64,000 nt of DNA from Kineothrix sp. IPX-CK. GTDB lineage: Bacteria > Bacillota > Clostridia > Lachnospirales > Lachnospiraceae. The translations under genes were made by a program, and so were the position numbers. The notes under the pieces were generated by a model that was not told the DNA's origin, searched no databases, and saw nothing but the letters and a program-made list of their open reading frames with translations. The stretch is taken from assembly GCF_039134705.1 (NCBI RefSeq), contig NZ_CP146256.1, forward strand, positions 4,154,001-4,218,000, read 5' to 3'. Positions within the stretch are counted from its first letter, which is position 1. Every line of letters starts with the position of its first letter. Positions 1-64,000 of this stretch are shown here, piece after piece.

Positions 1-507
1 AAACTTATTCATAATCACTACGGAAGCGTATAGCAGCGCTGCTGTCACACCGAATGCGATCCCTTTCCATCCGCCTGCCGCTCCCTGACCGCTTCCCAAG
101 ATATCTGCAACCAACGTCATGCCAAATAACGATACCGCAACGCATCCGGCCTTTACTGCCGTCAGCTTCTCCTTTAAGAAAAAGGGAGAGACCATAATGA
201 CGAATACCGGAGCCAGATAATAACACAGGGTAGCCACCGCTATCGTGGTGTACCGGTAGGCTTCGAAAAGACAGATCCAGTTCGCTCCAATCGCTGCTCC
301 TGAAAAGACAAGAAATTTAAGATTCTTTCTTATGGCCGGAAGCGATAACTTCTTTCCCATCGCCAGCCCGGCAATCAGCAAAAATACCGTTCCTATGCTT
401 CCTCTTACAACCGCCAGTATCCCAGAGGATAACCCAATTGTTCTTACAAAGATTCCTATACTTCCAAATATGAACATCGCGGCAATTAATTTCACTTTAG
501 CTTTCAT
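1..507 (-). CDS. EamA/DMT-family transporter, C-terminus cut by window edge
   Basis: The frame is open from an ATG at 507 to base 1 (169 codons visible), so the protein continues outside the window. It is very hydrophobic, with about five predicted membrane helices. The N-terminal helix contains a FGSIGIFVR stretch and a later segment reads ANWICLFEAYRYT, typical of the first EamA repeat of drug/metabolite transporters. Substrate is unknown; relatives export amino acids or metabolites, or import nucleotide sugars. It lies 51 bp downstream of the CorA-like gene in the same direction. The ribosome binding site is weak (GAGAAG), so translation may depend on the upstream gene. The family call is fairly safe, the function is not. 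Confidence 0.8.
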   Translation of the reverse strand, partial: MKAKVKLIAAMFIFGSIGIFVRTIGLSSGILAVVRGSIGTVFLLIAGLAMGKKLSLPAIRKNLKFLVFSGAAIGANWICLFEAYRYTTIAVATLCYYLAPVFVIMVSPFFLKEKLTAVKAGCVAVSLFGMTLVADILGSGQGAAGGWKGIAFGVTAALLYASVVIMNKF

Positions 508-558
508 CGTTTCTTCTCATTTCGAAAGAATTTCTTTTGTCCTGCTGTTTACCGACGC

Positions 559-1497
559 TTATCGAAGCAGCTTCTTTTTCTTAAAATATATGAATTCGGC
601 CAAAATAATGACAATACATAGGAGAATCACTGCCGGATATCCATATTTCCAACGAAACTCCGGCATGCCGGGAAAGTTCATCCCATACCATCCTACAAGG
701 AGCGTCAAAGGAAGGAAAAATGCCGTGATAATCGTTAAAATACTCATTACTTTGTTCTGCCTTACGTCTATCTGGGATTGATACAATTCCCTTATCTGAA
801 TCAAATACTCCCTCAGCGCCTCCACATGGTTATGCAGTCTCTCCGTACGATTAGCGTAATTCTGCCACGCCGCGCACTCCTCCCTGCTAAGCTCCTGATT
901 CACATTTGCCTGCATCTGGTCGCCGATGTTTGTAAGCTGTTCATAATAAGAGTGAAAAATTGTCAGCTTTTTGCGGTATTGTATAATCGTCTCATAAAAA
1001 TGATCAGGAATCTTCAAAAGAAGCTCCTCCTCCATATCCGCCAGTTCTTCCTCCAGCCTCTGCAGATAAAGAACATCCTCTTCTATGAGAATTTCAAATA
1101 GAATCAAAAGGATTTGATTTAGCATACAGTTTCCTGGGATATTGGCGGATATCTTTTCCAGCATATCTTCCAGCAAGGACTCCTCCTCAATGAAAAAAAG
1201 CCGTTTCCCTTTTACATAAAAGCCAAATGTAAAGAGGGCTATTTTATCTATCTCTCCCTTAGGAACTTTCATCGTCCCCTGGATGCAATCCCTGAACGTT
1301 TCGATTTTGCAGTATTGAATCTGCTTAAGTCCCTGACTCAGGTTTTTCTTATGGGGATATTCTTCTTCAAGGGAATCAAACTCATTCGATTTCATCAGCC
1401 ATATTTCGTAATATTTCTTCTCCGTCGTTTTCTCGCCGGCTTCACGAGATAAGCTGCCGGTCTCAATATCCACCAAATATTTCACCATATCTTTCAT
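559..1497 (-). CDS. CorA-family divalent cation transporter
   Basis: A 312-residue protein with a long, charged, helix-rich cytoplasmic N-terminus and two C-terminal membrane helices. The signature GMN motif (residues 272-274, in WYGMNFPGMPEF) sits at the end of the first helix, as in CorA channels, and a lysine-rich tail follows the second helix. CorA proteins form pentamers that carry Mg2+, or Co2+/Ni2+/Zn2+ in some subfamilies; the metal cannot be told from this sequence. Length and architecture are those of an intact member. It is probably cotranscribed with the EamA-type gene downstream. Confidence 0.92.
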   Translation of the reverse strand: MKDMVKYLVDIETGSLSREAGEKTTEKKYYEIWLMKSNEFDSLEEEYPHKKNLSQGLKQIQYCKIETFRDCIQGTMKVPKGEIDKIALFTFGFYVKGKRLFFIEEESLLEDMLEKISANIPGNCMLNQILLILFEILIEEDVLYLQRLEEELADMEEELLLKIPDHFYETIIQYRKKLTIFHSYYEQLTNIGDQMQANVNQELSREECAAWQNYANRTERLHNHVEALREYLIQIRELYQSQIDVRQNKVMSILTIITAFFLPLTLLVGWYGMNFPGMPEFRWKYGYPAVILLCIVIILAEFIYFKKKKLLR

Positions 1498-1629
1498 CTC
1501 CTTGTAAACGTTCGGATTTTTTCATCTGCGTTTCTATTATCTATTTGGGAATTATATCACATTACATAAAAACCATGTACTGTTTCTCATGAGTTTGAAA
1601 GCATTTTTGTAAATTGCAATTAAATTAAT

Positions 1630-1676
1630 AAAATAAAATGCCCGAATAGTTTTCTAAGAGAATCCTATTTCAGGCA
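1630..1676 (-). terminator. Rho-independent terminator after the agr-linked genes
   Basis: On the minus strand TGCCTGAAATAG pairs with CTATTCGGGCA around a loop of about 15 nt and is followed by TTTTATTTTA. It lies 27 bp past the stop codon of the hypothetical gene at 1703-2572 and would end the agr-linked transcript. Confidence 0.7.
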
Positions 1677-1702
1677 CTTATTCTTGCTCCGTATTATTAT
1701 AC

Positions 1703-2572
1703 TTAATCCAACCTTCTCCCATAGTAATAATTACTGGGATTTTTTATATTATATATATCTTCTCCATATGGTATATTGAGAGTGTGTGAATCACTCAGTA
1801 CATATTCTTTATCATTTATCGTGAAAACATCTCCCGGCGTATAGCTTGATAGCAAACCTCCGCTACATGTTAATGTGTTATACATTATATCATACCGCTC
1901 TTTTGAATTGATAACTCCGCTTGTCCCATTTGAATAAAATTGTGTCGCTTCTTTTTCACCCATTTTCACAGTAACAAATCCTGGTTTTACACCCGCTTCT
2001 TTTAGATATGTCTTTATCTGTTCATCCGTAAAGCTCAATCCAATGTATACCGGATCCTCACTTATCATATATTTCCAAAATTCAGCATAACGGTTCAAAG
2101 TTTCGTCGTAAGGTTCCCCCCTCAAGTCTTCCGTATTAATAGAAGAGACTCCTCCTAATTGTGAAGTATATAACAGATGCTCCTTGCCATCTGACGAAAT
2201 ATATTTGAAATAATTATTTAAACCAAAATTCATAACATTACCTTCTGCTTTTACTTCTTTCAGATTCGTTCCGTCAATTTTAGGAATTTGTGATGCCGTG
2301 AATTTTATCCCGTCACACTCAAAAATTTCTCCGTACTTTCTTAAACCTCCTATATCCGCATTAATTCTCGCAAATAATTCTTTCGAAATATACTTATTTT
2401 TTGAAATAGATGTATATGTTCCTGCAGATATTGTACTACTCCTAACAAATAAATCCTTCCTTTTTCCAGTCGTTCTGCTTTTACTTTCCAGCAGCATTTC
2501 CGCCAATGTTTTATCGTTCTTGTTCTCGTATAGTAACTGAAGAATCTTAAAGGCCGAACCATTAATATTCAT
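1703..2572 (-). CDS. Hypothetical protein downstream of the agr locus
   Basis: I do not recognise a family. The chosen ATG at 2572 has GAGG seven bases upstream and gives 289 residues; the frame stays open upstream to a TTG at 2665, just after a GGAGG, so a 320-residue form is possible. The protein is soluble, with no signal peptide or membrane helix. Its N-terminus is basic and Ser/Thr-rich and the C-terminal half is acidic and aromatic, ending in an Asn/Tyr-rich tail (NPSNYYYGRRLD). It is the last gene before a terminator in the run agrB-agrD-PPC protein-this gene, so it may belong to the regulated output of the quorum system, although a separate promoter cannot be excluded. Confidence 0.6.
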   Translation of the reverse strand: MNINGSAFKILQLLYENKNDKTLAEMLLESKSRTTGKRKDLFVRSSTISAGTYTSISKNKYISKELFARINADIGGLRKYGEIFECDGIKFTASQIPKIDGTNLKEVKAEGNVMNFGLNNYFKYISSDGKEHLLYTSQLGGVSSINTEDLRGEPYDETLNRYAEFWKYMISEDPVYIGLSFTDEQIKTYLKEAGVKPGFVTVKMGEKEATQFYSNGTSGVINSKERYDIMYNTLTCSGGLLSSYTPGDVFTINDKEYVLSDSHTLNIPYGEDIYNIKNPSNYYYGRRLD

Positions 2573-2713
2573 ATTTTTACCTCGCAATGTTTTATATAAT
2601 ATTTGTTTAACTTTATTATTTTGAAGGTGCATGTCCAACTCTAAGCTTTGAACACACACCTCCAATTAAATTAAAGAATACTACAAATCAACTTACATTC
2701 TGAATTATTAAGA

Positions 2714-3565
2714 TTAACGTGACACTGTTATATCATCTGCATATACCGATGTCATGGGATAAGCATAATAAATATTAAATTTAGGTGTAAACGTCGCATT
2801 TTTATAATATTTAAAAGTAATATCCCATCTGCTCTTGACAGGCAAGTTGAGGGAAGCTAATCCATCCTTTTGCCATGAATATTTTGTTAAATTAATTGTG
2901 CTATTTTGGTTCTTTACTGAGATATCGCTTACACTATTGGTCCCCACACTGCTTAATGAAACAAGATATGCAACTGCTCCATCCGGAATGCCCGATACCG
3001 TATTTAAATCAATCGGATATACAGTATCTGTCCTATCCATGGTTATACTGCTCATATTTACTTTACAACTTGCAACTGTGTAAGTAGGCCCCCCTACTAA
3101 TAAAGTATAAGAACTGGTTGTTGTAGATGAATTGGCATTAACTTTCACATAATAATATCCTGCTGTTGTGACCGTAAAGGGATAGGCCGTCGAACCAAAT
3201 GAACTTCCATACGAATATTCTTGGCGTTTAATAAGAACATTGCTCGAATTGTATACTTCGAAATCAAATCCTTTCCCATTGCAAGTAACATATTGCGTTC
3301 CGGAAGTCAAGTAAACTTTATACCAATCTATGTCCGTTTTAAGTAAATTGCCATTCACTATATATTGATTCGGTCTGTTTCCCGTCACCGCTTGTGCTGC
3401 AGTCTCCGAATTGGCTAGAATTAATTGTGCTGTTTCCATTGTATCATTTGGTTCTATCTCATTTACGGATTGCGCGTGGGCTGTCATTCCTGATAACAAT
3501 ATTACACAGCAAAATACAAATCCCAGCATTAATATTTTTAAAGTTCTTCTTTCTTCTACTACCAT
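2714..3565 (-). CDS. Secreted protein with bacterial pre-peptidase C-terminal (PPC) domain
   Basis: 283 residues. A classic signal peptide covers about residues 1-31 (basic start, hydrophobic core, cleavage near AHA-QS). The next 125 residues begin NEIEPNDTMETAQ and include DIDWYKV and AGYYYVKV, the conserved pattern of PPC domains, which are beta-sandwich modules found beside secreted peptidases and other exported proteins. The last ~115 residues are another beta-rich module that I do not recognise. No catalytic domain is visible. The start is set by AAGGAGG eight bases upstream of ATG 3565. The gene begins 22 bp after the agrD stop, so it is probably cotranscribed with agrBD and may be an output of the quorum system. 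Confidence 0.8.
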   Translation of the reverse strand: MVVEERRTLKILMLGFVFCCVILLSGMTAHAQSVNEIEPNDTMETAQLILANSETAAQAVTGNRPNQYIVNGNLLKTDIDWYKVYLTSGTQYVTCNGKGFDFEVYNSSNVLIKRQEYSYGSSFGSTAYPFTVTTAGYYYVKVNANSSTTTSSYTLLVGGPTYTVASCKVNMSSITMDRTDTVYPIDLNTVSGIPDGAVAYLVSLSSVGTNSVSDISVKNQNSTINLTKYSWQKDGLASLNLPVKSRWDITFKYYKNATFTPKFNIYYAYPMTSVYADDITVSR

Positions 3566-3587
3566 GTAAATTCCTCCTTAAGTAAAT

Positions 3588-3731
3588 TTAATTATTTTTA
3601 TGTGGTCTTTGGGGCTGGTGTAAAAACCCCATACAAACTGGCGGTTTTTGTTTTGACTCTTTTTCCATCTCAGTTCTAGCCGCTTTTTCCAGAACTTTTA
3701 ATAAGAACTCTTTCTTACTATTACTTTTCAC
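3588..3731 (-). CDS. agrD: AgrD-like cyclic lactone autoinducer precursor peptide (47 aa)
   Basis: A small open frame starting at GTG 3731 and overlapping the agrB stop by four bases (GTGA), a normal translational-coupling arrangement. It has three parts as in AgrD: an amphipathic, Lys/Glu-rich N-terminal helix (residues 3-25), a short core with one cysteine (Cys33), and a C-terminal tail. The core and tail read CMGFLHQPQRP, which fits the clostridial pattern of Cys, four residues, then an aromatic or His followed by a QP/EP-x-x-P recognition sequence. By analogy with clostridial AgrD, AgrB would cut after Leu37 and close a thiolactone ring over CMGFL. This ring is inferred. Confidence 0.88.
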   Translation of the reverse strand: MKSNSKKEFLLKVLEKAARTEMEKESKQKPPVCMGFLHQPQRPHKNN

Positions 3732-4315
3732 TCTCTCACCTCCTGTTTACATATTTTTGCAGCTATTAATAAAATTGCACATAGCATTACTCCTAATGTG
3801 GCAAATATTATGCAATCTTTATGAACACCCAAAACGGTAAAAGAAATAATAGATATACACTGTAAAAAGATCATTGCCCTTGATGCCTTTTTTGTTTCTT
3901 CCAGCTCTGTTTTTGACCAATTAATATTTGGATGATTTACAGCTCCAATCGTAAAAATAAATACTAATGAAAAAAATAAAATGGGAAATATATAGTTTAT
4001 ATTTTTATTTAGCCATGGATATAACCACTTCGCAAACATTACATAAATACCAACCGTTCCTATAAAACATTTTAAGTATGTATTTAAGTGATAACCTCCC
4101 GTACGACTTCTTAATCCACAAAAAAATACTAAAAATATCAAAGTAGGTATTAGTAAATCGAGATATACTGATATTATTAAAATTGAAATATATATAATTA
4201 ATTTTTCAAAAAACACTTCTAGAGCATAAAAATATTCTTGTTTCATTTTTCTTTCTATAATATTATTATTTATCAATTGTTCAACCAAAGTATTTATTAT
4301 AAATTTCATTCTCAC
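3728..4315 (-). CDS. agrB: AgrB-like peptide-processing membrane endopeptidase
   Basis: 195 residues with four to six hydrophobic helices. The conserved catalytic region RTGGYHLNTYLKC is present, with His76 and Cys83 in the expected seven-residue spacing. AgrB proteins are membrane cysteine endopeptidases that cut the C-terminal tail from AgrD and form its thiolactone ring. The best start is GTG 4315 (AGAGG five bases upstream); an ATG two codons later is also possible. It overlaps agrD by four bases and lies 81 bp after the kinase gene. Cys and His match the family, so it should be active. Confidence 0.93.
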   Translation of the reverse strand: MRMKFIINTLVEQLINNNIIERKMKQEYFYALEVFFEKLIIYISILIISVYLDLLIPTLIFLVFFCGLRSRTGGYHLNTYLKCFIGTVGIYVMFAKWLYPWLNKNINYIFPILFFSLVFIFTIGAVNHPNINWSKTELEETKKASRAMIFLQCISIISFTVLGVHKDCIIFATLGVMLCAILLIAAKICKQEVRE

Positions 4316-4396
4316 TTATTCCTCTTTATTGACATTATATTACTCCCCCATCTTACTTCCAATACATATTGCAGTTTTGGACTTTTTGCGACATTT

Positions 4397-5734
4397 TTAG
4401 CTTTCATTTGGCTTTTTATTCGGAATTATAATCGTGAAATTAAAATAGTTTTCAAATTGCTTTATGATATATGAGCCATTATATTTTTCTATTGTATCCG
4501 CTATATTTTCTATACCTACCCCGTGCTCTATAGCATTATCTTTGCTTGTCTGATATTTACCATTTATAAATTCAACCTCTTTATGCATCGTATTCTTTAC
4601 AGCAATTATAGTATAATCTCCTTCATCTACAAATTTTAACTTTATTATTTTTTCGTTTTTGATCTCTTCATTCGCTTCTATGGCATTGTTTAATAAATTA
4701 GATAAAATTGTCACTATATCTTCACTTTCTATAACGATGTGCGACAAATCATTTACCTTTAAGACAAATATAATTCCTTTTTCAACTGCCTCCTGATATT
4801 TAGAATTTAAAATAGCATTAACAATCGTATTATTGGTATCTATTGCATCCAATTCCTTTTTCAGCCCGCCTGTAATATTTGAAACATATTCCAGCACTTC
4901 TTTTATTTTATTGTCTATCAATAAACCTTCAATACATCCTATCTGATTTTTATATTCATGGGTTCTCTTTCTTTGCTTATCAAAATTATCACATACAAGT
5001 TTATACATATCTAATTGATTTCTATTTCTCTCTTCAATGATGTATTTTTCTTGTAATCTCACTTCTCTCTCCACGATATCTCTAATCAAGTAAAGAACCA
5101 ATATATTCATTCCCACAAGACCGAATCCAATAATCAGCATGGTATTTATGACTTCAGGGCTCCTTACATGCTCTAAATTAAAAGCAATGGATATTAGGGC
5201 AATTAACGTTATAACAGGAAAATAAAGAAACCTAAGCCATTCACTATCGGATAACAAATTTAACGAGTCCTTCTTATTCCACAGCTTTCTTACTATTAAG
5301 ACAAAGCCAAATAATAACATCTTGCAGATAAGCGCTACTATCATACTGCCTGCCACTCCAAACAGAACGTTTTTCGTTTGTTCCCCCCATAAGTATTTCA
5401 AAGCTATCAACCCCACACAGTCTATTCCTAATAATAAACCTTGAAATATCGCCGTTATTATAACTCCCCGCAGAAAATCTGACTTAAAATAAACAAGCAT
5501 AATAAATGCCATTGAAAAAAATACAAAAATTTGTTTTAGAAGAATATTACTCGCTAATAACGCTGTCCCAAGATAAATAATTAAAACTAAGATTGGTATC
5601 AAGATCCATCCATACCATTTGTCTTGAAATTTTCTTTTATCAAAAAAAGATTCAAAAAATATTTTGCAACAAATAACTTCAATTAATATGAGAATGAGTC
5701 CTTGAAATATGTTCATAATTATCGGCATGGTCAT
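4397..5734 (-). CDS. agrC: AgrC-like sensor histidine kinase (GHKL/HPK10 type)
   Basis: 445 residues. The first ~220 form six or seven membrane helices, the usual peptide-sensing module of AgrC/ComD kinases. A linker helix leads to the phosphoacceptor His259 in RTHEYKNQ. The GHKL ATPase domain follows, with N-box LLNNAIEA (residues 347-354) and glycine box HGVGIENI (from residue 404). This kinase class lacks canonical DHp features. The start codon overlaps the response-regulator stop (ATGA), so the two are coupled. It is the likely receptor for the AgrD-derived peptide encoded just downstream. Confidence 0.92.
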   Translation of the reverse strand: MTMPIIMNIFQGLILILIEVICCKIFFESFFDKRKFQDKWYGWILIPILVLIIYLGTALLASNILLKQIFVFFSMAFIMLVYFKSDFLRGVIITAIFQGLLLGIDCVGLIALKYLWGEQTKNVLFGVAGSMIVALICKMLLFGFVLIVRKLWNKKDSLNLLSDSEWLRFLYFPVITLIALISIAFNLEHVRSPEVINTMLIIGFGLVGMNILVLYLIRDIVEREVRLQEKYIIEERNRNQLDMYKLVCDNFDKQRKRTHEYKNQIGCIEGLLIDNKIKEVLEYVSNITGGLKKELDAIDTNNTIVNAILNSKYQEAVEKGIIFVLKVNDLSHIVIESEDIVTILSNLLNNAIEANEEIKNEKIIKLKFVDEGDYTIIAVKNTMHKEVEFINGKYQTSKDNAIEHGVGIENIADTIEKYNGSYIIKQFENYFNFTIIIPNKKPNES

Positions 5735-6456
5735 ATATCCCCTTTGTACTCAATAAAGGTTTCTTTTATCAGCTTATATTTAGCTTTTGATATTGGTAGA
5801 TTGAGACCATTACTAAGAAAAACTTTATGATTGTTTACTTCACAAATTTGCTTAATATTAACAAGGAAACTTTTATGTATTCTTATAAATCCATACTGTT
5901 TTAATATTTCTTCTACTGTATCCAATTTATTATATAGACTATAAGTCACCAATTCATTATCCATTACGCAAAACTCTAGTTTGTGTAATTTACTTTCTAC
6001 ATACAAAATCATGCTAACATCCAAATATCTCTCGCCTTCAAGAAATGAAAATCGTTCTTTAACAACTTTATAATCCATTTTTACTAATATTGTGTTTATA
6101 CATTCTTCCAAAGATTTCTCAAAATTATCTTTTTCCTTTAGTAGATACCTTACTGCATCTACCTTATAACCTTCTATCGCATAAGAAATAAATGCTGTAA
6201 TAAATACGATAAAAGCGTTGTTTGAGTACAACCTAATCTGCTGCGCCGTTTCTATTCCATCCATATCATTCATGTTTATATCCAAAAATATTATGTGGTA
6301 TTTAGACATTTCAATTCCTAACTTTATTAATTCCTGACCAGTACGGTATAAGTCTATTTCGTATTCCAATTCTTTACTGTGCAGATAGCGTCCTACTTTT
6401 CTCTCTATGTATTCACGATAATATTTTTCATCATCACAAATTGCTATTTTAATCAT
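5731..6456 (-). CDS. agrA: AgrA-like response regulator (REC + LytTR)
   Basis: 241 residues: a receiver domain (about 1-125) with acidic pocket DD at 8-9 and phosphoacceptor Asp59 (FLDINM), then a LytTR DNA-binding domain (about 135-238; FIRIHKSFLVNIKQI is characteristic). LytTR regulators bind pairs of 9-bp sites upstream of target promoters. First gene of the agr cluster and coupled to the kinase by a 4-base overlap. The order regulator-kinase-B-D differs from staphylococcal agr (BDCA). The upstream region holds one good LytTR-like half-site (6529-6537), hinting at autoregulation. Confidence 0.93.
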   Translation of the reverse strand: MIKIAICDDEKYYREYIERKVGRYLHSKELEYEIDLYRTGQELIKLGIEMSKYHIIFLDINMNDMDGIETAQQIRLYSNNAFIVFITAFISYAIEGYKVDAVRYLLKEKDNFEKSLEECINTILVKMDYKVVKERFSFLEGERYLDVSMILYVESKLHKLEFCVMDNELVTYSLYNKLDTVEEILKQYGFIRIHKSFLVNIKQICEVNNHKVFLSNGLNLPISKAKYKLIKETFIEYKGDI

Positions 6457-6528
6457 AAAATTTCACTCCCCTTTTTCATTACTCTTCACAATATATATAT
6501 TTGTTATTTCGGCATAAAGGCACTATAT

Positions 6529-6537
6529 CTTAACTGT
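6529..6537 (-). promoter_or_regulatory. Candidate LytTR (AgrA-type) half-site upstream of the agr regulator
   Basis: The minus strand reads ACAGTTAAG, a full match to the published AgrA half-site pattern [TA][AC][CA]GTTN[AG][TG]. It lies 73 bp upstream of the regulator start. No second half-site sits at the usual 12-13 bp spacing; weaker matches occur at 6591-6600. A single short match in AT-rich DNA is weak evidence. Confidence 0.3.
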
Positions 6538-6660
6538 ATAAGCCTCTCTGCCCCGTTCGTTTCATTCCACTGAAATATTTGTCATAATATCAACGTTTAA
6601 ACAAATATTGTTTACCAATCCACTTCTCCTGCATAACCTAATAATAAAAAAGGTGTTTTT

Positions 6661-7158
6661 ATGTATCAATTTACTCCTCGTCTAACATTCGTAAACATAT
6701 TAGAAAAAAATAAACCCCGCGCTATGGCATGGGTTACGGGAAACAGCTCCAACCCGCAGCTCAGCGGGTTGGTTAAATTTTATGATACTCCTTATGGGGG
6801 CGTTCTCATAGAAGCGGAGATTTTCGGCCTTCCTAATATATCCACACAGGATTCCTCGGATTTCTATGCGATGCACATCCATGAATTCGGCGACTGCTCC
6901 AACTCCTTCGCCAATACCGGAGGACATTATAATCCGGCGAACCTGCCTCATCCCCAGCACGCAGGAGACCTTCTCCCTCTTCTGGGCAATCAGGGTTACG
7001 CCTGGGTTTCCTTCTATGACAAACGCTTTACTGTAGATAACATCATCGGCAAATCCGTAGTCATCCATGCAAATCGCGATGATTTTACCACTCAGCCCGC
7101 CGGAGATTCCGGAGAGAAGATAGGCTGCGGTGTTATCCGCATAGAGAGCGGGAGGTAG
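6661..7158 (+). CDS. Cu/Zn superoxide dismutase family protein
   Basis: 165 residues with the complete SodC ligand set: His72 and His74 (MHIHEFGDC), His89 (GGHYNP), His97, His100 and Asp103 (HPQHAGDL), His136 (VIHANRDDF), plus a likely disulfide between Cys79 and Cys156 and the C-terminal AGDSGEKIGCGVI block. It should convert superoxide to oxygen and hydrogen peroxide. There is no signal peptide, whereas most bacterial SodC proteins are exported, so the predicted product is cytoplasmic. It is divergent from the agr cluster and convergent with the polyamine operon. RBS AAGGTG lies before the ATG. Confidence 0.9.
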   Translation: MYQFTPRLTFVNILEKNKPRAMAWVTGNSSNPQLSGLVKFYDTPYGGVLIEAEIFGLPNISTQDSSDFYAMHIHEFGDCSNSFANTGGHYNPANLPHPQHAGDLLPLLGNQGYAWVSFYDKRFTVDNIIGKSVVIHANRDDFTTQPAGDSGEKIGCGVIRIESGR

Positions 7159-7179
7159 CTACAGCCGTTACTATTCAGC

Positions 7180-8301
7180 CTACAGCCTCCCCTTAAAATC
7201 CATGTAGCCGAAGCTCCTTATCTGCTCGCATTCGCCGTCCTCCCTCTCCCATACGATGGAGGGAAGGGGCATTCCGTTAAAGGTATTGTTTTTTACCATA
7301 GTATAAATGGCCATATCCTCAAAGGTCAGACGGTCGCCGACCGCTAACGGTTTGTCGAAGGAATAGATTCCTATCACATCTCCCGCCAGGCAGGTCGGCC
7401 CCGCCAGCGTATATGCAAATGCCTTCTCACCCTCCTGTCCGGAAGCTCTAAGGGGCGGGCGGTACGGCATTTCAAGGACATCAGGCATATGACAGGCTGC
7501 AGAAGAATCCAGAATTGCAATCGTTTCCCCATGCAACATATCTTCCACCTCAGTCAGCAGGTGTCCCGCATCCAAAGCAACCGCCTCTCCAGGCTCCAGA
7601 TAGACCGTAACCCCGTAGGTGTCCGACACATAGCGGATGCAGTTTTCCAGAAGCTCTATGTTATAGCCCTCCCGCGTGATATGATGTCCGCCGCCGAAAT
7701 TGATCCATTTCATCCCATATAGCCATGAACCGAATTGCTCCTCTACCGCCTTTAACGTCACTGCAAGAGCATCCGCATTCTGCTCGCACAGCGTATGGAA
7801 ATGAATGCCCTCCACCCATTCAGGAAGTCTGTCGGGGAACTCCTTTGCCAGAACTCCCAAACGTGAACCGGGAGCACAAGGATCGTATATTCCGTGTGCC
7901 TCCTGGGTAGAGCATTCCGGATTCACCCGGATTCCTACGCTTTTTCCTGCCTTTGCCGCCCTTTCACCGTATTTCTCAAGCTGGGAAAAGGAGTTAAATA
8001 CGATATGCCCGCAGTAAGACAATATTTCCTCCATATCCTCTTCCTTGTATGCCGCAGAAAAAATATGGTTTTCCTTTCCCATCTCCTCCGCGCCCAACCG
8101 TGCCTCATATAAGCCGCTTGCCGCCGTTCCGTCCAGATACTTACCGAGCAAAGGATAACAGGAATACATGGAAAAAGCTTTCTGCGCTAATAATATTTTA
8201 CAGCCCGTCCGCTGTCTGACGCCCTGCAATATCTCCAGATTCTTTTTCAAGGCGCTTTCCATCACGATGTAACAAGGCGTTTTCAATTCTTCTCTCTTCA
8301 T
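7180..8301 (-). CDS. nspC: Carboxynorspermidine/carboxyspermidine decarboxylase
   Basis: A PLP enzyme of the alanine racemase-fold decarboxylase family (fold type III). The chosen ATG at 8301 (GGAGTGG upstream) gives 373 residues. The PLP lysine is Lys41 in LLAQKAF; the family motifs SGLYEARLG, GIRVNPE, NFGGGHH and LEPGEAV are all present. It removes the carboxyl group from the carboxypolyamine made by the upstream dehydrogenase, giving spermidine or norspermidine. Last gene of the polyamine operon, 32 bp after the dehydrogenase. The exact substrate (carboxyspermidine or carboxyaminopropylagmatine) cannot be read from sequence. Confidence 0.92.
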   Translation of the reverse strand: MKREELKTPCYIVMESALKKNLEILQGVRQRTGCKILLAQKAFSMYSCYPLLGKYLDGTAASGLYEARLGAEEMGKENHIFSAAYKEEDMEEILSYCGHIVFNSFSQLEKYGERAAKAGKSVGIRVNPECSTQEAHGIYDPCAPGSRLGVLAKEFPDRLPEWVEGIHFHTLCEQNADALAVTLKAVEEQFGSWLYGMKWINFGGGHHITREGYNIELLENCIRYVSDTYGVTVYLEPGEAVALDAGHLLTEVEDMLHGETIAILDSSAACHMPDVLEMPYRPPLRASGQEGEKAFAYTLAGPTCLAGDVIGIYSFDKPLAVGDRLTFEDMAIYTMVKNNTFNGMPLPSIVWEREDGECEQIRSFGYMDFKGRL

Positions 8302-8332
8302 AACCACTCCATTAATTCCAAGTGTACTGTCT

Positions 8333-9535
8333 CTATTCTACCATAACGGGATTCTCGCTCACCTGCCACGGAAGGCCGAATTCATTCAATGCTTCCATGA
8401 ACGGGTCGGGATCGAATTCTTCAATGTTATATACCCCGGCTTTATCCCATGTCTTCGTCATCAGCATCGCCGCCCCAATCATTGCCGGAACACCGGTAGT
8501 ATAAGCAACTGCCTGTGAGCCTACTTCTTTATAGCATTCCTCGTGGTCGCATACGTTGTAAATGTAGATAGTTTTTTCCTTTCCATCTTTCTTGCCCGTA
8601 AAAATGCAGCCGATGTTCGTCTTACCTTTTGTACGGGGACCAAGGGAGGCAGGGTCGGGAAGAACCGCTTTTAAAAACTGCAATGGAACAATTTCTTTTC
8701 CCTCATATATAATCGGCTCTATGGAGGTCATACCTACGTTCTCAAGACACTTCAAATGGGTTAAATAGCTTTGTCCGAAAGTCATGAAGAAACGGATTCT
8801 CTTGATTCCCGGCATATTGAGGGCAAGGGATTCCAACTCCTCATGATGAAGCAGATACATATCCTTCTCTCCCACCTCGGGGAAATTATAAACCCGCTTG
8901 ATTTCCATCGGCTCCGTTTCTACCCACTTCCCGTCTTCCCAATAAGAGCCCTTCGCGGACACTTCGCGGATATTGATTTCAGGATTGAAATTGGTGGCAA
9001 AGGGATAACCGTGATCGCCGCCGTTGCAGTCCAGAATATCTATATAATTAATCTCGTCGAAATAGTGTTTTAAGGCATAAGCGGAGAACACTCCCGTCAC
9101 TCCGGGGTCGAAGCCGCTTCCGAGAAGGGCGGTGATTCCAGCCTTCTCAAAGCGTTCTCTGTAAGCCCACTGCCACTTATACTCAAACTTCGCCGTATCC
9201 TCCGGCTCATAATTAGCCGTATCCACATAATTTGTTTTTGTCGCAAGACACGCATCCATAATGGTGAGGTCCTGATAAGGAAGAGCAAGATTCAGCACCA
9301 CATCAGGTTTCTCCTTTTCAATGAGAGCGATCAGCTCCCGGGTGTTATCCGCATCTACCTGTGCTGTACTAATCTTTGCCTTCGTCATCCCTTCCAATTT
9401 CTTCTTCATTGCCTCGCACTTCGATACCGTACGGCTGGCAATACAGATTTCCGTAAAAACGCCGCTGTTTTGACAACATTTGTGGATCGCCACCCCGGCC
9501 ACGCCTCCGCAGCCAATAATCAATACTTTTCCCAT
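8333..9535 (-). CDS. Carboxynorspermidine synthase-like dehydrogenase (saccharopine dehydrogenase family)
   Basis: 400 residues. An N-terminal Rossmann fold (LIIGCGGVAGVAIHKC) and the saccharopine-dehydrogenase motifs (NLALPYQDLTIMDACL, GSGFDPGVTGVF, CNGGDHGYPFATNFNPEINIRE) identify the CANSDH/CASDH family. These enzymes reductively condense aspartate beta-semialdehyde with a diamine to form a carboxypolyamine. It is placed directly before nspC and after the agmatinase-like gene, which confirms the pathway. RBS GGAGATGATATC precedes ATG 9535. Substrate is probably putrescine, with agmatine as an alternative. Confidence 0.92.
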   Translation of the reverse strand: MGKVLIIGCGGVAGVAIHKCCQNSGVFTEICIASRTVSKCEAMKKKLEGMTKAKISTAQVDADNTRELIALIEKEKPDVVLNLALPYQDLTIMDACLATKTNYVDTANYEPEDTAKFEYKWQWAYRERFEKAGITALLGSGFDPGVTGVFSAYALKHYFDEINYIDILDCNGGDHGYPFATNFNPEINIREVSAKGSYWEDGKWVETEPMEIKRVYNFPEVGEKDMYLLHHEELESLALNMPGIKRIRFFMTFGQSYLTHLKCLENVGMTSIEPIIYEGKEIVPLQFLKAVLPDPASLGPRTKGKTNIGCIFTGKKDGKEKTIYIYNVCDHEECYKEVGSQAVAYTTGVPAMIGAAMLMTKTWDKAGVYNIEEFDPDPFMEALNEFGLPWQVSENPVMVE

Positions 9536-9564
9536 GATATCATCTCCTTTTATTTTATAATCGC

Positions 9565-10419
9565 TCAGGAAAGCGCCAGCAGCAGCTCGCGTACTATCTT
9601 TCCTGCCGTCGCCGTAGACACTCCGCTGGCGTCATACGTGGGACTTAACTCATTCACATCACAGCCTACGATATAACAGCCCTTCGCAGTTTTCAACATC
9701 GCCTTCAGAAGCTCAAGGAAGCTTACGCCTCCCGCCTCGGGCGTTCCCGTTCCCGGAAATACGCAAGGGTCTAAGACATCCAAGTCTATGGTTAAATAAA
9801 CCGGCTTTCCTCTAAGCTTTGTTACCGTCTCTGTGAGATTATCGAAATCGAACCTCCGCATCGTCACATGTCCCTCTTTCGCCCACTCGAATTCCTCTCT
9901 GTCACCGGAGCGGATTCCGAATTGATAGATTCTCCCGTCTCCTAACAGTTCCCAGCTCCTTCTTAACACACAGGCATGGGAGAGCTTTACTCCCAGATAA
10001 TCCTTCCGCAGATCCGCATGAGCGTCAAAATGCACGATATGCAGATCGGGGTATTCACGGACAGCCGCACGCACGCTTCCAAGTGTTACCAGATGCTCGC
10101 CGCCTATCATAAAGGGAATCTTTCCGTCCTTTATAATCGTCTCCGTGCGTTCCTCGATAGCTGCCAGAACTCGCTCCGTATCCCCAATGGGCAGCTCCAG
10201 GTCCCCGCTGTCGAACACCTTGCAATCCTGCAGATCCTTGTTCTGATAAGGGCTGTAGGTCTCCAGTCCATAAGATTCGTTTCGAATCGCCTGAGGACCG
10301 AAGCGGGTCCCCGGCCGATAGGAGGTGGTGGAATCAAAGGGGGCTCCGAACAGTACAATTCTTGCTTCCTCATATTCCGCCTCACAGCCGATATAATTTA
10401 CAATATTTTTATTCAACAT
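9565..10419 (-). CDS. speB: Agmatinase / ureohydrolase family protein
   Basis: 284 residues of the arginase/agmatinase fold. The manganese motifs are present: GGEHLVTLG, HFDAHADLR and TIDLDVLDPCVFPGTGTPE. Agmatinase converts agmatine to putrescine and urea. In this cluster, next to an aminopropyltransferase and a carboxypolyamine route, it could instead or also act on N1-aminopropylagmatine, a known activity of some bacterial homologues. It overlaps the speE gene by 11 bases, which suggests translational coupling. Confidence 0.88.
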   Translation of the reverse strand: MLNKNIVNYIGCEAEYEEARIVLFGAPFDSTTSYRPGTRFGPQAIRNESYGLETYSPYQNKDLQDCKVFDSGDLELPIGDTERVLAAIEERTETIIKDGKIPFMIGGEHLVTLGSVRAAVREYPDLHIVHFDAHADLRKDYLGVKLSHACVLRRSWELLGDGRIYQFGIRSGDREEFEWAKEGHVTMRRFDFDNLTETVTKLRGKPVYLTIDLDVLDPCVFPGTGTPEAGGVSFLELLKAMLKTAKGCYIVGCDVNELSPTYDASGVSTATAGKIVRELLLALS

Positions 10420-11260
10420 CCTTCACCAACTCCTCCACATATGCCGGAAGTGCAAACATTCCCTGATGCAGCCTCGGCAGATAATATCTCGTAGGTATCC
10501 CTTTTAACGTCCAGGTCACTCCGTCCAGATCATTCAGCGGATGGTACTGCTTTGAAGCAAAACCGAACAGCCAATGTCCTGAAGGGTAGGACGGTATATG
10601 CGCCTGATAAATTTTGCTGATGGGAAAGGATTCTATGATCCGTTTGTGCATCCGCTGGCATTGAAAGGCCTCTTCTTTGTAAAAGGGACTTTCATGCTGG
10701 TTGATCATCACTCCGTCGCTATGCAGCGCATTGTAGCAATTCCCATAGAATTCCTTCGTAAAAAGTCCCTCGCCCGGTCCGAAGGGATTAGGCGAATCTA
10801 TAATTATCAGGTCATATACATCCGATTTCGAGCGAACGAACCGCAGACCGTCCTCGTTGAAAATACTTACCCTCGGGTCGTTCATGCTGCAAGCCATCTG
10901 AGGGAAAAATTTGCGGCACACCTCGATCAAAAGAGGATCCGCCTCCACTACATCGATTTGCTGCAGAGCATCGTATTTCACCAGCTCCCTTACGATACCT
11001 CCATCGCCGCCGCCGATGACCAGCACCTTTTCCACATGGGGATGTACCGCCATGGGAACGTGTGTTATCATCTCATGATAGATGAACTCATCTTTTTCTG
11101 TCAGCATAAGGTCGCCGTCCGCCACCAGAATCCTCCCGAACTCCTTGGATTCCAGAACATCGATTCTCTGGAATTCGCTTTGTGCGCTGAAAAGCTGCTG
11201 TTCCACTCGAATCGACAGTTTCACATTATCCGTATGCTCATCCGAAAACCACATTTCCAT
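10409..11260 (-). CDS. speE: Spermidine synthase-like aminopropyltransferase
   Basis: Starting at ATG 11260 (MEMWFSDEHT, the conserved beginning of SpeE proteins) gives 283 residues. The motifs ESKEFGRILVADGD, IGGGDGGIVRE and IIIDSPNPFGPGEG match the family, including the decarboxylated-AdoMet site. It transfers aminopropyl groups to putrescine or, in some homologues, to agmatine. No S-adenosylmethionine decarboxylase (speD) is in the window, so the donor must be made elsewhere or the enzyme has another role. It lies between the decarboxylase and agmatinase genes. Confidence 0.88.
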   Translation of the reverse strand: MEMWFSDEHTDNVKLSIRVEQQLFSAQSEFQRIDVLESKEFGRILVADGDLMLTEKDEFIYHEMITHVPMAVHPHVEKVLVIGGGDGGIVRELVKYDALQQIDVVEADPLLIEVCRKFFPQMACSMNDPRVSIFNEDGLRFVRSKSDVYDLIIIDSPNPFGPGEGLFTKEFYGNCYNALHSDGVMINQHESPFYKEEAFQCQRMHKRIIESFPISKIYQAHIPSYPSGHWLFGFASKQYHPLNDLDGVTWTLKGIPTRYYLPRLHQGMFALPAYVEELVKDVE

Positions 11261-11279
11261 AATAATAACCACGCCTTTC

Positions 11280-12770
11280 TCACACACTTTTCAATACGTT
11301 CAAATATTCAATGTCCGCATCCTCAGGGCCTGTCATAGAACAGCCTTTTTCCTTTGCATACAGTATATATTCTATAATTCCCTTGGTAATCATTTCTCCC
11401 GGAGCCAGAATCGGAATTCCCGGAGGATAGCACATCACGAACTCGCTGCACACTCTGCCCTCCGTGTCTTCGAGAAGGATAGATTCCTTTTGTGCATAAA
11501 AGGATTCCTGCGGTGTAGTTACCACATAGGGATCCATATATTCCTGCGTGAGCATTCCCGCCTTATCCTTCTGATAGCACCGTTTTACCTCCGCCAAAGC
11601 ACTTACCAGACGCTCCACCTCCTGTCTGCGGTCTCCGATGGAAAGATAGGCAAGAATATTTCCGATATCTCCGAATTCAATCTGAATGTCGTACTCATCT
11701 CTTAGTATATCGTATACCTCAATACCGGCCAGGCCTATTTCCAGCGTATGGACAGACAGTTTCGTGCTGTCGAAATCATAGATGCTATTTCCGTTTATCA
11801 ACTCTCTGGAAAACGCATAGTATCCGCCAATCGCATTGATTTCCCCTCTGGCGTAGTCCGCAAGCTCTATGACCTTGGCGAAAGATTCCCGTCCCCTAAG
11901 GGCCAGGTTGCGTCTCGATATGTCCAGGCTCGAAAGCAGCAGATAAGAACCGCTGGTTGTCTGCGTCAGGTTAATAATCTGACGCACATGGCCCTCGTTC
12001 ATATCGGATCCGATCAAAAGCAAAGAGCTTTGTGTCAGGCTTCCTCCCGACTTATGCATGCTCACCGAGGACATATCCGCACCGGCATCCATGGCTGAAA
12101 CCGGCATGTTCTCACCGAAATACAGATGAGTTCCGTGCGCCTCGTCCGCGAGCACTTTCATTCCGTGGTCATGGGCAAGCCTCACGATAGTCCGAAGATC
12201 CGAACATATCCCGTAATAGGTGGGATTGTTCACTAACACTGCCACAGCATCCGGGTGGCTTTTGATCGCTTGTTCCACTTGAGATACCTTCATGCCTAGA
12301 GAAATTCCCAGATTCTTATCCACATCGGGATTCACATAGACAGGTTTGGCACCGCAGAGCACCAGCGCGTTGATCACACTTCTATGTACATTTCTCGGCA
12401 GGATTATTTTATCTCCTTTTTTGCAGCAGGAAAGAACCATTGCCTGCACTGCTGAGGTGGTTCCTCCCACCATAAGAAACGCGTGGCTCGCATGGAATGC
12501 CTCTGCTGCCAGCTCCTCTGCTTCCCTGATAACAGAAACCGGATGACAAAGATTGTCCAGCGGCTTCATGGAATTCACATCTATGCCCACACACTTCTCT
12601 CCCAATAGCTCCACCAGCTCAGGGTTCCCTCTCCCGTGTTTGTGTCCCGGGACATCAAAGGGCACTATTCTCATTCTTCGAAAACGCTTCAGCGCTTCAT
12701 AAATTGGAGCCTCCTCCTGCGACAGTCTCCTTGCGGCGCTGATTTCATCAGCCACAGATGATTTTTCCAT
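11280..12770 (-). CDS. speA: Arginine/lysine/ornithine decarboxylase (fold type I PLP)
   Basis: The chosen start, ATG 12770, follows AGAGGAAATTATT and gives 496 residues; the frame is open 18 codons further up. It has the Orn/Lys/Arg decarboxylase architecture: FDVPGHKHGRG, an aminotransferase-fold core with ADEAHGTH and the PLP lysine in SMHKSGGSLTQSS, and the C-terminal domain (YPPGIPILAPGE). In Clostridia with a neighbouring agmatinase this enzyme usually acts as arginine decarboxylase giving agmatine; lysine decarboxylation is the alternative. First gene of the five-gene polyamine operon, downstream of an intrinsic terminator and putative structured RNA. Confidence 0.9.
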   Translation of the reverse strand: MEKSSVADEISAARRLSQEEAPIYEALKRFRRMRIVPFDVPGHKHGRGNPELVELLGEKCVGIDVNSMKPLDNLCHPVSVIREAEELAAEAFHASHAFLMVGGTTSAVQAMVLSCCKKGDKIILPRNVHRSVINALVLCGAKPVYVNPDVDKNLGISLGMKVSQVEQAIKSHPDAVAVLVNNPTYYGICSDLRTIVRLAHDHGMKVLADEAHGTHLYFGENMPVSAMDAGADMSSVSMHKSGGSLTQSSLLLIGSDMNEGHVRQIINLTQTTSGSYLLLSSLDISRRNLALRGRESFAKVIELADYARGEINAIGGYYAFSRELINGNSIYDFDSTKLSVHTLEIGLAGIEVYDILRDEYDIQIEFGDIGNILAYLSIGDRRQEVERLVSALAEVKRCYQKDKAGMLTQEYMDPYVVTTPQESFYAQKESILLEDTEGRVCSEFVMCYPPGIPILAPGEMITKGIIEYILYAKEKGCSMTGPEDADIEYLNVLKSV

Positions 12771-12871
12771 AATAATTTCCTCTCTCTTCACTTTCAGCCA
12801 ATGCATTCCCTTTAAAGCATGCACAGCCCTCTGGGAGGGCCTTTATCTTATAGGACGTACTTTTTTATAAG

Positions 12872-12910
12872 ATAAAAAAGGTAGGAATGCATATACATCA
12901 TTCCTACCTT
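12872..12910 (-). terminator. Intrinsic terminator upstream of the polyamine operon
   Basis: A perfect 12-bp stem on the minus strand (AAGGTAGGAATG with CATTCCTACCTT, 9-nt loop) runs directly into TTTTTTATC. It ends the transcript at 12911-13385 about 100 bp before the speA start. It could close an independent small RNA gene or act as an attenuator for speA. Confidence 0.85.
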
Positions 12911-13145
12911 GCGTTTTTCTGTTCGCTATCAAAGTCTTCCGTCCCGCCATCCTTTTCTTTAAAGTTCTTCACCTAAACCGCCAAACCGCCCGTTCTGCCG
13001 GAGGGTCATGGTAACTTCTTTCAATCGGGATAACCGAATTCGACGCATTTGAGGGTGCTCAGTCTAACAGGGTTCACTACCCCTATTCCTATGCCCGCTC
13101 TTTGACAAACCGCATCGCAATTCGTTTGTTAAGGACAGAAAAATC
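12911..13145 (-). ncRNA. Probable structured non-coding RNA or leader of unknown class
   Basis: No open frame, higher G+C than the flanks, and a strong terminator at its 3' end. On the minus strand the first bases TTCTGTCC can pair with GGACGGAA near the 3' end (8 bp, one G-U); TCAAAG can pair with CTTTGA just inside or outside this stem. Local hairpins include ACAAAC/GTTTGT (from 13130), AGGG/CCCT (about 13070) and TCGG/CCGA (about 13030). I compared it by eye with tmRNA, RNase P RNA, SRP RNA, lysine, guanidine and T-box consensus features and it does not match. It could be a 6S-like or raiA-like RNA, or a speA leader. Confidence 0.5.
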
Positions 13146-13281
13146 ATTTTATTATTCAGCACTACAGATATTCAGGTTCTCGAGTCTATATAGCAAATAT
13201 TTCACTTTTAATACTCTTATTGACCGTTTCACAAGTTGATGTGTCGTATACACACTGGTTAAATGGTTATAAGTAACCAAC

Positions 13282-13344
13282 TTATAAAATTTGAGCTCCT
13301 AACTCAATCAATAATGCAGCCTTAGCTGCCATAAATATTTGCAT
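13282..13344 (-). CDS. Possible 20-residue leader peptide
   Basis: ATG 13344 is preceded by GGAG at proper spacing (GGAGTTTCC) and encodes MQIFMAAKAALLIELGAQIL, a short, mostly hydrophobic peptide. It lies about 45 nt after a good promoter and upstream of the structured RNA region. It could be a leader peptide, a tiny membrane peptide, or chance: a frame of 21 codons alone carries little weight. The region from 13145 to 13281 holds no other frame that I can support. Confidence 0.28.
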   Translation of the reverse strand: MQIFMAAKAALLIELGAQIL

Positions 13345-13387
13345 GGAAACTCCAACCTTACATATATCTGCATTCCATACGCGTTTT

Positions 13388-13416
13388 ATTATACTTTTAG
13401 TTTTTCATAATTGCAA
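13388..13416 (-). promoter_or_regulatory. Sigma-A type promoter for the transcript upstream of speA
   Basis: TTGCAA (13411-13416), 17-bp spacer, TATAAT (13388-13393) on the minus strand. Transcription would start near 13381 and run about 510 nt to the terminator at 12872, or further into the polyamine operon if the terminator is bypassed. Confidence 0.65.
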
Positions 13417-13464
13417 GCATTTTTTTCAGAGCGCTTAAATAGGCCTTACTCGAAGAGTTTTTCA

Positions 13465-14001
13465 TTAAATAAAGCATTCATTCACCAGACCCTGAGATAA
13501 GCTTTCGTAGAAATCCGCTATATGCCTGCCGTCTATCAGGGCATGATGAGCCAGTACACTTACCGGAAGCATAAGCCTGCCTTCCTCCTCCAATCCCCCG
13601 CTTGCAAGTACCTTTTCCTGATTCCCGGAAGTTTCTTCCACGAACCGCTCGAAGCTAAGGGTCGGGTCGGCCTCGCAGTAAGCATAGGTACCATCTGCTT
13701 TCATTACCGTATGGGAAGTCCTGCAGAACTCATATTCCACGATACCATCCCCGTCAATGCGCTGACGGAATTCTTTTACTTAATTCGCCGCATTTCCCGC
13801 TGCATAAGGCAGATATAGAAAAGAAGAATGCCCTCTCTCCCTGGCCTTGCCTACAGCCTGCGTAATATCCACATTAGACGTCAAACCCACGTATGGATAG
13901 CCCATGGCAAGAAAAAAATCAAAATGTGCTTTTCTCGGATATGTCTTCATATCCACCTTTTGTATATACATAGCTTTCTCCTGCCAGAAATTCATTTTCA
14001 C
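13465..14001 (-). pseudogene. Chloramphenicol acetyltransferase (CatA-like) pseudogene
   Basis: Two open segments in the same reading frame, 13780-14001 and 13465-13740 (extended upstream to 13777), are separated by a single TAA at 13780-13782. The first carries the CAT N-terminus (YPRKAHFDFFLAMGYPYVGL, SNVDIT); the second resumes with VKEFRQRIDG, includes HTVMKADGTYAYCE, and ends with the catalytic HHALIDG motif. The family has Glu where the stop lies (AAN-E), so a one-base GAA to TAA change is likely. In addition about 35 residues are missing between the ETSGNQEKV and GRLMLPVSV segments. With both lesions the gene is almost certainly inactive, although the active-site His is kept. Confidence 0.85.
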
Positions 14002-14048
14002 GGCTGCTCTTCCCTGACATAGATACGGATAGAATCGCTCATCCGCTT

Positions 14049-15224
14049 TTACAGCATCAGACGGTAAATAGCTGCAACATCTTTCTCCTCCAGCTTGGCA
14101 AAGCCTCCGATAACACCATTCCGGCCATCACCATGGCAGGCAGTATGAGCCATTTTCTCTATGTCCTCTTCCTTGGCTCCAAGTCCTGCAAAATCAGAGG
14201 GCATTCCTATGGAGGTCCAGAATCGTCTAAGCGCTGCGATTCCAGCCTTCGCCGTATTTTCCGGATTCATAAAATCCATTTCGCAGCCCCATACACGAAC
14301 TGCGAGCTGGGCAAAACGGTTTATGTCGTGTTTCATATTATACTGCATCCATGCCGGAAATACCACTGCCAATCCCGCTCCATGCGCACAGTCATAAATT
14401 GCAGAAAGCTCATGCTCGATGTCGTGGCTCGCCCAGTCCTGTACTCTTCCTACTCCGCAGGAATTATTGTGAGCCATCATTCCTGCCCACATGATGTTAG
14501 CCTGCGCCTGATAATTGCCTGGGTCTTCTATTACACGGGGCGCTTCCTTGATTACGGTCAGAAGCAGGCCCTCTATCATCCTATCGGTTACTTCGACCTC
14601 AGTGGTGGTGGTGAAATAACGCTCAAATAAGTGTGCCATTATATCCGTAATTCCACAAGCAATCTGAAAGGGCGGAAGAGTCTGTGTCAGAGCAGGGTTT
14701 AAAATAGAAAATGCCGGACGGAAAGCCTCTCCCGTAGCGCCGCGCTTATACATTCCATCCTCGTTGGTAATAACGGAATCCGGCGACCCTTCACTTCCTG
14801 CTGCGGATATCGTGAGTATGGTTCCTATAGGAAGCGCCTTTGTCACTAACTTCCCTTGGTAGAAATCCCAGAAATCTCCTTCATAGACAGCACCGGCAGC
14901 TATGGCCTTGGAAGAATCGATGGTGCTCCCGCCGCCTATCGCAAGGACGAAGTCCACGTTTTCTTTCCTGCACAGCTCAATGCCTTCATAAACAAGACCG
15001 CTTCTGGGATTCGGCTTAACGCCGTCCAGTTCCACGAATTCTATTCCATCTGTCTCCAGGGAAAGCTTTACTCTGTCCAGAAGGCCGGAGCAGATTACGG
15101 AACCGCCGCCGTAGTGAATCAGGACCTTTTTACCGCCGAAGCGTTTTATATAGTGTCCCGTTCTCGTTTCTTCCTCTTTGCCGAAAACAAAATAGGTGGG
15201 ACTGTAGAATTTAAAATTTTCCAT
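14049..15224 (-). CDS. Iron-containing alcohol dehydrogenase (butanol dehydrogenase-like)
   Basis: 391 residues, full length for the Fe-ADH family. The N-terminus FKFYSPTYFVFG and the cofactor region IHYGGGSVICSGLLDRV with GGGSTIDSSKA are typical of the YugJ/BdhA subgroup, which prefers NADPH. Metal ligands come from DIMAHLFERYF and from the two histidine motifs in WASHDIEHELSAIYDCAHGAGL. It would interconvert aldehydes or ketones and alcohols during fermentation; the substrate is not predictable. It sits 47 bp upstream of the decayed CAT gene. Confidence 0.92.
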   Translation of the reverse strand: MENFKFYSPTYFVFGKEEETRTGHYIKRFGGKKVLIHYGGGSVICSGLLDRVKLSLETDGIEFVELDGVKPNPRSGLVYEGIELCRKENVDFVLAIGGGSTIDSSKAIAAGAVYEGDFWDFYQGKLVTKALPIGTILTISAAGSEGSPDSVITNEDGMYKRGATGEAFRPAFSILNPALTQTLPPFQIACGITDIMAHLFERYFTTTTEVEVTDRMIEGLLLTVIKEAPRVIEDPGNYQAQANIMWAGMMAHNNSCGVGRVQDWASHDIEHELSAIYDCAHGAGLAVVFPAWMQYNMKHDINRFAQLAVRVWGCEMDFMNPENTAKAGIAALRRFWTSIGMPSDFAGLGAKEEDIEKMAHTACHGDGRNGVIGGFAKLEEKDVAAIYRLML

Positions 15225-15288
15225 TGGGTTCTCCTTCCATTGGTGGGTACGCCTTTGCTTTTTACTTCTGCATTATCGAATGCTTCGT

Positions 15289-15732
15289 CTATTTTGCGGC
15301 GGACTTCATAATGATGTCCAGGCAAACGTCTCCCGCAGGAGTAGCGATACAGCAGGTGGTATAACCGTCTCTGCTCTCCGCTCTGCGTGATACCGGCGGC
15401 AATATATCACATTTCACGTCTTTCTGGGCAAACATAGTGAGTACGTTGCCGCTGATTATGTTCGCTATTTCGGAAATAGCTGAGATTACGAACTCATCCA
15501 CAGTATCCATTTCCAGTCCGCTCATGATATTTACCATACCGAGAGAGGTGGTTCGCGGGAAACGATAAATGACCTCTCCCTCCATTTCTCCTATAATCCC
15601 GATGGAAATATCCAAACCGTCCTCATCCACATGTTTCTCCGGAGAAAGCTCATCGATGTCAGTGATGTCCAGCATTAGCTGGAACACATTGCGGGTGGCC
15701 TCCAAAAAGGGTCTGTAAAGATTATCTGTCAT
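15289..15732 (-). CDS. CheX-like chemotaxis phosphatase
   Basis: 147 residues with the CheX/CheC-type fold. The key ExxN phosphatase motif is present once (SEIANIISGN), followed by the AxxxF-type strands and the second half, ending CLDIIMKSA, as in CheX. CheX dephosphorylates CheY-P to end a chemotactic signal. The start overlaps the end of the hemerythrin gene by 11 bases, so the two are translated together. No other che genes are adjacent, but a chemoreceptor is encoded at 53370. Confidence 0.82.
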   Translation of the reverse strand: MTDNLYRPFLEATRNVFQLMLDITDIDELSPEKHVDEDGLDISIGIIGEMEGEVIYRFPRTTSLGMVNIMSGLEMDTVDEFVISAISEIANIISGNVLTMFAQKDVKCDILPPVSRRAESRDGYTTCCIATPAGDVCLDIIMKSAAK

Positions 15733-16150
15733 CTTCTGACACCCCCTTTTTTATTGCGTAATCGGCAATCCGCTGATCCTGCGCTGCAACATGGTTGATC
15801 AGCCAGGAAAGGAGCTTTCCACCGAACTGCTGCATCAACTGCTCGTTATAACCGCTTTTCTCATATTCTTCGGTAACCTTCACCACATAATTTACCATAT
15901 CATCATGTATTTTCTTATGCTCTTCATAACCGGGGTATCCTATTTTCTTCTGATATTCCTCCTCATCACGGAAGTGCTCCACTACATAACCATTCATGAA
16001 TTCCAGCGTTTCGTTGACCTTTTTTACCTTTTCTTCCCAAGTAACGGAAGAGCGCAGCGTCTGCACAAATGCGTCGACACGACGAAACAGCTCTTTATGC
16101 TGCTCATCGATTATCTGAACGCCCAGCTCATACTTATCTTTCCAGATCAT
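15722..16150 (-). CDS. Bacteriohemerythrin
   Basis: From ATG 16150 (RBS AAAGGACG) the protein has 142 residues; an upstream in-frame ATG at 16192 lacks an RBS. It contains the diiron ligand pattern: His in DEQHKELF, HFRDEEEYQ, EEHKKIHDDM and the final HVAAQDQRIADY. Such single-domain hemerythrins bind O2 reversibly and serve in oxygen storage, delivery or sensing. Coupled with a CheX-type phosphatase, a role in aerotaxis-like responses is a reasonable guess but not shown. Confidence 0.92.
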   Translation of the reverse strand: MIWKDKYELGVQIIDEQHKELFRRVDAFVQTLRSSVTWEEKVKKVNETLEFMNGYVVEHFRDEEEYQKKIGYPGYEEHKKIHDDMVNYVVKVTEEYEKSGYNEQLMQQFGGKLLSWLINHVAAQDQRIADYAIKKGVSEDDR

Positions 16151-16320
16151 AGTATCTCGTCCTTTCTTATCCTGAAATTGTAATGTATCCATTCTTGCTA
16201 TTATTTGTCATAAGCCAGCAAATTTTTCATACATGCCGTATCCCCGATACTGACTAAAATTATACTCCATGCAGGTTATTAATTCAAATCATTTTTGTGA
16301 CTTTTGTACCATTTCCAGCA

Positions 16321-16650
16321 TTAATTATTAAGGATAACCTCCGGCTTTTTTGTGAGCGAATATAATGTGGCAGTAGCGTATTCAAAATAAAGCACCTGGG
16401 TGTTTCCGTCATCCACCGCATACATACTTCTCAGGGAAGGGTAGGCCTCCAGCATGGATTCCTTGGCTTCCGCCCTGTCGTCCTCCACGAGGATACCTTC
16501 CAATCGGATCCATTCTCCGTCCTTCATTGCGCAGATTTCAGCTTTTGGATTAACAGCAAGCTGCTTTGACACCTTCTTTATTTTCCCAGTCTGAATATAT
16601 AGCTTTCCTCCTGAACCTATGGTTTTCCTATATGATATCCTATTCTTCAT
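16321..16650 (-). pseudogene. N-terminally truncated pyridoxamine-phosphate-oxidase-fold protein
   Basis: 109 residues. From GGKLYIQTGKIKKVSKQL through NPKAEICAMKDGEWIRLEG to AYPSLRSMYAVDDGNTQVLYF it follows the flavin-binding split-barrel (PNPOx-like) family, normally about 130-140 residues. The first ~30 residues of the family, including the opening strand and helix, are missing and the frame begins inside the last codons of leuA (11-base overlap). A deletion that joined the gene to leuA is the simplest explanation. It may be a remnant, or a short protein still translated by coupling. Confidence 0.6.
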
Positions 16651-18166
16651 CCAAAATAATCTTATTCACTGCATTGATAAATGCCAGCGCACTCGCCTCC
16701 ATTACATCCTGCTCAATCGCTTTTCCCTGATATAATTTGTCGTTGTGTTTAATCTGAACAGTGACCTTTCCAAGACTTCCTTTCCCCCGGCTCAGATTAT
16801 TAATTCTGTACTCAATTAATTCTACGGGCTCCTGTACCGCTTCCATGATGCAGCTGTAAAGCGCGTCGATTACTCCCGAACCGCTGCTGCTTGTTACCAC
16901 CTGCTTATCTCCGCGGATCAGCTTGACCGTAGCCGCAGGCAGCGTACTGGTGGCGGTCATTTGATATTCTTCCAACTGCCACAGTTCCTTATCGAAAACG
17001 GATTTTACATTAGGACAGTTCTTAAACAGCGCCAGTATATCATTATCATAAACTTCCTTTTTCCTGTCGGCTAATTGCAAGAACTTTTCGAAGACCTCCG
17101 GAACATGCATTTCCGGTATTTCGAACCCTAACCTCTTTGTTACATATAAAAAGGCGTGTTTGCCGGATCTCGCCGTCAATACCAGTTCCATAGGAGGCGC
17201 TCCTACTGTCTCGGGGTCCATGATTTCATATACATCTTTGGATTTCAGCAAGCCGTCCTGATGGATACCCGACGAATGGGCAAAGGCATTTTCTCCCGTA
17301 ATCGCTTTATTGACCTGAACATCCAATCCCATCGTGGCGCTGACCATGCGGGAGGTTTCATAGATTTTTGCCGTATCAATACTGGTGTAGCCTCCGTAAT
17401 AGTCCTCGTGCAGCTTGATTCCCATAACCACCTCCTCCAAGGAGGTATTTCCCGCACGCTCTCCAATTCCGTTCACGGTACATTCCACCTTATCCGCTCC
17501 GTTTTTCACAGCAGCTAAAGTATTCGCGGTAGCCAGTCCGGTATCGTTGTGGCAGTGGACGCTCAAAAGCACGTTGGGTTCCAGGTTCTTCAGCCTGTCA
17601 TTGATTCGGTATATCAAATTGCCGAACTGCTCGGGTACGGCGTAGCCCACGGTATCCGGAATATTGATGATGGTGGCCCCCGCCTTTACGACCGCCTCTA
17701 TTGTTCTCCACATATATTCGAAATCCGACCGGCTGGCATCTTCCAAGGAATACTGTACCTTAGGAAGAAACTGCCTGGCATATTTCACAGAAGAGGCTCC
17801 TATCTCTATGATCTGCTCGGGTGTTTTCTGCAGCTTCTTGGATACATGTACTTTAGAGGAGCCTAATACGATATGAATCAAGGGGTCCTGCGCCTTACGG
17901 ATACTCTGGTATATGGCGTCTATGTCCGATTCCACAGCTCTGCCTAAGGCTGCAATACATACCTCCCGACCTATCTTCTCGCTGATCGCTTTTACCGCTT
18001 CAAAATCTCCCTGGGAAGAGGAGGGAAAGCCCACTTCCATCATATCTACTTTCATCTTGGCAATCTGTGCCGCTACATCTAATTTTTCCTCCAGATTCAG
18101 TTTCGCGCCGGGAACCTGTTCTCCGTCTCTAAGTGTTGTGTCAAATACGTAAATTTTTCTTTTCAT
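16640..18166 (-). CDS. leuA: 2-isopropylmalate synthase
   Basis: 508 residues. The N-terminal HMGL-like TIM barrel starts with TTLRDGEQVPGA and carries HCHNDTGLA and GIGERAGN, with the metal and substrate residues of LeuA; the C-terminal leucine-binding allosteric domain occupies roughly residues 385-500. It condenses acetyl-CoA with 2-oxoisovalerate, the first step of leucine synthesis. Homocitrate or citramalate synthase would be alternatives, but the upstream Leu-type T-box (specifier CTC) supports leuA. No leuBCD genes follow. RBS GGAGATGCAGTT precedes ATG 18166. Confidence 0.94.
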   Translation of the reverse strand: MKRKIYVFDTTLRDGEQVPGAKLNLEEKLDVAAQIAKMKVDMMEVGFPSSSQGDFEAVKAISEKIGREVCIAALGRAVESDIDAIYQSIRKAQDPLIHIVLGSSKVHVSKKLQKTPEQIIEIGASSVKYARQFLPKVQYSLEDASRSDFEYMWRTIEAVVKAGATIINIPDTVGYAVPEQFGNLIYRINDRLKNLEPNVLLSVHCHNDTGLATANTLAAVKNGADKVECTVNGIGERAGNTSLEEVVMGIKLHEDYYGGYTSIDTAKIYETSRMVSATMGLDVQVNKAITGENAFAHSSGIHQDGLLKSKDVYEIMDPETVGAPPMELVLTARSGKHAFLYVTKRLGFEIPEMHVPEVFEKFLQLADRKKEVYDNDILALFKNCPNVKSVFDKELWQLEEYQMTATSTLPAATVKLIRGDKQVVTSSSGSGVIDALYSCIMEAVQEPVELIEYRINNLSRGKGSLGKVTVQIKHNDKLYQGKAIEQDVMEASALAFINAVNKIILDEE

Positions 18167-18184
18167 AACTGCATCTCCTTTTTT

Positions 18185-18605
18185 GTGGTATTTAAATAGC
18201 TCCCTTCATCTCCTGCCGATGTCAAGAGACGAAAAGGGAGCTTTCCGCGGTACCACTCTAATTCATACAATTATGTATGCACTTTCGATACTTCTTACCT
18301 TAAATGTTCTAAATTGCTATTGCAGAACAAAAAGAGCTTTTTCCTATGAAATAAAAAAACTCCCGTCTCGCTAAGAGACAGAAGTTATATTATCTGCGGA
18401 CCACTCTATTCCGGGCAATTTCAATACAAGTACAATAAGACTAATATCTATCCCCTGTAACGGTGGGCATCCGGCACGACCTACTTGATTTCAGCCTGCA
18501 ACTCGAAGGCGAGTTCACCATTCTCTAACTCCTGCTTCACACCGCCCAGCAGGTCTCTGAAAATCATCAAACAGCTACTATTCCTTTTCAATGTCTTTTT
18601 CTTTA
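18185..18605 (-). promoter_or_regulatory. Leucine T-box leader with two antiterminator/terminator modules
   Basis: Minus-strand stem I features are visible (AGTA near 18573, the CTGCTGGG...GTGAAGCAGG distal region), and the specifier codon is CTC (Leu) at 18511-18513. A first T-box sequence AGAGTGGTCCGCAG (18394-18408) is followed by a terminator (18350-18382, ending in seven T). A second, canonical AGAGTGGTACCGCGG (18246-18260) is followed by another terminator stem (18198-18242). Both carry TGGT to pair with the tRNA ACCA end. Only one stem I is present. Uncharged tRNA-Leu should allow read-through into leuA. Confidence 0.9.
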
Positions 18606-18616
18606 TATTAATTCGT

Positions 18617-18645
18617 ATTATATGCAATGGATTTCAATTTGTCAA
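18617..18645 (-). promoter_or_regulatory. Promoter of the leuA T-box transcript
   Basis: Consensus sigma-A promoter on the minus strand: TTGACA (18640-18645), 17-bp spacer, TATAAT (18617-18622). Start site expected near 18610, just before stem I of the T-box. Confidence 0.9.
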
Positions 18646-18686
18646 CGGATTTTTATCTATAAAAACATTAGGATTTCTCCCTCAAT

Positions 18687-18716
18687 GTGACACCTTTCGG
18701 GACGCAGGCATATAAT
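18687..18716 (+). promoter_or_regulatory. Promoter of the hypothetical gene at 18750
   Basis: GTGACA (18687-18692), 18-bp spacer, TATAAT (18711-18716) on the plus strand, about 34 bp before the start codon. It is divergent from the leuA promoter. Confidence 0.55.
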
Positions 18717-18749
18717 ATAACTAGAAAAACATACAACCCAGAGGTTTAT

Positions 18750-19349
18750 ATGAACAATACAAGTGCAGCAGACAGCAGGGGCACTATTACTCAGCGCGGC
18801 AATATTATGCGTGTGGAGAACGCCCTGGTCGAAGAAGTAGTTACCAACAGCAGAACATCTGGCTTTATCGTGATTTCCTATGGAGTGCGGGGACAGGGTA
18901 ATATGATTCAAATCGAGCTCCTCCGGTTAAATGTAGGGCGGGATACCGTTATTATAAATCAGTTCGGCGAACGTACTTGCCTTTGCGAAATCAGGAAGGG
19001 GATGTTTATAGACGCCGAATTCTCGGCTGTTATGACGAGAAGTATTCCTCCTCAGTCAAATGCATTCCGCATTGTTGTACGGCAGAAAGAGACTTCCACC
19101 AGCGTCACTACAGACCGGGTAGTCAAAGTAGACGTAAATAACGGTTTTCTCATTACTGGAAATCCCGCTAATCCGGCACGTCAGATGCGATTTGTCATCT
19201 CCAACGCAACCGTAATTCTTGATCAGCGCGGCAGGTCAATCCGCTTAGGCTCTATCAGGCCCGGGCAAATGGTAAAAGTGGAGCATGCCAACTTCCAGAC
19301 TCCCAGTATACCGCCTCAGACTACCGCTTTTCGCATTCAGCTTTTGTAA
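18750..19349 (+). CDS. Hypothetical protein with two related beta-rich repeats
   Basis: Start ATG 18750 has GAGG upstream; an in-frame ATG at 18687 lies inside the promoter. 199 residues, soluble, no signal. I do not recognise a named family. The two halves resemble each other: each has a strand-rich segment, an Arg/Gly-containing DQRG or QFGERT turn, a G-M/Q-hydrophobic-hydrophobic acidic strand, and ends with an almost identical motif, SIPPQSNAFRI in the first half and SIPPQTTAFRI in the second. This suggests an ancient internal duplication of an OB-like or small beta-barrel domain. It is a single-gene unit between leuA and the GMC oxidoreductase. Confidence 0.7.
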   Translation: MNNTSAADSRGTITQRGNIMRVENALVEEVVTNSRTSGFIVISYGVRGQGNMIQIELLRLNVGRDTVIINQFGERTCLCEIRKGMFIDAEFSAVMTRSIPPQSNAFRIVVRQKETSTSVTTDRVVKVDVNNGFLITGNPANPARQMRFVISNATVILDQRGRSIRLGSIRPGQMVKVEHANFQTPSIPPQTTAFRIQLL

Positions 19350-19398
19350 CTTTAAGCACAGGCTGCGACACTAAATAATTTAGTGCGCAGCCCGCTTA

Positions 19399-21102
19399 TT
19401 AAAAGTATTTATCTTTTATCTTTTCCGAGGTTCTTACCGCTAAAGCCTGTGTGGTAAGGGTCGGATTGGGGCCTCCCAGAGAATTGTAAAGCACGCTGTT
19501 GTCGGCTATGAACAGCCTCTTTACCTGCCTCGCCTCACAATCGGTATCCGTGACGATTCCCATACGCATGGTAGATTGAATATGTATATATAGATTAGCC
19601 GGCCAGTTGGAACGAAGAATCGTTCTTGCGCCGGCTTTTTTCAAAATATTTGCAGATATGGTCGCAAGCCTGTCGCGTTTTATCCTGTCCTTATCGCTGG
19701 GATAATAGACTATTTTAGGTATGTATCCATACGCATCTCTGACTTTGTAGTCCAAGCTTACACCGTTTCTCTGATTCACTTCATCGTCCGTGAATATGAG
19801 TAAACTCAGTGTTCTCTTATAGTCCATCATTATTTCCTTTAACCGGGCACCGACTACCGCTCCTTCCATATCCCAAAGCTCACCGGGGCTCACCTCATTC
19901 CATTCAGCAAAGCCTTTGTCGCTCATGCCGTAAAAGACAGAAGAATACAAACCGGGGCTAAAACCCATGGTCTGTATGACGCCCAGACCCGGATAATCGA
20001 ATCTCGCCGCCCCATTTTGTCCTACGAAAGGACTTATGTCAGGACTTCCCAATACCTCCATCAGCACTTCCCTGTCGAATATCCCCGTAACGCTGTCCAT
20101 CCAGTGATTTACCAATCCTCTTCCGACCCACGCATTTTGGGGAAGTCCGGAATTCAGCCAAAGGCGCGGTGTCTCAATGGAGCCGCCTGCCATAACTACC
20201 ACATCCGCGCGCTGTTCGAACACCTCTCCGGTCCACGTGTCCTTATATATTACGCCTACCGCGCGAAGTACATTCTCGCTGTCCGGCTCCGTTAATATCT
20301 GCGTTACAAAAGCATTTGGCCTGACCTGTACGTTTCCGGAATAAAGTGCCCACGGAATATAGCTTGCAAAGGTGGATCTTTTAGCCACTGCCTGCACCTT
20401 CGGCCCTATATGGCAACCGTTTATGCAGTGCCCTCTGAACGTACAGCCGTATTCTCCATCCCTTTCCATATCGTAATCCGGTATATTGGCCTCTTCACTG
20501 CGAAGCAGGATGGCATTTGGCTGCGGACGGTAGCCCGGGCGCGTAATATCCTTTCCCGTCAGCTCATTCCAGTTCGCCTGCTTCGCCCCATAGTAGAACA
20601 AGTTCTCCTTGGCGGTAGGCCTGCTGTCGATTACAGGAAGTGCCTCCTCGACTTTCTCGTAATAAGGGATGAGCTCGTTATAGGGTATAGGCCAGATATT
20701 GTTTACTGCCACCGGATATGCCCGCGGGCAGTTTGCAGTATAAATCAGTGTTGTTCCGCCCACTCCCGCGCTCTGCCATACGGTTCCCCCGTTTGCTACA
20801 CTTCTGGTCCATGGACCTATACTTCTATCGGCAGGCCCCCAACGAAATTTACCGCTTACTAAATCGTTCATATCATTTTCCAAGTCGGTAAAATTTTCTT
20901 TCAACAGCGGAAGGTTTAAATCTTCTATGGAAGAACTGCTCTCTCCGCCATGCTCGGCATTGGGCCTGGGCCATTTCTCATTTCCATACCACGGACCGGC
21001 TTCCAGAACCAGAACTCTAATTCCTTTTTCTCCCAGTTCCTTCGCTGCTACAGCGCCTCCTCCTCCCGCACCAATTACAATAACATCCACATCATACTCC
21101 AT
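19399..21102 (-). CDS. GMC-family FAD-dependent oxidoreductase
   Basis: 567 residues. An N-terminal FAD-binding fold (VIVIGAGGGGAVAAKELGEKG) and the GMC motifs GVGGTTLIYTANCPRAYP and VVMAGGSIETPRLWLNSG are present, with the C-terminal substrate domain ending in GGPNPTLTTQALAVRTSEKI. Cysteines in CTFRGHCINGCHIG resemble the gluconate/sorbitol dehydrogenase-like branch. It would oxidise an alcohol or sugar and pass electrons on. The partner gene immediately upstream encodes a gluconate-2-dehydrogenase-subunit-3-like protein. No cytochrome subunit is present, so the electron acceptor is unknown. Confidence 0.88.
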   Translation of the reverse strand: MEYDVDVIVIGAGGGGAVAAKELGEKGIRVLVLEAGPWYGNEKWPRPNAEHGGESSSSIEDLNLPLLKENFTDLENDMNDLVSGKFRWGPADRSIGPWTRSVANGGTVWQSAGVGGTTLIYTANCPRAYPVAVNNIWPIPYNELIPYYEKVEEALPVIDSRPTAKENLFYYGAKQANWNELTGKDITRPGYRPQPNAILLRSEEANIPDYDMERDGEYGCTFRGHCINGCHIGPKVQAVAKRSTFASYIPWALYSGNVQVRPNAFVTQILTEPDSENVLRAVGVIYKDTWTGEVFEQRADVVVMAGGSIETPRLWLNSGLPQNAWVGRGLVNHWMDSVTGIFDREVLMEVLGSPDISPFVGQNGAARFDYPGLGVIQTMGFSPGLYSSVFYGMSDKGFAEWNEVSPGELWDMEGAVVGARLKEIMMDYKRTLSLLIFTDDEVNQRNGVSLDYKVRDAYGYIPKIVYYPSDKDRIKRDRLATISANILKKAGARTILRSNWPANLYIHIQSTMRMGIVTDTDCEARQVKRLFIADNSVLYNSLGGPNPTLTTQALAVRTSEKIKDKYF

Positions 21103-21142
21103 ACTTTACACCAGAATTTATTATCCTTTCTATGAAAAAATG

Positions 21143-21715
21143 TTAATCTCTGTCCACGCCCGGATAGGATACCTGCTGCCATGAAAAGGGCATGAATTCA
21201 AATATTCTCTGATTAGGCTCATCCAAACGGGTGGAACCATATCCAAACCACTCGGAATAATATCCCATCATCGTCATTTTCACCAGCAAATCGACCACGT
21301 ATTTATTTGTGAACATCGGACTGTTATAAGAGGAGAGTTCCTGCTGCTTTAAGATATTCAGCGCCGCCAGCCTATCGCTGGGCACCAGTGCGGCAAAGTT
21401 TATCGTTCCGCCTCCCATAATATCCATAGAGAATTCATTGCCTCCACTTATCACAAGCTCCCTTGCCGCCATATCAAGGGTCTTTACTGTTGATTTCAGC
21501 AATGCCACGTTTCCCAGCTCGTACAGGGACAGAACAAGATATTCATAAGTAAGCGCATCAACCGCTCCGGGATATTGTATCTCACCATATTCTGCCGCAA
21601 GTCTCGGAGTCCATGGAACAATCGCTTCTACAAAAGCCATACAAGTATCTAAAAAATGAGGCATGGAAAAATCGTCGATTAAATCGTCGATTCCATTTAC
21701 TGTGTTATACAGCAT
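21143..21715 (-). CDS. Putative small subunit of the GMC oxidoreductase (gluconate 2-dehydrogenase subunit 3-like)
   Basis: 190 residues, helical and acidic. The C-terminal part (MMGYYSEWFGYGSTRLDEP then WQQVSYPG) follows the pattern seen in subunit 3 of membrane gluconate dehydrogenases (GYYSDW...W.Q.GYPG). Subunit 3 assists assembly and export of the flavoprotein subunit. Here there is no Tat signal, so the complex is probably cytoplasmic. It is 40 bp upstream of the GMC gene on the same strand. The resemblance is limited to short motifs, so the call is tentative. Confidence 0.55.
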   Translation of the reverse strand: MLYNTVNGIDDLIDDFSMPHFLDTCMAFVEAIVPWTPRLAAEYGEIQYPGAVDALTYEYLVLSLYELGNVALLKSTVKTLDMAARELVISGGNEFSMDIMGGGTINFAALVPSDRLAALNILKQQELSSYNSPMFTNKYVVDLLVKMTMMGYYSEWFGYGSTRLDEPNQRIFEFMPFSWQQVSYPGVDRD

Positions 21716-21787
21716 TATAAGGCCTCCGTCATATATCTATTCAATTTAAAATATATGATTTATTTGCCTGGATATTCGCCATATATT

Positions 21788-21832
21788 AATAAAAAGGAGC
21801 TGCGCAAGGCTTATAACACTTTGCAGCTCCTT
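21788..21832 (-). terminator. Terminator of the nad operon
   Basis: A 10-bp perfect stem (AAGGAGCTGC with GCAGCTCCTT) followed on the minus strand by TTTTTATTAAT, 25 bp after the nadC stop. Confidence 0.85.
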
Positions 21833-21856
21833 CATTCATAATATGAACTATTAATT

Positions 21857-22717
21857 CTATTTATTTAATACCATAAGGTTTTTTAACGAGACATCCAAAA
21901 TAGGGGCAGAATGAGTCAATGCCCCGCAGGATATATAATCGACACCGATTTGAATCAGTTCGCCGATGCTCTGCGCCGTAACATTTCCAGAACATTCCGT
22001 TTCCGCCCTGCCGTCAATTATTTTTACGGCCTGTTTCATCATTTCCAAGCTCATATTATCCAGCATAATGATGTCGGCCCCGGCTTCCAGCGCTTCATCT
22101 ACCATTTCCAGATTCTCTGCTTCTATTTCTATCTTTCGCACGAAGGGCGCGTACTCTCGTGCCATTTCTATTGCTTTCCTCACTCCTCCGGCCGCCGCTA
22201 TATGATTGTCCTTCAGCAAAATACCATCGGAAAGATTAAAACGGTGATTGTATCCGCCTCCTGCCTTGACCGCATATTTTTCAAATATTCTCATGTTAGG
22301 AGTAGTCTTTCTCGTATCCAGCAGCTTGATTCCGCTTCCGCTTAGCATGTCTGCTATGGAACGGGTATAGGTAGCGATTCCGCTCATGCGCTGCAGATAA
22401 TTAAGCGCTGTCCGCTCTCCCGAAAGAAGTGCCCTCACATCTGCATATAAGTCGGCGAGCAAGTCTCCTTTTTTTACCCGGTCTCCGTCCTTAACATATG
22501 CTTCTAATCTTGCTGAAGTATCCAAAAGCTCGAATACCCGTAAAAAGACGTCCATACCTGCTATGACACCATCCTGCTTGCATAAAAGCTGGACCTTTCC
22601 CTCCTTTTTCTCCCGAATGACCGAATTAGTTGATACGTCCTCACTGGATATATCCTCTCGCAGCGATTGTAATATAAGATTATCCGCATTTAATTTGAAT
22701 GTGATTTCGTTGTTCAT
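21857..22717 (-). CDS. nadC: Nicotinate-nucleotide pyrophosphorylase (carboxylating)
   Basis: 286 residues, full length. The family motifs are all present: LREDISSEDVSTNSVI, GERTALNYLQRMSGIAT, LDTRKTTPNMR, YNHRFNLSDGILLKDNHI, IEIEAENLEM and IMLDNMS. It converts quinolinate and PRPP to nicotinate mononucleotide, CO2 and PPi. Third gene of the de novo NAD operon; its start lies 38 bases inside the end of nadB. Confidence 0.97.
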   Translation of the reverse strand: MNNEITFKLNADNLILQSLREDISSEDVSTNSVIREKKEGKVQLLCKQDGVIAGMDVFLRVFELLDTSARLEAYVKDGDRVKKGDLLADLYADVRALLSGERTALNYLQRMSGIATYTRSIADMLSGSGIKLLDTRKTTPNMRIFEKYAVKAGGGYNHRFNLSDGILLKDNHIAAAGGVRKAIEMAREYAPFVRKIEIEAENLEMVDEALEAGADIIMLDNMSLEMMKQAVKIIDGRAETECSGNVTAQSIGELIQIGVDYISCGALTHSAPILDVSLKNLMVLNK

Positions 22718-23999
22718 TTTTATTCTCCCTTTCTATCTCCTCTAAAATCATTTTTTTATTTCTTTCTTTAAGGCGCTCATAATCGGCGTATACCGTAAGG
22801 TCTACCGTTTCTATGGAGTAGTTCATCTTTTGAAATGTGGCAGAAATATGCTCTGCCGCTTCTTTGGCAAAAACCAGGCTTTCTAACAGCGAGTTGCTGG
22901 CAAGACGGTTCTTTCCGTGTACGCCGTTGCAGCTCGTCTCCCCCACGGCATACAGATGCTCCATGGAGGTTCTGCTTTCAAGGTCTGCGGCAATTCCTCC
23001 CATAAAATAATGCTGAGCCGGAACGACAGGAATACTGTCCTTAGTAATATCGATTCCCTCTTCCATACAACGGGCATAAATATTAGGAAATCTATCCTTA
23101 ACAGCCTTACTGCCCAGATGTGTCACGGACAGCCATACATGTCTGCTTCCATCTAATTTCATCTGACGGAGGATTTTCTGGGTCAGTAAATCTCTAGGCA
23201 GAAGCTCGTCCACGAAGCGCTTCCTGCCTGCATTCAGTAAATAAGCCCCCTCTCCTCTTACTGATTCAGAAATCAGGAAACGTCTCCCCGGTTTTTCAGA
23301 ATAGAGTGTAGTTGGATGGATTTGTATATAATCGATATTTTTTAATGAAATGTTGTGCCTCAGCGCTGCCGCCAGCGCATCTCCAGTCAAATGGGGATAA
23401 TTTGTGGAAGCTTCATATAAACCTCCGATTCCTCCGGTAGCCAGTACCGTATAATCAGAGGAAAGCTGCACGAGTCTGCCGTCCTTTGTACGGACGACAA
23501 TACCGAGGCAGCAGTTTTTATAGGATACCAGATCTATCATTTCCACATATTCCATAATAGTGATATTCTTTTTCTCAACGGCCTGCGCCAGAAGCTTTTC
23601 CGTAATCTCCCGCCCGGTCACATCTTTATGATATAAAATTCTTGGGGCAGAATGTGCGCCTTCCTTCGTATAAAGGAGGGCCCCGTCCTTTTGCTCGAAT
23701 TCAACCCCGTAGGAAACCAGATCGCCTATAATTTCCGGCGACTTCCTTATCATCTGTCGCACCGCAGCCCGGTCGTTCTCGAAATGTCCGGCTTTCAGCG
23801 TATCCGTAAAAAAACTGTTATAATCCGCTTCCGATTTCAGCGTGCAGATGCCTCCCTGGGCCAAATAGGAGTCGCTCATTTTCAGGGAGCTTTTGGTAAT
23901 CAGCAAAATTTCCTTGTTTTCAGGCAGGTTAAGCGCACAGCATAGTCCCGCTGCCCCCGTTCCTACTATAATAATATCCGTCTTAGTCTTCATTTCCAA
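22680..23999 (-). CDS. nadB: L-aspartate oxidase
   Basis: 439 residues, a flavoprotein of the succinate dehydrogenase/fumarate reductase family but with the shorter C-terminus seen in Clostridia. FAD-binding GTGAAGLCCALNL, active-site region TYLAQGG-type SYLAQGGICTL, HSAPRILYHKDVTGREI, QIHPTTL, SESVRGEGAYLLN and YFMGGIAADLESRTSMEHLYAVGETSCNGVHGKNRLASNSLLE (key pieces only) match NadB. It makes iminoaspartate, the substrate for NadA; in an anaerobe fumarate is the likely oxidant. Located five bases after nadA. Confidence 0.96.
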   Translation of the reverse strand: MEMKTKTDIIIVGTGAAGLCCALNLPENKEILLITKSSLKMSDSYLAQGGICTLKSEADYNSFFTDTLKAGHFENDRAAVRQMIRKSPEIIGDLVSYGVEFEQKDGALLYTKEGAHSAPRILYHKDVTGREITEKLLAQAVEKKNITIMEYVEMIDLVSYKNCCLGIVVRTKDGRLVQLSSDYTVLATGGIGGLYEASTNYPHLTGDALAAALRHNISLKNIDYIQIHPTTLYSEKPGRRFLISESVRGEGAYLLNAGRKRFVDELLPRDLLTQKILRQMKLDGSRHVWLSVTHLGSKAVKDRFPNIYARCMEEGIDITKDSIPVVPAQHYFMGGIAADLESRTSMEHLYAVGETSCNGVHGKNRLASNSLLESLVFAKEAAEHISATFQKMNYSIETVDLTVYADYERLKERNKKMILEEIERENKNEQRNHIQIKCG

Positions 24000-24004
24000 T
24001 CACC

Positions 24005-24913
24005 TTATTTCGACATAACCATCATTTTTTCCAAAGCCTTATTGGCATTACCCATCATTTCTTCGTCCAGTGTAACGAGATTGTCCGCATTCTCTAACTG
24101 TTCTAAGACTTGTTCCACCGTTATGCGTTTCATGTGCGGACAGAACTGCCTATGTCCTACCGAATAGAACGTTTTATCCGGGTTCTTCGCTTCCAGTTCG
24201 TGCAGTATTCCCATTTCGGTGCATATGATAAAGACCTTCGCATTGCTTTTCCCCGCATAATCGATGATTCCTGAGGTACTTCCGATATAATCTGCTATTT
24301 CCAGCACATCCTGTGTACATTCCGGATGGGCAAGAATTAATGCTTCCGGGTAAAGCTCTTTGGCCTTTTGAATATTTTCTTTTTTGATACTTGTATGTAC
24401 ATGGCAGAATCCATCTCCCAATATAAAACATTTCTCGGGAATCATGCCCGCGATATATCTGCCCAGATTGGCGTCCGGGATAAAATAAATGTTTTTGTTC
24501 GGAAGCTTCTTTACTACCTTGAGTGCATTGGCCGATGTGACGCATACGTCTGAATGGGCTTTGATTTCGGCTGTGGAATTGACATAGCAGACTACCGCTA
24601 CATCCTCATATTTTTCTCTTACCGCCCTTATCTCATCGATATCCGCCATGTGCGCCATAGGACAGTCCGCAGTGCTGTCCGGCATAAGGATCGTCTTCTC
24701 AGGGCTTAACAGCTTGGCGCTCTCACCCATGAAGGTCACTCCGCAGAATAAAATGGTCTTCTGGGGTATTTCCGTCGCTGTTTTGCTAAGGAAATAGGAA
24801 TCTCCAACGCAGTCGGCAAGAATCTGAATCCGGCTGTCGGTATAGTAATGCGCTAATATCGCTATGTCCTTTTCCTTTTTTAGCTGTTCTATCCTCTTTA
24901 TAATTGTGTCCAT
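24005..24913 (-). CDS. nadA: Quinolinate synthase
   Basis: 302 residues. The three conserved cysteines that hold the [4Fe-4S] cluster are present in FCGVTFMGESAK, in the segment with VCVTSANA or GDGFCHVH, and in ICTEMGILHEL. Other signatures are AHYYTDSRIQ, VGDSYFLSK and AHPECTQDV. It condenses iminoaspartate and dihydroxyacetone phosphate. First gene of nadABC. A promoter with an embedded palindrome lies just upstream. Confidence 0.97.
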   Translation of the reverse strand: MDTIIKRIEQLKKEKDIAILAHYYTDSRIQILADCVGDSYFLSKTATEIPQKTILFCGVTFMGESAKLLSPEKTILMPDSTADCPMAHMADIDEIRAVREKYEDVAVVCYVNSTAEIKAHSDVCVTSANALKVVKKLPNKNIYFIPDANLGRYIAGMIPEKCFILGDGFCHVHTSIKKENIQKAKELYPEALILAHPECTQDVLEIADYIGSTSGIIDYAGKSNAKVFIICTEMGILHELEAKNPDKTFYSVGHRQFCPHMKRITVEQVLEQLENADNLVTLDEEMMGNANKALEKMMVMSK

Positions 24914-24945
24914 CTCTTGTTCCTCTCTGAATTATGCTGGTGCTT

Positions 24946-24974
24946 ATTTTATCACATGTAATGTCATATGACAA
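24946..24974 (-). promoter_or_regulatory. nadA promoter with overlapping 12-bp palindrome
   Basis: Minus-strand TTGTCA (24969-24974), 17-bp spacer, TAAAAT (24946-24951). A perfect palindrome TGTCATATGACA (24962-24973) covers the -35 box, a position suited to repression. NAD operons of Firmicutes are often controlled by NiaR; whether this is a NiaR site cannot be said from one copy. Confidence 0.6.
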
Positions 24975-25002
24975 GACACCTATATTTAACATTTATTTCT
25001 CG

Positions 25003-25392
25003 GGGAGGGGAATAGATTGCCACTACTTAATTGCAGACGCAAGCGGAAGATCTGTGATTGTTGAATATTATGACGGTGCGATGCAAACTGTTGAAACGAA
25101 AGAAGATTTCCAGATCGCATCTGATTTTATTGCTTACAACGACCTTAAGATTGGGGAAGGAGCTACAGAGTTTGAGCGTTATGATGCTGTAATGGCAGCG
25201 ATCGAAGGCAACGGAAATCGACTGAGCAACACGCAGGCGCTTTCGCTATTGGCCGAAGTGGGCGGCCGAGCCGGAAATACTGACAGATTGCAGTGGTCCG
25301 CCCTTTACAACTTAACCACGGGAGAGACAAAATTATTTGCCCATAGAAACACTGAAAACATTATCAGCTCAAGATTGATTTTATCTAAATAA
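25003..25392 (+). pseudogene. C-terminal fragment of an Ntn-type acylase (choloylglycine hydrolase/C45-like)
   Basis: About 130 residues beginning DCHYLIADASGRSVIVEYY and ending LQWSALYNLTTGETKLFAHR resemble the C-terminal half of Ntn hydrolases such as choloylglycine hydrolase or acyl-CoA:6-aminopenicillanate acyltransferase. These enzymes need an N-terminal catalytic Cys, which is absent: the homologous part starts abruptly downstream of the nadA promoter region, and no RBS is visible. The 5' part of the gene has been lost, so this is a remnant. The subfamily assignment is uncertain. Confidence 0.6.
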
Positions 25393-25441
25393 ACCTATAG
25401 CCCGGCAATTTGTTCCTTTCCGCATTTTGGCCTTTACCTAT

Positions 25442-26314
25442 TTACCTATATTCGATATAATCCAGAAATCTCTTAACCGCCATCGATGCGCTTTTTTTAT
25501 CTTTAAGCGCCACTCCTATTTTACGATAAGCGGGTACTTCCATTTCCTTTGCCACAATGCGGTAAGGTATGCGGCGCAAGATAAGCTCAGGTAAGATGCT
25601 GATGCCCAGACCGCTTTCCACCATGGACATAATGGCATAGTCGTCCCATGTGGTAAAATGAATCTCGGGAGATATCCCGCACCGTTTGAATATCTCTGCG
25701 GCTTCTGAATTCTCATCTTTTCCAAGAAGCAGAAATGGAGAATCCGCAAGCGCCTTGACGGGAAAATATTCGCAATCCGCCATGGAATGCTCCTCAGGCA
25801 AAACTACGAGAAGTTTATCCTGCTCCAAAAAAATTGTTTCCAGCTCGGGAATTGTGGGAAGCCTCAGAAATCCACAATCCACGCGCCCTTCCAATATCCA
25901 GCTCTCTATCTCGGTATAATCTCCTAAAAGGAGTTCATATTCGATGTTAGGATAATCCTTTTGAAATTCTTTAATGACGTTGGGAAGCCAGTGAGTTGCC
26001 ACACTTGAAAATGTGCCTATTCGAATGAGTCCCGACTGAAGTCCATTCAGCTCATCCACCTGGATCTGCAGCTTTTGATATTCTCTGCATACATTTTTTG
26101 CATATGGCAGAAGCTTCATGCCGTCGGAAGTCAGCCGCACGCCGGAGCGCCCACGCTCCAAAAGTGATATTCCCCATTCTTTTTCCAAATCATTAATCAT
26201 CCGGCTGATGCCCGACTGTGAATAGTTCAGCAGTTTCGCGGCCTTTGTAAAGCTCCCATATTCCACAGTGGAGATAAACGCCATATATTTTTGAATATTC
26301 ATGTCCATTCTCAT
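25442..26314 (-). CDS. LysR-family transcriptional regulator
   Basis: 290 residues, full length. An N-terminal winged helix-turn-helix (KAAKLLNYSQSGISRMINDLEKEWGISLLER) is followed by a LysR substrate-binding domain (about residues 90-288). The inducer and target are unknown. It faces away from proB, and the 225-bp gap would hold both promoters. LysR proteins often regulate divergent genes, but a proB link is only a possibility. Downstream it converges on the acylase fragment. Confidence 0.93.
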   Translation of the reverse strand: MRMDMNIQKYMAFISTVEYGSFTKAAKLLNYSQSGISRMINDLEKEWGISLLERGRSGVRLTSDGMKLLPYAKNVCREYQKLQIQVDELNGLQSGLIRIGTFSSVATHWLPNVIKEFQKDYPNIEYELLLGDYTEIESWILEGRVDCGFLRLPTIPELETIFLEQDKLLVVLPEEHSMADCEYFPVKALADSPFLLLGKDENSEAAEIFKRCGISPEIHFTTWDDYAIMSMVESGLGISILPELILRRIPYRIVAKEMEVPAYRKIGVALKDKKSASMAVKRFLDYIEYR

Positions 26315-26539
26315 TCACTCTTTCTGCTGCAGTTCACGTAATTGTCCTTATTACCCTCTAATCGCTCAGTTTTATATATTTGTTACACATATTACTCCTC
26401 TATCTGTTTTTGTAATGCTATGTATGATAAACATGCGCTTTTGTAATTTATAAGTTTATGATACATTATGCTCATAGCGTTTTCAAGAGAAAGGAATAAA
26501 ATATAAAAATCCGGAGACTTACTCGAAAGGAAGAACCCC

Positions 26540-27340
26540 ATGGGATTATATCAAAATAGAATTGTTGTAAAAGTCGGCACCTCCACACTCACAAACGACA
26601 TCGGTCAAAACGATCTACGCTCTTTCGACCGCCTCGCATGGGCTTTATCTGACGTCCAGAATATGGGATATGAGATTATACTCGTATCCTCCGGCGCCAT
26701 CGCCGTAGGTGCCAATAAGCTGAAAATGAAAACACGCCCCACCAGCATGCGGCTTAAGCAGGCAGCCGCTGCAGTGGGGCAATGTAGCATTATGTTCCTA
26801 TATGATAAATTTTTCAATGACTATGATAAAACTATCGCCCAAATCCTCCTCAATGCGGAGGATATGGAAATTGAGGAAAAGAAAGAGAATCTCACCAACA
26901 CCTTCGATTCCCTGCTGGAAATGGGTATTATCCCCATTGTAAACGAAAACGATTCCGTCAGCTATACGGAAATCGAGTCGGAAGACCGGCTGTTCGGCGA
27001 CAATGATATGCTCTCCGCCGTTGTCGCCGTATTGTGTAAGGCCCGGAAGCTTGTGATCTTGTCCGATATCGACGGTTTCTATGACAGTGACCCTCGCCTC
27101 TATCCTAACGCAAAGCTCATAGATCACATCGATAAAATCGACGAAGAGGTGCAGTCCTTAGCCGGAGGCGCAGGCTCCCGCCGTGGCACGGGCGGTATGA
27201 AGACGAAGCTCCAGGCCGCGAAATTAGCCACCGCTCAAGGTATCGACACGATTATTACAAACGGGAAAAATCCTGCCGCTCTATATGATATTGTCAAAGG
27301 TGTAAGCGTAGGAACGCTTTTTTCCGGAAGATCTTTATAG
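26540..27340 (+). CDS. proB: Glutamate 5-kinase (without PUA domain)
   Basis: 266 residues containing the amino-acid kinase domain only: VVKVGTSTLTN, ILVSSGAIAVG, PIVNENDSVS, FGDNDMLSA and GGMKTKLQAAK. It phosphorylates glutamate, the first step of proline synthesis. Many ProB proteins (about 370 residues) carry a C-terminal PUA domain; it is absent here, as in a number of Clostridia. proA is not adjacent. RBS AAAGGAAGAACCCC precedes ATG 26540. Confidence 0.94.
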   Translation: MGLYQNRIVVKVGTSTLTNDIGQNDLRSFDRLAWALSDVQNMGYEIILVSSGAIAVGANKLKMKTRPTSMRLKQAAAAVGQCSIMFLYDKFFNDYDKTIAQILLNAEDMEIEEKKENLTNTFDSLLEMGIIPIVNENDSVSYTEIESEDRLFGDNDMLSAVVAVLCKARKLVILSDIDGFYDSDPRLYPNAKLIDHIDKIDEEVQSLAGGAGSRRGTGGMKTKLQAAKLATAQGIDTIITNGKNPAALYDIVKGVSVGTLFSGRSL

Positions 27341-27363
27341 CTATAATTATAAAGCAGTGTCAT

Positions 27364-28653
27364 TTATTCATATCTCAGGGCTTCGATAGGGTCCATCTTA
27401 GCTGCTTTGTTCGCCGGATAATATCCGAAAAACACTCCAATACCTATAGAGAATAATAGCGATATGATGATGCTGCTTGCCGATATTGCTGCCTCCGAAT
27501 CCATGAGCTGAGCTCCCAGGATTCCTCCCGCTATTCCCAGCGCAATGCCGATAATGCCGCCTATCATACAAATGATGATTGCCTCTACGATAAATTGCAG
27601 CCGGATAGAACCGTTGGTCGCACCCAGCGCCTTTCTCGTACCGATTTCTCTCGTGCGCTCGGTAATGGATACGAGCATGATGTTCATAACACCTATTCCG
27701 CCTACCACCAGAGCGATTCCGGCAATAACAGATATAGCAGTCGTTACCGTACCCATGATGTCGGACATGGCGCTTACCAGAGATGCCATACTCGTTGCCG
27801 ACACTTCGAAATCACGGTTATTTCTATAATAGGTATTGAAGTAGCTTTCCGTCGTGCCTGCAAACTTATCCGAGTCCACTTCTGCCTGCGTTACTACCGT
27901 AAAGCTGGTATAACCTGCTTTATGATTTTTATCGAGAGCAGTCTTTAACGGAATGTATACGCTGGTGCTGATATCTTTTTCCGATGAGGTAGAAAAGGTG
28001 AAGGCAGACTCCTCATATTCGTATACTCCAACTACCGTATAGTTTTCATACGATTCATTTACATTCGTCTGAATAGTGCTTCCTATCGCCTTCTCCATAT
28101 CCCCCTGGAACATGTTGTTCACTGCTTTCTCCGAGATGATCGCAACCTTGTCACCGCCATCCGTCTCTCTGTCGGAGAAAAAGCGTCCTGACAGAAGCGT
28201 TAAGTCATTAGCAACGAAATATCCCTGACTTGCCCCCATTACCGACACATTGGCATATAAATTTCCATCCTCGATCTGTCCGCTGCCGATAGTTTCCGAT
28301 GCCGACAAGGCATATATCTCATTAGAATATGTTTCGCAATAGCCCTCTAACATATCTGCAGTGAAATAATCTTCCTCCTTGGGAGCTTTCTGTTGGTTAC
28401 GTCCGCTGCCGAAGGTCATTCCGGTTTCCGTTTCCTCCTCTTCATTTTCTCTCTGCTGCAGGCCCACCGTTATATTGTTAGCTCCCATAGCGGACATGGA
28501 ACCGGTGATGGAGGAAGTCAGAGAGTTACCAACGGTCATGATAGCGATAACGGAAGCGATACCAATGATAATTCCCAGCATGGTAAGGAGCGCCCGCATC
28601 TTATTCGCTTTTAAGCTGGACAGCGCCAGCCGCACATTTTCTATGATGAGCAT
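27364..28653 (-). CDS. MacB-like ABC transporter permease (FtsX type)
   Basis: 429 residues. Topology is that of the MacB superfamily: one helix (about 20-45), a large extracellular domain (about 50-290) rich in Ser/Thr/Asn, then three C-terminal helices of the FtsX domain, with GTRKALGATNGSI in the loop. Works with the ATPase and adaptor encoded directly upstream in the same operon (27364-31148) in mechanotransmission-type efflux of peptides, macrolides or signals. Its start overlaps the ATPase gene by 13 bases. Confidence 0.92.
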   Translation of the reverse strand: MLIIENVRLALSSLKANKMRALLTMLGIIIGIASVIAIMTVGNSLTSSITGSMSAMGANNITVGLQQRENEEEETETGMTFGSGRNQQKAPKEEDYFTADMLEGYCETYSNEIYALSASETIGSGQIEDGNLYANVSVMGASQGYFVANDLTLLSGRFFSDRETDGGDKVAIISEKAVNNMFQGDMEKAIGSTIQTNVNESYENYTVVGVYEYEESAFTFSTSSEKDISTSVYIPLKTALDKNHKAGYTSFTVVTQAEVDSDKFAGTTESYFNTYYRNNRDFEVSATSMASLVSAMSDIMGTVTTAISVIAGIALVVGGIGVMNIMLVSITERTREIGTRKALGATNGSIRLQFIVEAIIICMIGGIIGIALGIAGGILGAQLMDSEAAISASSIIISLLFSIGIGVFFGYYPANKAAKMDPIEALRYE

Positions 28654-29357
28654 GCTCTTCCACTTCCTTTCCTTTCTCCGATAATCGAGCCGTCCTTAAG
28701 CGTGATAATTTTCTCGGTTTCCTCCGCCAGCTCCGGGGAATGCGTAATCAGCACAATGGTCTTGCCCTGCTCTTCATGGAGTTGGTGAAACAAATCCATT
28801 ACCATACGTCCCGTCTGGGAATCCAGTGCACCCGTGGGCTCATCTGCCAGAATGATGGCCGGATCGTTGCACATAGCCCTGGCGATGGCAACTCGCTGCT
28901 TTTGTCCGCCGGAAAGCTCCTCAGGCAAATGGTGCATTCTATCGCCCATCCCCACCATGTCCAGCAGTTCCTTCGCCCTTTCCACTCTCGCCTTTCTTCC
29001 CATACCTGCATAAAGCATGGGCATTTCTACATTTTTAATGGCGTTAGTCCTGGCGATCAGATTATAGGTCTGGAACACGAAGCCTATCTTGCGGTTTCTT
29101 ATCTTGGATAAACTCTCGTCCCTGGCGGCTATGACGTTAACGTCATCCAGCACATAGGAGCCCTCCGTAGGACGATCGAGAATACCGATAATATTCATCA
29201 GTGTAGATTTCCCTGAGCCGGAAGCTCCTACAATGGAGACAAACTCTCCCTCCCGCACTGTCATCGAGATTCCGTTCAATATCTGCAGTTCGTTAGGCTG
29301 TCCGACATAAAACCGCTTAATGATATCGTTAAGTTCTATGATTGGTCTTTTCTCCAT
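28641..29357 (-). CDS. MacB/LolD-like ABC transporter ATP-binding protein
   Basis: 238 residues with all ABC motifs: Walker [11 protein letters not shown]-loop FVFQTYNL, signature [15 protein letters not shown], Walker [14 protein letters not shown] and the H-loop ITHSPE. Middle gene of the adaptor-ATPase-permease operon, three bases after the adaptor stop. Confidence 0.95.
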
Positions 29358-29360
29358 CCG

Positions 29361-31148
29361 TTAAAAACCTCCCATAGGTCCCCGCATGGACATGATGCTT
29401 TCCAAATCGGTGCTGCTCTGGGCCGCTTTTACAACTACCTGCATTCCTTCGGTCAGCTCGCCGCTTTCCACTTCCACATAATAATCGCTTTCAATTCCAG
29501 TATTTATATAAACGATTTCGGTATTGGATGTATTCTTTTCTCCCGTTTCATCCTGTACATTCGTATCTGTGGCCGCTTCCGCAGGCTTTGCTTCGTCGTT
29601 AATCACTTCCACATATTTATTGCCTTCATCGTCGGTCTGTACCGCATCATAAGGCACTGTCATGATATTATCCTTGCTTTCCAGAATGATGCTGAGTTTT
29701 GCCGTCATATCCAGCCGAAGATCGTCGTTAGGAGTATCCACCGAAACCTTGATGGTATAGGTAACATCCGTTCCCGTAGTTTCCGTAGCTCTGGGCGCGA
29801 TGTCGATGACAGATCCTTCCAGCTGGGCATCGCCCGTACCGTTCGTCTTGATAACGACCTTCTGTCCCAGTTCGATGCTACTGATGTCGTATTCGTCAAT
29901 TTCCGCAGACACCTCATATGCGCTGGTATCCTCTATCGTCAGTATAGATTCCCCCTTATAGATGTCCCCTGCTTCCACATTGACCGCCGTCACAACTCCT
30001 GAAAAAGGAGCTTTTACGACGCAATCTTCGAGCTGCGTTTCGTATTGCTTCACCTGCTGCTTGTCGGTTAAAGATGCCGTAGATGCAGACAGCTTGTCGG
30101 TCCTTAGCCCGTCCTCCTTGGCAGCAACCGTACTCGAGTTGTTTCTTGCCAAGTCCTCTTGGTTCCTTACCTGAGTATTATAAGCATCCAACTTACTGTC
30201 TACCGTACTCTGAGCCGTGTCTACCGCTTTTTCATAAGTGGACTCACTGCTTTGGGCTGTGGAATATTTCGTCTGCCAGCTTGCTAAATCCGAACTGCTT
30301 GCACTATAGGTCTCACTTGCCGAGCTGTATTGCTGTTGTAATGAGATCAATCCAACGATTGCCTGCGTTATCGCATCCGTAGCCGCCGTATCTCCATCCG
30401 TCACGAAATCGGAACCGCTTAGACTTACGAGATTGCTGTTCTCAATGGACAACGCGCTGAAATCATATGCCCCGTATGTACTTCTCAGTCCTTCTACCGT
30501 AGAACCGAATTGCGAAGCGGCAGATTCCATGCTGCCTTTTGCAGCTTCCGCATTCGACTGCCTAAGTTCCATCTCACCCTTTTTCTCTACTGTGGTCTGC
30601 TTTGCATTGTCATAATCATCCTCCGCCTCTTCCAGATCCGTCAGAGCCTCCAGATAATCGTTCCAGGCATCCGCAACATCCTGATTTGCGCGCTCCGCAT
30701 CGATATCCCTCGCAGCCTGCGCTTCCGAAAGACTTCGCTGGGAGGAGGAAACTGAAATGCCGGACTTGCTGCTGCTTGCGTTCAAAGAAGTCTTCGCATC
30801 CGCCAGACTGTCTTCAATATCCGAGGAATCGAACTCGAGCAAAACGTCACCCTCCTGAACCGTGTCTCCAACCTCTATGTTCACATCTTTTACTTCCACT
30901 CCTGTCAGGTTTACGATAATGCTCTTGCTTTCGTTACTTACTACTTTTCCGGTTGCAGAAATCGAACTCACGAGAGAACGTTTTTCCACTAACGCCGTTT
31001 CTTGTTTATTCATGGCTGCCTGCACAGCTTCCATCTGCTTATTAAGCTGCGCCCTGACTGCCAATACACCTATTACTATCACGATAAGAATGCAGAGCAG
31101 TATCAACAATTTCTTGTGCTTTTTCATAAACTCTTTTACCTTTACCAT
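29361..31148 (-). CDS. HlyD/MacA-like periplasmic-adaptor-type subunit
   Basis: 595 residues. One N-terminal membrane anchor (about 13-31), a split barrel-sandwich (biotinyl-lipoyl-like) domain (halves near 78-103 and 385-410; VEVGDTVQEGDVLLEF-type GDTVQEGDVLLEFD and EAGDIYKGESILTIED), and a long Ala/Ser/Gln-rich coiled coil of about 250 residues between them. The C-terminal beta-barrel part ends with a Gly/Met-rich tail. In monoderm bacteria such adaptors work with MacB-like permeases at the cell surface. The coiled coil is longer than in typical Gram-positive homologues. Confidence 0.9.
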   Translation of the reverse strand: MVKVKEFMKKHKKLLILLCILIVIVIGVLAVRAQLNKQMEAVQAAMNKQETALVEKRSLVSSISATGKVVSNESKSIIVNLTGVEVKDVNIEVGDTVQEGDVLLEFDSSDIEDSLADAKTSLNASSSKSGISVSSSQRSLSEAQAARDIDAERANQDVADAWNDYLEALTDLEEAEDDYDNAKQTTVEKKGEMELRQSNAEAAKGSMESAASQFGSTVEGLRSTYGAYDFSALSIENSNLVSLSGSDFVTDGDTAATDAITQAIVGLISLQQQYSSASETYSASSSDLASWQTKYSTAQSSESTYEKAVDTAQSTVDSKLDAYNTQVRNQEDLARNNSSTVAAKEDGLRTDKLSASTASLTDKQQVKQYETQLEDCVVKAPFSGVVTAVNVEAGDIYKGESILTIEDTSAYEVSAEIDEYDISSIELGQKVVIKTNGTGDAQLEGSVIDIAPRATETTGTDVTYTIKVSVDTPNDDLRLDMTAKLSIILESKDNIMTVPYDAVQTDDEGNKYVEVINDEAKPAEAATDTNVQDETGEKNTSNTEIVYINTGIESDYYVEVESGELTEGMQVVVKAAQSSTDLESIMSMRGPMGGF

Positions 31149-31216
31149 CTTTAGAACTCTACTCCTTCCAAACTCCTCTGATTTTTCAAATGCCTTTTGA
31201 CACTATACACGAAATG

Positions 31217-31282
31217 AATAAACCGAAAATAAACTATATTGACATATAATAGAAATTTTACTTTGTTTATATAGAGTTTATT
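31217..31282. promoter_or_regulatory. Paired direct repeats between the efflux operon and the two-component genes
   Basis: GTTTATT occurs twice with an 11-bp period on the minus strand (31217-31223 and 31228-31234) and GTTTAT/GTTTATT twice with the same period on the plus strand (31265-31270 and 31276-31282). One-helical-turn direct repeats are typical of OmpR-type regulator sites. The two pairs point toward the two divergent units, so the regulator at 31356 could control both. AT-rich context lowers the confidence. Confidence 0.42.
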
Positions 31283-31355
31283 TTTTATGGTAGAATAGAT
31301 AACACAAGGGATGAACCAAGAAATATTCACTGTGCAAAAAAGAGGAGGATTTTTC

Positions 31356-32033
31356 ATGTTCCACATTATGGTCGTAGAAGATGATAAGCATACGTCAAAG
31401 CTGATGTGCGCCGTATTGACACACGCCGGTTACGAGGTGTTCTGTGCTGATAACGGTCTGTCCGCCCTAGAGTTGATGGACAAGCAGCATATAGACTTAA
31501 TCGTCTTGGATATAATGATGCCGAAAATGGATGGATATGAATTCACCAGGCAGCTTCGGGAGGCAGGGGACATGGTTCCCATTCTCATGCTGACCGCCAA
31601 GCAGCTTCCTGATGATAAGGTCAAAGGCTTTATCGTAGGCACGGACGATTATATGGTCAAGCCCGCCAACGAGGAGGAAATGCTCCTTCGTATCAAAGCT
31701 CTGCTTCGCCGGGCCAAAATCGTAAGCGAGCACAAACTGACTATAGGCAAGATTTCTCTGGATTACGATTCCTTTACCGTTACGAGAGAAGGAGAGTCAC
31801 AGACGCTCCCTCAAAAAGAATTCTATCTGCTTTATAAGCTGTTATCTTATCCCGACAAGATTTTCACACGTATTCAGTTGATGGATGAAATATGGGGAAT
31901 GGATTCGGAGACGACAGATGCAACGGTAAATGTGCACATTAACCGTCTGAGGAAAAAATTTGAGCACTATCCTGAATTTGAAATTGTTTCTATAAGAGGG
32001 ATTGGCTATAAGGTGGTGAAAAAATGTGAGTAA
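31356..32033 (+). CDS. OmpR-family response regulator
   Basis: Start ATG 31356 follows GAGGAGG; 225 residues. The receiver domain (Asp52 phosphoacceptor, VLDIMMPKMDG; TAKQ, KPANEEE) is joined to a winged-helix domain (about 125-222; SYPDKIFTRIQLMDEIWG, INRLRKKFE, IRGIGYKV). Partner of the histidine kinase that follows with an 8-base overlap. Divergent from the MacAB-like operon, which is probably its target. Confidence 0.95.
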   Translation: MFHIMVVEDDKHTSKLMCAVLTHAGYEVFCADNGLSALELMDKQHIDLIVLDIMMPKMDGYEFTRQLREAGDMVPILMLTAKQLPDDKVKGFIVGTDDYMVKPANEEEMLLRIKALLRRAKIVSEHKLTIGKISLDYDSFTVTREGESQTLPQKEFYLLYKLLSYPDKIFTRIQLMDEIWGMDSETTDATVNVHINRLRKKFEHYPEFEIVSIRGIGYKVVKKCE

Positions 32034-33075
32034 AGTTGCAGAAAAAATCTATAGAATAAAAAAAGCGCCTCTCGCCCTGCGCTTTACCGTAATGGTCTTT
32101 GTCATCATGGTCTTTTCTATGGTAATCGTCTTTTTTATCGCGATGTTTCTCATTCGCCTGGGACTTTACCATTTTCGCTCCGCTATGATGCCTTTTCTTC
32201 TGCTGGCTCTGCCTTCCATCTTTGTCGGCACCATATTATCCGTTATTTTCAGCCGCATATTTCTTTCTCCTTTCCGCAAAATGATTGTAGCTACCGATAA
32301 GCTCGCGGCAGGAGACTTTTCGGTGCGGCTTGATTTAGGCGAAGATAGTCCGGAGCTGATGAAGCTGAGTGAAAGCTTTAACCATATGGCGGCGGAGCTC
32401 GGCAATATCGAAATGCTCCGGGCCGATTTCGTGAACAATTTTTCTCATGAGTTCAAAACTCCTATCGTTTCCATGAGAGGCTTTGCGAAGATGCTGAAGT
32501 ACGAGAACCTGTCACAGGAAGAGCGCAACGAATATCTGGATATCATTATCTCGGAATCCGACCGGCTCTCGGACCTCGCTACCAATGTGCTCAATTTGTC
32601 CAAAATCGAAAATCAGACCATTCTATCGGATCAAGCTACCTATAACGTGAGTGAGCAGATACGCAGGGTAGTGGCTCTTCTGGAAAATAAATGGAACGCC
32701 AGGCACATGGAAATTTATTTGGAGTGTGAGGAAATTAACATTTATGCCTGTGCTGAGCTTCTCTGGCAGGTATGGCTGAATTTACTGGACAACTCCATTA
32801 AATTTTCTCCGGAATATTCCGTCATAGAAATATCGGTGAAGCAGGATGCTGCAGAGACCGTATTTCGCTTCGCGGATCAGGGCTGCGGAATCGAGGAAAA
32901 ATCCGTTGCCCGTATCTTCGACAAATTCTATCAGAGCGATATGTCCCATACCACGCAGGGAAACGGCCTGGGGCTTACACTGGTGAAGAAAATCCTAAGC
33001 CTTCACCGGGGTTCTATCTCTGTGGCCTCTACCGGCAGCAGCGGTACCACCTTCGAGATACGGCTTCCTAGATGA
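32026..33075 (+). CDS. Sensor histidine kinase
   Basis: 349 residues. Two membrane helices (about 20-46 and 54-80) with almost no extracellular loop, a HAMP domain (about 80-130), DHp helix with His141 (FSHEFKTPIVSMRGF), and a HATPase domain with N-box NLLDNSIKFS, DQGCGIEE and GNGLGLTLV. The tiny external loop is a feature of intramembrane-sensing kinases, which often respond to cell-envelope stress or to the state of a partner ABC transporter. This fits the neighbouring efflux genes. Confidence 0.94.
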   Translation: MSKVAEKIYRIKKAPLALRFTVMVFVIMVFSMVIVFFIAMFLIRLGLYHFRSAMMPFLLLALPSIFVGTILSVIFSRIFLSPFRKMIVATDKLAAGDFSVRLDLGEDSPELMKLSESFNHMAAELGNIEMLRADFVNNFSHEFKTPIVSMRGFAKMLKYENLSQEERNEYLDIIISESDRLSDLATNVLNLSKIENQTILSDQATYNVSEQIRRVVALLENKWNARHMEIYLECEEINIYACAELLWQVWLNLLDNSIKFSPEYSVIEISVKQDAAETVFRFADQGCGIEEKSVARIFDKFYQSDMSHTTQGNGLGLTLVKKILSLHRGSISVASTGSSGTTFEIRLPR

Positions 33076-33463
33076 GAAAGACTTTCTCCAGAGCCTCTGC
33101 TTTTCCCGGAACAAAAAATAAATCCTTTCCGTTATTGCATTCATAGATAAAATCGTGCAGGGACTTGCTCTTATAAGAAGAAAAGTCCCCTATTATTGCA
33201 AGCTTAACTCCATAATTGACATATTTCTGCACGATTTCCCCCGCAAGGCGGGTACTTAAGTCGAAGAATTCCTCCGTTATGTTCGCCTTATCCAGCAAAA
33301 AGATATCACAATCAACCTCGTACCTGACTGTGGACATTAAATCGAGCGCCGACTGGGTATCAGTAATGACGGGTTCCCCTGAGTGAATATAAACAGCAGT
33401 TTTCCCATCTTCACTTATCTTTTCCAGCCCTATTTCTCCTACTTGTATAAATTCTGTCTGCAT
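33068..33463 (-). CDS. DUF4180-type small protein
   Basis: 131 residues, soluble. The sequence (EPVITDTQSALDLMSTVRYEVDCDIFLLDKANITEEFFDL, in part, and YVNYGVKLAIIGDFSSYKSKSLHDFIYECNNG) matches my memory of DUF4180, an alpha/beta fold related to STAS-like proteins, of unknown function. The gene overlaps the kinase stop convergently by eight bases. No promoter or partner can be inferred. Confidence 0.7.
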   Translation of the reverse strand: MQTEFIQVGEIGLEKISEDGKTAVYIHSGEPVITDTQSALDLMSTVRYEVDCDIFLLDKANITEEFFDLSTRLAGEIVQKYVNYGVKLAIIGDFSSYKSKSLHDFIYECNNGKDLFFVPGKAEALEKVFLI

Positions 33464-33528
33464 TATGCCGACCTCCGTTTCTTTGCAATGTATTTCTTTT
33501 CCTATCTTTCTTCTATCTTTTCATTATT

Positions 33529-34056
33529 CTAATTCTTATCTTCCATTAAAAGCGGCACAATTGACATCATTTCTTTCATGAAATCTATACTTCCCCATAA
33601 AAATATCTTAAATAACTTTGTTTCCTCATCGTATTTTATATGGATAGTCGCATTTGCGTATACCTCTCCTTTGCTGTTCATCACCGCGAGCAGGGTATTG
33701 GATATCCGTTCGAAATTTTCCTTTGATGTTTCCTTTATGTCTATTACGGTGGAAACGCTTATGCTTTCATTTGCGGCCGGCACGGCTCCCTGTGTGGCCG
33801 AAAATGTGGTATTTTGTGTGGTCGAGAACACGAGATTCTGCTTCATTGCATTCATTGAGATATGTCCATGCTCATCGGGCGAGCGGGACGGCACCTCACC
33901 GCCCATAAAGAGTTCAAGATCTTCCCTGGCAATGCGCCACTGTTTCCCCGCTTTTATCGCCTTTAATCTGCCGTCTGCAATAAATCCGCGTATTGTTTTG
34001 TGATGAAGCTCTAACAGCTGCGCTACTTCATATATGGTATAAAATTTCCCGTCCAT
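33529..34056 (-). CDS. Helix-turn-helix (excisionase/MerR-like) DNA-binding protein
   Basis: 175 residues. Residues 1-50 (YTIYEVAQLLELHHKTIRGFIADGRL, then KAGKQWRIAREDLELFM) form an excisionase-type winged helix. The remainder is a linker of about 40 residues rich in Thr/Ala/Asn, with the repeated motif VFSTTQNTTFSATQ, and a C-terminal alpha/beta domain (about 95-175) that I do not recognise. It is a single gene. No integrase is nearby, so it is more likely a transcription factor than a phage Xis. Confidence 0.75.
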   Translation of the reverse strand: MDGKFYTIYEVAQLLELHHKTIRGFIADGRLKAIKAGKQWRIAREDLELFMGGEVPSRSPDEHGHISMNAMKQNLVFSTTQNTTFSATQGAVPAANESISVSTVIDIKETSKENFERISNTLLAVMNSKGEVYANATIHIKYDEETKLFKIFLWGSIDFMKEMMSIVPLLMEDKN

Positions 34057-34357
34057 GGCTTTACCTCACAGTCTAACGTTGGTGTCATTATATCATTCAC
34101 AGTAAGAATAAGTCAATTAATTTTACACTTTATTGTATTTTATTTCTAATTATTGTACTTTATCATCTATTTTCTCCCTTTTATTATACTCTATTGCTAT
34201 TTCATTATTATTTCCTATCATAATTCCTTATAGTATGGATTTGAAAAGCTGATCACCATTATTCTAAGCCTATCTTTATTTTTATAATATACTTCCATTG
34301 CAAGGATTACAGAATTGTGTAGAAGCGTGGTAAATAGTATAGTATATTAAATTATAG
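34057..34357. other. AT-rich intergenic stretch, no gene seen
   Basis: Very T/A-rich with many TATT and TTAT runs. It should hold the promoter of the HTH gene, but no single -35/-10 pair stands out, and I see no ORF or hairpin of note. It ends at the left terminal repeat of the 289-bp element. Confidence 0.5.
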
Positions 34358-34646
34358 GATCAGGGTGTCAAAAGGTCCTTTTTTGCGAACGTCTCCAGGC
34401 AATATGCCTAAAACAAAAAGAACGACTGCGCCTATGTAAATATTTAGAAGTTCTTTCTCTGGACATTTGTGCCATAACAGAAAACAAAACTGTTTGAGCG
34501 CAGCGAGTTTTTTGTTTTCTGTTATGTTTGGCAGGGATGGACTGAGAATTAGAACTTCTTATATATTGGAATTCGGCGCAGGAGTCTTTTTGTTTTGGGC
34601 ATATTGACTCGAATATTTTTAAAAAGGACCTTTTGACACCCTAATC
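34358..34646. repeat. 289-bp palindromic transposon-like element, copy 1 (MITE-like)
   Basis: Terminal inverted repeats of about 26 bp contain GGGTGTCAAAAGGTCCTTTT at both ends. The left and right halves are imperfect complements of each other along nearly the whole length, and the centre is a 17-bp perfect hairpin (CATAACAGAAAACAAAA with its complement). The flanks are ATTATAG (34351-34357) and ATTAAAG (34647-34653), a likely 7-bp target duplication with one change. No ORF. A second copy in inverted orientation lies at 56247-56533, with about nine in ten positions the same by eye. Confidence 0.85.
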
Positions 34647-34788
34647 ATTAAAGAGACAGAAGCTGCGAACTACAGCTGGGCTTTTATCATATATTTCAAC
34701 TGATGGTTGCGAAGAAATACAGTTTGCTATATAGAGTGCAACTAGATGTTCTGATACTATTTATGTATCAAAATCAAGGAGGTTACAC

Positions 34789-35241
34789 ATGGATTTTTCG
34801 GAAAAACTTTTAACATTACGAAAAAGTAAAGATTTAACACAAGAGCAATTAGCGGAGAGACTGAATGTTTCAAGACAATCTGTATCAAAATGGGAATCCG
34901 GACAAACGGTGCCAGAATTAGAAAAAATTATAGCATTGAGCGAAATATTCGATGTTACAACCGATTGTCTTTTAAAACCATCTGCTATAGATGCGCTATC
35001 GGTTAAAACAGAAATGTTAGAAAAGCAACAAGAACAAATGTTAATCAGAGAGAAAAAACGTAACCAGATTATCCGATGTGTTATTTATTCGATGGGAATA
35101 TATTTGATATTTTTTGCTGTATATTTTATAGGACATTTCTATTTTCAAATTTGGAATCCATCTGTCATTCTTTCCGAATTTTTTATTGCTACAGCAATAG
35201 TAATCTTTGTTTGGGTAAACTGTATGAGCAGGATGGAATAA
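34789..35241 (+). CDS. XRE-family regulator with C-terminal membrane helices
   Basis: 150 residues. An N-terminal HTH_3 domain (KDLTQEQLAERLNVSRQSVSKWESG) is followed by a charged linker (about 65-98) and two hydrophobic helices (about 98-120 and 128-147). Membrane-anchored XRE regulators of this layout are common in Firmicutes and usually lie next to membrane or transporter genes; none is clearly linked here. RBS AAGGAGGTTACAC before ATG 34789. Confidence 0.9.
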   Translation: MDFSEKLLTLRKSKDLTQEQLAERLNVSRQSVSKWESGQTVPELEKIIALSEIFDVTTDCLLKPSAIDALSVKTEMLEKQQEQMLIREKKRNQIIRCVIYSMGIYLIFFAVYFIGHFYFQIWNPSVILSEFFIATAIVIFVWVNCMSRME

Positions 35242-35245
35242 ACAA

Positions 35246-35443
35246 AATCCGATTAGGGTGTTTCTGAAAACTACTTTTGCCGAGCGAAACGCTTCACTTT
35301 GTGGGAGACAAGGCGTGATTCTGGGCGCGTAGTGGTGCTACGTCCCCAAAATCGCAACGCAGTATACTGCAAAGTGGAGCGTTTAGGGCGGTGCAATGAG
35401 TTTTTAGACACACCCTAGGTAAATGGCCACGTCTAATCGGATT
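35246..35443. terminator. Convergent terminator split by the 160-bp element
   Basis: AATCCGATTA (35246-35255) and CTAATCGGATT (35433-35443) are complementary. Removing the 160-bp element and one TA restores an 11-bp stem AATCCGATTAG / CTAATCGGATT with a 14-nt loop, placed between the stops of the XRE gene (35241) and the acyltransferase (35444). It was probably a shared bidirectional terminator. Confidence 0.7.
35256..35415. repeat. 160-bp palindromic insertion element flanked by TA
   Basis: Imperfect terminal inverted repeats (GGGTGTTTCTGAAAACT at the left, AGTTTTTAGACACACCC at the right) and nested inner complements (CGAAACGCTTCACTTTG with CAAAGTGGAGCGTTT; GCGTAG with CTACGT) give one large hairpin. 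It is bounded by TA on both sides (35254-35255 and 35416-35417). No coding frame. TA duplication and small size fit an IS630/mariner-derived MITE. It differs from the 289-bp element although both ends begin with TTAGGGTGT. Confidence 0.75.
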
Positions 35444-36517
35444 CTACTTTTTAATTCCCAGAACCATATATCTGACTATCGGTATCCTTTTAACAATTTC
35501 AATTAGCAGAGGCAATATGATGATTGTTCCAAGTAATATCAAAATATAATTAATCATAAATAATAAATTTAAATAAGTAACTATGAAATATCCCAGCGAT
35601 AATACAACTACATAGTGTAAAATATAAAAATTAAAATTATTTTCAGTCATATATTGTGTAAATCTATTTTTAAAATTCAAGAACTTACTTCCAATACCTA
35701 AAATTGATAATATACCAATCCACAAATAAATATTAGTAAATAAGTCACTTAACACATTATTATCCGCGAAATTTTGACCATAATATGTTACTACATATAA
35801 GATTCCTATTACTACTGATATTATAGTTAAAGGTATTGATATTTTTTCTAGTTTTATCATTAACTCCTGATTCGAAAAAACATAATATCCAAGTAACATC
35901 ATAAGCAAATATATTCCAAATCTATATACGGTTATTAATGGAGTATTTAGTATAAATGAGCTTCCCCATACCAAAAATACCATTGCAAATAATACCGGTA
36001 ATTTTATTTTTCTGCAAACTTCAGTCAGCCTGTCTTTTTTATCGGCTTTTCTTATTAATATAATCAGCAAAGATCCAATAAATAAAACATGGCAAAACCA
36101 CAATGGCCCTATCCCCGCCAAACAATAAATAAGATATTTTATAATTCCGGGTATCATGTCTCCATTTCCTGCAAACATATCTACATATTGACTCGTAATT
36201 AAAGATGATATCCAACCATAAATAAATATTCCAAGTAAAGAAGGCACTAATATCCTTTGGATTCTATCTTTTATAAATTCCTTATCAGCTCTTTTTTCGA
36301 GGGAATATCTGCTTGAAATACCTGCTATTACAAATAATAAGCACATAAACCAAGGATACACAAATATTAGAAATGAGTCCATAACAGGAATGCCTTTTAC
36401 ATTAATATTTGATATAACCCCGCTATTATTAAATAAATATATGATATGATAAACCACTACTAAAGTGACTGTAATCCACCTGATATTATCTAAATAATCC
36501 AATCTCTTATTTGCCAT
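35444..36517 (-). CDS. Acyltransferase-3 family membrane protein
   Basis: From ATG 36517 (GGGAGG five bases upstream) it has 357 residues; an ATG seven codons further up is also possible. About ten membrane helices and the family start RLDYLDNIRWITVTLVVVYH, with the catalytic His in the first helix, identify an O-acyltransferase of the AT3 type (OafA/NodX/EpsH-like). Such enzymes acylate cell-wall polymers, exopolysaccharides or antibiotics; the acceptor is unknown. The start overlaps the AbrB-type gene by 11 bases, so the two are coupled. Confidence 0.85.
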   Translation of the reverse strand: MANKRLDYLDNIRWITVTLVVVYHIIYLFNNSGVISNINVKGIPVMDSFLIFVYPWFMCLLFVIAGISSRYSLEKRADKEFIKDRIQRILVPSLLGIFIYGWISSLITSQYVDMFAGNGDMIPGIIKYLIYCLAGIGPLWFCHVLFIGSLLIILIRKADKKDRLTEVCRKIKLPVLFAMVFLVWGSSFILNTPLITVYRFGIYLLMMLLGYYVFSNQELMIKLEKISIPLTIISVVIGILYVVTYYGQNFADNNVLSDLFTNIYLWIGILSILGIGSKFLNFKNRFTQYMTENNFNFYILHYVVVLSLGYFIVTYLNLLFMINYILILLGTIIILPLLIEIVKRIPIVRYMVLGIKK

Positions 36518-36713
36518 TATTGCCTCCCAGAAATTCATCGCTCATACTTTCAATTACATCTGATTTTACAAGTGCTATTCCTTTTTTCTTATCACATAAT
36601 ACAACGATTGAATCACCGGGTTTTATATCGAACATATCTCTTGCCTCTTTTGGAATTACTATTTGTCCTTTTTCCCCCACTTTGCAGATTCCCAGATATT
36701 TGTCTTTTTCCAT
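36507..36713 (-). CDS. AbrB/SpoVT-type DNA-binding protein
   Basis: 68 residues. KVGEKGQIVIPKEARDMFDIKPGDSIVVL is the swapped-hairpin AbrB fold (GQIVIPKEAR core). A short acidic tail follows. AbrB-type proteins are transcription factors or MazE-like antitoxins; no toxin gene follows, and the downstream coupled gene is a membrane acyltransferase, so a local regulator is more likely. RBS GGAGG before ATG 36713. Confidence 0.9.
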   Translation of the reverse strand: MEKDKYLGICKVGEKGQIVIPKEARDMFDIKPGDSIVVLCDKKKGIALVKSDVIESMSDEFLGGNNGK

Positions 36714-36875
36714 AGCATCCTCCCTTCTGTTTTATTAGTCATACTTTTCACACTTATTATACTTTATGTGCATTTCCAAGTCAATCACTGTCTTTATAAA
36801 TCAACAAATGCCCCAATCAGGCCATAGAGCCATAATCGAGGCATTTTCTGTATTTTATATACTATTTTCTTTCAT

Positions 36876-37397
36876 TTAAAAATATTTATCATATTCTCCC
36901 ACAGGGAAGGGCTTCTCTAACCCAAGCACTCTCGGCCACAGACCGGTATCCGCGATAATAAATCCCATAATCATTCCCATATGGCTGTGCAAATGCCGGA
37001 ATTGTGCTAAAATCAAGGTGAATTTGTCATATTCACAATCTTTGGGCTTCGCGCTCAGTTCTTCATCCATAAGCTCCGAAACATAAGCCTCAATTTTCTT
37101 CTCAATAGAGGAAAAATAATGGTTTATTTCTTCCCGGGAAAGGCATCTGTCGGAAATCACATCCAGGTTGTTCAGATCCTTTTCGTGTATATCCGGCTCC
37201 GCATAGTCCTTATCCCTTGGATTGATATACCATAGGTCAAGGGAATGGAGCATATGATAAATATGCTTCCAGCAGGGCATATCACAGTATGCTTTGTCCC
37301 ATAGCTCGTCCGGTACGCAGTCAATCACATTCCCTACCTCCCACAGAGCACGGCGTGTCTGATTCAGTATAACTTCTGTTAATGAATTTTTCTCCAT
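36876..37397 (-). CDS. DinB-family protein
   Basis: 173 residues, four-helix DinB/YfiT-like fold. Histidines that usually bind a metal are present in HIYHMLHSLDLW (first) and in FRHLHSHMG (last pair). Members are metal-dependent thiol transferases, hydrolases or proteins of unknown function. It starts 48 bp after nagB in the same direction and may be the last gene of the catabolic operon or separate. Confidence 0.75.
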   Translation of the reverse strand: MEKNSLTEVILNQTRRALWEVGNVIDCVPDELWDKAYCDMPCWKHIYHMLHSLDLWYINPRDKDYAEPDIHEKDLNNLDVISDRCLSREEINHYFSSIEKKIEAYVSELMDEELSAKPKDCEYDKFTLILAQFRHLHSHMGMIMGFIIADTGLWPRVLGLEKPFPVGEYDKYF

Positions 37398-37444
37398 ATC
37401 CTTTTACCCTCCGAATTCCGTCTTTTTACGCCGAGATCTGACCG

Positions 37445-38173
37445 CTACCGTAATCTGCTGGCCGCCGCCTCATCGAGCAGCACTTCACAGTTGGGATGAA
37501 GCTGAATGACAGAGGCGGGAATGTCGGTGGTGATAGGCCCCCGCACCGCTTTCTCTATGATTTCCGCTTTACTCTCTCCCTTGGCGATCAATACGATTTT
37601 TCTCGTCTGCATGATATCTACGATACCTCTTGTCAACCCTCCAAGCGGATAGTCATCAGGTACCTTCGTCTCTCTGCGCACCTTCTCTTCGAAAATCGGA
37701 TCCATGGGAGAAACCCATGTATGGCGTTCGAAGGGTGTGCCCGGCTGGTTAATGCCTATATGGCCATTCCAGCCGATGCCAAGCATCTGTAGATCCGCAC
37801 CGCCGCGTTCCTGCAAAGCGTTCTCGAACTTTGCGCACTCAGCATCGAAGTCATCGGAGAATGTGAGAGGCATGATGAAGTTTTCATCAGGGACTCCCAG
37901 ATTCTTAATGACCTGCTCATATATCATTGTATAGCAGCTTCCCGGATAAGAACGATCAAGGTTGGTAAGCTCGTCTACATTAAATATGGTCACCTTCGAC
38001 GTATCGAAGGGGGAGTCCTTATAAATATCACTGACGATCCTGTGCATATTCTTCGTCGTCTGTCCTGTGGACAGGCCGATGACTGCATTCGGCTTTTCAA
38101 GCATTTGCCCGATGATACGCCACGCTGCCGCTACATCAAAATCGTGTTCGGTTTTCATAATTGTAATTTTCAT
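37445..38173 (-). CDS. nagB: Glucosamine-6-phosphate deaminase
   Basis: The true start is ATG 38173 (GGAGGATTAAA upstream); the frame is open for 98 more codons but these lie inside the GH9 gene. 242 residues. The NagB motifs are GLSTGQTT, FNVDELTNLDRSYPGSCY, LGIGWNGHIGINQPGTPF and the lid residues. It converts glucosamine 6-phosphate to fructose 6-phosphate and ammonia. Directly follows the GH9 gene (start 2 bp before that stop), which ties the operon to amino-sugar use. Confidence 0.95.
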   Translation of the reverse strand: MKITIMKTEHDFDVAAAWRIIGQMLEKPNAVIGLSTGQTTKNMHRIVSDIYKDSPFDTSKVTIFNVDELTNLDRSYPGSCYTMIYEQVIKNLGVPDENFIMPLTFSDDFDAECAKFENALQERGGADLQMLGIGWNGHIGINQPGTPFERHTWVSPMDPIFEEKVRRETKVPDDYPLGGLTRGIVDIMQTRKIVLIAKGESKAEIIEKAVRGPITTDIPASVIQLHPNCEVLLDEAAASRLR

Positions 38174-38174
38174 T

Positions 38175-40559
38175 TTAATCCTCCATATTTTCAACCGTAT
38201 AATCCGCCGCCAGCCAGAGCCACCGGCTCGCTGCTGATGTCCACACCTCGCGATAGGTGGCATTGTTGCCCTGAGGCCAATATGGCTCATCACCATTATT
38301 AAACGTCTCGATTCCAACCGGAAGCTCACCGACACATTCGCCCGGAAGTACCGCATACTGTGCCGGGTAACGGCGGCCCGCCCCGTACATGAGCGAATGA
38401 CCGAAGGGGTTCTTGCCGAACATCCAATAAAGCTGCTCTCTTCCCATCTGCAGAAGCTCCTCGTCACCGAAGTACCGGCCGACCAAAGATGCGGCCTTAC
38501 CTTCTGCCAGCATCACTGCCGTATTACCCCTAAAGGAAAACCAAACAGGAAAATTGCGGAGCACATACCCATCCCTCACCGGTGTTCCGCCAGCAAGCTG
38601 TTCTCTGTAATTTTCTCTTTCCTGCTCGTAGGAGCACGTCACATGGAGATACGGGAATGTTTTTTCATCTTCGTATTCGTCCATCTTATGAACGCCTGCA
38701 GGGAGCATTCCATAAGGCGCAGTATTACCTGCGATAGCCTTTAGATAACTTCCATAGCGCTTCATAGCCTCTTCCCAAAGAGGACGCTTAGGAGACTCCG
38801 GCTGGGAACGGCAGATTTCCGTCAACGCCTGCATAAACTGCTGCGCTCTTGATTGGTGATTGAAATGTACTATCGTACGGTGATCCTCTTCTCGATAGAA
38901 AAATCCGTCAAAAGGGAGCCCTGCCGCGCCGGTTTCCTGACATTGGAGCAGTTTGTCGCACCAGTTCTCCGCTTTCTTCGCATATGTTTCCTCGCCCGTC
39001 GCTTCATATAAGTAGGAAGCTGCCCATACGATCACAGCATAATATTGAGAAAGTCCGGAATTATAAGTGTGCTCAAACATCTGCACCGCTTCTGCACCGA
39101 AATTTTCAAAACGATTCTCTGCAAATGCGAAGTCCTCTTTTGCTGCCTCCAGACTGCCCCAGGCCAAAGGGCTGTCCTCTTCCTTAAGCTGTAGATATGA
39201 ATAGGCTTCGATGCCTGCAAACAAGAAATTTTCATAGGCATGATTATACACCCTCGTCTCTACGTCGTCCATATCGCCAGTCAAATTATTCGTCCATCTC
39301 GTAGCTCCGGCGCTGGTGGCGCGATAACCGTCCTTAAACCGCGTCCTTAAGATGAAATCAAGACCCCAACGCGCTTCCTCCACAATTCTTTTATATAAAA
39401 GGGGGTTCTTGCCCCGATAGCCTGCTGCCGCCTCCAAAAGAGCATGTACCACTTCTCCGGTCTGCGCACTCTGCTGGGAAACATCCCCCGCATCATGCCA
39501 GCCGCCTACGAAGGACATGGTAAGCCCTTTGTGCCTCGCCGTAATATCCTGATGACAAGTTCCGTGTTTTCCTGCGATGGGCATTCCGCATCGCTCACCG
39601 TATAAGAAGTTCAACACCCGCCATATATTTTCTTCCATTAAGTTGTTCGTGATCTCAAAACTTTGGCTTCGCACTTCGCCCGCCTGCAAATAATAAGTTC
39701 CTTCGCCGCTTATCTGAGAAAAATCAAGTACCTGAAAGCAGCCGTTTTTATTTTCCACCAGCTTAGCCGCACCGCGGTATACGCTCTTTCCCGTACTTTC
39801 CTCGATTACCTCAAAGAAATCCGCCACCATGTTGGCAACAGCACTCTTTTTCCCTTTTGTAAAATAACCTGCGCTGGATAACACGATACTGTTTTCTGCG
39901 CACTCCCATCCAAGCTCCTTTTCAGGATTCTCCACCTGTTCCAAGACAATGTCTTTATAATAGTAGGTAAGCTCCTCTCCCATAGCTACGTCCTGCCCGC
40001 ACAGAAAAATATAGAACTGAATTTCCATCACCTTATCTCTGGGAAGGCTTGTAAATTCCCAAAAGCATTCATTCCATTCCATGTTATTTAAATCGAACAC
40101 TGTAAACCCTTCCCGCACATAGCGGTCCGGTATCTTCTGCTCTCCATCGTTTCTAATCCCCACGTTCAGATGTACTGTCCCGGCACCCTTCACCTCCGGT
40201 CGTACCCAGAAATGCAGCCTGTTGTAGGCAGTCAGATTCTCTCCCGGCAAAGAAAAATGTACCTCTGCTGTTCCGAAATTACTGTAGTCTCCGTCTTCAG
40301 GCGCTCCCTTCGGCCATCGGTCACTGCGAAGGGGAGCCGTAATTTTTACACACGATTGCTCTTCCTCCGTCAGAACAAGCAGAACTCCTTTCTCCCCCGC
40401 AGCAGGAGTACTTATCTGCTCTCTCGCCGTCCATACATTCTTTCTATCAAGCACCTTCTTATTCGGGAATTCCGCCTCCAATGACCGTTCCCTATGCAAG
40501 GGCAGCATGGAATGGATAAACAAACTGTCCTCTAATTCTTTCCGGAATTCATCTCTCAT
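38175..40559 (-). CDS. Cytoplasmic glycoside hydrolase family 9 enzyme
   Basis: 794 residues. An N-terminal beta-sandwich region (1-~210), an Ig-like CelD_N domain (about 215-305) and a GH9 (alpha/alpha)6 barrel (about 310-790). The catalytic pair is Asp356/Asp359 in GGWHDAGD; the acid is probably Glu771 in YREVWTSAA. There is no signal peptide, so it acts inside the cell on imported oligosaccharides. Cytoplasmic GH9 proteins include exo-beta-glucosaminidases and cellodextrin glucosidases. The neighbours nagB and a ROK kinase make glucosaminidase activity the best guess. Confidence 0.85.
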   Translation of the reverse strand: MRDEFRKELEDSLFIHSMLPLHRERSLEAEFPNKKVLDRKNVWTAREQISTPAAGEKGVLLVLTEEEQSCVKITAPLRSDRWPKGAPEDGDYSNFGTAEVHFSLPGENLTAYNRLHFWVRPEVKGAGTVHLNVGIRNDGEQKIPDRYVREGFTVFDLNNMEWNECFWEFTSLPRDKVMEIQFYIFLCGQDVAMGEELTYYYKDIVLEQVENPEKELGWECAENSIVLSSAGYFTKGKKSAVANMVADFFEVIEESTGKSVYRGAAKLVENKNGCFQVLDFSQISGEGTYYLQAGEVRSQSFEITNNLMEENIWRVLNFLYGERCGMPIAGKHGTCHQDITARHKGLTMSFVGGWHDAGDVSQQSAQTGEVVHALLEAAAGYRGKNPLLYKRIVEEARWGLDFILRTRFKDGYRATSAGATRWTNNLTGDMDDVETRVYNHAYENFLFAGIEAYSYLQLKEEDSPLAWGSLEAAKEDFAFAENRFENFGAEAVQMFEHTYNSGLSQYYAVIVWAASYLYEATGEETYAKKAENWCDKLLQCQETGAAGLPFDGFFYREEDHRTIVHFNHQSRAQQFMQALTEICRSQPESPKRPLWEEAMKRYGSYLKAIAGNTAPYGMLPAGVHKMDEYEDEKTFPYLHVTCSYEQERENYREQLAGGTPVRDGYVLRNFPVWFSFRGNTAVMLAEGKAASLVGRYFGDEELLQMGREQLYWMFGKNPFGHSLMYGAGRRYPAQYAVLPGECVGELPVGIETFNNGDEPYWPQGNNATYREVWTSAASRWLWLAADYTVENMED

Positions 40560-41497
40560 CGATTGTCTCCTTTCATGAGCAGCATCCCGAGGGTAGCCGC
40601 TCCGATTAATCCCGCATGTCGCAGGTCAAAGCTGGAAAATACTACACCGTTTGTCACGCCGCGCATCGTTTCGGGGGAAAGATATCTGTTCACCTTCCGC
40701 ATCAGCCATCCGTCGCTGATTACACCTCCGCCCAAAATAACCGTATCCGGGTCACTTACCCTCACAAGATTCATTATAACACAGGCCAGCGCTTGAGCCG
40801 CATATTCTGTAATTTCAACACATTCTTTAAGTCCCTCGTCCGCCCCTTTAAACAGACGTACCACATCCGCTCTTTTTCCTGCATCCAGAAGCTCCGGCAG
40901 TCCGCGCGCTGTGATCTGTCTCGTAAAACCGATACCGGAAACTGCATTTTCCACACACCCCTCCCTGCCACACACACAAGATTCCCTTCTGCTCAAGTCC
41001 ACGACCATATGACCGATTTCTCCTGCGTTGTGGTTAGCACCGCGCATAATCTTTCCATCGCACACAAAACCTGCTGCCAATCCGGTACCCACATTCAGAT
41101 AGATGAAATCCGAAGACGTTCTGCCCTGTCCCAGTATAAGCTCCGCCGTAGTGGCACTTCGCACATCGTTATCCACAGCGCAGGGCACACCCAGCTTATC
41201 GGCTATCATAGCCGCAATAGGAACCGGAGGACCCGTAATCTCGTGGTTAATGGAAACCCATTCTCCTCTTCTGTTATCCACGATTCCGACGATGCCAAGC
41301 CCTGATGCCTTCAGGTTTCCCCGAATACCCACCATCTCTACATAATCTGCCAGGTCATTCAGAATCACCTTCGTGGCCTCCTTTTGATTGTTCAGTCCGG
41401 TATCGTACCGCTTGCTCTGCAAAACGCGGCCTTCCTCGTCCAATTCTCCAATCAGCAGCTTTGTCCCGCCGAAATCCAATCCTAAATAGGTATCCAA
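40556..41497 (-). CDS. ROK-family sugar kinase
   Basis: 313 residues. It has the phosphate loop LGLDFGGTKLLIGELD, the ROK sugar-binding motif NAGEIGHMVVD and the zinc motif CVCGREGCVE. There is no N-terminal HTH, so it is a kinase rather than a repressor. It would phosphorylate glucose, glucosamine or N-acetylglucosamine released by the GH9 enzyme before NagB. Overlaps the GH9 gene by four bases (ATGA). Confidence 0.92.
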   Translation of the reverse strand: MDTYLGLDFGGTKLLIGELDEEGRVLQSKRYDTGLNNQKEATKVILNDLADYVEMVGIRGNLKASGLGIVGIVDNRRGEWVSINHEITGPPVPIAAMIADKLGVPCAVDNDVRSATTAELILGQGRTSSDFIYLNVGTGLAAGFVCDGKIMRGANHNAGEIGHMVVDLSRRESCVCGREGCVENAVSGIGFTRQITARGLPELLDAGKRADVVRLFKGADEGLKECVEITEYAAQALACVIMNLVRVSDPDTVILGGGVISDGWLMRKVNRYLSPETMRGVTNGVVFSSFDLRHAGLIGAATLGMLLMKGDNR

Positions 41498-41527
41498 AAT
41501 GCTTCCTCCTAATTTTTCCGTTATATT

Positions 41528-42841
41528 TTATTTCTTTAATTTCAGGTAGTCCACCCGTTTTTGGGGAAGACGATATAATCCATAACAGGCCGTGAAAAGT
41601 CCGGTGACACCGCTTATGAGGAACAAAACGGCAATGCTTTGCCCGCTTCCGTAAATGCGCTCCAGCTGTTCCTGCAAGGCGGCTGCCGCCATAGCTCCTG
41701 CATATCCTACCATGCTGGCTGCCGCCGCCGTAACGCCAAGGTAGGTCGTCATCCGCTCAGGCGGCGCGCTGGCATATTGAAGATTCAGGCCCGCCATTCC
41801 GGAGGAAGCATTGCCTAGCGCCGATACACATATGAGCAAAAGTGCCGCCCATCTTACATCCTGCTTCATGAAAAACCATCCCAGATTGCAAAAGCCCGTC
41901 ACCATCTGCATACCAAGGACTACCATCGTCCAAAATGTACGATCCGCCACCTTTCCCCACAACCATATGCCTCCCACTCCCAAGATGGATGCCAGCACGC
42001 CGCTTCCCACGATAAATGTGTGATTCAAGTGCAGCACCTTTAATTGATAGATTGCAAGGAATCCGGATGCGAACAGGGTTGCAAAATAGGAGCACATATT
42101 ATATATGAGCACCGGCCGATAATGCGGATTGCGAAAGGGCCCGGCCACATCCTTCAGGCTATATCCTTTCGTCACGGAATTCTCTGGTTCACGTATGAGA
42201 AGCATAAGTATGAAATCCACAATAGAAAAGAGAATGCAGAATGCATACACGACCAGATATCCTGCCCATGCCTGTTCCTGTCCGATAAAAAAATCCAGTT
42301 GATATCCCATTAGAAAAGAAACTCCCGAGGTGGCCGTCATAGCTAAAATATCCTTTATGGCGAAATACCGTCCCCGCCCATCCACAGGCCCCACTTGAAG
42401 CATCCACTGATTCAGCGCCGGGGTTACGAATCCGGCGGCCAGAAAAGCAAAAAAATACAAGACGAATACAAACTGCCGTCCGGTCTTCTGATCTTGAAAA
42501 AGAACCGGTGCGAACACCGCAAATCCTATCGAGAAGCGAAAAGCGAAGCAAATAAGCGCAATAGGTAGTTTCCGGTATTTCAGCCTCTCGAAGAAAAAGG
42601 GAGAAATCATCTGCAGCACACAGCCGAGCTGGGGAATAATCGCAATCCGCGCCACCATCGAGGGACTGGCACCAAGATAAGCCAGATAACCCGCCATGAA
42701 ATTTCCCGTGGTCAGGGATAGCATGACACTGGCCATAACTCCCTGTATGAGAAGTATCCGCCGGCTCGTCCTCATCTGCTCCTCGGTGTGCGCCTTCTCC
42801 GGGAAAAACATCACCCGCACTTTTTTCGCTATGGTATGCAT
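41528..42841 (-). CDS. MFS transporter
   Basis: 437 residues, twelve predicted helices, with a conserved cytoplasmic loop GRGRYFAIKDI between the second and third parts. Resembles sugar-associated MFS proteins in Lachnospiraceae that lie within glycoside operons. Could import the released sugar or export a product. Overlaps the preceding VOC gene by 13 bases. Confidence 0.85.
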   Translation of the reverse strand: MHTIAKKVRVMFFPEKAHTEEQMRTSRRILLIQGVMASVMLSLTTGNFMAGYLAYLGASPSMVARIAIIPQLGCVLQMISPFFFERLKYRKLPIALICFAFRFSIGFAVFAPVLFQDQKTGRQFVFVLYFFAFLAAGFVTPALNQWMLQVGPVDGRGRYFAIKDILAMTATSGVSFLMGYQLDFFIGQEQAWAGYLVVYAFCILFSIVDFILMLLIREPENSVTKGYSLKDVAGPFRNPHYRPVLIYNMCSYFATLFASGFLAIYQLKVLHLNHTFIVGSGVLASILGVGGIWLWGKVADRTFWTMVVLGMQMVTGFCNLGWFFMKQDVRWAALLLICVSALGNASSGMAGLNLQYASAPPERMTTYLGVTAAAASMVGYAGAMAAAALQEQLERIYGSGQSIAVLFLISGVTGLFTACYGLYRLPQKRVDYLKLKK

Positions 42842-43278
42842 TGGCCGCTTCCCTCCGGCTTCTCCACTTCCTGAATAAATTCTATCTCTTCTCCGTCAAA
42901 ACCCACCACGTAGGCGAACCACATGTAGACAGGCTCCGGGGTCGCTTCCAATATGTCAGCAAAGGCAGGAGCGAGCTTCGGCTTGCCGCCTGCTCGTATG
43001 GCCCGCTCGTAACTGTCATGGATATCCTCCGTATGTAATGCCACATGAATCCAGCTTCCTCCGGGAATGGTCTCGCCCTCTCCCGCATCGAACACCTCGA
43101 TACAGCTTCCGCATCCTGCATCCATCATTGCTACACGCTCCCCTTTTCCCCATGTATGCTTCACAGTAAGACCAAGTCCTTCCTCGTAGAATCGAACTGT
43201 TTCATCGAAATGATGAGAATGCATTCCTATATGATGGATACCGATAGCTGTTTTATCTTTCACATTTATGTCTGCCAT
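42829..43278 (-). CDS. VOC-family (glyoxalase fold) protein
   Basis: 149 residues. Typical VOC start IGIHHIGMHSHHFDETVRFYEEGLGL, a central IEVFDAGEGE and a C-terminal Glu in EEIEFIQEVE; His and Glu could bind a metal. VOC proteins in sugar operons may be isomerases, epimerases or lyases for keto-sugars. Follows the dehydrogenase gene after one base. Confidence 0.82.
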   Translation of the reverse strand: MADINVKDKTAIGIHHIGMHSHHFDETVRFYEEGLGLTVKHTWGKGERVAMMDAGCGSCIEVFDAGEGETIPGGSWIHVALHTEDIHDSYERAIRAGGKPKLAPAFADILEATPEPVYMWFAYVVGFDGEEIEFIQEVEKPEGSGQCIP

Positions 43279-43279
43279 G

Positions 43280-44263
43280 CTAAAAATCCCTCCAATCCAA
43301 CATCATGCTTGTAGGCGCCATGCGAGGAATCGTGATGTCATGATATACCTGTCCGCAATCCTCGGGGTTTCGAAGCTCGTACATCTCTTCCGGCACATGC
43401 ACCTTTCCCTCCGCGATGAATTCCATCGCCGAACGGATATGGGAGAAGGAGCTGTGAGAATGCAGCTCATCGGATTTCAGCGGTATCGACCACTCCCAGC
43501 CTCCGTGAATACTTATGAACGCATAAAACAGTTCATAAAGCAGCGTATGGGCATCCCAATCCGAAGTTTTTTTCCAGGGAACGCCTATCTGGAAGATTTC
43601 TCCCCGCTTTCTCATATAAGGAATGACAGCGTGCAGCGCGTTTTCGTTACCCGAGCACTCATACAGGGTCGATACGCTCCCCTTGAGCTCCGGCCATTCT
43701 TCCAGAGAAGCACCGACATTAACAAGTCCCGCCCTGTTCGCCGTGTTTCTTCGTTCTTCAGAAGGATCTGTAGCGTATACACGGTAACCGAAGCAGTTCG
43801 CCATCTGTGCGCACATCAGGCCCACCATGCCAAGTCCCGTTACGACCACACTTTCCACCGGTTTCGCCGACGCATGAAAGATGGAGGTCATGGAGACCGC
43901 CGCATATCTTCCGAACAGCGCGTGCTCCGGCTTCACTCCTTCCGGAAGAAGAATGACATCCTCCGCCTTCATCTTACAATATAATGTATGATGTCCGTTA
44001 TGATAGACCAGATCGCCCTCTTTCAGATCCGTCACCCCTTCTCCCGTACATATGATTACGGCGACGGAAGAGGAGCCGGTCTGCATCGGATATCTTTCCG
44101 AGGGAAACTGCTGTGTATAGCCGCCCCTCTCGGAGCCTGTGGATATGAGGGACAATATGTTTTTTCCTACGATTTCATCCGCTGCCGGAACATCGTCGAA
44201 TTCCTTCTCTACAAGCTCAGCCCGTTCTCTCTCTGTAAATACTACTCTATAATCTTTTACCAT
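43280..44263 (-). CDS. Medium-chain dehydrogenase/reductase
   Basis: ATG 44263 with GGAGAG upstream gives 327 residues. GroES-like N-terminal domain (ISTGSERGGYT, GEGVTDLKEGDLV) and Rossmann domain (VVVTGLGMVGLMCAQMA, YATDPSEERR). The usual catalytic-zinc Cys and GHE motif are absent, as in zinc-independent sugar-linked MDRs such as the BchC-like group. It would oxidise a sugar hydroxyl with NAD(P). Lies between the VOC and ThuA genes. Confidence 0.85.
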   Translation of the reverse strand: MVKDYRVVFTERERAELVEKEFDDVPAADEIVGKNILSLISTGSERGGYTQQFPSERYPMQTGSSSVAVIICTGEGVTDLKEGDLVYHNGHHTLYCKMKAEDVILLPEGVKPEHALFGRYAAVSMTSIFHASAKPVESVVVTGLGMVGLMCAQMANCFGYRVYATDPSEERRNTANRAGLVNVGASLEEWPELKGSVSTLYECSGNENALHAVIPYMRKRGEIFQIGVPWKKTSDWDAHTLLYELFYAFISIHGGWEWSIPLKSDELHSHSSFSHIRSAMEFIAEGKVHVPEEMYELRNPEDCGQVYHDITIPRMAPTSMMLDWRDF

Positions 44264-44292
44264 TTCTCTCTCCGTTTTATTTCTTATTTTTA

Positions 44293-45120
44293 TTATCGAA
44301 GTTTTGCTTCGCCATCGAAAGCAAACGTCTTCTCCACCTTTCCGGTAGCCACCCATTCACATGCCCGGACGAACATCTGCCGGAACTGTCTGGGGCTGAA
44401 GCTGAGCATTGTATTTTCCCCGAGACCATGTCCGGTATAATAAGGCCATACATGCCCCAAAAGCTGGTTAAAGGTTCTTCCTTTTCCATAGTATCCCGTC
44501 ACGGCAATCGGCTCCTTTTTGCCCGTGCCCGGTTCTCCGTGCCTGGATATCACACGCGAATCGGACCAGGCGCTGGCCAACGTCTGAAGCGGCACATTCC
44601 ATACGTTTTCACAGTTGCAGAATATCTCATCCTTCGTATCAAAGGCCTCCAGTCCTTTCATGATCGGGTGCTCCGGCAGATCTATCTCTATATGAGCCTC
44701 GCCATAATCCCCATGGGAGGTTACCTCTCTCCAGAGAAGTCCTGCCATCCGTTCTGCGCCTTCCCATGCAGAATTACCTATCGCCTTCCAATAACAGGGA
44801 TGATCCCCGTGAAGAAAGACGAAGCCCGCTCCCTCTGCCACCGCCTGCTCCAGCCTTTCCTGCTCTTCCCTTATATTGAATCGGTAGTTGCCGCAGTTAA
44901 ATACGAGCACCTGGCATTCCTTTATCAGATCACCGGCAAAATATGTATCGAAGCACATATCTCCGATGGACGGCTCATCACATACCATCAGAATATCGAA
45001 AGCTCCCGCCTCTTCCAACAAAATTTTATTGTTTATCGCTACCCGGTGTACATCGTGGCCACCCATATGAACATCGCCGATCAAATAATGCAGCTTTATC
45101 TTTTCCATCGCAATTCGCAC
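44293..45120 (-). CDS. ThuA-like domain protein
   Basis: 275 residues with a class I glutamine amidotransferase-like fold of the ThuA family (HGDHPCYWKAIGNSAWEGA, GDYGEAHIEIDLPEHPIMKGL, GYYGKGRTFNQLLGHVW). ThuA was first found in a trehalose use locus and these proteins often accompany Gfo/Idh oxidoreductases in keto-sugar pathways. Exact reaction unknown. Five bases after the Gfo/Idh gene is read in the reverse order: the Gfo/Idh gene precedes it in the operon. Confidence 0.85.
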   Translation of the reverse strand: MRIAMEKIKLHYLIGDVHMGGHDVHRVAINNKILLEEAGAFDILMVCDEPSIGDMCFDTYFAGDLIKECQVLVFNCGNYRFNIREEQERLEQAVAEGAGFVFLHGDHPCYWKAIGNSAWEGAERMAGLLWREVTSHGDYGEAHIEIDLPEHPIMKGLEAFDTKDEIFCNCENVWNVPLQTLASAWSDSRVISRHGEPGTGKKEPIAVTGYYGKGRTFNQLLGHVWPYYTGHGLGENTMLSFSPRQFRQMFVRACEWVATGKVEKTFAFDGEAKLR

Positions 45121-45125
45121 GCCTC

Positions 45126-45983
45126 CTAATATGTTATTTCCAGCCAGCTATCCGGCAATTCCCTCGCTTTTTTCGCCGCCTCAATAAGAGCCAGTATTTC
45201 CAGCGTCTCATCCTCTCTCACAGGAAGCTGCTTTGTCTCGAAGAAATCGAGAATCGCTTTCATCGTATTGAGGTAGTAGTCAGAGCTATCCAACCGCTCT
45301 CCTTTTTCCCCGTCGGATACCATGAAATTAAACTCCGCCCATGGGTTAGGCGTCTGAGTGAAGCTAGCCATCCGTCCATCACCGTAGTCCAATATCAACT
45401 GTGTCACCTTGCTTCCCACGGCAAAGCTTTTCACGCGACGCACTCCCGTTCCCATCACTGCAACGATAGGTTCGAACTGATGAACCGCATAGTTATCCAG
45501 ATCATGCGGGCCAACGGTGGACATGAACTTCGTGCTGCCCTGTTCCCGCTCTTTATAATTCAAGATGCTTTCGCAAAAACGCTGAGCCGAAGAAGAGAAT
45601 ACCGGAGTATGATGCTTTTTTGCATATTCAAACATCCGCCTTCCCGTTTCCACATCAGGGGCGAAGGTCTTATCCACAAATACGGGCTTGCCGCTTGCAA
45701 GGGGCAGACGGCACACTTCTTCGTGCCATCTCGAATCGTCCGCAGCGATCACCATAATCGCATCTACTCTCTCTATCAGCTCCTCCATGGAGGAAGCCTG
45801 ATGCACGTGATTTTTACGGCACCACTCTTTCGTCGTCATCCCCTGCTTCTTATCGTACAGAGCATAGGCTTCGGTCAGCGCGGCATCATGGCCATATTTG
45901 GTGTTTACTTCCCTCAAAAATCCAGGGTAGTAATTGGCGTGCCAATTGTCCAGATAATAATCGGCGAATCCTATTTTCAACAC
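45126..45983 (-). CDS. Gfo/Idh/MocA-family-like oxidoreductase with altered N-terminus
   Basis: 285 residues, shorter than the usual 330-380. The second part has family features: MVIAADDSRWHEEV, the KP-like VDKTFAPDVETGRRMF, and GPHDLDNYAVHQFEP in the substrate domain. The N-terminus reads IGFADYYLDNWHANYYPG and lacks the GxGxxG/A dinucleotide motif. It may bind NAD in another way, use a bound nucleotide, or have lost redox activity. It overlaps the 75-residue gene by seven bases. Confidence 0.78.
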   Translation of the reverse strand: MLKIGFADYYLDNWHANYYPGFLREVNTKYGHDAALTEAYALYDKKQGMTTKEWCRKNHVHQASSMEELIERVDAIMVIAADDSRWHEEVCRLPLASGKPVFVDKTFAPDVETGRRMFEYAKKHHTPVFSSSAQRFCESILNYKEREQGSTKFMSTVGPHDLDNYAVHQFEPIVAVMGTGVRRVKSFAVGSKVTQLILDYGDGRMASFTQTPNPWAEFNFMVSDGEKGERLDSSDYYLNTMKAILDFFETKQLPVREDETLEILALIEAAKKARELPDSWLEITY

Positions 45984-46204
45984 GTCCTCGTCCCCCTTTC
46001 ATCCTTTTCCCGCATTTCAAATTCGGTTTTTGTCAGGTTGGAGTAAAAACGGTCGGCGGCCACAAGGGCAATAGCGGCGATATAACGGATCTCCTCCAGC
46101 TCTTCTTTCGTTTTTGCTCCGAACATGCTCTGAAAGGTTCCTTTCGGAGCGCCGATTTCGTCATCGATTTCCTTTAAAAGATTCACATAATCCAAACGGT
46201 TCAT
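45977..46204 (-). CDS. Small conserved-looking protein, function unknown
   Basis: 75 residues, helical and charged, with one hydrophobic helix-like segment (IRYIAAIALVAADRFY). I do not recognise it. Position between the VOC and Gfo/Idh genes, with a 7-base overlap into the latter, shows that it is a real operon member, and it could be a partner of the short Gfo/Idh protein. Confidence 0.65.
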   Translation of the reverse strand: MNRLDYVNLLKEIDDEIGAPKGTFQSMFGAKTKEELEEIRYIAAIALVAADRFYSNLTKTEFEMREKDERGTRTC

Positions 46205-46230
46205 TTTCGTCCCTCACTTTCTTTGCATTT

Positions 46231-47046
46231 TCAGGCAAATACATCGGGCAGAGTCTCCGGTGCCTTATCAAAAACATCGGCTGCCCGCCCGTCCTCATAC
46301 ATTTGAAAGAATTCCAGTACCTCTCCCCCCATGCCCTGACAGAAGCAGATGCGCAGATTCGACCAATCATATGGCTGTTCCAATTTCTTACCTCCAAGTG
46401 CTTCCACCTGCGCAGCCGCCCTCTCCACATCGTCGGTAAGAAGGCTGTAGTGAGTGTATCCATATGCCTTTTCAGAATAATAACCTCCTGTAAAAAGTTC
46501 CAGCTCGCGCATGTCCGCAAGGCGCAGCGAACATCCCCACTCCCAATCCTCCTTCAAAACAGCGCCGAGGCCCTCGTAAAAGCGGATGCACTCTTTCATA
46601 TCCGGCACGGTAAGCGCCACATGAACGAAATTTTTAATGTATTTTCCATCTGCCACGGGCTCTCGCAGCAGCCCGTTTTTCTCAATATACCAAAATTCTA
46701 TCTCTTCTCCCGAAGGAGTTCGGACGAACGCCATCCGCAGTGAATTATAATTATAAGGCTCCGGGTTCTCCGGTCTGGATATGACTGCCCCATATGAGAG
46801 CGCTCTTTGAAACGTCGCATCCACATCGTAAGTGTTCAGGCAGATGTGGGTAATTCCTGAATAGTCGCCCTTGTCGGTACCGTCCGGAGAAATCTCCAAA
46901 ATGACACCATCCGGCGTTATGACAATAGCGTTATAATTATCTCTGCGCTTCAGCGTAAGCCCTAATCCTTCACAATAAAATCTGACTGCTGCATCCACAT
47001 CGGGTACCACCATACCGATGTGGCTGATTCCTTTTATAATATCCAT
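46231..47046 (-). CDS. Two-domain VOC-family protein
   Basis: 271 residues made of two glyoxalase-fold halves: residues 1-~128 (ISHIGMVVPDVDAAVRFYCEGLGL) and ~133-260 (FVHVALTVPDMKECIRFYEGLG). Tandem VOC units build a complete metal site in one chain. Like the second VOC protein at 42829 it is probably an isomerase, epimerase or lyase in the same sugar pathway. First gene after the ABC permeases. Confidence 0.85.
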   Translation of the reverse strand: MDIIKGISHIGMVVPDVDAAVRFYCEGLGLTLKRRDNYNAIVITPDGVILEISPDGTDKGDYSGITHICLNTYDVDATFQRALSYGAVISRPENPEPYNYNSLRMAFVRTPSGEEIEFWYIEKNGLLREPVADGKYIKNFVHVALTVPDMKECIRFYEGLGAVLKEDWEWGCSLRLADMRELELFTGGYYSEKAYGYTHYSLLTDDVERAAAQVEALGGKKLEQPYDWSNLRICFCQGMGGEVLEFFQMYEDGRAADVFDKAPETLPDVFA

Positions 47047-47069
47047 TCCGTTCTCCTTTTTTATTATTA

Positions 47070-47927
47070 TCAGCCCTTAACAGCACCCACCGTTGTATTC
47101 ACGTAGTATTTCTGGCAGAACAGGAAGACGATGATAATCGGTATTACGGATACCACCGTGCCCGCCGCCACATTGCCGAACTTGTAAGTGAATTGTCCGC
47201 TCAAATATTTCAGTCCTGCCGCTACCGGATATTTATCCACATTCAACACGATTAACGGCCAAAGGAAGTTATTCCACTTGTTGATAAAGTCCATGATGAC
47301 CACTGTAGCTACGGCCGGAATGATTTGCGGAAGCATGATTTTCCACCAGATAGTCAGTTCTCCGGCTCCGTCGATACGCGACGCTTCGATCAGATCGGTA
47401 GAGATACCTTCATATGCAGTTTTTAGGAAAATGATATTAAATACCGTTACCGAATTGGGAAGGATGACACCCCAGAAGTTATCGTTCAATCCCATTTTGG
47501 AAATGGTGATGTAGTTCACTACAAGTCCCGCTGCCGCAGGTATGATCATCGTAGCGATAAGCACTGTATTCATCGTCTTTCTGCCAAAAAAATCAAGCTT
47601 CGCAAGCGGATACGCGCATAAGGAGCCGAGAATAACGTCCAACACGATGCCGCCCACCGTGATAATCAAGGAATTAAACAACATCTTGCCGATGTTCAGC
47701 AGGGAGAAGACCTGTTCGTAATTGCCAAAGGAAGGAGCTTTCGGAAGCAGGTTCAAGGTATATATATTTTCCGACACCTTGACGGAAGCGCTTGCCAGCC
47801 ATAGAAAAGGCCCTGCGCAGATAACTGCAATGGCTATCACCACAAGATAACGAAACGCTGCGACAGAAAATCCTTTTATCCTCTTCTTCCTTCTTATATT
47901 CATTGTGTTTATTGCACTGCGTGACAT
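47070..47927 (-). CDS. Carbohydrate ABC transporter permease (MalG/MsmG type)
   Basis: ATG 47927, one base after the previous stop and behind GGAGGAGAATGAG, gives 285 residues with six helices. The EAA loop reads EASRIDGAGELTIWWKIMLPQIIPA. Second permease of the importer fed by the lipoprotein at 48917. No ATPase gene lies nearby; in this family a shared MsmK/UgpC-type ATPase is usually used. Confidence 0.93.
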   Translation of the reverse strand: MSRSAINTMNIRRKKRIKGFSVAAFRYLVVIAIAVICAGPFLWLASASVKVSENIYTLNLLPKAPSFGNYEQVFSLLNIGKMLFNSLIITVGGIVLDVILGSLCAYPLAKLDFFGRKTMNTVLIATMIIPAAAGLVVNYITISKMGLNDNFWGVILPNSVTVFNIIFLKTAYEGISTDLIEASRIDGAGELTIWWKIMLPQIIPAVATVVIMDFINKWNNFLWPLIVLNVDKYPVAAGLKYLSGQFTYKFGNVAAGTVVSVIPIIIVFLFCQKYYVNTTVGAVKG

Positions 47928-47928
47928 C

Positions 47929-48822
47929 TCATTCTCCTCCTCTGTTTTTAATGGCAAACTGGATACAACTGAATATACCGATGATAACGGCACTGACAAG
48001 TCCTATTGCAGCCGAATATCCGAAATCGTAATTAGTGAATGCCATTTTATAGGAATAGTAATTGATAACGTAAGTGGATTTGTTGGGACCTCCGTTCGTC
48101 ATCGTAAAAACCACATCGAATACACCTACAGCCGCAATCGTAGAAATCAAAGAGCAGAAGCCTATCTGATTCTTCAAAAGAGGCAAGCGTATCTTCCAAA
48201 AGGTCTGCCATGCATTAGCACCATCGATTTTCGAAGCGTCCAGAATCTCCGTCGGGAAGGATTGCAAAGCCGACAAGTACATCATCATGTAATAGCCGAT
48301 ACCCTGCCAAATCGTCACTCCCATCAGTACAATGAGGGCAATCTTGGATTCAAACAAAAAAGAAATGGGCTTGTCGATGATATTCCAATTCATGAGCAGC
48401 GCATTGATAAGTCCATCATCCTCAAAAATAAACTTCCAGATAATCGACACCGCTACCATGGAAGTAACAACCGGCATGTAAATCAACACGCGAAGGGCCG
48501 CGTTTCCATGAAATTTCTGGTTCATCAAAAGTGCTAGCAAAATGGAAAGAAGCTGCAAAATCGGAACTACAACAACGAATAGGCAGGAATTCTTAAGAGC
48601 CAGCCAAAAATCCGGGTCTCTGACCAACCGTTCGAAATTGTAAAGGCCGATGAATTTCGTCGTACCGCCCACCGCGGAGTAATTGGTAAATGCCAGCGGT
48701 ATACTGAAAACTATCGGATAAAATACAAATATACCGAGGATAATCAGCGCCGGTGCCATGAATAAATACGATATCATAGTGGTTTTAACTTTTTTTCGAT
48801 GCGTTCTGTAAAAGCTGTTCAT
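47929..48822 (-). CDS. Carbohydrate ABC transporter permease (MalF/MsmF type)
   Basis: 297 residues, six helices. EAA-loop LDASKIDGANAWQTFWKIRLPLLKNQ. First permease gene after the binding protein, from which it is separated by 94 bp containing a strong stem-loop. Confidence 0.93.
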   Translation of the reverse strand: MNSFYRTHRKKVKTTMISYLFMAPALIILGIFVFYPIVFSIPLAFTNYSAVGGTTKFIGLYNFERLVRDPDFWLALKNSCLFVVVVPILQLLSILLALLMNQKFHGNAALRVLIYMPVVTSMVAVSIIWKFIFEDDGLINALLMNWNIIDKPISFLFESKIALIVLMGVTIWQGIGYYMMMYLSALQSFPTEILDASKIDGANAWQTFWKIRLPLLKNQIGFCSLISTIAAVGVFDVVFTMTNGGPNKSTYVINYYSYKMAFTNYDFGYSAAIGLVSAVIIGIFSCIQFAIKNRGGE

Positions 48823-48842
48823 ATTTTTTCTCCCTTAGGAAA

Positions 48843-48875
48843 GCTGCCGCAAAATCTGCGACATTTTGCGGCAGC
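48843..48875 (-). terminator. Stem-loop between binding-protein and permease genes
   Basis: A 13-bp perfect stem (GCTGCCGCAAAAT with ATTTTGCGGCAGC) with a seven-base loop and no clear T run after it. Likely a partial terminator or mRNA-stabilising element that raises the amount of binding protein over permease. Confidence 0.65.
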
Positions 48876-48916
48876 GCTTTCTTCATTCTTATCGGTAAGC
48901 AGATATCCTCATCCGC

Positions 48917-50194
48917 TTATTGGTTCTCTGCGAGCAGCTGGTTCACGCTCTGCTCACACTGTGCCAAAGCATCCTCCGGCGTCATGTTGCTGGCAAACAG
49001 CATGTCCATCAGGTTATCGATTTCCAGCTTCACGGCATTATCATTGGGAATTCCCAGCGTCATATCCGTGCTTTTCTGCGCTGACAGGGAAGCGTAGTAG
49101 TTCGTTCTTCCTTCCACCGTGTCCATGTCGGACTTGAAGTAGTCATCGGCAGCCGCTGCTTTTGTCGTAGGGAATATAGAAGCCTCTTTTGCAAAAGCGA
49201 GCTGGTTCCCATCGTTGGAGAGATAATTAGCAAATTTGATTCCTTCTTCCTGGTGCTTGCTGTTAGCCGGAACTACCAGATTCATAACTGCTGCACCGGT
49301 ATAGCCCCACGGTCCGTAAATGGATTCTGCAACGTCTGTTACCGCATATTTCTCGGGAGATTCCGTGCGGATTCTCGCGATAGTCTGGGGTCCTGAACAC
49401 AGCATGCCGAGCTTGTCGTTGGCGTACTGCTGACGGTCGTTATCCCAATCATCCCATTTGTTCGGGGCGATGACACCTTCATTCACATATTCTACAAGGC
49501 GCGATAAAAGTTCTACCGCTTCAGGATTATTAAATGCAGCTTTTGTCTTATCTTCGGTCAGAATCGGAATGTCATAATAGCAAAGCATATGATACATGGA
49601 ACTGGGTGTGATCAAGTATGCGCCTGTCTTGTCCTTGAAATCCTTCGCCGCTGCAAACGCCTCATCCCAAGTTGCCGGAATCTCGGTAATTCCTGCTTGT
49701 GCAAGAAGCTCCGTGTTGTACACCGTTACGTTGGGAGTAGCATACCAGGGAAACGCATATACGCCGTCGCCAAGCTTTGCTGAGTTATACATAGATTCTA
49801 TATAGATAGACTTCTGCTCATCCGTGGCCGCAGCTTCCAGATCCAGCAGCGCTCCCTTGCCAGCAAGCGTTAATGCGAGCTGCGACCAGATATTGACTAC
49901 GTCAGGAGGGTTGCTTCCCGCAGTCGCCGCTAAAAGTTTCTGCTCGATGGCATCATAAGGAAGATCCTGCCAATTTACTTTTACGTTCGGATTATCCGCT
50001 TCATATTTGTCGATAAGTCCCTGAATAAAATCCGTGTAGGTTGGCTGCAGAGCCAAAGTCCAAAATTCAACGGTTACCTGTTCATCCCCCTTTGCAGCTT
50101 CTTCGCTGCCCGAGCTGCTTCCACATGCTGTCAGCATGGATGCACTCATTGCCACTGCCAAAAGCAGGGCACATAACTTTTTCATCACTTTCAT
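48917..50194 (-). CDS. Extracellular sugar-binding lipoprotein (family 1)
   Basis: Start ATG 50194 (GGAGGTATACC) gives 425 residues. Lipoprotein signal with lipobox LTAC (Cys about 24) and a Gly/Ser linker. The mature part is a family 1 solute-binding protein (EFWTLALQPTYTDFIQGLIDKYE; NPPDVVNIW; AFPWYATPNVTVYN). It captures the operon's oligosaccharide for the two permeases. Confidence 0.93.
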   Translation of the reverse strand: MKVMKKLCALLLAVAMSASMLTACGSSSGSEEAAKGDEQVTVEFWTLALQPTYTDFIQGLIDKYEADNPNVKVNWQDLPYDAIEQKLLAATAGSNPPDVVNIWSQLALTLAGKGALLDLEAAATDEQKSIYIESMYNSAKLGDGVYAFPWYATPNVTVYNTELLAQAGITEIPATWDEAFAAAKDFKDKTGAYLITPSSMYHMLCYYDIPILTEDKTKAAFNNPEAVELLSRLVEYVNEGVIAPNKWDDWDNDRQQYANDKLGMLCSGPQTIARIRTESPEKYAVTDVAESIYGPWGYTGAAVMNLVVPANSKHQEEGIKFANYLSNDGNQLAFAKEASIFPTTKAAAADDYFKSDMDTVEGRTNYYASLSAQKSTDMTLGIPNDNAVKLEIDNLMDMLFASNMTPEDALAQCEQSVNQLLAENQ

Positions 50195-50245
50195 GGTATA
50201 CCTCCATCTTTCTTTTGCTTGTTTGTATTCCATAGACTGGAATAT

Positions 50246-50283
50246 GTAAAGGTTTTCTGTAAACCTTTTCTGAAAACGTTTAC
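50246..50283. promoter_or_regulatory. Three LacI-type operator-like boxes
   Basis: GTAAAGGTTTTC (50246-50257), GTAAACCTTTTC (50259-50270) and GAAAACGTTTAC (50272-50283; third in reverse orientation) recur every 13 bp and share GTAAA-NN-TTTTC. The third has the ACGT centre common to LacI-family sites. They lie just downstream of the expected start site of the operon, suited to blocking transcription by the LacI-type protein encoded divergently. Confidence 0.65.
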
Positions 50284-50296
50284 ATTTTGTATTTTT

Positions 50297-50325
50297 AATA
50301 TACTATCTGAATTTTCGGATGTCAA
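50297..50325 (-). promoter_or_regulatory. Promoter of the amino-sugar operon
   Basis: TTGACA (50320-50325), 17-bp spacer, TATATT (50297-50302) on the minus strand; start near 50290, followed at once by the operator boxes and a 95-nt leader. Confidence 0.8.
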
Positions 50326-50527
50326 TCTTATTTTCCCGCTTTTGTTATTTTTCATTGTAATTTGTCTAGATAACACAATTTCATAAGAGAAATTTTGTGC
50401 ATTATTTATGTAATTATGGGCGATGGGGTAAGTTGCGATCCTATACAAATGACGTGAAAAGAAGAGGAGTTTATCGGTTGAAAACTACTTTTCCCTATGT
50501 TAAACTATGGTAAGCGAGGAGGACTAT

Positions 50528-51583
50528 ATGGATAAAAATATTACGATCATACAAATTGCAAAAGAGAGCGGGGTTTCCATCGCTACTGTCTCTCGCGTCT
50601 TAAACGGCACGGTTCCCGTATCGCCAAAGACGAAGGAACGGGTTCAGAATGTCATCAACAAATATCATTATACCCCCAATCCGCTTGCACAAGGACTTAT
50701 CCTTAAGCAGACAAAAACACTTGGTGTCATCGTTCCCGACATTACCAATCCCTACTTCTCCACGCTGTTTTCTGAGATCGAGTGGTCTGCCCATCAGTCA
50801 GGCTATTCAGTAATTTTATGCAATACAGCATTTTCTGCGGTTTCCTACGCCTCAGGTGAACGAGAAAAAGAAGAAACCTATTTTCAGATGATTTTAGATA
50901 AAAAAGTGGATGGAGTCATCATTGCGGGGGGGCAAATCGACTTATGTGAAATCAGTGACAGCTATATAGAAGCTCTGAAACGGCTTGCTTCCACTGTGCC
51001 CGCCGTTGTGATCGGAAGAAAACTCCCTGATATTCCCTGCACTTTCGTGAATAAGGAAAACGACAACGGCATCATCATGGCCATTCGCTATCTGGCTTCA
51101 TTAGGCCATAAAAGAATTGGCTTCGTGGGCGGCGAACGAGGAGTTTACATCACGGAATCCCGTTTAAGTGCCTATCACCGCACGCTTTTAGAATTGGGGC
51201 TGGAGGATGAGCCGGAGTTCGTTGCTACCTCCGACTATTATATGGCCGACGGATACAACGCCGCCTTACATATTCTTGACTGTGGAGCTCCTGTTACCGC
51301 TCTGCTCGCAATGAACGATAACGTATCCCTGGGTGCGCTTCGCGCCATATCGGACAGACAGCTCTCCGTCCCCGGAGATATTGCCTTGATAAGCTGCGAC
51401 CGCTTTTATGACGGAGATTACTTAACTCCTCGGCTCACCAGCCTGGACCGCCACAACGATATGCTGGGACGCTATGTCATCAAATTGTTGCTCGATGAGA
51501 TACAGGGCCTGCCCGCTCAGGACGCGATAGATTTCCTGCCGGAGCTTGTGATCCGGGAAAGCAGCGGACCCGCACGTGTTTGA
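50528..51583 (+). CDS. LacI-family transcriptional regulator
   Basis: Start ATG 50528 follows GAGGAGG; 351 residues. HTH region ITIIQIAKESGVSIATVSRVLNGTVPVSPKTKERV (hinge at about residue 45-60) and periplasmic-binding-like ligand domain (VIVPDITNPYFS, GFVGGERGVYITESRLSAY, LLAMNDNVSLGAL). Divergent from the operon starting with the sugar-binding lipoprotein and probably its repressor, released by an amino-sugar glycoside. Confidence 0.94.
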   Translation: MDKNITIIQIAKESGVSIATVSRVLNGTVPVSPKTKERVQNVINKYHYTPNPLAQGLILKQTKTLGVIVPDITNPYFSTLFSEIEWSAHQSGYSVILCNTAFSAVSYASGEREKEETYFQMILDKKVDGVIIAGGQIDLCEISDSYIEALKRLASTVPAVVIGRKLPDIPCTFVNKENDNGIIMAIRYLASLGHKRIGFVGGERGVYITESRLSAYHRTLLELGLEDEPEFVATSDYYMADGYNAALHILDCGAPVTALLAMNDNVSLGALRAISDRQLSVPGDIALISCDRFYDGDYLTPRLTSLDRHNDMLGRYVIKLLLDEIQGLPAQDAIDFLPELVIRESSGPARV

Positions 51584-51597
51584 AAAGCTGCATTTTT

Positions 51598-52320
51598 GTT
51601 CTAATCAGAACCACGCCTAAAAGACGTGGTTTGCTCTGAGGCTATAAGCCTCTGTTACCGGCCAGCGCCTAAAGACGCTGGCTTTCACTTTGTTCAAGCC
51701 ACTACGCCATTGACTCGTCGCAGCCGCTGAAGCAGCGCTTGTATTACTCGGCTACCCCTTAAAGGGGTCCTCATACTCCTTCACACTTATTTTATCTTGT
51801 AGTATGTCTGCTTTTTCCTGATCCTGTATATACTTTTTTATTGTTGCCTCGTTAAGTCCTACTGTGCTCACATAGTATCCTTCTGACCAGAAATGTCTGT
51901 TCCCAAATTTATACTTCAAATTTGCGTGCTTATCAAAAATCATAAGTGCACTCTTGCCTTTTAAGTATCCCATAAAACTTGAAATACTCATCTTAGGCGG
52001 TATGCTCACTAACATATGGATATGATCGGGCATAAGATGCCCTTCGATAATCTCCACTCCTTTGTAAGAACATAACTGTTTCAGAATATCTCTGATACTT
52101 TCTTTATATTGATTATATATTATTTTTCGTCTATACTTTGGAGTGAAAACAATGTGATACTTGCACATCCACTTTGTATGTGCCATGTCATTACTTTTGT
52201 TTGCCATTAAAATCACCTTTCCTTTCGTTATTGTAGTAGCTTGAACAACTCTATCATAACGGAAAGGTGATTTTTTTGTATAACAATCTGCCTCCCCCCG
52301 CAAAGCAGGGGGATTTTTGT
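51598..52320 (-). mobile_element. IS200/IS605-family element (tnpA only)
   Basis: Contains one Y1 transposase gene and no tnpB. The 3' side (51605-51770) is a chain of small hairpins: AACCACG/CGTGGTT, GAGGCT/AGCCTC, CCAGCG/CGCTGG and ACCCCTTAAAGGGGT; the 5' side has CCCCC-GCAAAGCA-GGGGG near 52300. Such subterminal hairpins are what Y1 transposases recognise. Exact ends are estimated. Two of the hairpins share nearly the same loop (CCTAAAAGA and CCTAAAGA). Confidence 0.7.
51752..52207 (-). CDS. tnpA: IS200/IS605-family Y1 transposase
   Basis: From ATG 52207 (AAAGGTGATTTTA upstream) it has 151 residues, the normal length. HUH motif in LMPDHIHMLVSIPP, catalytic Tyr in ATIKKYIQDQE, plus YHIVFTPKYRR at the start. 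It cuts and joins single-stranded DNA ends. No frameshift or internal stop, so it is probably active. Confidence 0.95.
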   Translation of the reverse strand: MANKSNDMAHTKWMCKYHIVFTPKYRRKIIYNQYKESIRDILKQLCSYKGVEIIEGHLMPDHIHMLVSIPPKMSISSFMGYLKGKSALMIFDKHANLKYKFGNRHFWSEGYYVSTVGLNEATIKKYIQDQEKADILQDKISVKEYEDPFKG

Positions 52321-52387
52321 TTCGTATGTCTACGTTTCTCTTTTGAGAAACTCCGTCACACTCAACAGGCTAAAGCCCATAATTCAA

Positions 52388-52427
52388 AAGGTGCCTCAAA
52401 AGTCATGAAAAGACTTAAGAGGCACCT
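52388..52427 (-). terminator. Hairpin downstream of the flavoprotein gene
   Basis: AAGGTGCCTC pairs with GAGGCACCTT around about 20 bases, with an inner AAGTC/GACTT pair. On the minus strand it is followed by TTTGAATT. It is about 40 bp after the flavoprotein stop and could be its terminator. Confidence 0.6.
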
Positions 52428-52469
52428 TACTTAATTTAATCACAAAAATTTTCAGACACACCCTAATGA

Positions 52470-53090
52470 CTAACGGATAAAGTTAGTAGCCACATACGGC
52501 TCATACTTCGGCAGCGCCACTCCATTTCTGAGTGCGACCTGTGCGCTCTTCATAAGCCATGACATATTCTGTCCGAGGGTGCGCATGATTTGCAATCCTT
52601 CCTTATCCTTTCTCACATCCTCCGGCGTAAAGCCATGTACCTGATTCCAATACTGTGAAGGCACCACCGGCATATTGCTGATAGTAAAGTACTTATTCAG
52701 GCGGTCGAAAGCAGCAGTTGCCCCTCCGCGGCGGCAGGATACAACAGCAGCGGCGAACTTGCCTGCCATACGGTCTCCTCCGCTGTAGAATAATCTGTCC
52801 AGGAAGGCACAAAGCTGTCCTGCAGCACTGGCATAGTAAACGGGGGATCCTACTACCATGCCGTCATATTCGTCCAGTTTATCAATTATCTCATTTACCT
52901 TGTCGTTAAAGATGCAGTGGCCGGTCTCCTCACATTTCCCGCAGGCGATGCAGCCGGCTATCGGCTTGGTGCCCAGGTATAATATTTCCGTTTCTATTTC
53001 ATTCTTCTCAAGCACACCAGCGACTTCTGACAACGCAGTGTATGTACAGCCCTTCTCATGAGGACTTCCGTTAATAAGTAATACTTTCAA
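52470..53090 (-). CDS. Iron-sulfur flavoprotein / NADPH-dependent FMN reductase-like
   Basis: The best start is TTG 53090, six bases after GGAGG; 206 residues. Flavodoxin-like fold (VLLINGSPHEKGCTYTAL for FMN phosphate; GMVVGSPVYYASAAGQL). A compact cysteine motif, CIACGKCEETGHC (CX2CX2CX5C), is typical of iron-sulfur flavoproteins that bind [4Fe-4S] and reduce O2 or peroxide or shuttle electrons in anaerobes. It is followed on the minus strand by a hairpin and a remnant transposon end. Confidence 0.88.
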   Translation of the reverse strand: MKVLLINGSPHEKGCTYTALSEVAGVLEKNEIETEILYLGTKPIAGCIACGKCEETGHCIFNDKVNEIIDKLDEYDGMVVGSPVYYASAAGQLCAFLDRLFYSGGDRMAGKFAAAVVSCRRGGATAAFDRLNKYFTISNMPVVPSQYWNQVHGFTPEDVRKDKEGLQIMRTLGQNMSWLMKSAQVALRNGVALPKYEPYVATNFIR

Positions 53091-53369
53091 ATTAAAACCT
53101 CCTTCACTTAGGCGCATTCATCAAAAGACAGTTTTCAATATAATTTTAATACAAAAAACAGAAACTTCAAGTACTCACATTCTAGTAATATACTATCCAA
53201 AAAGATAGTACAGAATAAGCCCAAAAATAAAAACGTTTTTTGTGAGAATTATGCATAAAATGGTTTTTTCACGACATTTTTAATAGTTTTTACACAATAA
53301 CGATGATATAATGAGCTCAGGGGAAAAGGATATTTACTTATGAGATAATTTATAATAGGAGGGCGACAA

Positions 53370-55151
53370 GTGATGTTTAAAAATCTATCGATCAGAAACA
53401 AGTTATTTTTAATTGTGTTACCTACCACTTTGGGATTATGTTTGCTGTTGTTTATATTTTACAGTACAGTCAATTCCACCTATAAAAGCAGTTGGGATAT
53501 TTTCTACGTTAACCTATACATGACTCACGTAAGCCTGCTGAGCAGCGACAGAGATTTCTATCAAGCCAACGAAGCAGCATTACGCATTAATTCTTCGGAT
53601 TCCGGGCAACTCGCAGACCTAAGAGCCGTATACAAGGAAAATGCACAGCAGACAATCGATAATGCTAATAAAGTGACGGAATATCTGCAAAACCATTCAC
53701 AGTTATTGGAATATTACACTCCTCACAATCTCTTCGTGCTAATTAACGGATCTGAAAACTCCGACGATCCCGACGGATTCCTGCAAAAGGATAAAACGCT
53801 AAAGGATCTTCTGGAGGAGTTTCATACGAATTTTACGATATGGCAGTCCTCTTATGACCCGGAGACCGGAGAAGGAGATTTTCATATAATGGATGAATCC
53901 TTTGATACAGCCAGAGAATGCCTCAATGAGATGCAGGATTTGCTCACTCTGTACAGTGATTACAGCTCCGCCCAATTGGAGCGTGAGATTCATGCCAAAA
54001 TCGTTCGAGTGACCTCGATAGCAATCTTTTTTATCACGGTAATTTTTATCCTCGCCGTAATGATCATACGTTATTTAAGGAAGCATATCAACGAGATAAC
54101 CGTCAGCATGAACGAACTGGCCAAAAAGAATCTTGCGCAGGATACTCTTTCCTTAAACAGTAAGGATGAGCTGGGAATTCTGTCCTCTTCCTTCAATACT
54201 GTGCTCGCTTCCCTGCAGGAGATCGTAGGGCAGATAAGCACCGCCTCTTCCGAAATAAGCAATTCTTCTCAAACGATGGTGAAAAGCACTGATGAAGTCA
54301 GTGTTGCTACGGGGGAAATCGCAAGGGCAATTGAGGAAATCGCAAGCACGGCCACCTCTCAGGCCACAGATACGGAGCAGTCCGCTGCAGAAATCGTGAA
54401 CTTGGAGCAGGTCATCGGCCAGAGTGCCGAAAGCGGTGAGCTTCTCGCAAAGGCTTCCAAACAGATAAATAAAGCTGGTATAGAAGGACTCGATGTAGTA
54501 AACGGTCTTGCTGAAATAAATAAGAGCAGTCAGAAAATCTTCTTGGAAATATTAGAGGTCATAGATAAAATAAATGACAGTGCCAATCAGATAGGAGAAG
54601 CAAGCTCTCTCATCTCGGAGATCGCAGAGCAGACCAACCTTCTCTCTCTGAATGCCAGCATTGAAGCTGCCAGAGCAGGAGAGGCAGGCAAGGGCTTTGC
54701 CGTGGTCGCCGATGAAATCCGCAAGCTCGCGGAACAATCTGCCGGATCCGTAGGCACCATTAATACGATGCTGAAGGAATTGCAGGAGAACGCAGCTTTG
54801 GCAAAGGAACAGAGCTATTTGGCGAGAGATACGGTGCAGATACAGACCAGGAGCGTGGACGATACGAAAAACAAGTATACGGCTATCGCCAACAGCCTTG
54901 AGGTCATCAATACACAAATCGATGCGTTAGAAAGCATCAACGGCCGGATGAACTTAAGCTGTAACAATGTGGTATCACATATCAGCAACCTTTCCGCCAG
55001 CGCACAGGAGAATGCCGCCACAACGGAGGAGACCTCCGCCGGTTCCGAAGAAATTCTCGCTTCCATGATTTCCATTGCAGACCTCAGCAACAATGTAAAT
55101 GACCGAATCAAGGAATTGCAGGTTTTGGTAAGAGGTTTCAAAACAACATAA
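53370..55151 (+). CDS. Methyl-accepting chemotaxis protein
   Basis: 593 residues. TM1 about 10-31, an extracellular helical sensor domain of about 180 residues, TM2 about 213-235, HAMP (about 236-290) and a long coiled signalling domain whose tip reads [33 protein letters not shown] in part. Start ATG 53370 or the next codon, with GGAGGGCGACAAG upstream. Ligand unknown. Single gene; che genes other than the CheX-like one are outside the window. Confidence 0.95.
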
Positions 55152-55164
55152 TTTAACCTTGTAA

Positions 55165-56205
55165 TTAATGCGCGTGAGTATGATGCAAATCCGGGGTGTG
55201 GGCATGGGTATGTACCATTTCTTCGTGAATGTGAGGATGGCTGTGCTCACCCTCCACCGGATAATCGTGAATATGAGTATGATGTCCATCAGTATGACTA
55301 TGCCTGTGCTCGTGCTCCAATTCATGGTGGGCATGGGAATGCTCGTGTCTCTCAAACGCCGCCAGATATGCCCCTGCCGCCATAATGAAGGCAGCGACAG
55401 AAAATGAAAGTGTCAGATTCTGACCGAAAATCACAAACGACAGGAATACGCCGATAAACGGCGACGCTGCATAATATGCGCTGGTGCGCGCGGCCCCCAG
55501 CTCTCTTTGGGCGCGGATATAAAAGAATATGCTAAGTCCATAGGACACGAACCCCAACAAAAGAGAACAAACGATATAAGCACCGTGAAAAATAATTTCC
55601 GATGAAGCCGCCGCTATCAGCAAGGAACCAAAACCAGAACCGAAGCCCTTGATAATGACGATCTCGAATGGATCTTTTAACGACAGCATCCGTGTACAAT
55701 TGTTTTCAAAACCCCAGCAGACGCAGGCCAGCAGTACAAATATCGAGCCTATGGAGAAGGAAAAGGTACTGAAATCCTCAACAGATAAAATCATGCTCGA
55801 CACGGTGATAAGAAATATGGCCATCCACATTCTTTTTCCTATCGCTTCCTTAAAAATTACTAAGGCGATTACTGCAGTGGCTACAATCTCGAAATTATTC
55901 ATCAAGGACGCGTTAGCCGATGTGGTAAGGCTTAGACCGATCATAAGAAAAATCGGCGCGCCAATGTCAAGGATTATCATACCGGCTACATAAGGAAGCT
56001 CGGTTCTCGTAATTTTCGCTTCTTTCCGTTCCGACTTCTTTCCTCTTAACAGGTTTACGATGAGCATCCCTGCTCCGGCACCCAGATAAAGCAGCGATGC
56101 CATGAATATAGGTGAAAGCTCTCCTAATAAAATTTTTGAGACGGGAGCACTGATTCCATAACAGACTGCCGCCAGAATTGCCATAAATATTGCTGATTTT
56201 TTCAT
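55165..56205 (-). CDS. EamA/DMT-family transporter with histidine-rich C-terminal tail
   Basis: 346 residues. The first ~285 form ten helices in two EamA repeats (AVCYGISAPVSKILLGELSP at the start). The last ~60 residues hold about two dozen His in HxH and HH patterns mixed with Glu/Asp (for example HSHAHHELEHEHRHSH), ending in HHTHAH. Such tails bind Ni, Co, Zn or Cu in metal transporters and chaperones but are rare in DMT proteins. Metal-linked transport or metal buffering is a possibility. Convergent with the chemoreceptor. Confidence 0.88.
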   Translation of the reverse strand: MKKSAIFMAILAAVCYGISAPVSKILLGELSPIFMASLLYLGAGAGMLIVNLLRGKKSERKEAKITRTELPYVAGMIILDIGAPIFLMIGLSLTTSANASLMNNFEIVATAVIALVIFKEAIGKRMWMAIFLITVSSMILSVEDFSTFSFSIGSIFVLLACVCWGFENNCTRMLSLKDPFEIVIIKGFGSGFGSLLIAAASSEIIFHGAYIVCSLLLGFVSYGLSIFFYIRAQRELGAARTSAYYAASPFIGVFLSFVIFGQNLTLSFSVAAFIMAAGAYLAAFERHEHSHAHHELEHEHRHSHTDGHHTHIHDYPVEGEHSHPHIHEEMVHTHAHTPDLHHTHAH

Positions 56206-56246
56206 ATTCTGTTACCTGATCTCCACTTTATTTTGTAACCATTTAG

Positions 56247-56533
56247 GATTAGGGCGTCAAAAGGTCCTTTTGCAAACGTCTCAAGCCAATATGCTCAAAA
56301 CAAAAAAACTCCTGCTCCGAATTCCAATATATAAGAAGTTCTAATTCTCAGTCTATTCGCGCCAAACATAACAGAAAACAAAAAACTCGCTGCGCTCAAA
56401 CAGTTTTGTTTTCTGTTATGGCTCAAATATCCAGAGAAAGAACTTCTAAATATTTACATAGGCGCAATCGTTCTTTTTGTTTTGGTCATATTGACCAGAA
56501 TGTATTTATAAAGGACCTTTTGACACCCTAATC
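56247..56533. repeat. 287-bp palindromic transposon-like element, copy 2 (inverted relative to copy 1)
   Basis: Same family as 34358-34646, in the reverse direction. Ends read GATTAGGGCGTCAAAAGG and its complement CCTTTTGACACCCTAATC. The central hairpin CATAACAGAAAACAAAA with TTTTGTTTTCTGTTATG is kept. Flanks are CATTTAG at 56240-56246 and again at 56534-56540, a perfect 7-bp direct repeat expected of a target-site duplication. No ORF. It lies between the ends/starts of the DMT and alpha-galactosidase genes. Confidence 0.87.
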
Positions 56534-56594
56534 CATTTAGAGAATTACTTATAAAGATAGTATAACATTAACAGCAAATTTTGGAATCCTATAT

Positions 56595-58700
56595 TTATTT
56601 CCTTCCAAGCAACACTGCTACCGCCTTTTTATTGTCCTCTGGCGTATAGCACAAGCAGTTATCTTCTATCGATACCGCGCACTCGCTGTCGGAATATACT
56701 TCTTTGATTACAGCATGAACTCCCTTTGGAAGTTCCATTTTCAAGACGCCTCCCATCGGAACTTCAAATGCATGGAAAAGAGCATATGCCTCACCTCCAT
56801 CGGAAACCCTTACGATTCCCTGCCAACCCTTCAGATTTCTGTAGCTGGTAATCTCACTTCCGTAAAAGTAGGTATATCCATGCTTAATAATAGGTGCTAT
56901 CTTTTTATAAAAGGCAATTCCTCTGTCGATCACGTCCCACTGTCCGCTGCTCAATTCCGTCACATCTCCGGAAATACACATTCTTCCCAAAAATGTATTG
57001 ATAACAGAGTAAGCGATTCTTTTTAATGAATCCTCTTTCCTTATTACGGCCCATATCTGACTCTGTCTGGGCAGAATGGCTCTGTGAAGGTTAGCCGCAA
57101 TTACCGGAATCTCCTCGCACTCATGGGCGTCGGAAAAGGATGCCATGCTGGTCAGGCTCATCATGAGAGGTTCCAGCCGATGTCCTCCGGATGCACAGTT
57201 TTCCAGAATGATACCAGGGACCTCCTCCTTTACACTCTTAATAAATTCCAGAGAAGCAGCCATATTTTGACGCAGGCCCTCTCCCAGAGACTCCGCTCCG
57301 TCACATCCAAGTCCTATCGTGTCATTATAATCCATCTTCATATATTCGAAGCCGTATCGCTTCAAGGTTCCGATTACTTTCTCCTTCAGATAACCGATAA
57401 CCCACGGGTTACGCAGGTCCAGGAAGCGCCTCATGGTAGTGGTAAGCACTTCCCCGTCTCTCTTTAAGAGATGCTCTTCATCCTTATAGATTTCTGCAGC
57501 GGAGCCTACATTTTCTATCTCGAACCATATGCCCGGCTTAAGTCCTGCTTCCTTTATTTTCTGAACAGTCTTCTCTAAGCCCTCGGGAAACAGTTCCTTG
57601 GAGACGTTGTAATCTCCCATCATAATATCCCAAGGAACCCCATCTTTTTTATACCAACCGCAATCGATAACAAAATAGGAGAAGCCCTTATTTTTAATTG
57701 CTTCCAGTATTCCTGTTATATTCTCATGGGAAGGACAGCCCCATGTGGTACAGTATTCGTTGAAGATAATGGGAAGCTCCTGCTCACCTTCCGGCTCTTT
57801 ATCCACATATTCCTCAAGAGCTGCCGTCATTCTCTGGGAAATTCTGTCCACGCCTCCGCCTTTGCATACGGATAGAATCGCCGTGGGCGTCTCAAAGCTT
57901 TCCTCCGGTGCCAGCTTTTTCATCCAATGCCCGAATTCTCTGTCGGCCAGTCCTCCCGATACGGATACTCCATCATCCTTACGGTATACCTCCATCTGCC
58001 ACGATGCATTGTGCTTTAGCTGTGCCCCCCAGCAGACATCATTTACGCTATCTTCCACTACAAGATAGGGGAAGTAGCGGTTTACCGGCATGGAACCCAC
58101 TTGCCCGAAGCGCTCCGAGCGAACCGCGTGTCCCGCCCATGAGGGCTCCAGCTGCATTTCTTCAATCGTCCTCGTTTCCAGACGTCCTTCCATGCTCCAT
58201 ACGCTGCGCAGGCGGTGTACCCTCATGCTGTCATGAGCATCCCCAGCCACGAAAGGAGATATCCCTCCCAGAGAAAAGCTGGACAGCATTTCAAGAAAAA
58301 TCTCCTTATTTCCTCCGTTTGTCAGCCTCACCTCACTTTCCAGATGACTGCTGCCCTCCTTAAATCTCAGACAATGCTCCGCTTTGCACGCCTCTTTAAA
58401 ATAGAAAGAAGTATATATACAAGTCTGCCGTTCGTCTTTCACTATATATTGATCGTGATATTTAAGCAGGCTTACCGAGCCTCCCTGGCGCATCGTACCG
58501 CCTCCCGCATAACCGCCCGGATAGACATCCCCGGCCGCCTTTATCTGCACCAGAGAATCGACTACCTGTTTTTTCTCCTTCCAGCAAAGCAGTTCCATAC
58601 CTGATGGCACAAGAACCAGCTCCACTGCTTTTGTTTCGTCATCCAGATAATAATGGCATTCCATATCCCCCAGCAAATATTTATTCAATAATGCAACCAT
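56595..58700 (-). CDS. Alpha-galactosidase (GH36)
   Basis: 701 residues. N-terminal beta-supersandwich (1-~290), catalytic barrel (about 300-610) with nucleophile Asp in YMKMDYND and acid/base Asp in ASFSDAHE, and a C-terminal beta domain. FEIENVG and ILENCASGGHR are GH36 signatures. No signal peptide: it cleaves alpha-1,6-galactosides (melibiose, raffinose family) after import by the ABC genes directly upstream. Twenty bp after the permease gene. Confidence 0.95.
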   Translation of the reverse strand: MVALLNKYLLGDMECHYYLDDETKAVELVLVPSGMELLCWKEKKQVVDSLVQIKAAGDVYPGGYAGGGTMRQGGSVSLLKYHDQYIVKDERQTCIYTSFYFKEACKAEHCLRFKEGSSHLESEVRLTNGGNKEIFLEMLSSFSLGGISPFVAGDAHDSMRVHRLRSVWSMEGRLETRTIEEMQLEPSWAGHAVRSERFGQVGSMPVNRYFPYLVVEDSVNDVCWGAQLKHNASWQMEVYRKDDGVSVSGGLADREFGHWMKKLAPEESFETPTAILSVCKGGGVDRISQRMTAALEEYVDKEPEGEQELPIIFNEYCTTWGCPSHENITGILEAIKNKGFSYFVIDCGWYKKDGVPWDIMMGDYNVSKELFPEGLEKTVQKIKEAGLKPGIWFEIENVGSAAEIYKDEEHLLKRDGEVLTTTMRRFLDLRNPWVIGYLKEKVIGTLKRYGFEYMKMDYNDTIGLGCDGAESLGEGLRQNMAASLEFIKSVKEEVPGIILENCASGGHRLEPLMMSLTSMASFSDAHECEEIPVIAANLHRAILPRQSQIWAVIRKEDSLKRIAYSVINTFLGRMCISGDVTELSSGQWDVIDRGIAFYKKIAPIIKHGYTYFYGSEITSYRNLKGWQGIVRVSDGGEAYALFHAFEVPMGGVLKMELPKGVHAVIKEVYSDSECAVSIEDNCLCYTPEDNKKAVAVLLGRK

Positions 58701-58719
58701 ATCTTTTCCCTCCTAATCG

Positions 58720-59592
58720 TTATCCCTTGACCGCACCGACAGTCATTCCTTTTATAAAATATTTCTGCAGGCTTATGAATAATATGGCAATCGGCAGAAC
58801 CGATATGATAATTGCCGCCATGGCCGTTGTATAGTCGCTGGTCTGTGCCGAAAACAAAGACTGGATCGCCACGGTAAGCGTCTTAAGCTGCTTCTTGCTC
58901 ACATACAGACTGGCCAGCAAATAGTCGTTCCATATCTGAAATGCCTGCATAATTACCAGAGTCGCCATAGCAGGCTTAAGGAGCGGCATGACTATAGTAA
59001 AATAAGTCCGAAAAACGGAGCATCCGTCTATCCTCGCCGCCTCTTCCAGCTCTATCGGAACTGTCGACATAAAGCTATTCATAAGAAAAACTCCAAAGGA
59101 GATTCCCGTAGCGATATACATAAAGATAATTCCGTGTGCCGTGTTGGTAAGATTCATATTATATCCTATGATATATATCGGCAAGAACAGCGCCTGATAC
59201 GGAATCAGAATTCCTACTATAAAATAAATATAACAGAATTTGAAGAATTTAGCTTTACATCTGGCAATCGCCCATGCGGTGGATCCGCACAGCAAAGCGA
59301 GTACAAGCACGCTGATTGCAGTATATAAAAAGGTATTGGTAAAGGTTGTGGCCATATTCAGTTTATCAAAGGCCTTTTCATAATTTCCGAATTGTATACT
59401 TTCCGGCAGCGCAAGAGGGCTGGATAAATACAGCTCCTTTTTCGTCTTGAAGGAATAATTCACGATCATTAAAATAGGTGCGACGAAAAGCAAGGCTATC
59501 GCTGTCATAAATATCTGAACAGCCAGCGTTACTTTTGTATAAGGCTGTTTTTGTATGTCTTCTTTTCTGCTTCTTCGCTTTGCTGACAGCAT
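58720..59592 (-). CDS. Carbohydrate ABC transporter permease (MsmG type)
   Basis: 290 residues, six helices, EAA loop LEEAARIDGCSVFRTYFTIVMPLLKPA. Start overlaps the stop of the MsmF-type gene by one base. Part of the alpha-galactoside importer. Confidence 0.94.
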   Translation of the reverse strand: MLSAKRRSRKEDIQKQPYTKVTLAVQIFMTAIALLFVAPILMIVNYSFKTKKELYLSSPLALPESIQFGNYEKAFDKLNMATTFTNTFLYTAISVLVLALLCGSTAWAIARCKAKFFKFCYIYFIVGILIPYQALFLPIYIIGYNMNLTNTAHGIIFMYIATGISFGVFLMNSFMSTVPIELEEAARIDGCSVFRTYFTIVMPLLKPAMATLVIMQAFQIWNDYLLASLYVSKKQLKTLTVAIQSLFSAQTSDYTTAMAAIIISVLPIAILFISLQKYFIKGMTVGAVKG

Positions 59593-60482
59593 TATGCCTG
59601 CACCTCCTTCTTTTTCAGACCCTTCACTTGTATCAGAGCTACCAGAAGCAGGACCAGAACAAGCGTCACAGACATTGCCGAGCCGTATCCGTACTGCCTT
59701 CCGTTAATAGCCGTCGCATAGGTCTGATAAATAATTGATGTGGAGGCCCTTCCCGGGCCGCCTTTGGTGGAAGCCACCAATAAGTCGTAAACCTTTAAGG
59801 AACCGGTTGTTATTCCTACGACACAAATCGTAATGGCCGGCGCCAGCATGGGAATCGTTATATTTCTAAATCGGCTCAGGGCCCCTGCCCCATCTACCTT
59901 TGCCGCCTCGTACAAATCTGACGGAATAGACTGAAGCCCCGCCAGGTAAATGAGCATCCAATACCCGATCCACTGCCAGTTATTCGCTATCAAAAGCCCG
60001 GACAGAACAGTCTGACCGCTTCCGAAAAGCAGAAAATTGATGCTGGTTCCCAGCATTTCATTAATTGCGGGCAGCACGTTGGAATACATTTTCAGCCAAA
60101 TAAAACCAACGATCAGGGAACTGATTAAGCAAGGAACAAAAAAAGCTGTTCTGTATATTTTCTGCGCCTTAATTCCGCTGTCCAGAGCAACAGCAAAAAG
60201 CAGGGCAAGTACATTTTGTATTATTGTATTTCCAATTGTAAATTTAATGGTAAACCACCATGCCGATCTGAAATCTGAGTCCTTCATCAAACTGATATAG
60301 TTCTGGAATCCTACAAAGGGCTTAAGCGCAGACATTCCGTCCCAGCTCGTAAGAGAATATCGAACTGCCATGAACATGGGGATGATGAGGCCTACCGTAA
60401 AAATCAAAAAGCCCGGAAGAACCATCGCCAGATATTGTTTCTCCATTTTCTTTTCCATTCCATTTCGCTTTTTATTATTCAT
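59592..60482 (-). CDS. Carbohydrate ABC transporter permease (MsmF type)
   Basis: 296 residues, six helices, EAA loop YEAAKVDGAGALSRFRNITIPMLAPA. Follows the binding-protein gene after 102 bp that contain a stem-loop. Works with the MsmG-type permease; the ATPase is encoded elsewhere. Confidence 0.94.
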   Translation of the reverse strand: MNNKKRNGMEKKMEKQYLAMVLPGFLIFTVGLIIPMFMAVRYSLTSWDGMSALKPFVGFQNYISLMKDSDFRSAWWFTIKFTIGNTIIQNVLALLFAVALDSGIKAQKIYRTAFFVPCLISSLIVGFIWLKMYSNVLPAINEMLGTSINFLLFGSGQTVLSGLLIANNWQWIGYWMLIYLAGLQSIPSDLYEAAKVDGAGALSRFRNITIPMLAPAITICVVGITTGSLKVYDLLVASTKGGPGRASTSIIYQTYATAINGRQYGYGSAMSVTLVLVLLLVALIQVKGLKKKEVQA

Positions 60483-60546
60483 TCTTCTTCACTCCTAATT
60501 AATTTATTTACGGCATCAACATGGCAAAAAATTATCCTATTACATG

Positions 60547-60580
60547 AAAGAGGCTGCCACAAGAAATGTAACAGCCTCTT
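60547..60580 (-). terminator. Stem-loop between binding-protein and permease genes (alpha-galactoside operon)
   Basis: AAAGAGGCTG pairs with CAGCCTCTTT around a 14-nt loop, followed on the minus strand by TTTCATG. Probably a partial terminator that leaves the binding-protein message in excess, parallel to 48843-48875. Confidence 0.65.
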
Positions 60581-60584
60581 TTTC

Positions 60585-61922
60585 TTAATTAGCGCTGCTT
60601 GCCGTAACTCTGGCATCCGATGCCGCTAATGCTTCTTCAAAAGTCTCATCTCCCTGAAGCCATGCCGCTATATCTTTTGCATTTTCCTCTTGGAAGCCGC
60701 CCCATACGAGCTGGTTATTGCCTAATGTTACATCTACGATCATGCCTTCTGCCGCATATTTATCGATATCTTCCTGACTGGGATTCGTAAAGGTAGGGGT
60801 AACATCTTTAAGCATTGCTGCAGTCTTCGTGTAGTCATATATCTCGCCCGCAAGCTCTTTGTTTCCCGTTATTACGTCGAGCACGCAGTTGATTGCATCC
60901 TGATGTTCACTGGCTACGCTGGTCATAATTGTAATGTTCGGCTCAAAGATCAGCTTGGAATCGCCTGTTTTGTTAGGGAAGGGGAATATTCCAAAGTTGA
61001 AGTTCTCATCGATATCCAGGAAGTTCTGGATCGACCATGAACCGGATACTTTCATCGCCGCCTCTCCCATAACCATTCTCGCGTCACAGTCCGTTTGCTC
61101 CGTGGAGAAGGTTTCCGGGAATGTATTGTCAAAAATCAGCTTATTATAACTATATGCTGTCTGGAATTCCTGACTGTCCGTAAAGGAGGTCTTACCGCTT
61201 CTGAAGTCTTCTCCCCACGTCGGATTGTTGTTAAATACGTCATTCATCGCAAATTGCATCGTGACATTGCCGATAGACCATGTATCCACCATATGGCTTG
61301 CAAAAGGAACGATACCTTTTGCGTTGCAGTCATCTATAATCACCTGCAGATCATCCAGAGTCTCAGGAATCTCCCAGCCGTTTTCTGCAAACATATCCTT
61401 GTTATAGTAAACGCCCTGATACAGCGCGTTATATACGAGACCGTATGTCTTGCCATCCAAAGTTACGTTAGCGCTGGCCGCATCCAAAACTCTGTCGAGG
61501 TAAGTGCTGTCGATTTCTCCTAATATTCCCTGCGGAGCATAGGTCGCCACGTCCTGTGCCTTGCCAATCATGATATCGGGAAGTCCGGACTGCATATATT
61601 GCTGCATTTTAGGCTGGAAATCGTTGCCCCAGTCCACGCATTCCCATTCCAGCGTGATACCGGGATACTGCTCAGCTAATGCGGCGTCGATCAAATCCTC
61701 GATTCCTGCGTCGGTAGTAGATTGTCCCGCCAATACGGTAAGAGTTACTTCCTCTACCGGCTGTGTCTCTTCGCCTTCGGGAGCCTCCGCAGTCTGCTCC
61801 TTAGCCGGCTGCGTATTTGTCTGCGTCTGCTCTGCCCCGGAAGCATTGCCGCTGCCGCATCCTGCAAGCAGGCCCATTAACATTGTGGAACATAAAATAA
61901 TACTCAAAGCCTTCTTTTTCAT
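60585..61922 (-). CDS. Extracellular alpha-galactoside-binding lipoprotein (MsmE-like)
   Basis: 445 residues. Lipobox LLAGC (Cys22), then a Gly/Ala/Thr/Gln/Glu-rich linker of about 35 residues and a family 1 solute-binding domain (TVLAGQSTTDAGIEDLID, WECVDWGNDFQPKMQ, MIGKAQDV). Substrate predicted from the GH36 gene in the same operon. It has a close paralogue at 62066. Confidence 0.93.
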   Translation of the reverse strand: MKKKALSIILCSTMLMGLLAGCGSGNASGAEQTQTNTQPAKEQTAEAPEGEETQPVEEVTLTVLAGQSTTDAGIEDLIDAALAEQYPGITLEWECVDWGNDFQPKMQQYMQSGLPDIMIGKAQDVATYAPQGILGEIDSTYLDRVLDAASANVTLDGKTYGLVYNALYQGVYYNKDMFAENGWEIPETLDDLQVIIDDCNAKGIVPFASHMVDTWSIGNVTMQFAMNDVFNNNPTWGEDFRSGKTSFTDSQEFQTAYSYNKLIFDNTFPETFSTEQTDCDARMVMGEAAMKVSGSWSIQNFLDIDENFNFGIFPFPNKTGDSKLIFEPNITIMTSVASEHQDAINCVLDVITGNKELAGEIYDYTKTAAMLKDVTPTFTNPSQEDIDKYAAEGMIVDVTLGNNQLVWGGFQEENAKDIAAWLQGDETFEEALAASDARVTASSAN

Positions 61923-62001
61923 GTTTACCCTCCAATAGAATGTGTTTTTGTTTACATTTATAGTTTAGCTTTTATCGGGGGAAGGGAAATAGGACTGATT
62001 T

Positions 62002-62047
62002 GGAAAAAGCAGTTGCACTATTTTGAAATTCTAAATAGTGCAGCTGC
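62002..62047 (-). terminator. Terminator after the second binding-protein gene
   Basis: A 15-bp stem with one G-U pair (GCAGCTGCACTATTT with AAATAGTGCAACTGC) followed by TTTTTCC on the minus strand, 19 bp after the stop. It separates the regulator/sensor unit from the alpha-galactoside operon. Confidence 0.85.
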
Positions 62048-62065
62048 TCTCTCAAATTTTATTAT

Positions 62066-63340
62066 TTAATTACCGCTCTCTTCTCTGTGCTCGTCCGCGT
62101 ATTCAAGCACCTGTTCCATACTGTTCTCCTCATTCAGCCATTTAAAAATTTCCTCCGCCAAATCGTTTTGAAATTTCCAAATTAACTGGTTATTTCCTAT
62201 CGCGGCGTCTATTATCCTATTTTCATCCTCGTATTTCTTTATGTCCGCTTCCACCGGACTCTTATAGGTTATCGTCATATCATCCACTACCGGATAGGTG
62301 CTGGTGAAGCCCAGGATTTCCTGCATCAGCTTTTCATTTTGCAAAAGCTCGGTAAAAATATCGTTAATGATATCTTGATGACCGGACGTATTGCTCATCA
62401 TAAAGGTCATATTCGTCTCCTTAATCAGACTCGCATCACCCGTTTCGTTGGGAAAGGGAAAAAAACCGTATTGCGTGGAGGTATCGTACTGTCCCATAGC
62501 TTGCAAGGACCATGAGCCGGTCAGATACATGGCTGCTTCACCCCCGGCAAATCTTCTATCGCTTTCATATTGTTCGATGACCAAAGCATCGTCCCATGTA
62601 TGGTTTAAGATATATTTGTTCTGCTCGATACATTCCCTCATGCGCGGATCATTGGAAAAGCTGATTTCCCCCTCTCTGAATCTGCTTCCCCAGTTACTTT
62701 CCCCGCGGAAAACATTGTTCAGCATGAACTGCATGGTCATATTACCGATTTTCCAGCCCTCCTGAAAATGAGCGGCAAAAGGGACGACTCCGTTTTCCTC
62801 CAGTATATTTACCGTTCTCTCCATCTCCTCCAGGGTATCTGGTACCTGGAGCTGTAATTTGTCAAAGATGTCCTTATTATAAACGACACCCTGATACCAT
62901 GCATTATAAGGTATTCCATATACCTTTCCGTCTATGGTGACGGCATCGCGTATCCTCTCTTCGATGCGCTCCATTCCCTCAGCCCTGACCTCGGCCAGAT
63001 TGCCGCTTCGCGCATAGGCATACACATCCTGAGCCTTTCCAACAATAATATCCGGCACGTCTCCCGCCGCAAGCCTGCCCTGCATTTGGGAGTCGAACTT
63101 CTCTCCCCAATCTACACATTCCCATTCCAGCGCTACCGCGGGAAATTTCTCGGCAATCATCTCGTCTATCATATCCTCCACGCCCGCATCGGAAGTGGAT
63201 TGCCCCGCTAAGACGGTAAGCATTACCTTATCCGTCCCTTCTTTGGAATCCTTCTCCCCATAATCCATAGCCTGAAATGTAAGAACGAATACCGCCGCCA
63301 TACATAAGATTAATATCGCTGCTATTCCTGCTTTTTTCAT
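62066..63340 (-). CDS. Membrane-anchored paralogue of the MsmE-like binding protein
   Basis: 424 residues. The N-terminus is a signal anchor (about 5-25) without a lipobox Cys; the rest closely follows the lipoprotein at 60585 (LTVLAGQSTSDAGVEDMID, LEWECVDWGEKF, IIVGKAQDVYAYA; similarity runs to the C-terminus). It overlaps the AraC-type regulator gene by four bases rather than a permease, so it may sense the sugar and pass the signal to a kinase, or replace the main binding protein in some conditions. Confidence 0.88.
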   Translation of the reverse strand: MKKAGIAAILILCMAAVFVLTFQAMDYGEKDSKEGTDKVMLTVLAGQSTSDAGVEDMIDEMIAEKFPAVALEWECVDWGEKFDSQMQGRLAAGDVPDIIVGKAQDVYAYARSGNLAEVRAEGMERIEERIRDAVTIDGKVYGIPYNAWYQGVVYNKDIFDKLQLQVPDTLEEMERTVNILEENGVVPFAAHFQEGWKIGNMTMQFMLNNVFRGESNWGSRFREGEISFSNDPRMRECIEQNKYILNHTWDDALVIEQYESDRRFAGGEAAMYLTGSWSLQAMGQYDTSTQYGFFPFPNETGDASLIKETNMTFMMSNTSGHQDIINDIFTELLQNEKLMQEILGFTSTYPVVDDMTITYKSPVEADIKKYEDENRIIDAAIGNNQLIWKFQNDLAEEIFKWLNEENSMEQVLEYADEHREESGN

Positions 63341-64000
63341 AGATCTGCCTCATTTTTATTAAGAGAGCTTCTGTAGTCCCGAGGGCTCATTCCCGTCATC
63401 TTCCTGAATACCCTATTAAAATACGTATAGTCATCATAACCTACCATGAAGGCTATTTCTGTAAGGTTGATCGTCTGGTCTCTCATATATTCCTTTGCCT
63501 TTTCCATTCTTTTTCCTGCGATATAAAGCATTAGGTTTTCTCCTGTTTCCTGTCTGAACACTTTTGAAAAATAAGAGCTTTCAACGCCGAAGTGCTTTGA
63601 TAGCGAAGTTAAGGAAAGCTCCTCGAAGAATCGTTCATCGATATAGACAACCGACCTCCTCACTACCTCCCGAATGCTTCCGGCAAATTCTTCCTTCGGC
63701 TCGCCTATGACCGCTTCTACTATTTCTTCTACTACCTCACAAAGCTTCGTAACCTCCATGCTCTCCATAGTCTTATCCAACAAATCGATCATATTCTCTA
63801 AGTCAACAATATCTTTGGGAGAATTCTGCTCTATCTTGAAATCGGTGAGAATATTGCAGACTTTCTTGACGGTCTGCTTCAGTTTAATATATTCCCATCC
63901 CTGCTCTTCACAGTGCTTGATTCCGATCGTCTCAAAAATAGTCTGCTTCACCGCTTCCGCATTCCTGCTCCTTAAAAGGTTCTTTAGCTTATTTTCCGTC
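63337..64000 (-). CDS. AraC-type DNA-binding response regulator, N-terminus outside the window
   Basis: The reading frame is open to base 64000, so the GTG at 63951 is probably not the start. The visible 221 residues comprise a helical linker and a C-terminal AraC domain with two helix-turn-helix units (SLTSLSKHFGVESSYFSKVFRQETGENLMLYI; EIAFMVGYDDYTYFNRVFRKMTGMSPRDYR). This layout is that of YesN-like response regulators paired with YesM-type kinases, which would lie upstream of the window. The likely activator of the alpha-galactoside genes. Confidence 0.85.
   Translation of the reverse strand, partial: TENKLKNLLRSRNAEAVKQTIFETIGIKHCEEQGWEYIKLKQTVKKVCNILTDFKIEQNSPKDIVDLENMIDLLDKTMESMEVTKLCEVVEEIVEAVIGEPKEEFAGSIREVVRRSVVYIDERFFEELSLTSLSKHFGVESSYFSKVFRQETGENLMLYIAGKRMEKAKEYMRDQTINLTEIAFMVGYDDYTYFNRVFRKMTGMSPRDYRSSLNKNEADL

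Follow-up and report, generated by a model that had tools for sequence, protein, structure and literature searches.

The small gene at positions 3588–3731 of the window (the whole 64,000-nucleotide stretch of DNA analyzed here) very probably makes a ring-shaped quorum-sensing signal peptide. We hold with high confidence the full explanation that it is the agrD of a complete agr cassette, that AgrB would convert its product to a CMGFL thiolactone, that AgrC and AgrA would exert control over genes including a neighboring pair encoding proteins of 283 and 320 residues, and that AgrB and AgrD recognize each other through changed charges. Judged by its tree and alignments, the cassette belongs to a distinct, widespread agr variant in which precursor and AgrB differ together, and the neighboring genes for secreted proteins may be under its control. 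The kind of AgrD is already known, peptides of this group being annotated as cyclic lactone autoinducers.

The agrD frame runs on the minus strand from a GTG at 3731 to a stop ending at 3588, and its 47 codons encode the peptide VKSNSKKEFLLKVLEKAARTEMEKESKQKPPVCMGFLHQPQRPHKNN. As the preliminary description of this DNA had read from the letters, the frame overlaps agrB by four bases (GTGA, 3728–3731), and its product has a single cysteine (residue 33) within a CMGFLHQPQRP core. An AGGAGG 7 bases 5′ of the GTG, in the context caggaggtgagaga directly before the start codon, forms a good ribosome-binding site, and frame 1 of the plus strand is interrupted by stops across 3588–3731. The amphipathic helix described for the leader agrees with a best 11-residue hydrophobic moment of 0.78 (means of 0.73 in the 19 clade AgrDs and 0.59 in the 28 comparison AgrDs introduced below). 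Of the checks proposed for the peptide, the searches of family models and of a sequence collection each returned a match. NCBIfam TIGR04223 (AgrD) aligned to residues 10–43 at 19.2 bits, a narrow pass 0.2 bits above the cut-off of 19, and a Pfam search of the peptide gave no AgrD match. Searching the protein collection with the single 47-residue sequence yielded P0001 as the one relative. It is 89% identical over the 47 residues, and its five changes (three in the leader, one directly before Cys and the fifth close to the C terminus) leave PP and CMGFLHQPQRP unchanged. Across all six frames of the window there is a single C-4-[HY]QPxRP, and 60 windows shuffled in blocks of two bases, a rough control, contain none. 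A chance frame was rejected on the TIGR04223 match, the invariant positions in the relatives' alignment and the absence of the motif from shuffled windows, and the sequence evidence supports reading the frame as AgrD.

Table 1. Positions of the agr genes and neighboring features in the window.
Feature	Position	Strand	Basis or remark
AT-rich island: agr cassette and two downstream genes	1491..6613		Missing at the corresponding site of G014, the closest genus-mate
320-residue protein, no known family	1703..2665	-	Start codon either TTG 2665 or an ATG further in (uncertain)
283-residue protein, signal-peptide-like start	2714..3565	-	22 bp after agrD; N-terminal beta-sandwich predicted, like clostridial PPC/collagen-binding domains
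agrD, 47-residue autoinducer precursor	3588..3731	-	Leader 1–29, PPV 30–32, predicted ring CMGFL 33–37, tail HQPQRPHKNN 38–47
Ring codons C33–L37 (TGT ATG GGG TTT TTA), predicted	3621..3635	-	Ring assignment inferred from the alignment
agrB, membrane peptidase	3728..4315	-	PF04647, E 3.4e-32; RSRTGGYHLNTYLKC with H76 and C83
agrC, sensor kinase	4397..5734	-	GHKL domain PF14501, 5.4e-23; H-box-like RKRTHEYKNQIG
agrA, response regulator	5731..6456	-	Receiver PF00072 and LytTR DNA-binding PF04397
Candidate AgrA half-site ACAGTTAAG, upstream of agrA	6529..6537	-	Other match AACGTTGAT, 60 bases away; no chance level computed

All four agr components are present on one strand in the order agrA-agrC-agrB-agrD, and the H76/C83 pair of AgrB is spaced seven residues apart, as expected of agr AgrB proteins. 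Upstream of agrA, the AgrA/LytTR half-site pattern gave two matches and no pair at a spacing of 20–23. AgrA direct repeats were absent from the window at ≥16/18, and at 17/18 appeared at L078 alone among the loci scanned. Two further AgrBs are encoded in the same genome, L035 and L036, at 1.539 Mb and 3.608 Mb; one of the two has an ordinary AgrD (ring CTWIF, tail HQPEFPEAANKFKKVQ), and beside L036, the third AgrB of the genome, no convincing AgrD frame was found.

Since the single-sequence AgrD search gave P0001 only, relatives were sought through AgrB. The AgrB query matched at E ≤ 1e-10 in 19 of 195 genomes (its own included); the 15 genus-mates yielded no close AgrB, the best having an E of 6.6e-13 at 28% identity. 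With a profile of six AgrBs run against 397 family genomes, 22 matches scored at least 156 bits, in 21 genomes, followed among the matches listed by a gap to ≤121 bits; the six profile-building AgrBs are counted among the 22. When 68 AgrBs were placed in a tree, 44 comparison AgrBs fell on one side of a branch supported at 99/99 and 24 clade rows on the other; these rows had been labelled beforehand by profile score and comprise the 22 profile matches, a second copy from G224 (121 bits) and a sequence from G059 (104 bits). The clade is present in at least 22 of the 397 family genomes (24 rows from 22 genomes). Every one of the 24 AgrBs has His and Cys seven apart, and the order agrA-agrC-agrB, with genes identified from position, size and start, holds at 22 of 24 loci; the exceptions are G224 C36, cut by a contig end, and G484, which reads B-A-C.

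The preliminary description had also turned on whether relatives that keep agrB keep the frame. This was found in large part: an AgrD lies just downstream of 22 of the 24 clade AgrBs (21 with Cys and one, in G059, with Ser), and none recognizable adjoins the clade AgrBs of G302 and G484. In the former of these two loci (L076 and L083), agrB is immediately followed by a 712-residue frame whose start we take to be NTPase-like. The distant G059 member (L085) has a Ser where the ring Cys would be (WPGSPYIFYQPKRP), for which a lactone is predicted instead of a thiolactone.

Wider relatives of the precursor required a profile of the AgrD alignment, which matched 1155 protein clusters at E ≤ 0.01. 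In the best 120 of these 1155, PP stands two residues before Cys in 119 (LP in one), His precedes QP in 118, and the tail reads QPKRP in 119 and QPQRP in one, P0001. Among these 120 there are 39 distinct rings, most of the form C-x-G-[IF]-x; eight relatives bear the NCBI name cyclic lactone autoinducer peptide and most are nameless. The names that relatives do carry point to the Lachnospiraceae as the probable family of the bacterium. The window's own AgrD, with KPPVC and QPQRP, departs from the WPPxC and QPKRP usual in the clade. Its CMGFL core, suggested earlier to be possibly new, is not, for it recurs in a genome of another genus, G390, which carries QWPPYCMGFLYQPKRPSNR. Among the 21 compared, G390 is also the most identical to the window in the AgrC sensor part (40%) and AgrB (40%), by a small margin over the next (39%); measured along the AgrB tree, the shortest path leads to G089 (ring CITIT) and the next to G390.

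The precursor alignment (20 clade AgrDs plus P0001) has no gaps from Cys to QP and exactly four residues between Cys and [HY]QPxRP in all 21 sequences. C33, Q39, P40, R42 and P43 never vary among these and P31 hardly does; the Cys-to-tail spacing is likewise constant in the best 120 of the 1155 profile relatives. Cyclic pentapeptides are reported from related organisms, namely the CVGIW autoinducer of L. plantarum (PMC12405376) and, in C. thermocellum, a cyclic pentapeptide cut before Tyr (PMC5322536). Because the spacing is constant in 21/21 and such pentapeptides have precedent, the five-residue CMGFL ring of the preliminary description is the best-supported reading, and a CMGFL thiolactone best fits the alignment. 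The sequence directly fixes only the Cys and the tail, which leaves room on paper for a larger or smaller ring such as CMGFLH or CMGF, but the constant spacing in both sets of relatives and the pentapeptide rings described in those two papers make another size very unlikely. The part before Cys is less settled, and we regard as a substantial possibility, although not the favored one, that the mature signal is a tailless CMGFL ring that quickly rearranges to a homodetic cyclopeptide, as reported for the Listeria, L. plantarum and C. perfringens autoinducing peptides. Its C-x-G-[IF]-x pattern is shared with L. plantarum LamD558 CVGIW (PMC12405376), and tailless peptides are reported to rearrange by an S-to-N acyl shift, the Listeria one with a half-life of 1.3 min at pH 7 and 37°C (PMC11297923). 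Conservation of PP in 119 of the best 120 relatives would be unexpected if the pre-Cys part were discarded, although PP could equally be a signal to the leader protease and is absent from 4 of 19 clade AgrDs. A PPx exotail, if retained, would block the rearrangement of CMGFL-type rings. The conserved PP leads to a definite chemical prediction, either a tailed, stable thiolactone or a tailless, rearranging ring.

The maturation steps other than ring size follow from what is known of the family. The amphipathic leader would hold AgrD at the membrane, where AgrB, with H76 and C83, would read the short tail, cut between L37 and H38 and pass the acyl group to C33, so closing the CMGFL thiolactone. 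Another protease would then strip the leader, giving a naked ring or one with a short exotail such as PPV. Once released from the cell, the peptide would bind AgrC at its membrane part, whereupon AgrA would switch on the cassette together with the secreted 283-residue protein and its 320-residue partner. We place the 283-residue protein under AgrA control because its gene begins 22 bp after agrD.

The clade's precursors and AgrBs both differ from the comparison set. AgrDs were divided by a fixed rule (five ring residues plus one before QP/EP), and 19 clade AgrDs (the 21 aligned minus P0001 and the G366 sequence, L044, which is nearly the same as L010) were set against 28 hand-picked from a 56-locus set and others; loci with no recognizable AgrD were omitted from these 28, as were a handful that were unusual or had been missed (L015, L017, L020, L025 and L095), none with QPxRP as printed. 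Arg occupies QPxRP in 19/19 clade AgrDs vs. 0/28, and PP falls within three residues before the ring in 15/19 vs. 0/28. Mean net charge of QPxxPx is 2.5 in the clade vs. −0.4 in the comparison AgrDs (the window value is only 1), whereas whole-tail means differ little (3.5 vs. 2.4, both basic); mean leader hydropathy is −0.65 vs. 0.36. AgrB residues, numbered on the 195-residue frame, were counted in 22 of the 24 clade rows; L075, a duplicate of L074, and L085, as the most distant member, were omitted. A basic residue occupies position 131 in 0/22 vs. 35/44 comparison AgrBs, residue 71 basic in 20/22 vs. 1/44, residue 37 acidic in 21/22 vs. 7/44 and residue 192 acidic in 21/22 vs. 4/44. At residue 127 the acidic residue is lost (acidic fraction 0.05 vs. 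0.64), and residue 187 is basic at a fraction of 1.00 vs. 0.41. Recognition between AgrB and AgrD in the clade probably uses changed charges, with the QPxRP tail on one side and, on the other, a usually basic residue lost at 131 and Glu37, Glu192 and Arg71 gained. We doubt a simple charge swap, because the acid at residue 127 has gone, every clade AgrB counted is basic at 187, and Arg71 adds a positive charge of its own. The contrasts separate two clades, reflecting few evolutionary events, and so their Fisher values are not independent evidence of co-adaptation between AgrB and AgrD.

With the clostridial AgrDs of TIGR04223 ([HY]-[QE]P-x-x-P tail) the window peptide shares the leader, single Cys, five-residue ring, Pro-x-x-Pro and adjacent agrB; Pro-x-x-Pro has been suggested as an AgrB recognition site (PMC8748961). 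It differs from the ordinary clostridial type in the Arg of QPxRP, a shorter tail and PPxC before the ring, and its clade in the more charged leader and the order A-C-B-D. The preliminary description's clostridial AgrD was therefore right as to AgrD and not as to the ordinary type, which was rejected on the tail, the PP and the separate AgrB clade. The S. aureus agrBDCA system comprises the same four kinds of protein in the order B-D-C-A, so the window's A-C-B-D is not of staphylococcal type. Its AgrB also has a His and a Cys seven apart. The S. aureus AgrD is reported to have a charged tail of 14–15 residues whose D33 and E34 are required for cleavage (PMC10196373), whereas the window tail HQPQRPHKNN starts with HQ and has no acidic residue anywhere. 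The ring pattern C-x-G-[ILF]-x is shared with L. plantarum LamD558 (CVGIW) and the predicted CTGLF of L. paraplantarum (PMC12405376). The L. plantarum peptide is reported to be tailless, in contrast to the PPx before Cys in nearly all of the best 120 relatives, and the lamBDCA order is BDCA rather than A-C-B-D. C. thermocellum Clo1313_2818 shares a pentapeptide ring followed by Tyr and a conserved Pro but is described as a serine lactone with no apparent agr operon (PMC5322536).

The cassette and the two genes behind it occupy an AT-rich island. GC content between about 1550 and 6650 is 25–38%, against 41–52% in the surroundings, and the aligned flanks are 5123 bp apart in the window (an island of ~5.1 kb) vs. 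127 bp in G014. The flanking genes encode CorA and a Cu/Zn-SOD and lie about 170 bp apart in G014, whose SOD is the most similar among the genus-mates (92%); DNA outside the island is 84–89% identical between the two. The empty site is that of one genome, G014 alone among the 15 genus-mates having the CorA in question. No bounding repeats were found in the two flank stretches searched, and no target duplication was seen at the island ends. Carriage by phage was not supported (29 pattern stretches in viral contigs, none confirmed), nor was carriage by plasmid, the plasmid collection giving one distant AgrB at 28% identity. About 0.4 kb left of the window start, at 6979–7602 of L038 and with two genes between it and the island, lies a 207-residue frame that we take to resemble a serine recombinase.

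Absence of the island from the same place in G014, and the departure of the window AgrD from the clade consensus (KPP for WPP and QPQRP for QPKRP), could mean that AgrD is decayed or silent and the cassette an accessory acquisition that no longer signals. We consider this most improbable: all four agr frames are open, the AgrB and AgrC motifs are intact, and P0001 retains PP, the core and QPQRP. What a working cassette would regulate is a more evenly balanced question. The 283/320 pair follows agrD on the same strand, with a 22-bp gap, a ribosome-binding site of its own for the 283 gene and no terminator-like site between, and it shares one AT-rich island with the cassette. The same two-gene module (window 1703–3565, a secreted beta-sandwich protein and one of ~300 residues) stands behind agrD here and without agr at L135–L139 in four other genomes, where the 320-residue protein again adjoins the 283-residue one; no agr gene occurs in the fetched stretches of G293, G201 (two copies), G234 and G422. 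There is a fair chance, though short of even, that the pair is an unrelated neighbor and that the cassette regulates genes elsewhere. A likeness of fold does not establish function, and collagen binding is not claimed for the 283-residue protein; its fold matches also take in other proteins with this common fold.

No description of this clade, its motif and its AgrB signature was seen in the accessible portions of the open-licence literature searched. The system offers a signal that can be read from sequence, a well-defined clade and a specificity code open to test, with 1155 precursor clusters in the protein collection. This genome has the clade system beside an ordinary agr, and changed AgrB-AgrD pairing would explain how several AgrD signals are kept apart in a single cell. 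A bolder reading combines these points into an unnamed, widespread agr clade whose charge-rewired recognition would be orthogonal to ordinary agr in the same cells, whose products would be stable PPx-tailed thiolactones, and which would act as a transferable switch before interchangeable secreted or bacteriocin-like cargo, with ring-sharing species (CMGFL: the window and G390) hearing each other. As a whole we think this rather unlikely, the more so since some of the AgrB charge changes misfit a simple swap.

Although gene order is conserved in the clade, the downstream genes differ and include those for secreted proteins and radical-SAM peptide clusters. BLASTP found nothing significant between the window's two downstream genes and those behind the G234 agr; a distant relative of the 283-residue protein is encoded elsewhere in G234. 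A lactococcin-972 assignment considered for the small secreted products of L031, L034 and L084 was dropped, with no supporting Pfam or NCBIfam match. In one Lachnospiraceae strain, cyclic lactone autoinducers have been reported close to antimicrobial clusters (PMC11352710). Radical-SAM enzymes lie close behind the clade agrACBD in L071 (G358, 3058–7169) and L072 (G410, 5304–8199), the former being CcpM by NCBIfam, and beside them are short, Cys-rich, precursor-like frames of 62 and 46 residues with no NCBIfam match. In L082 (G461, 8125–16002), agrD is directly followed by a frame that opens with a signal-peptide-like start and extends for at least 2625 residues, up to the end of the fetched stretch.
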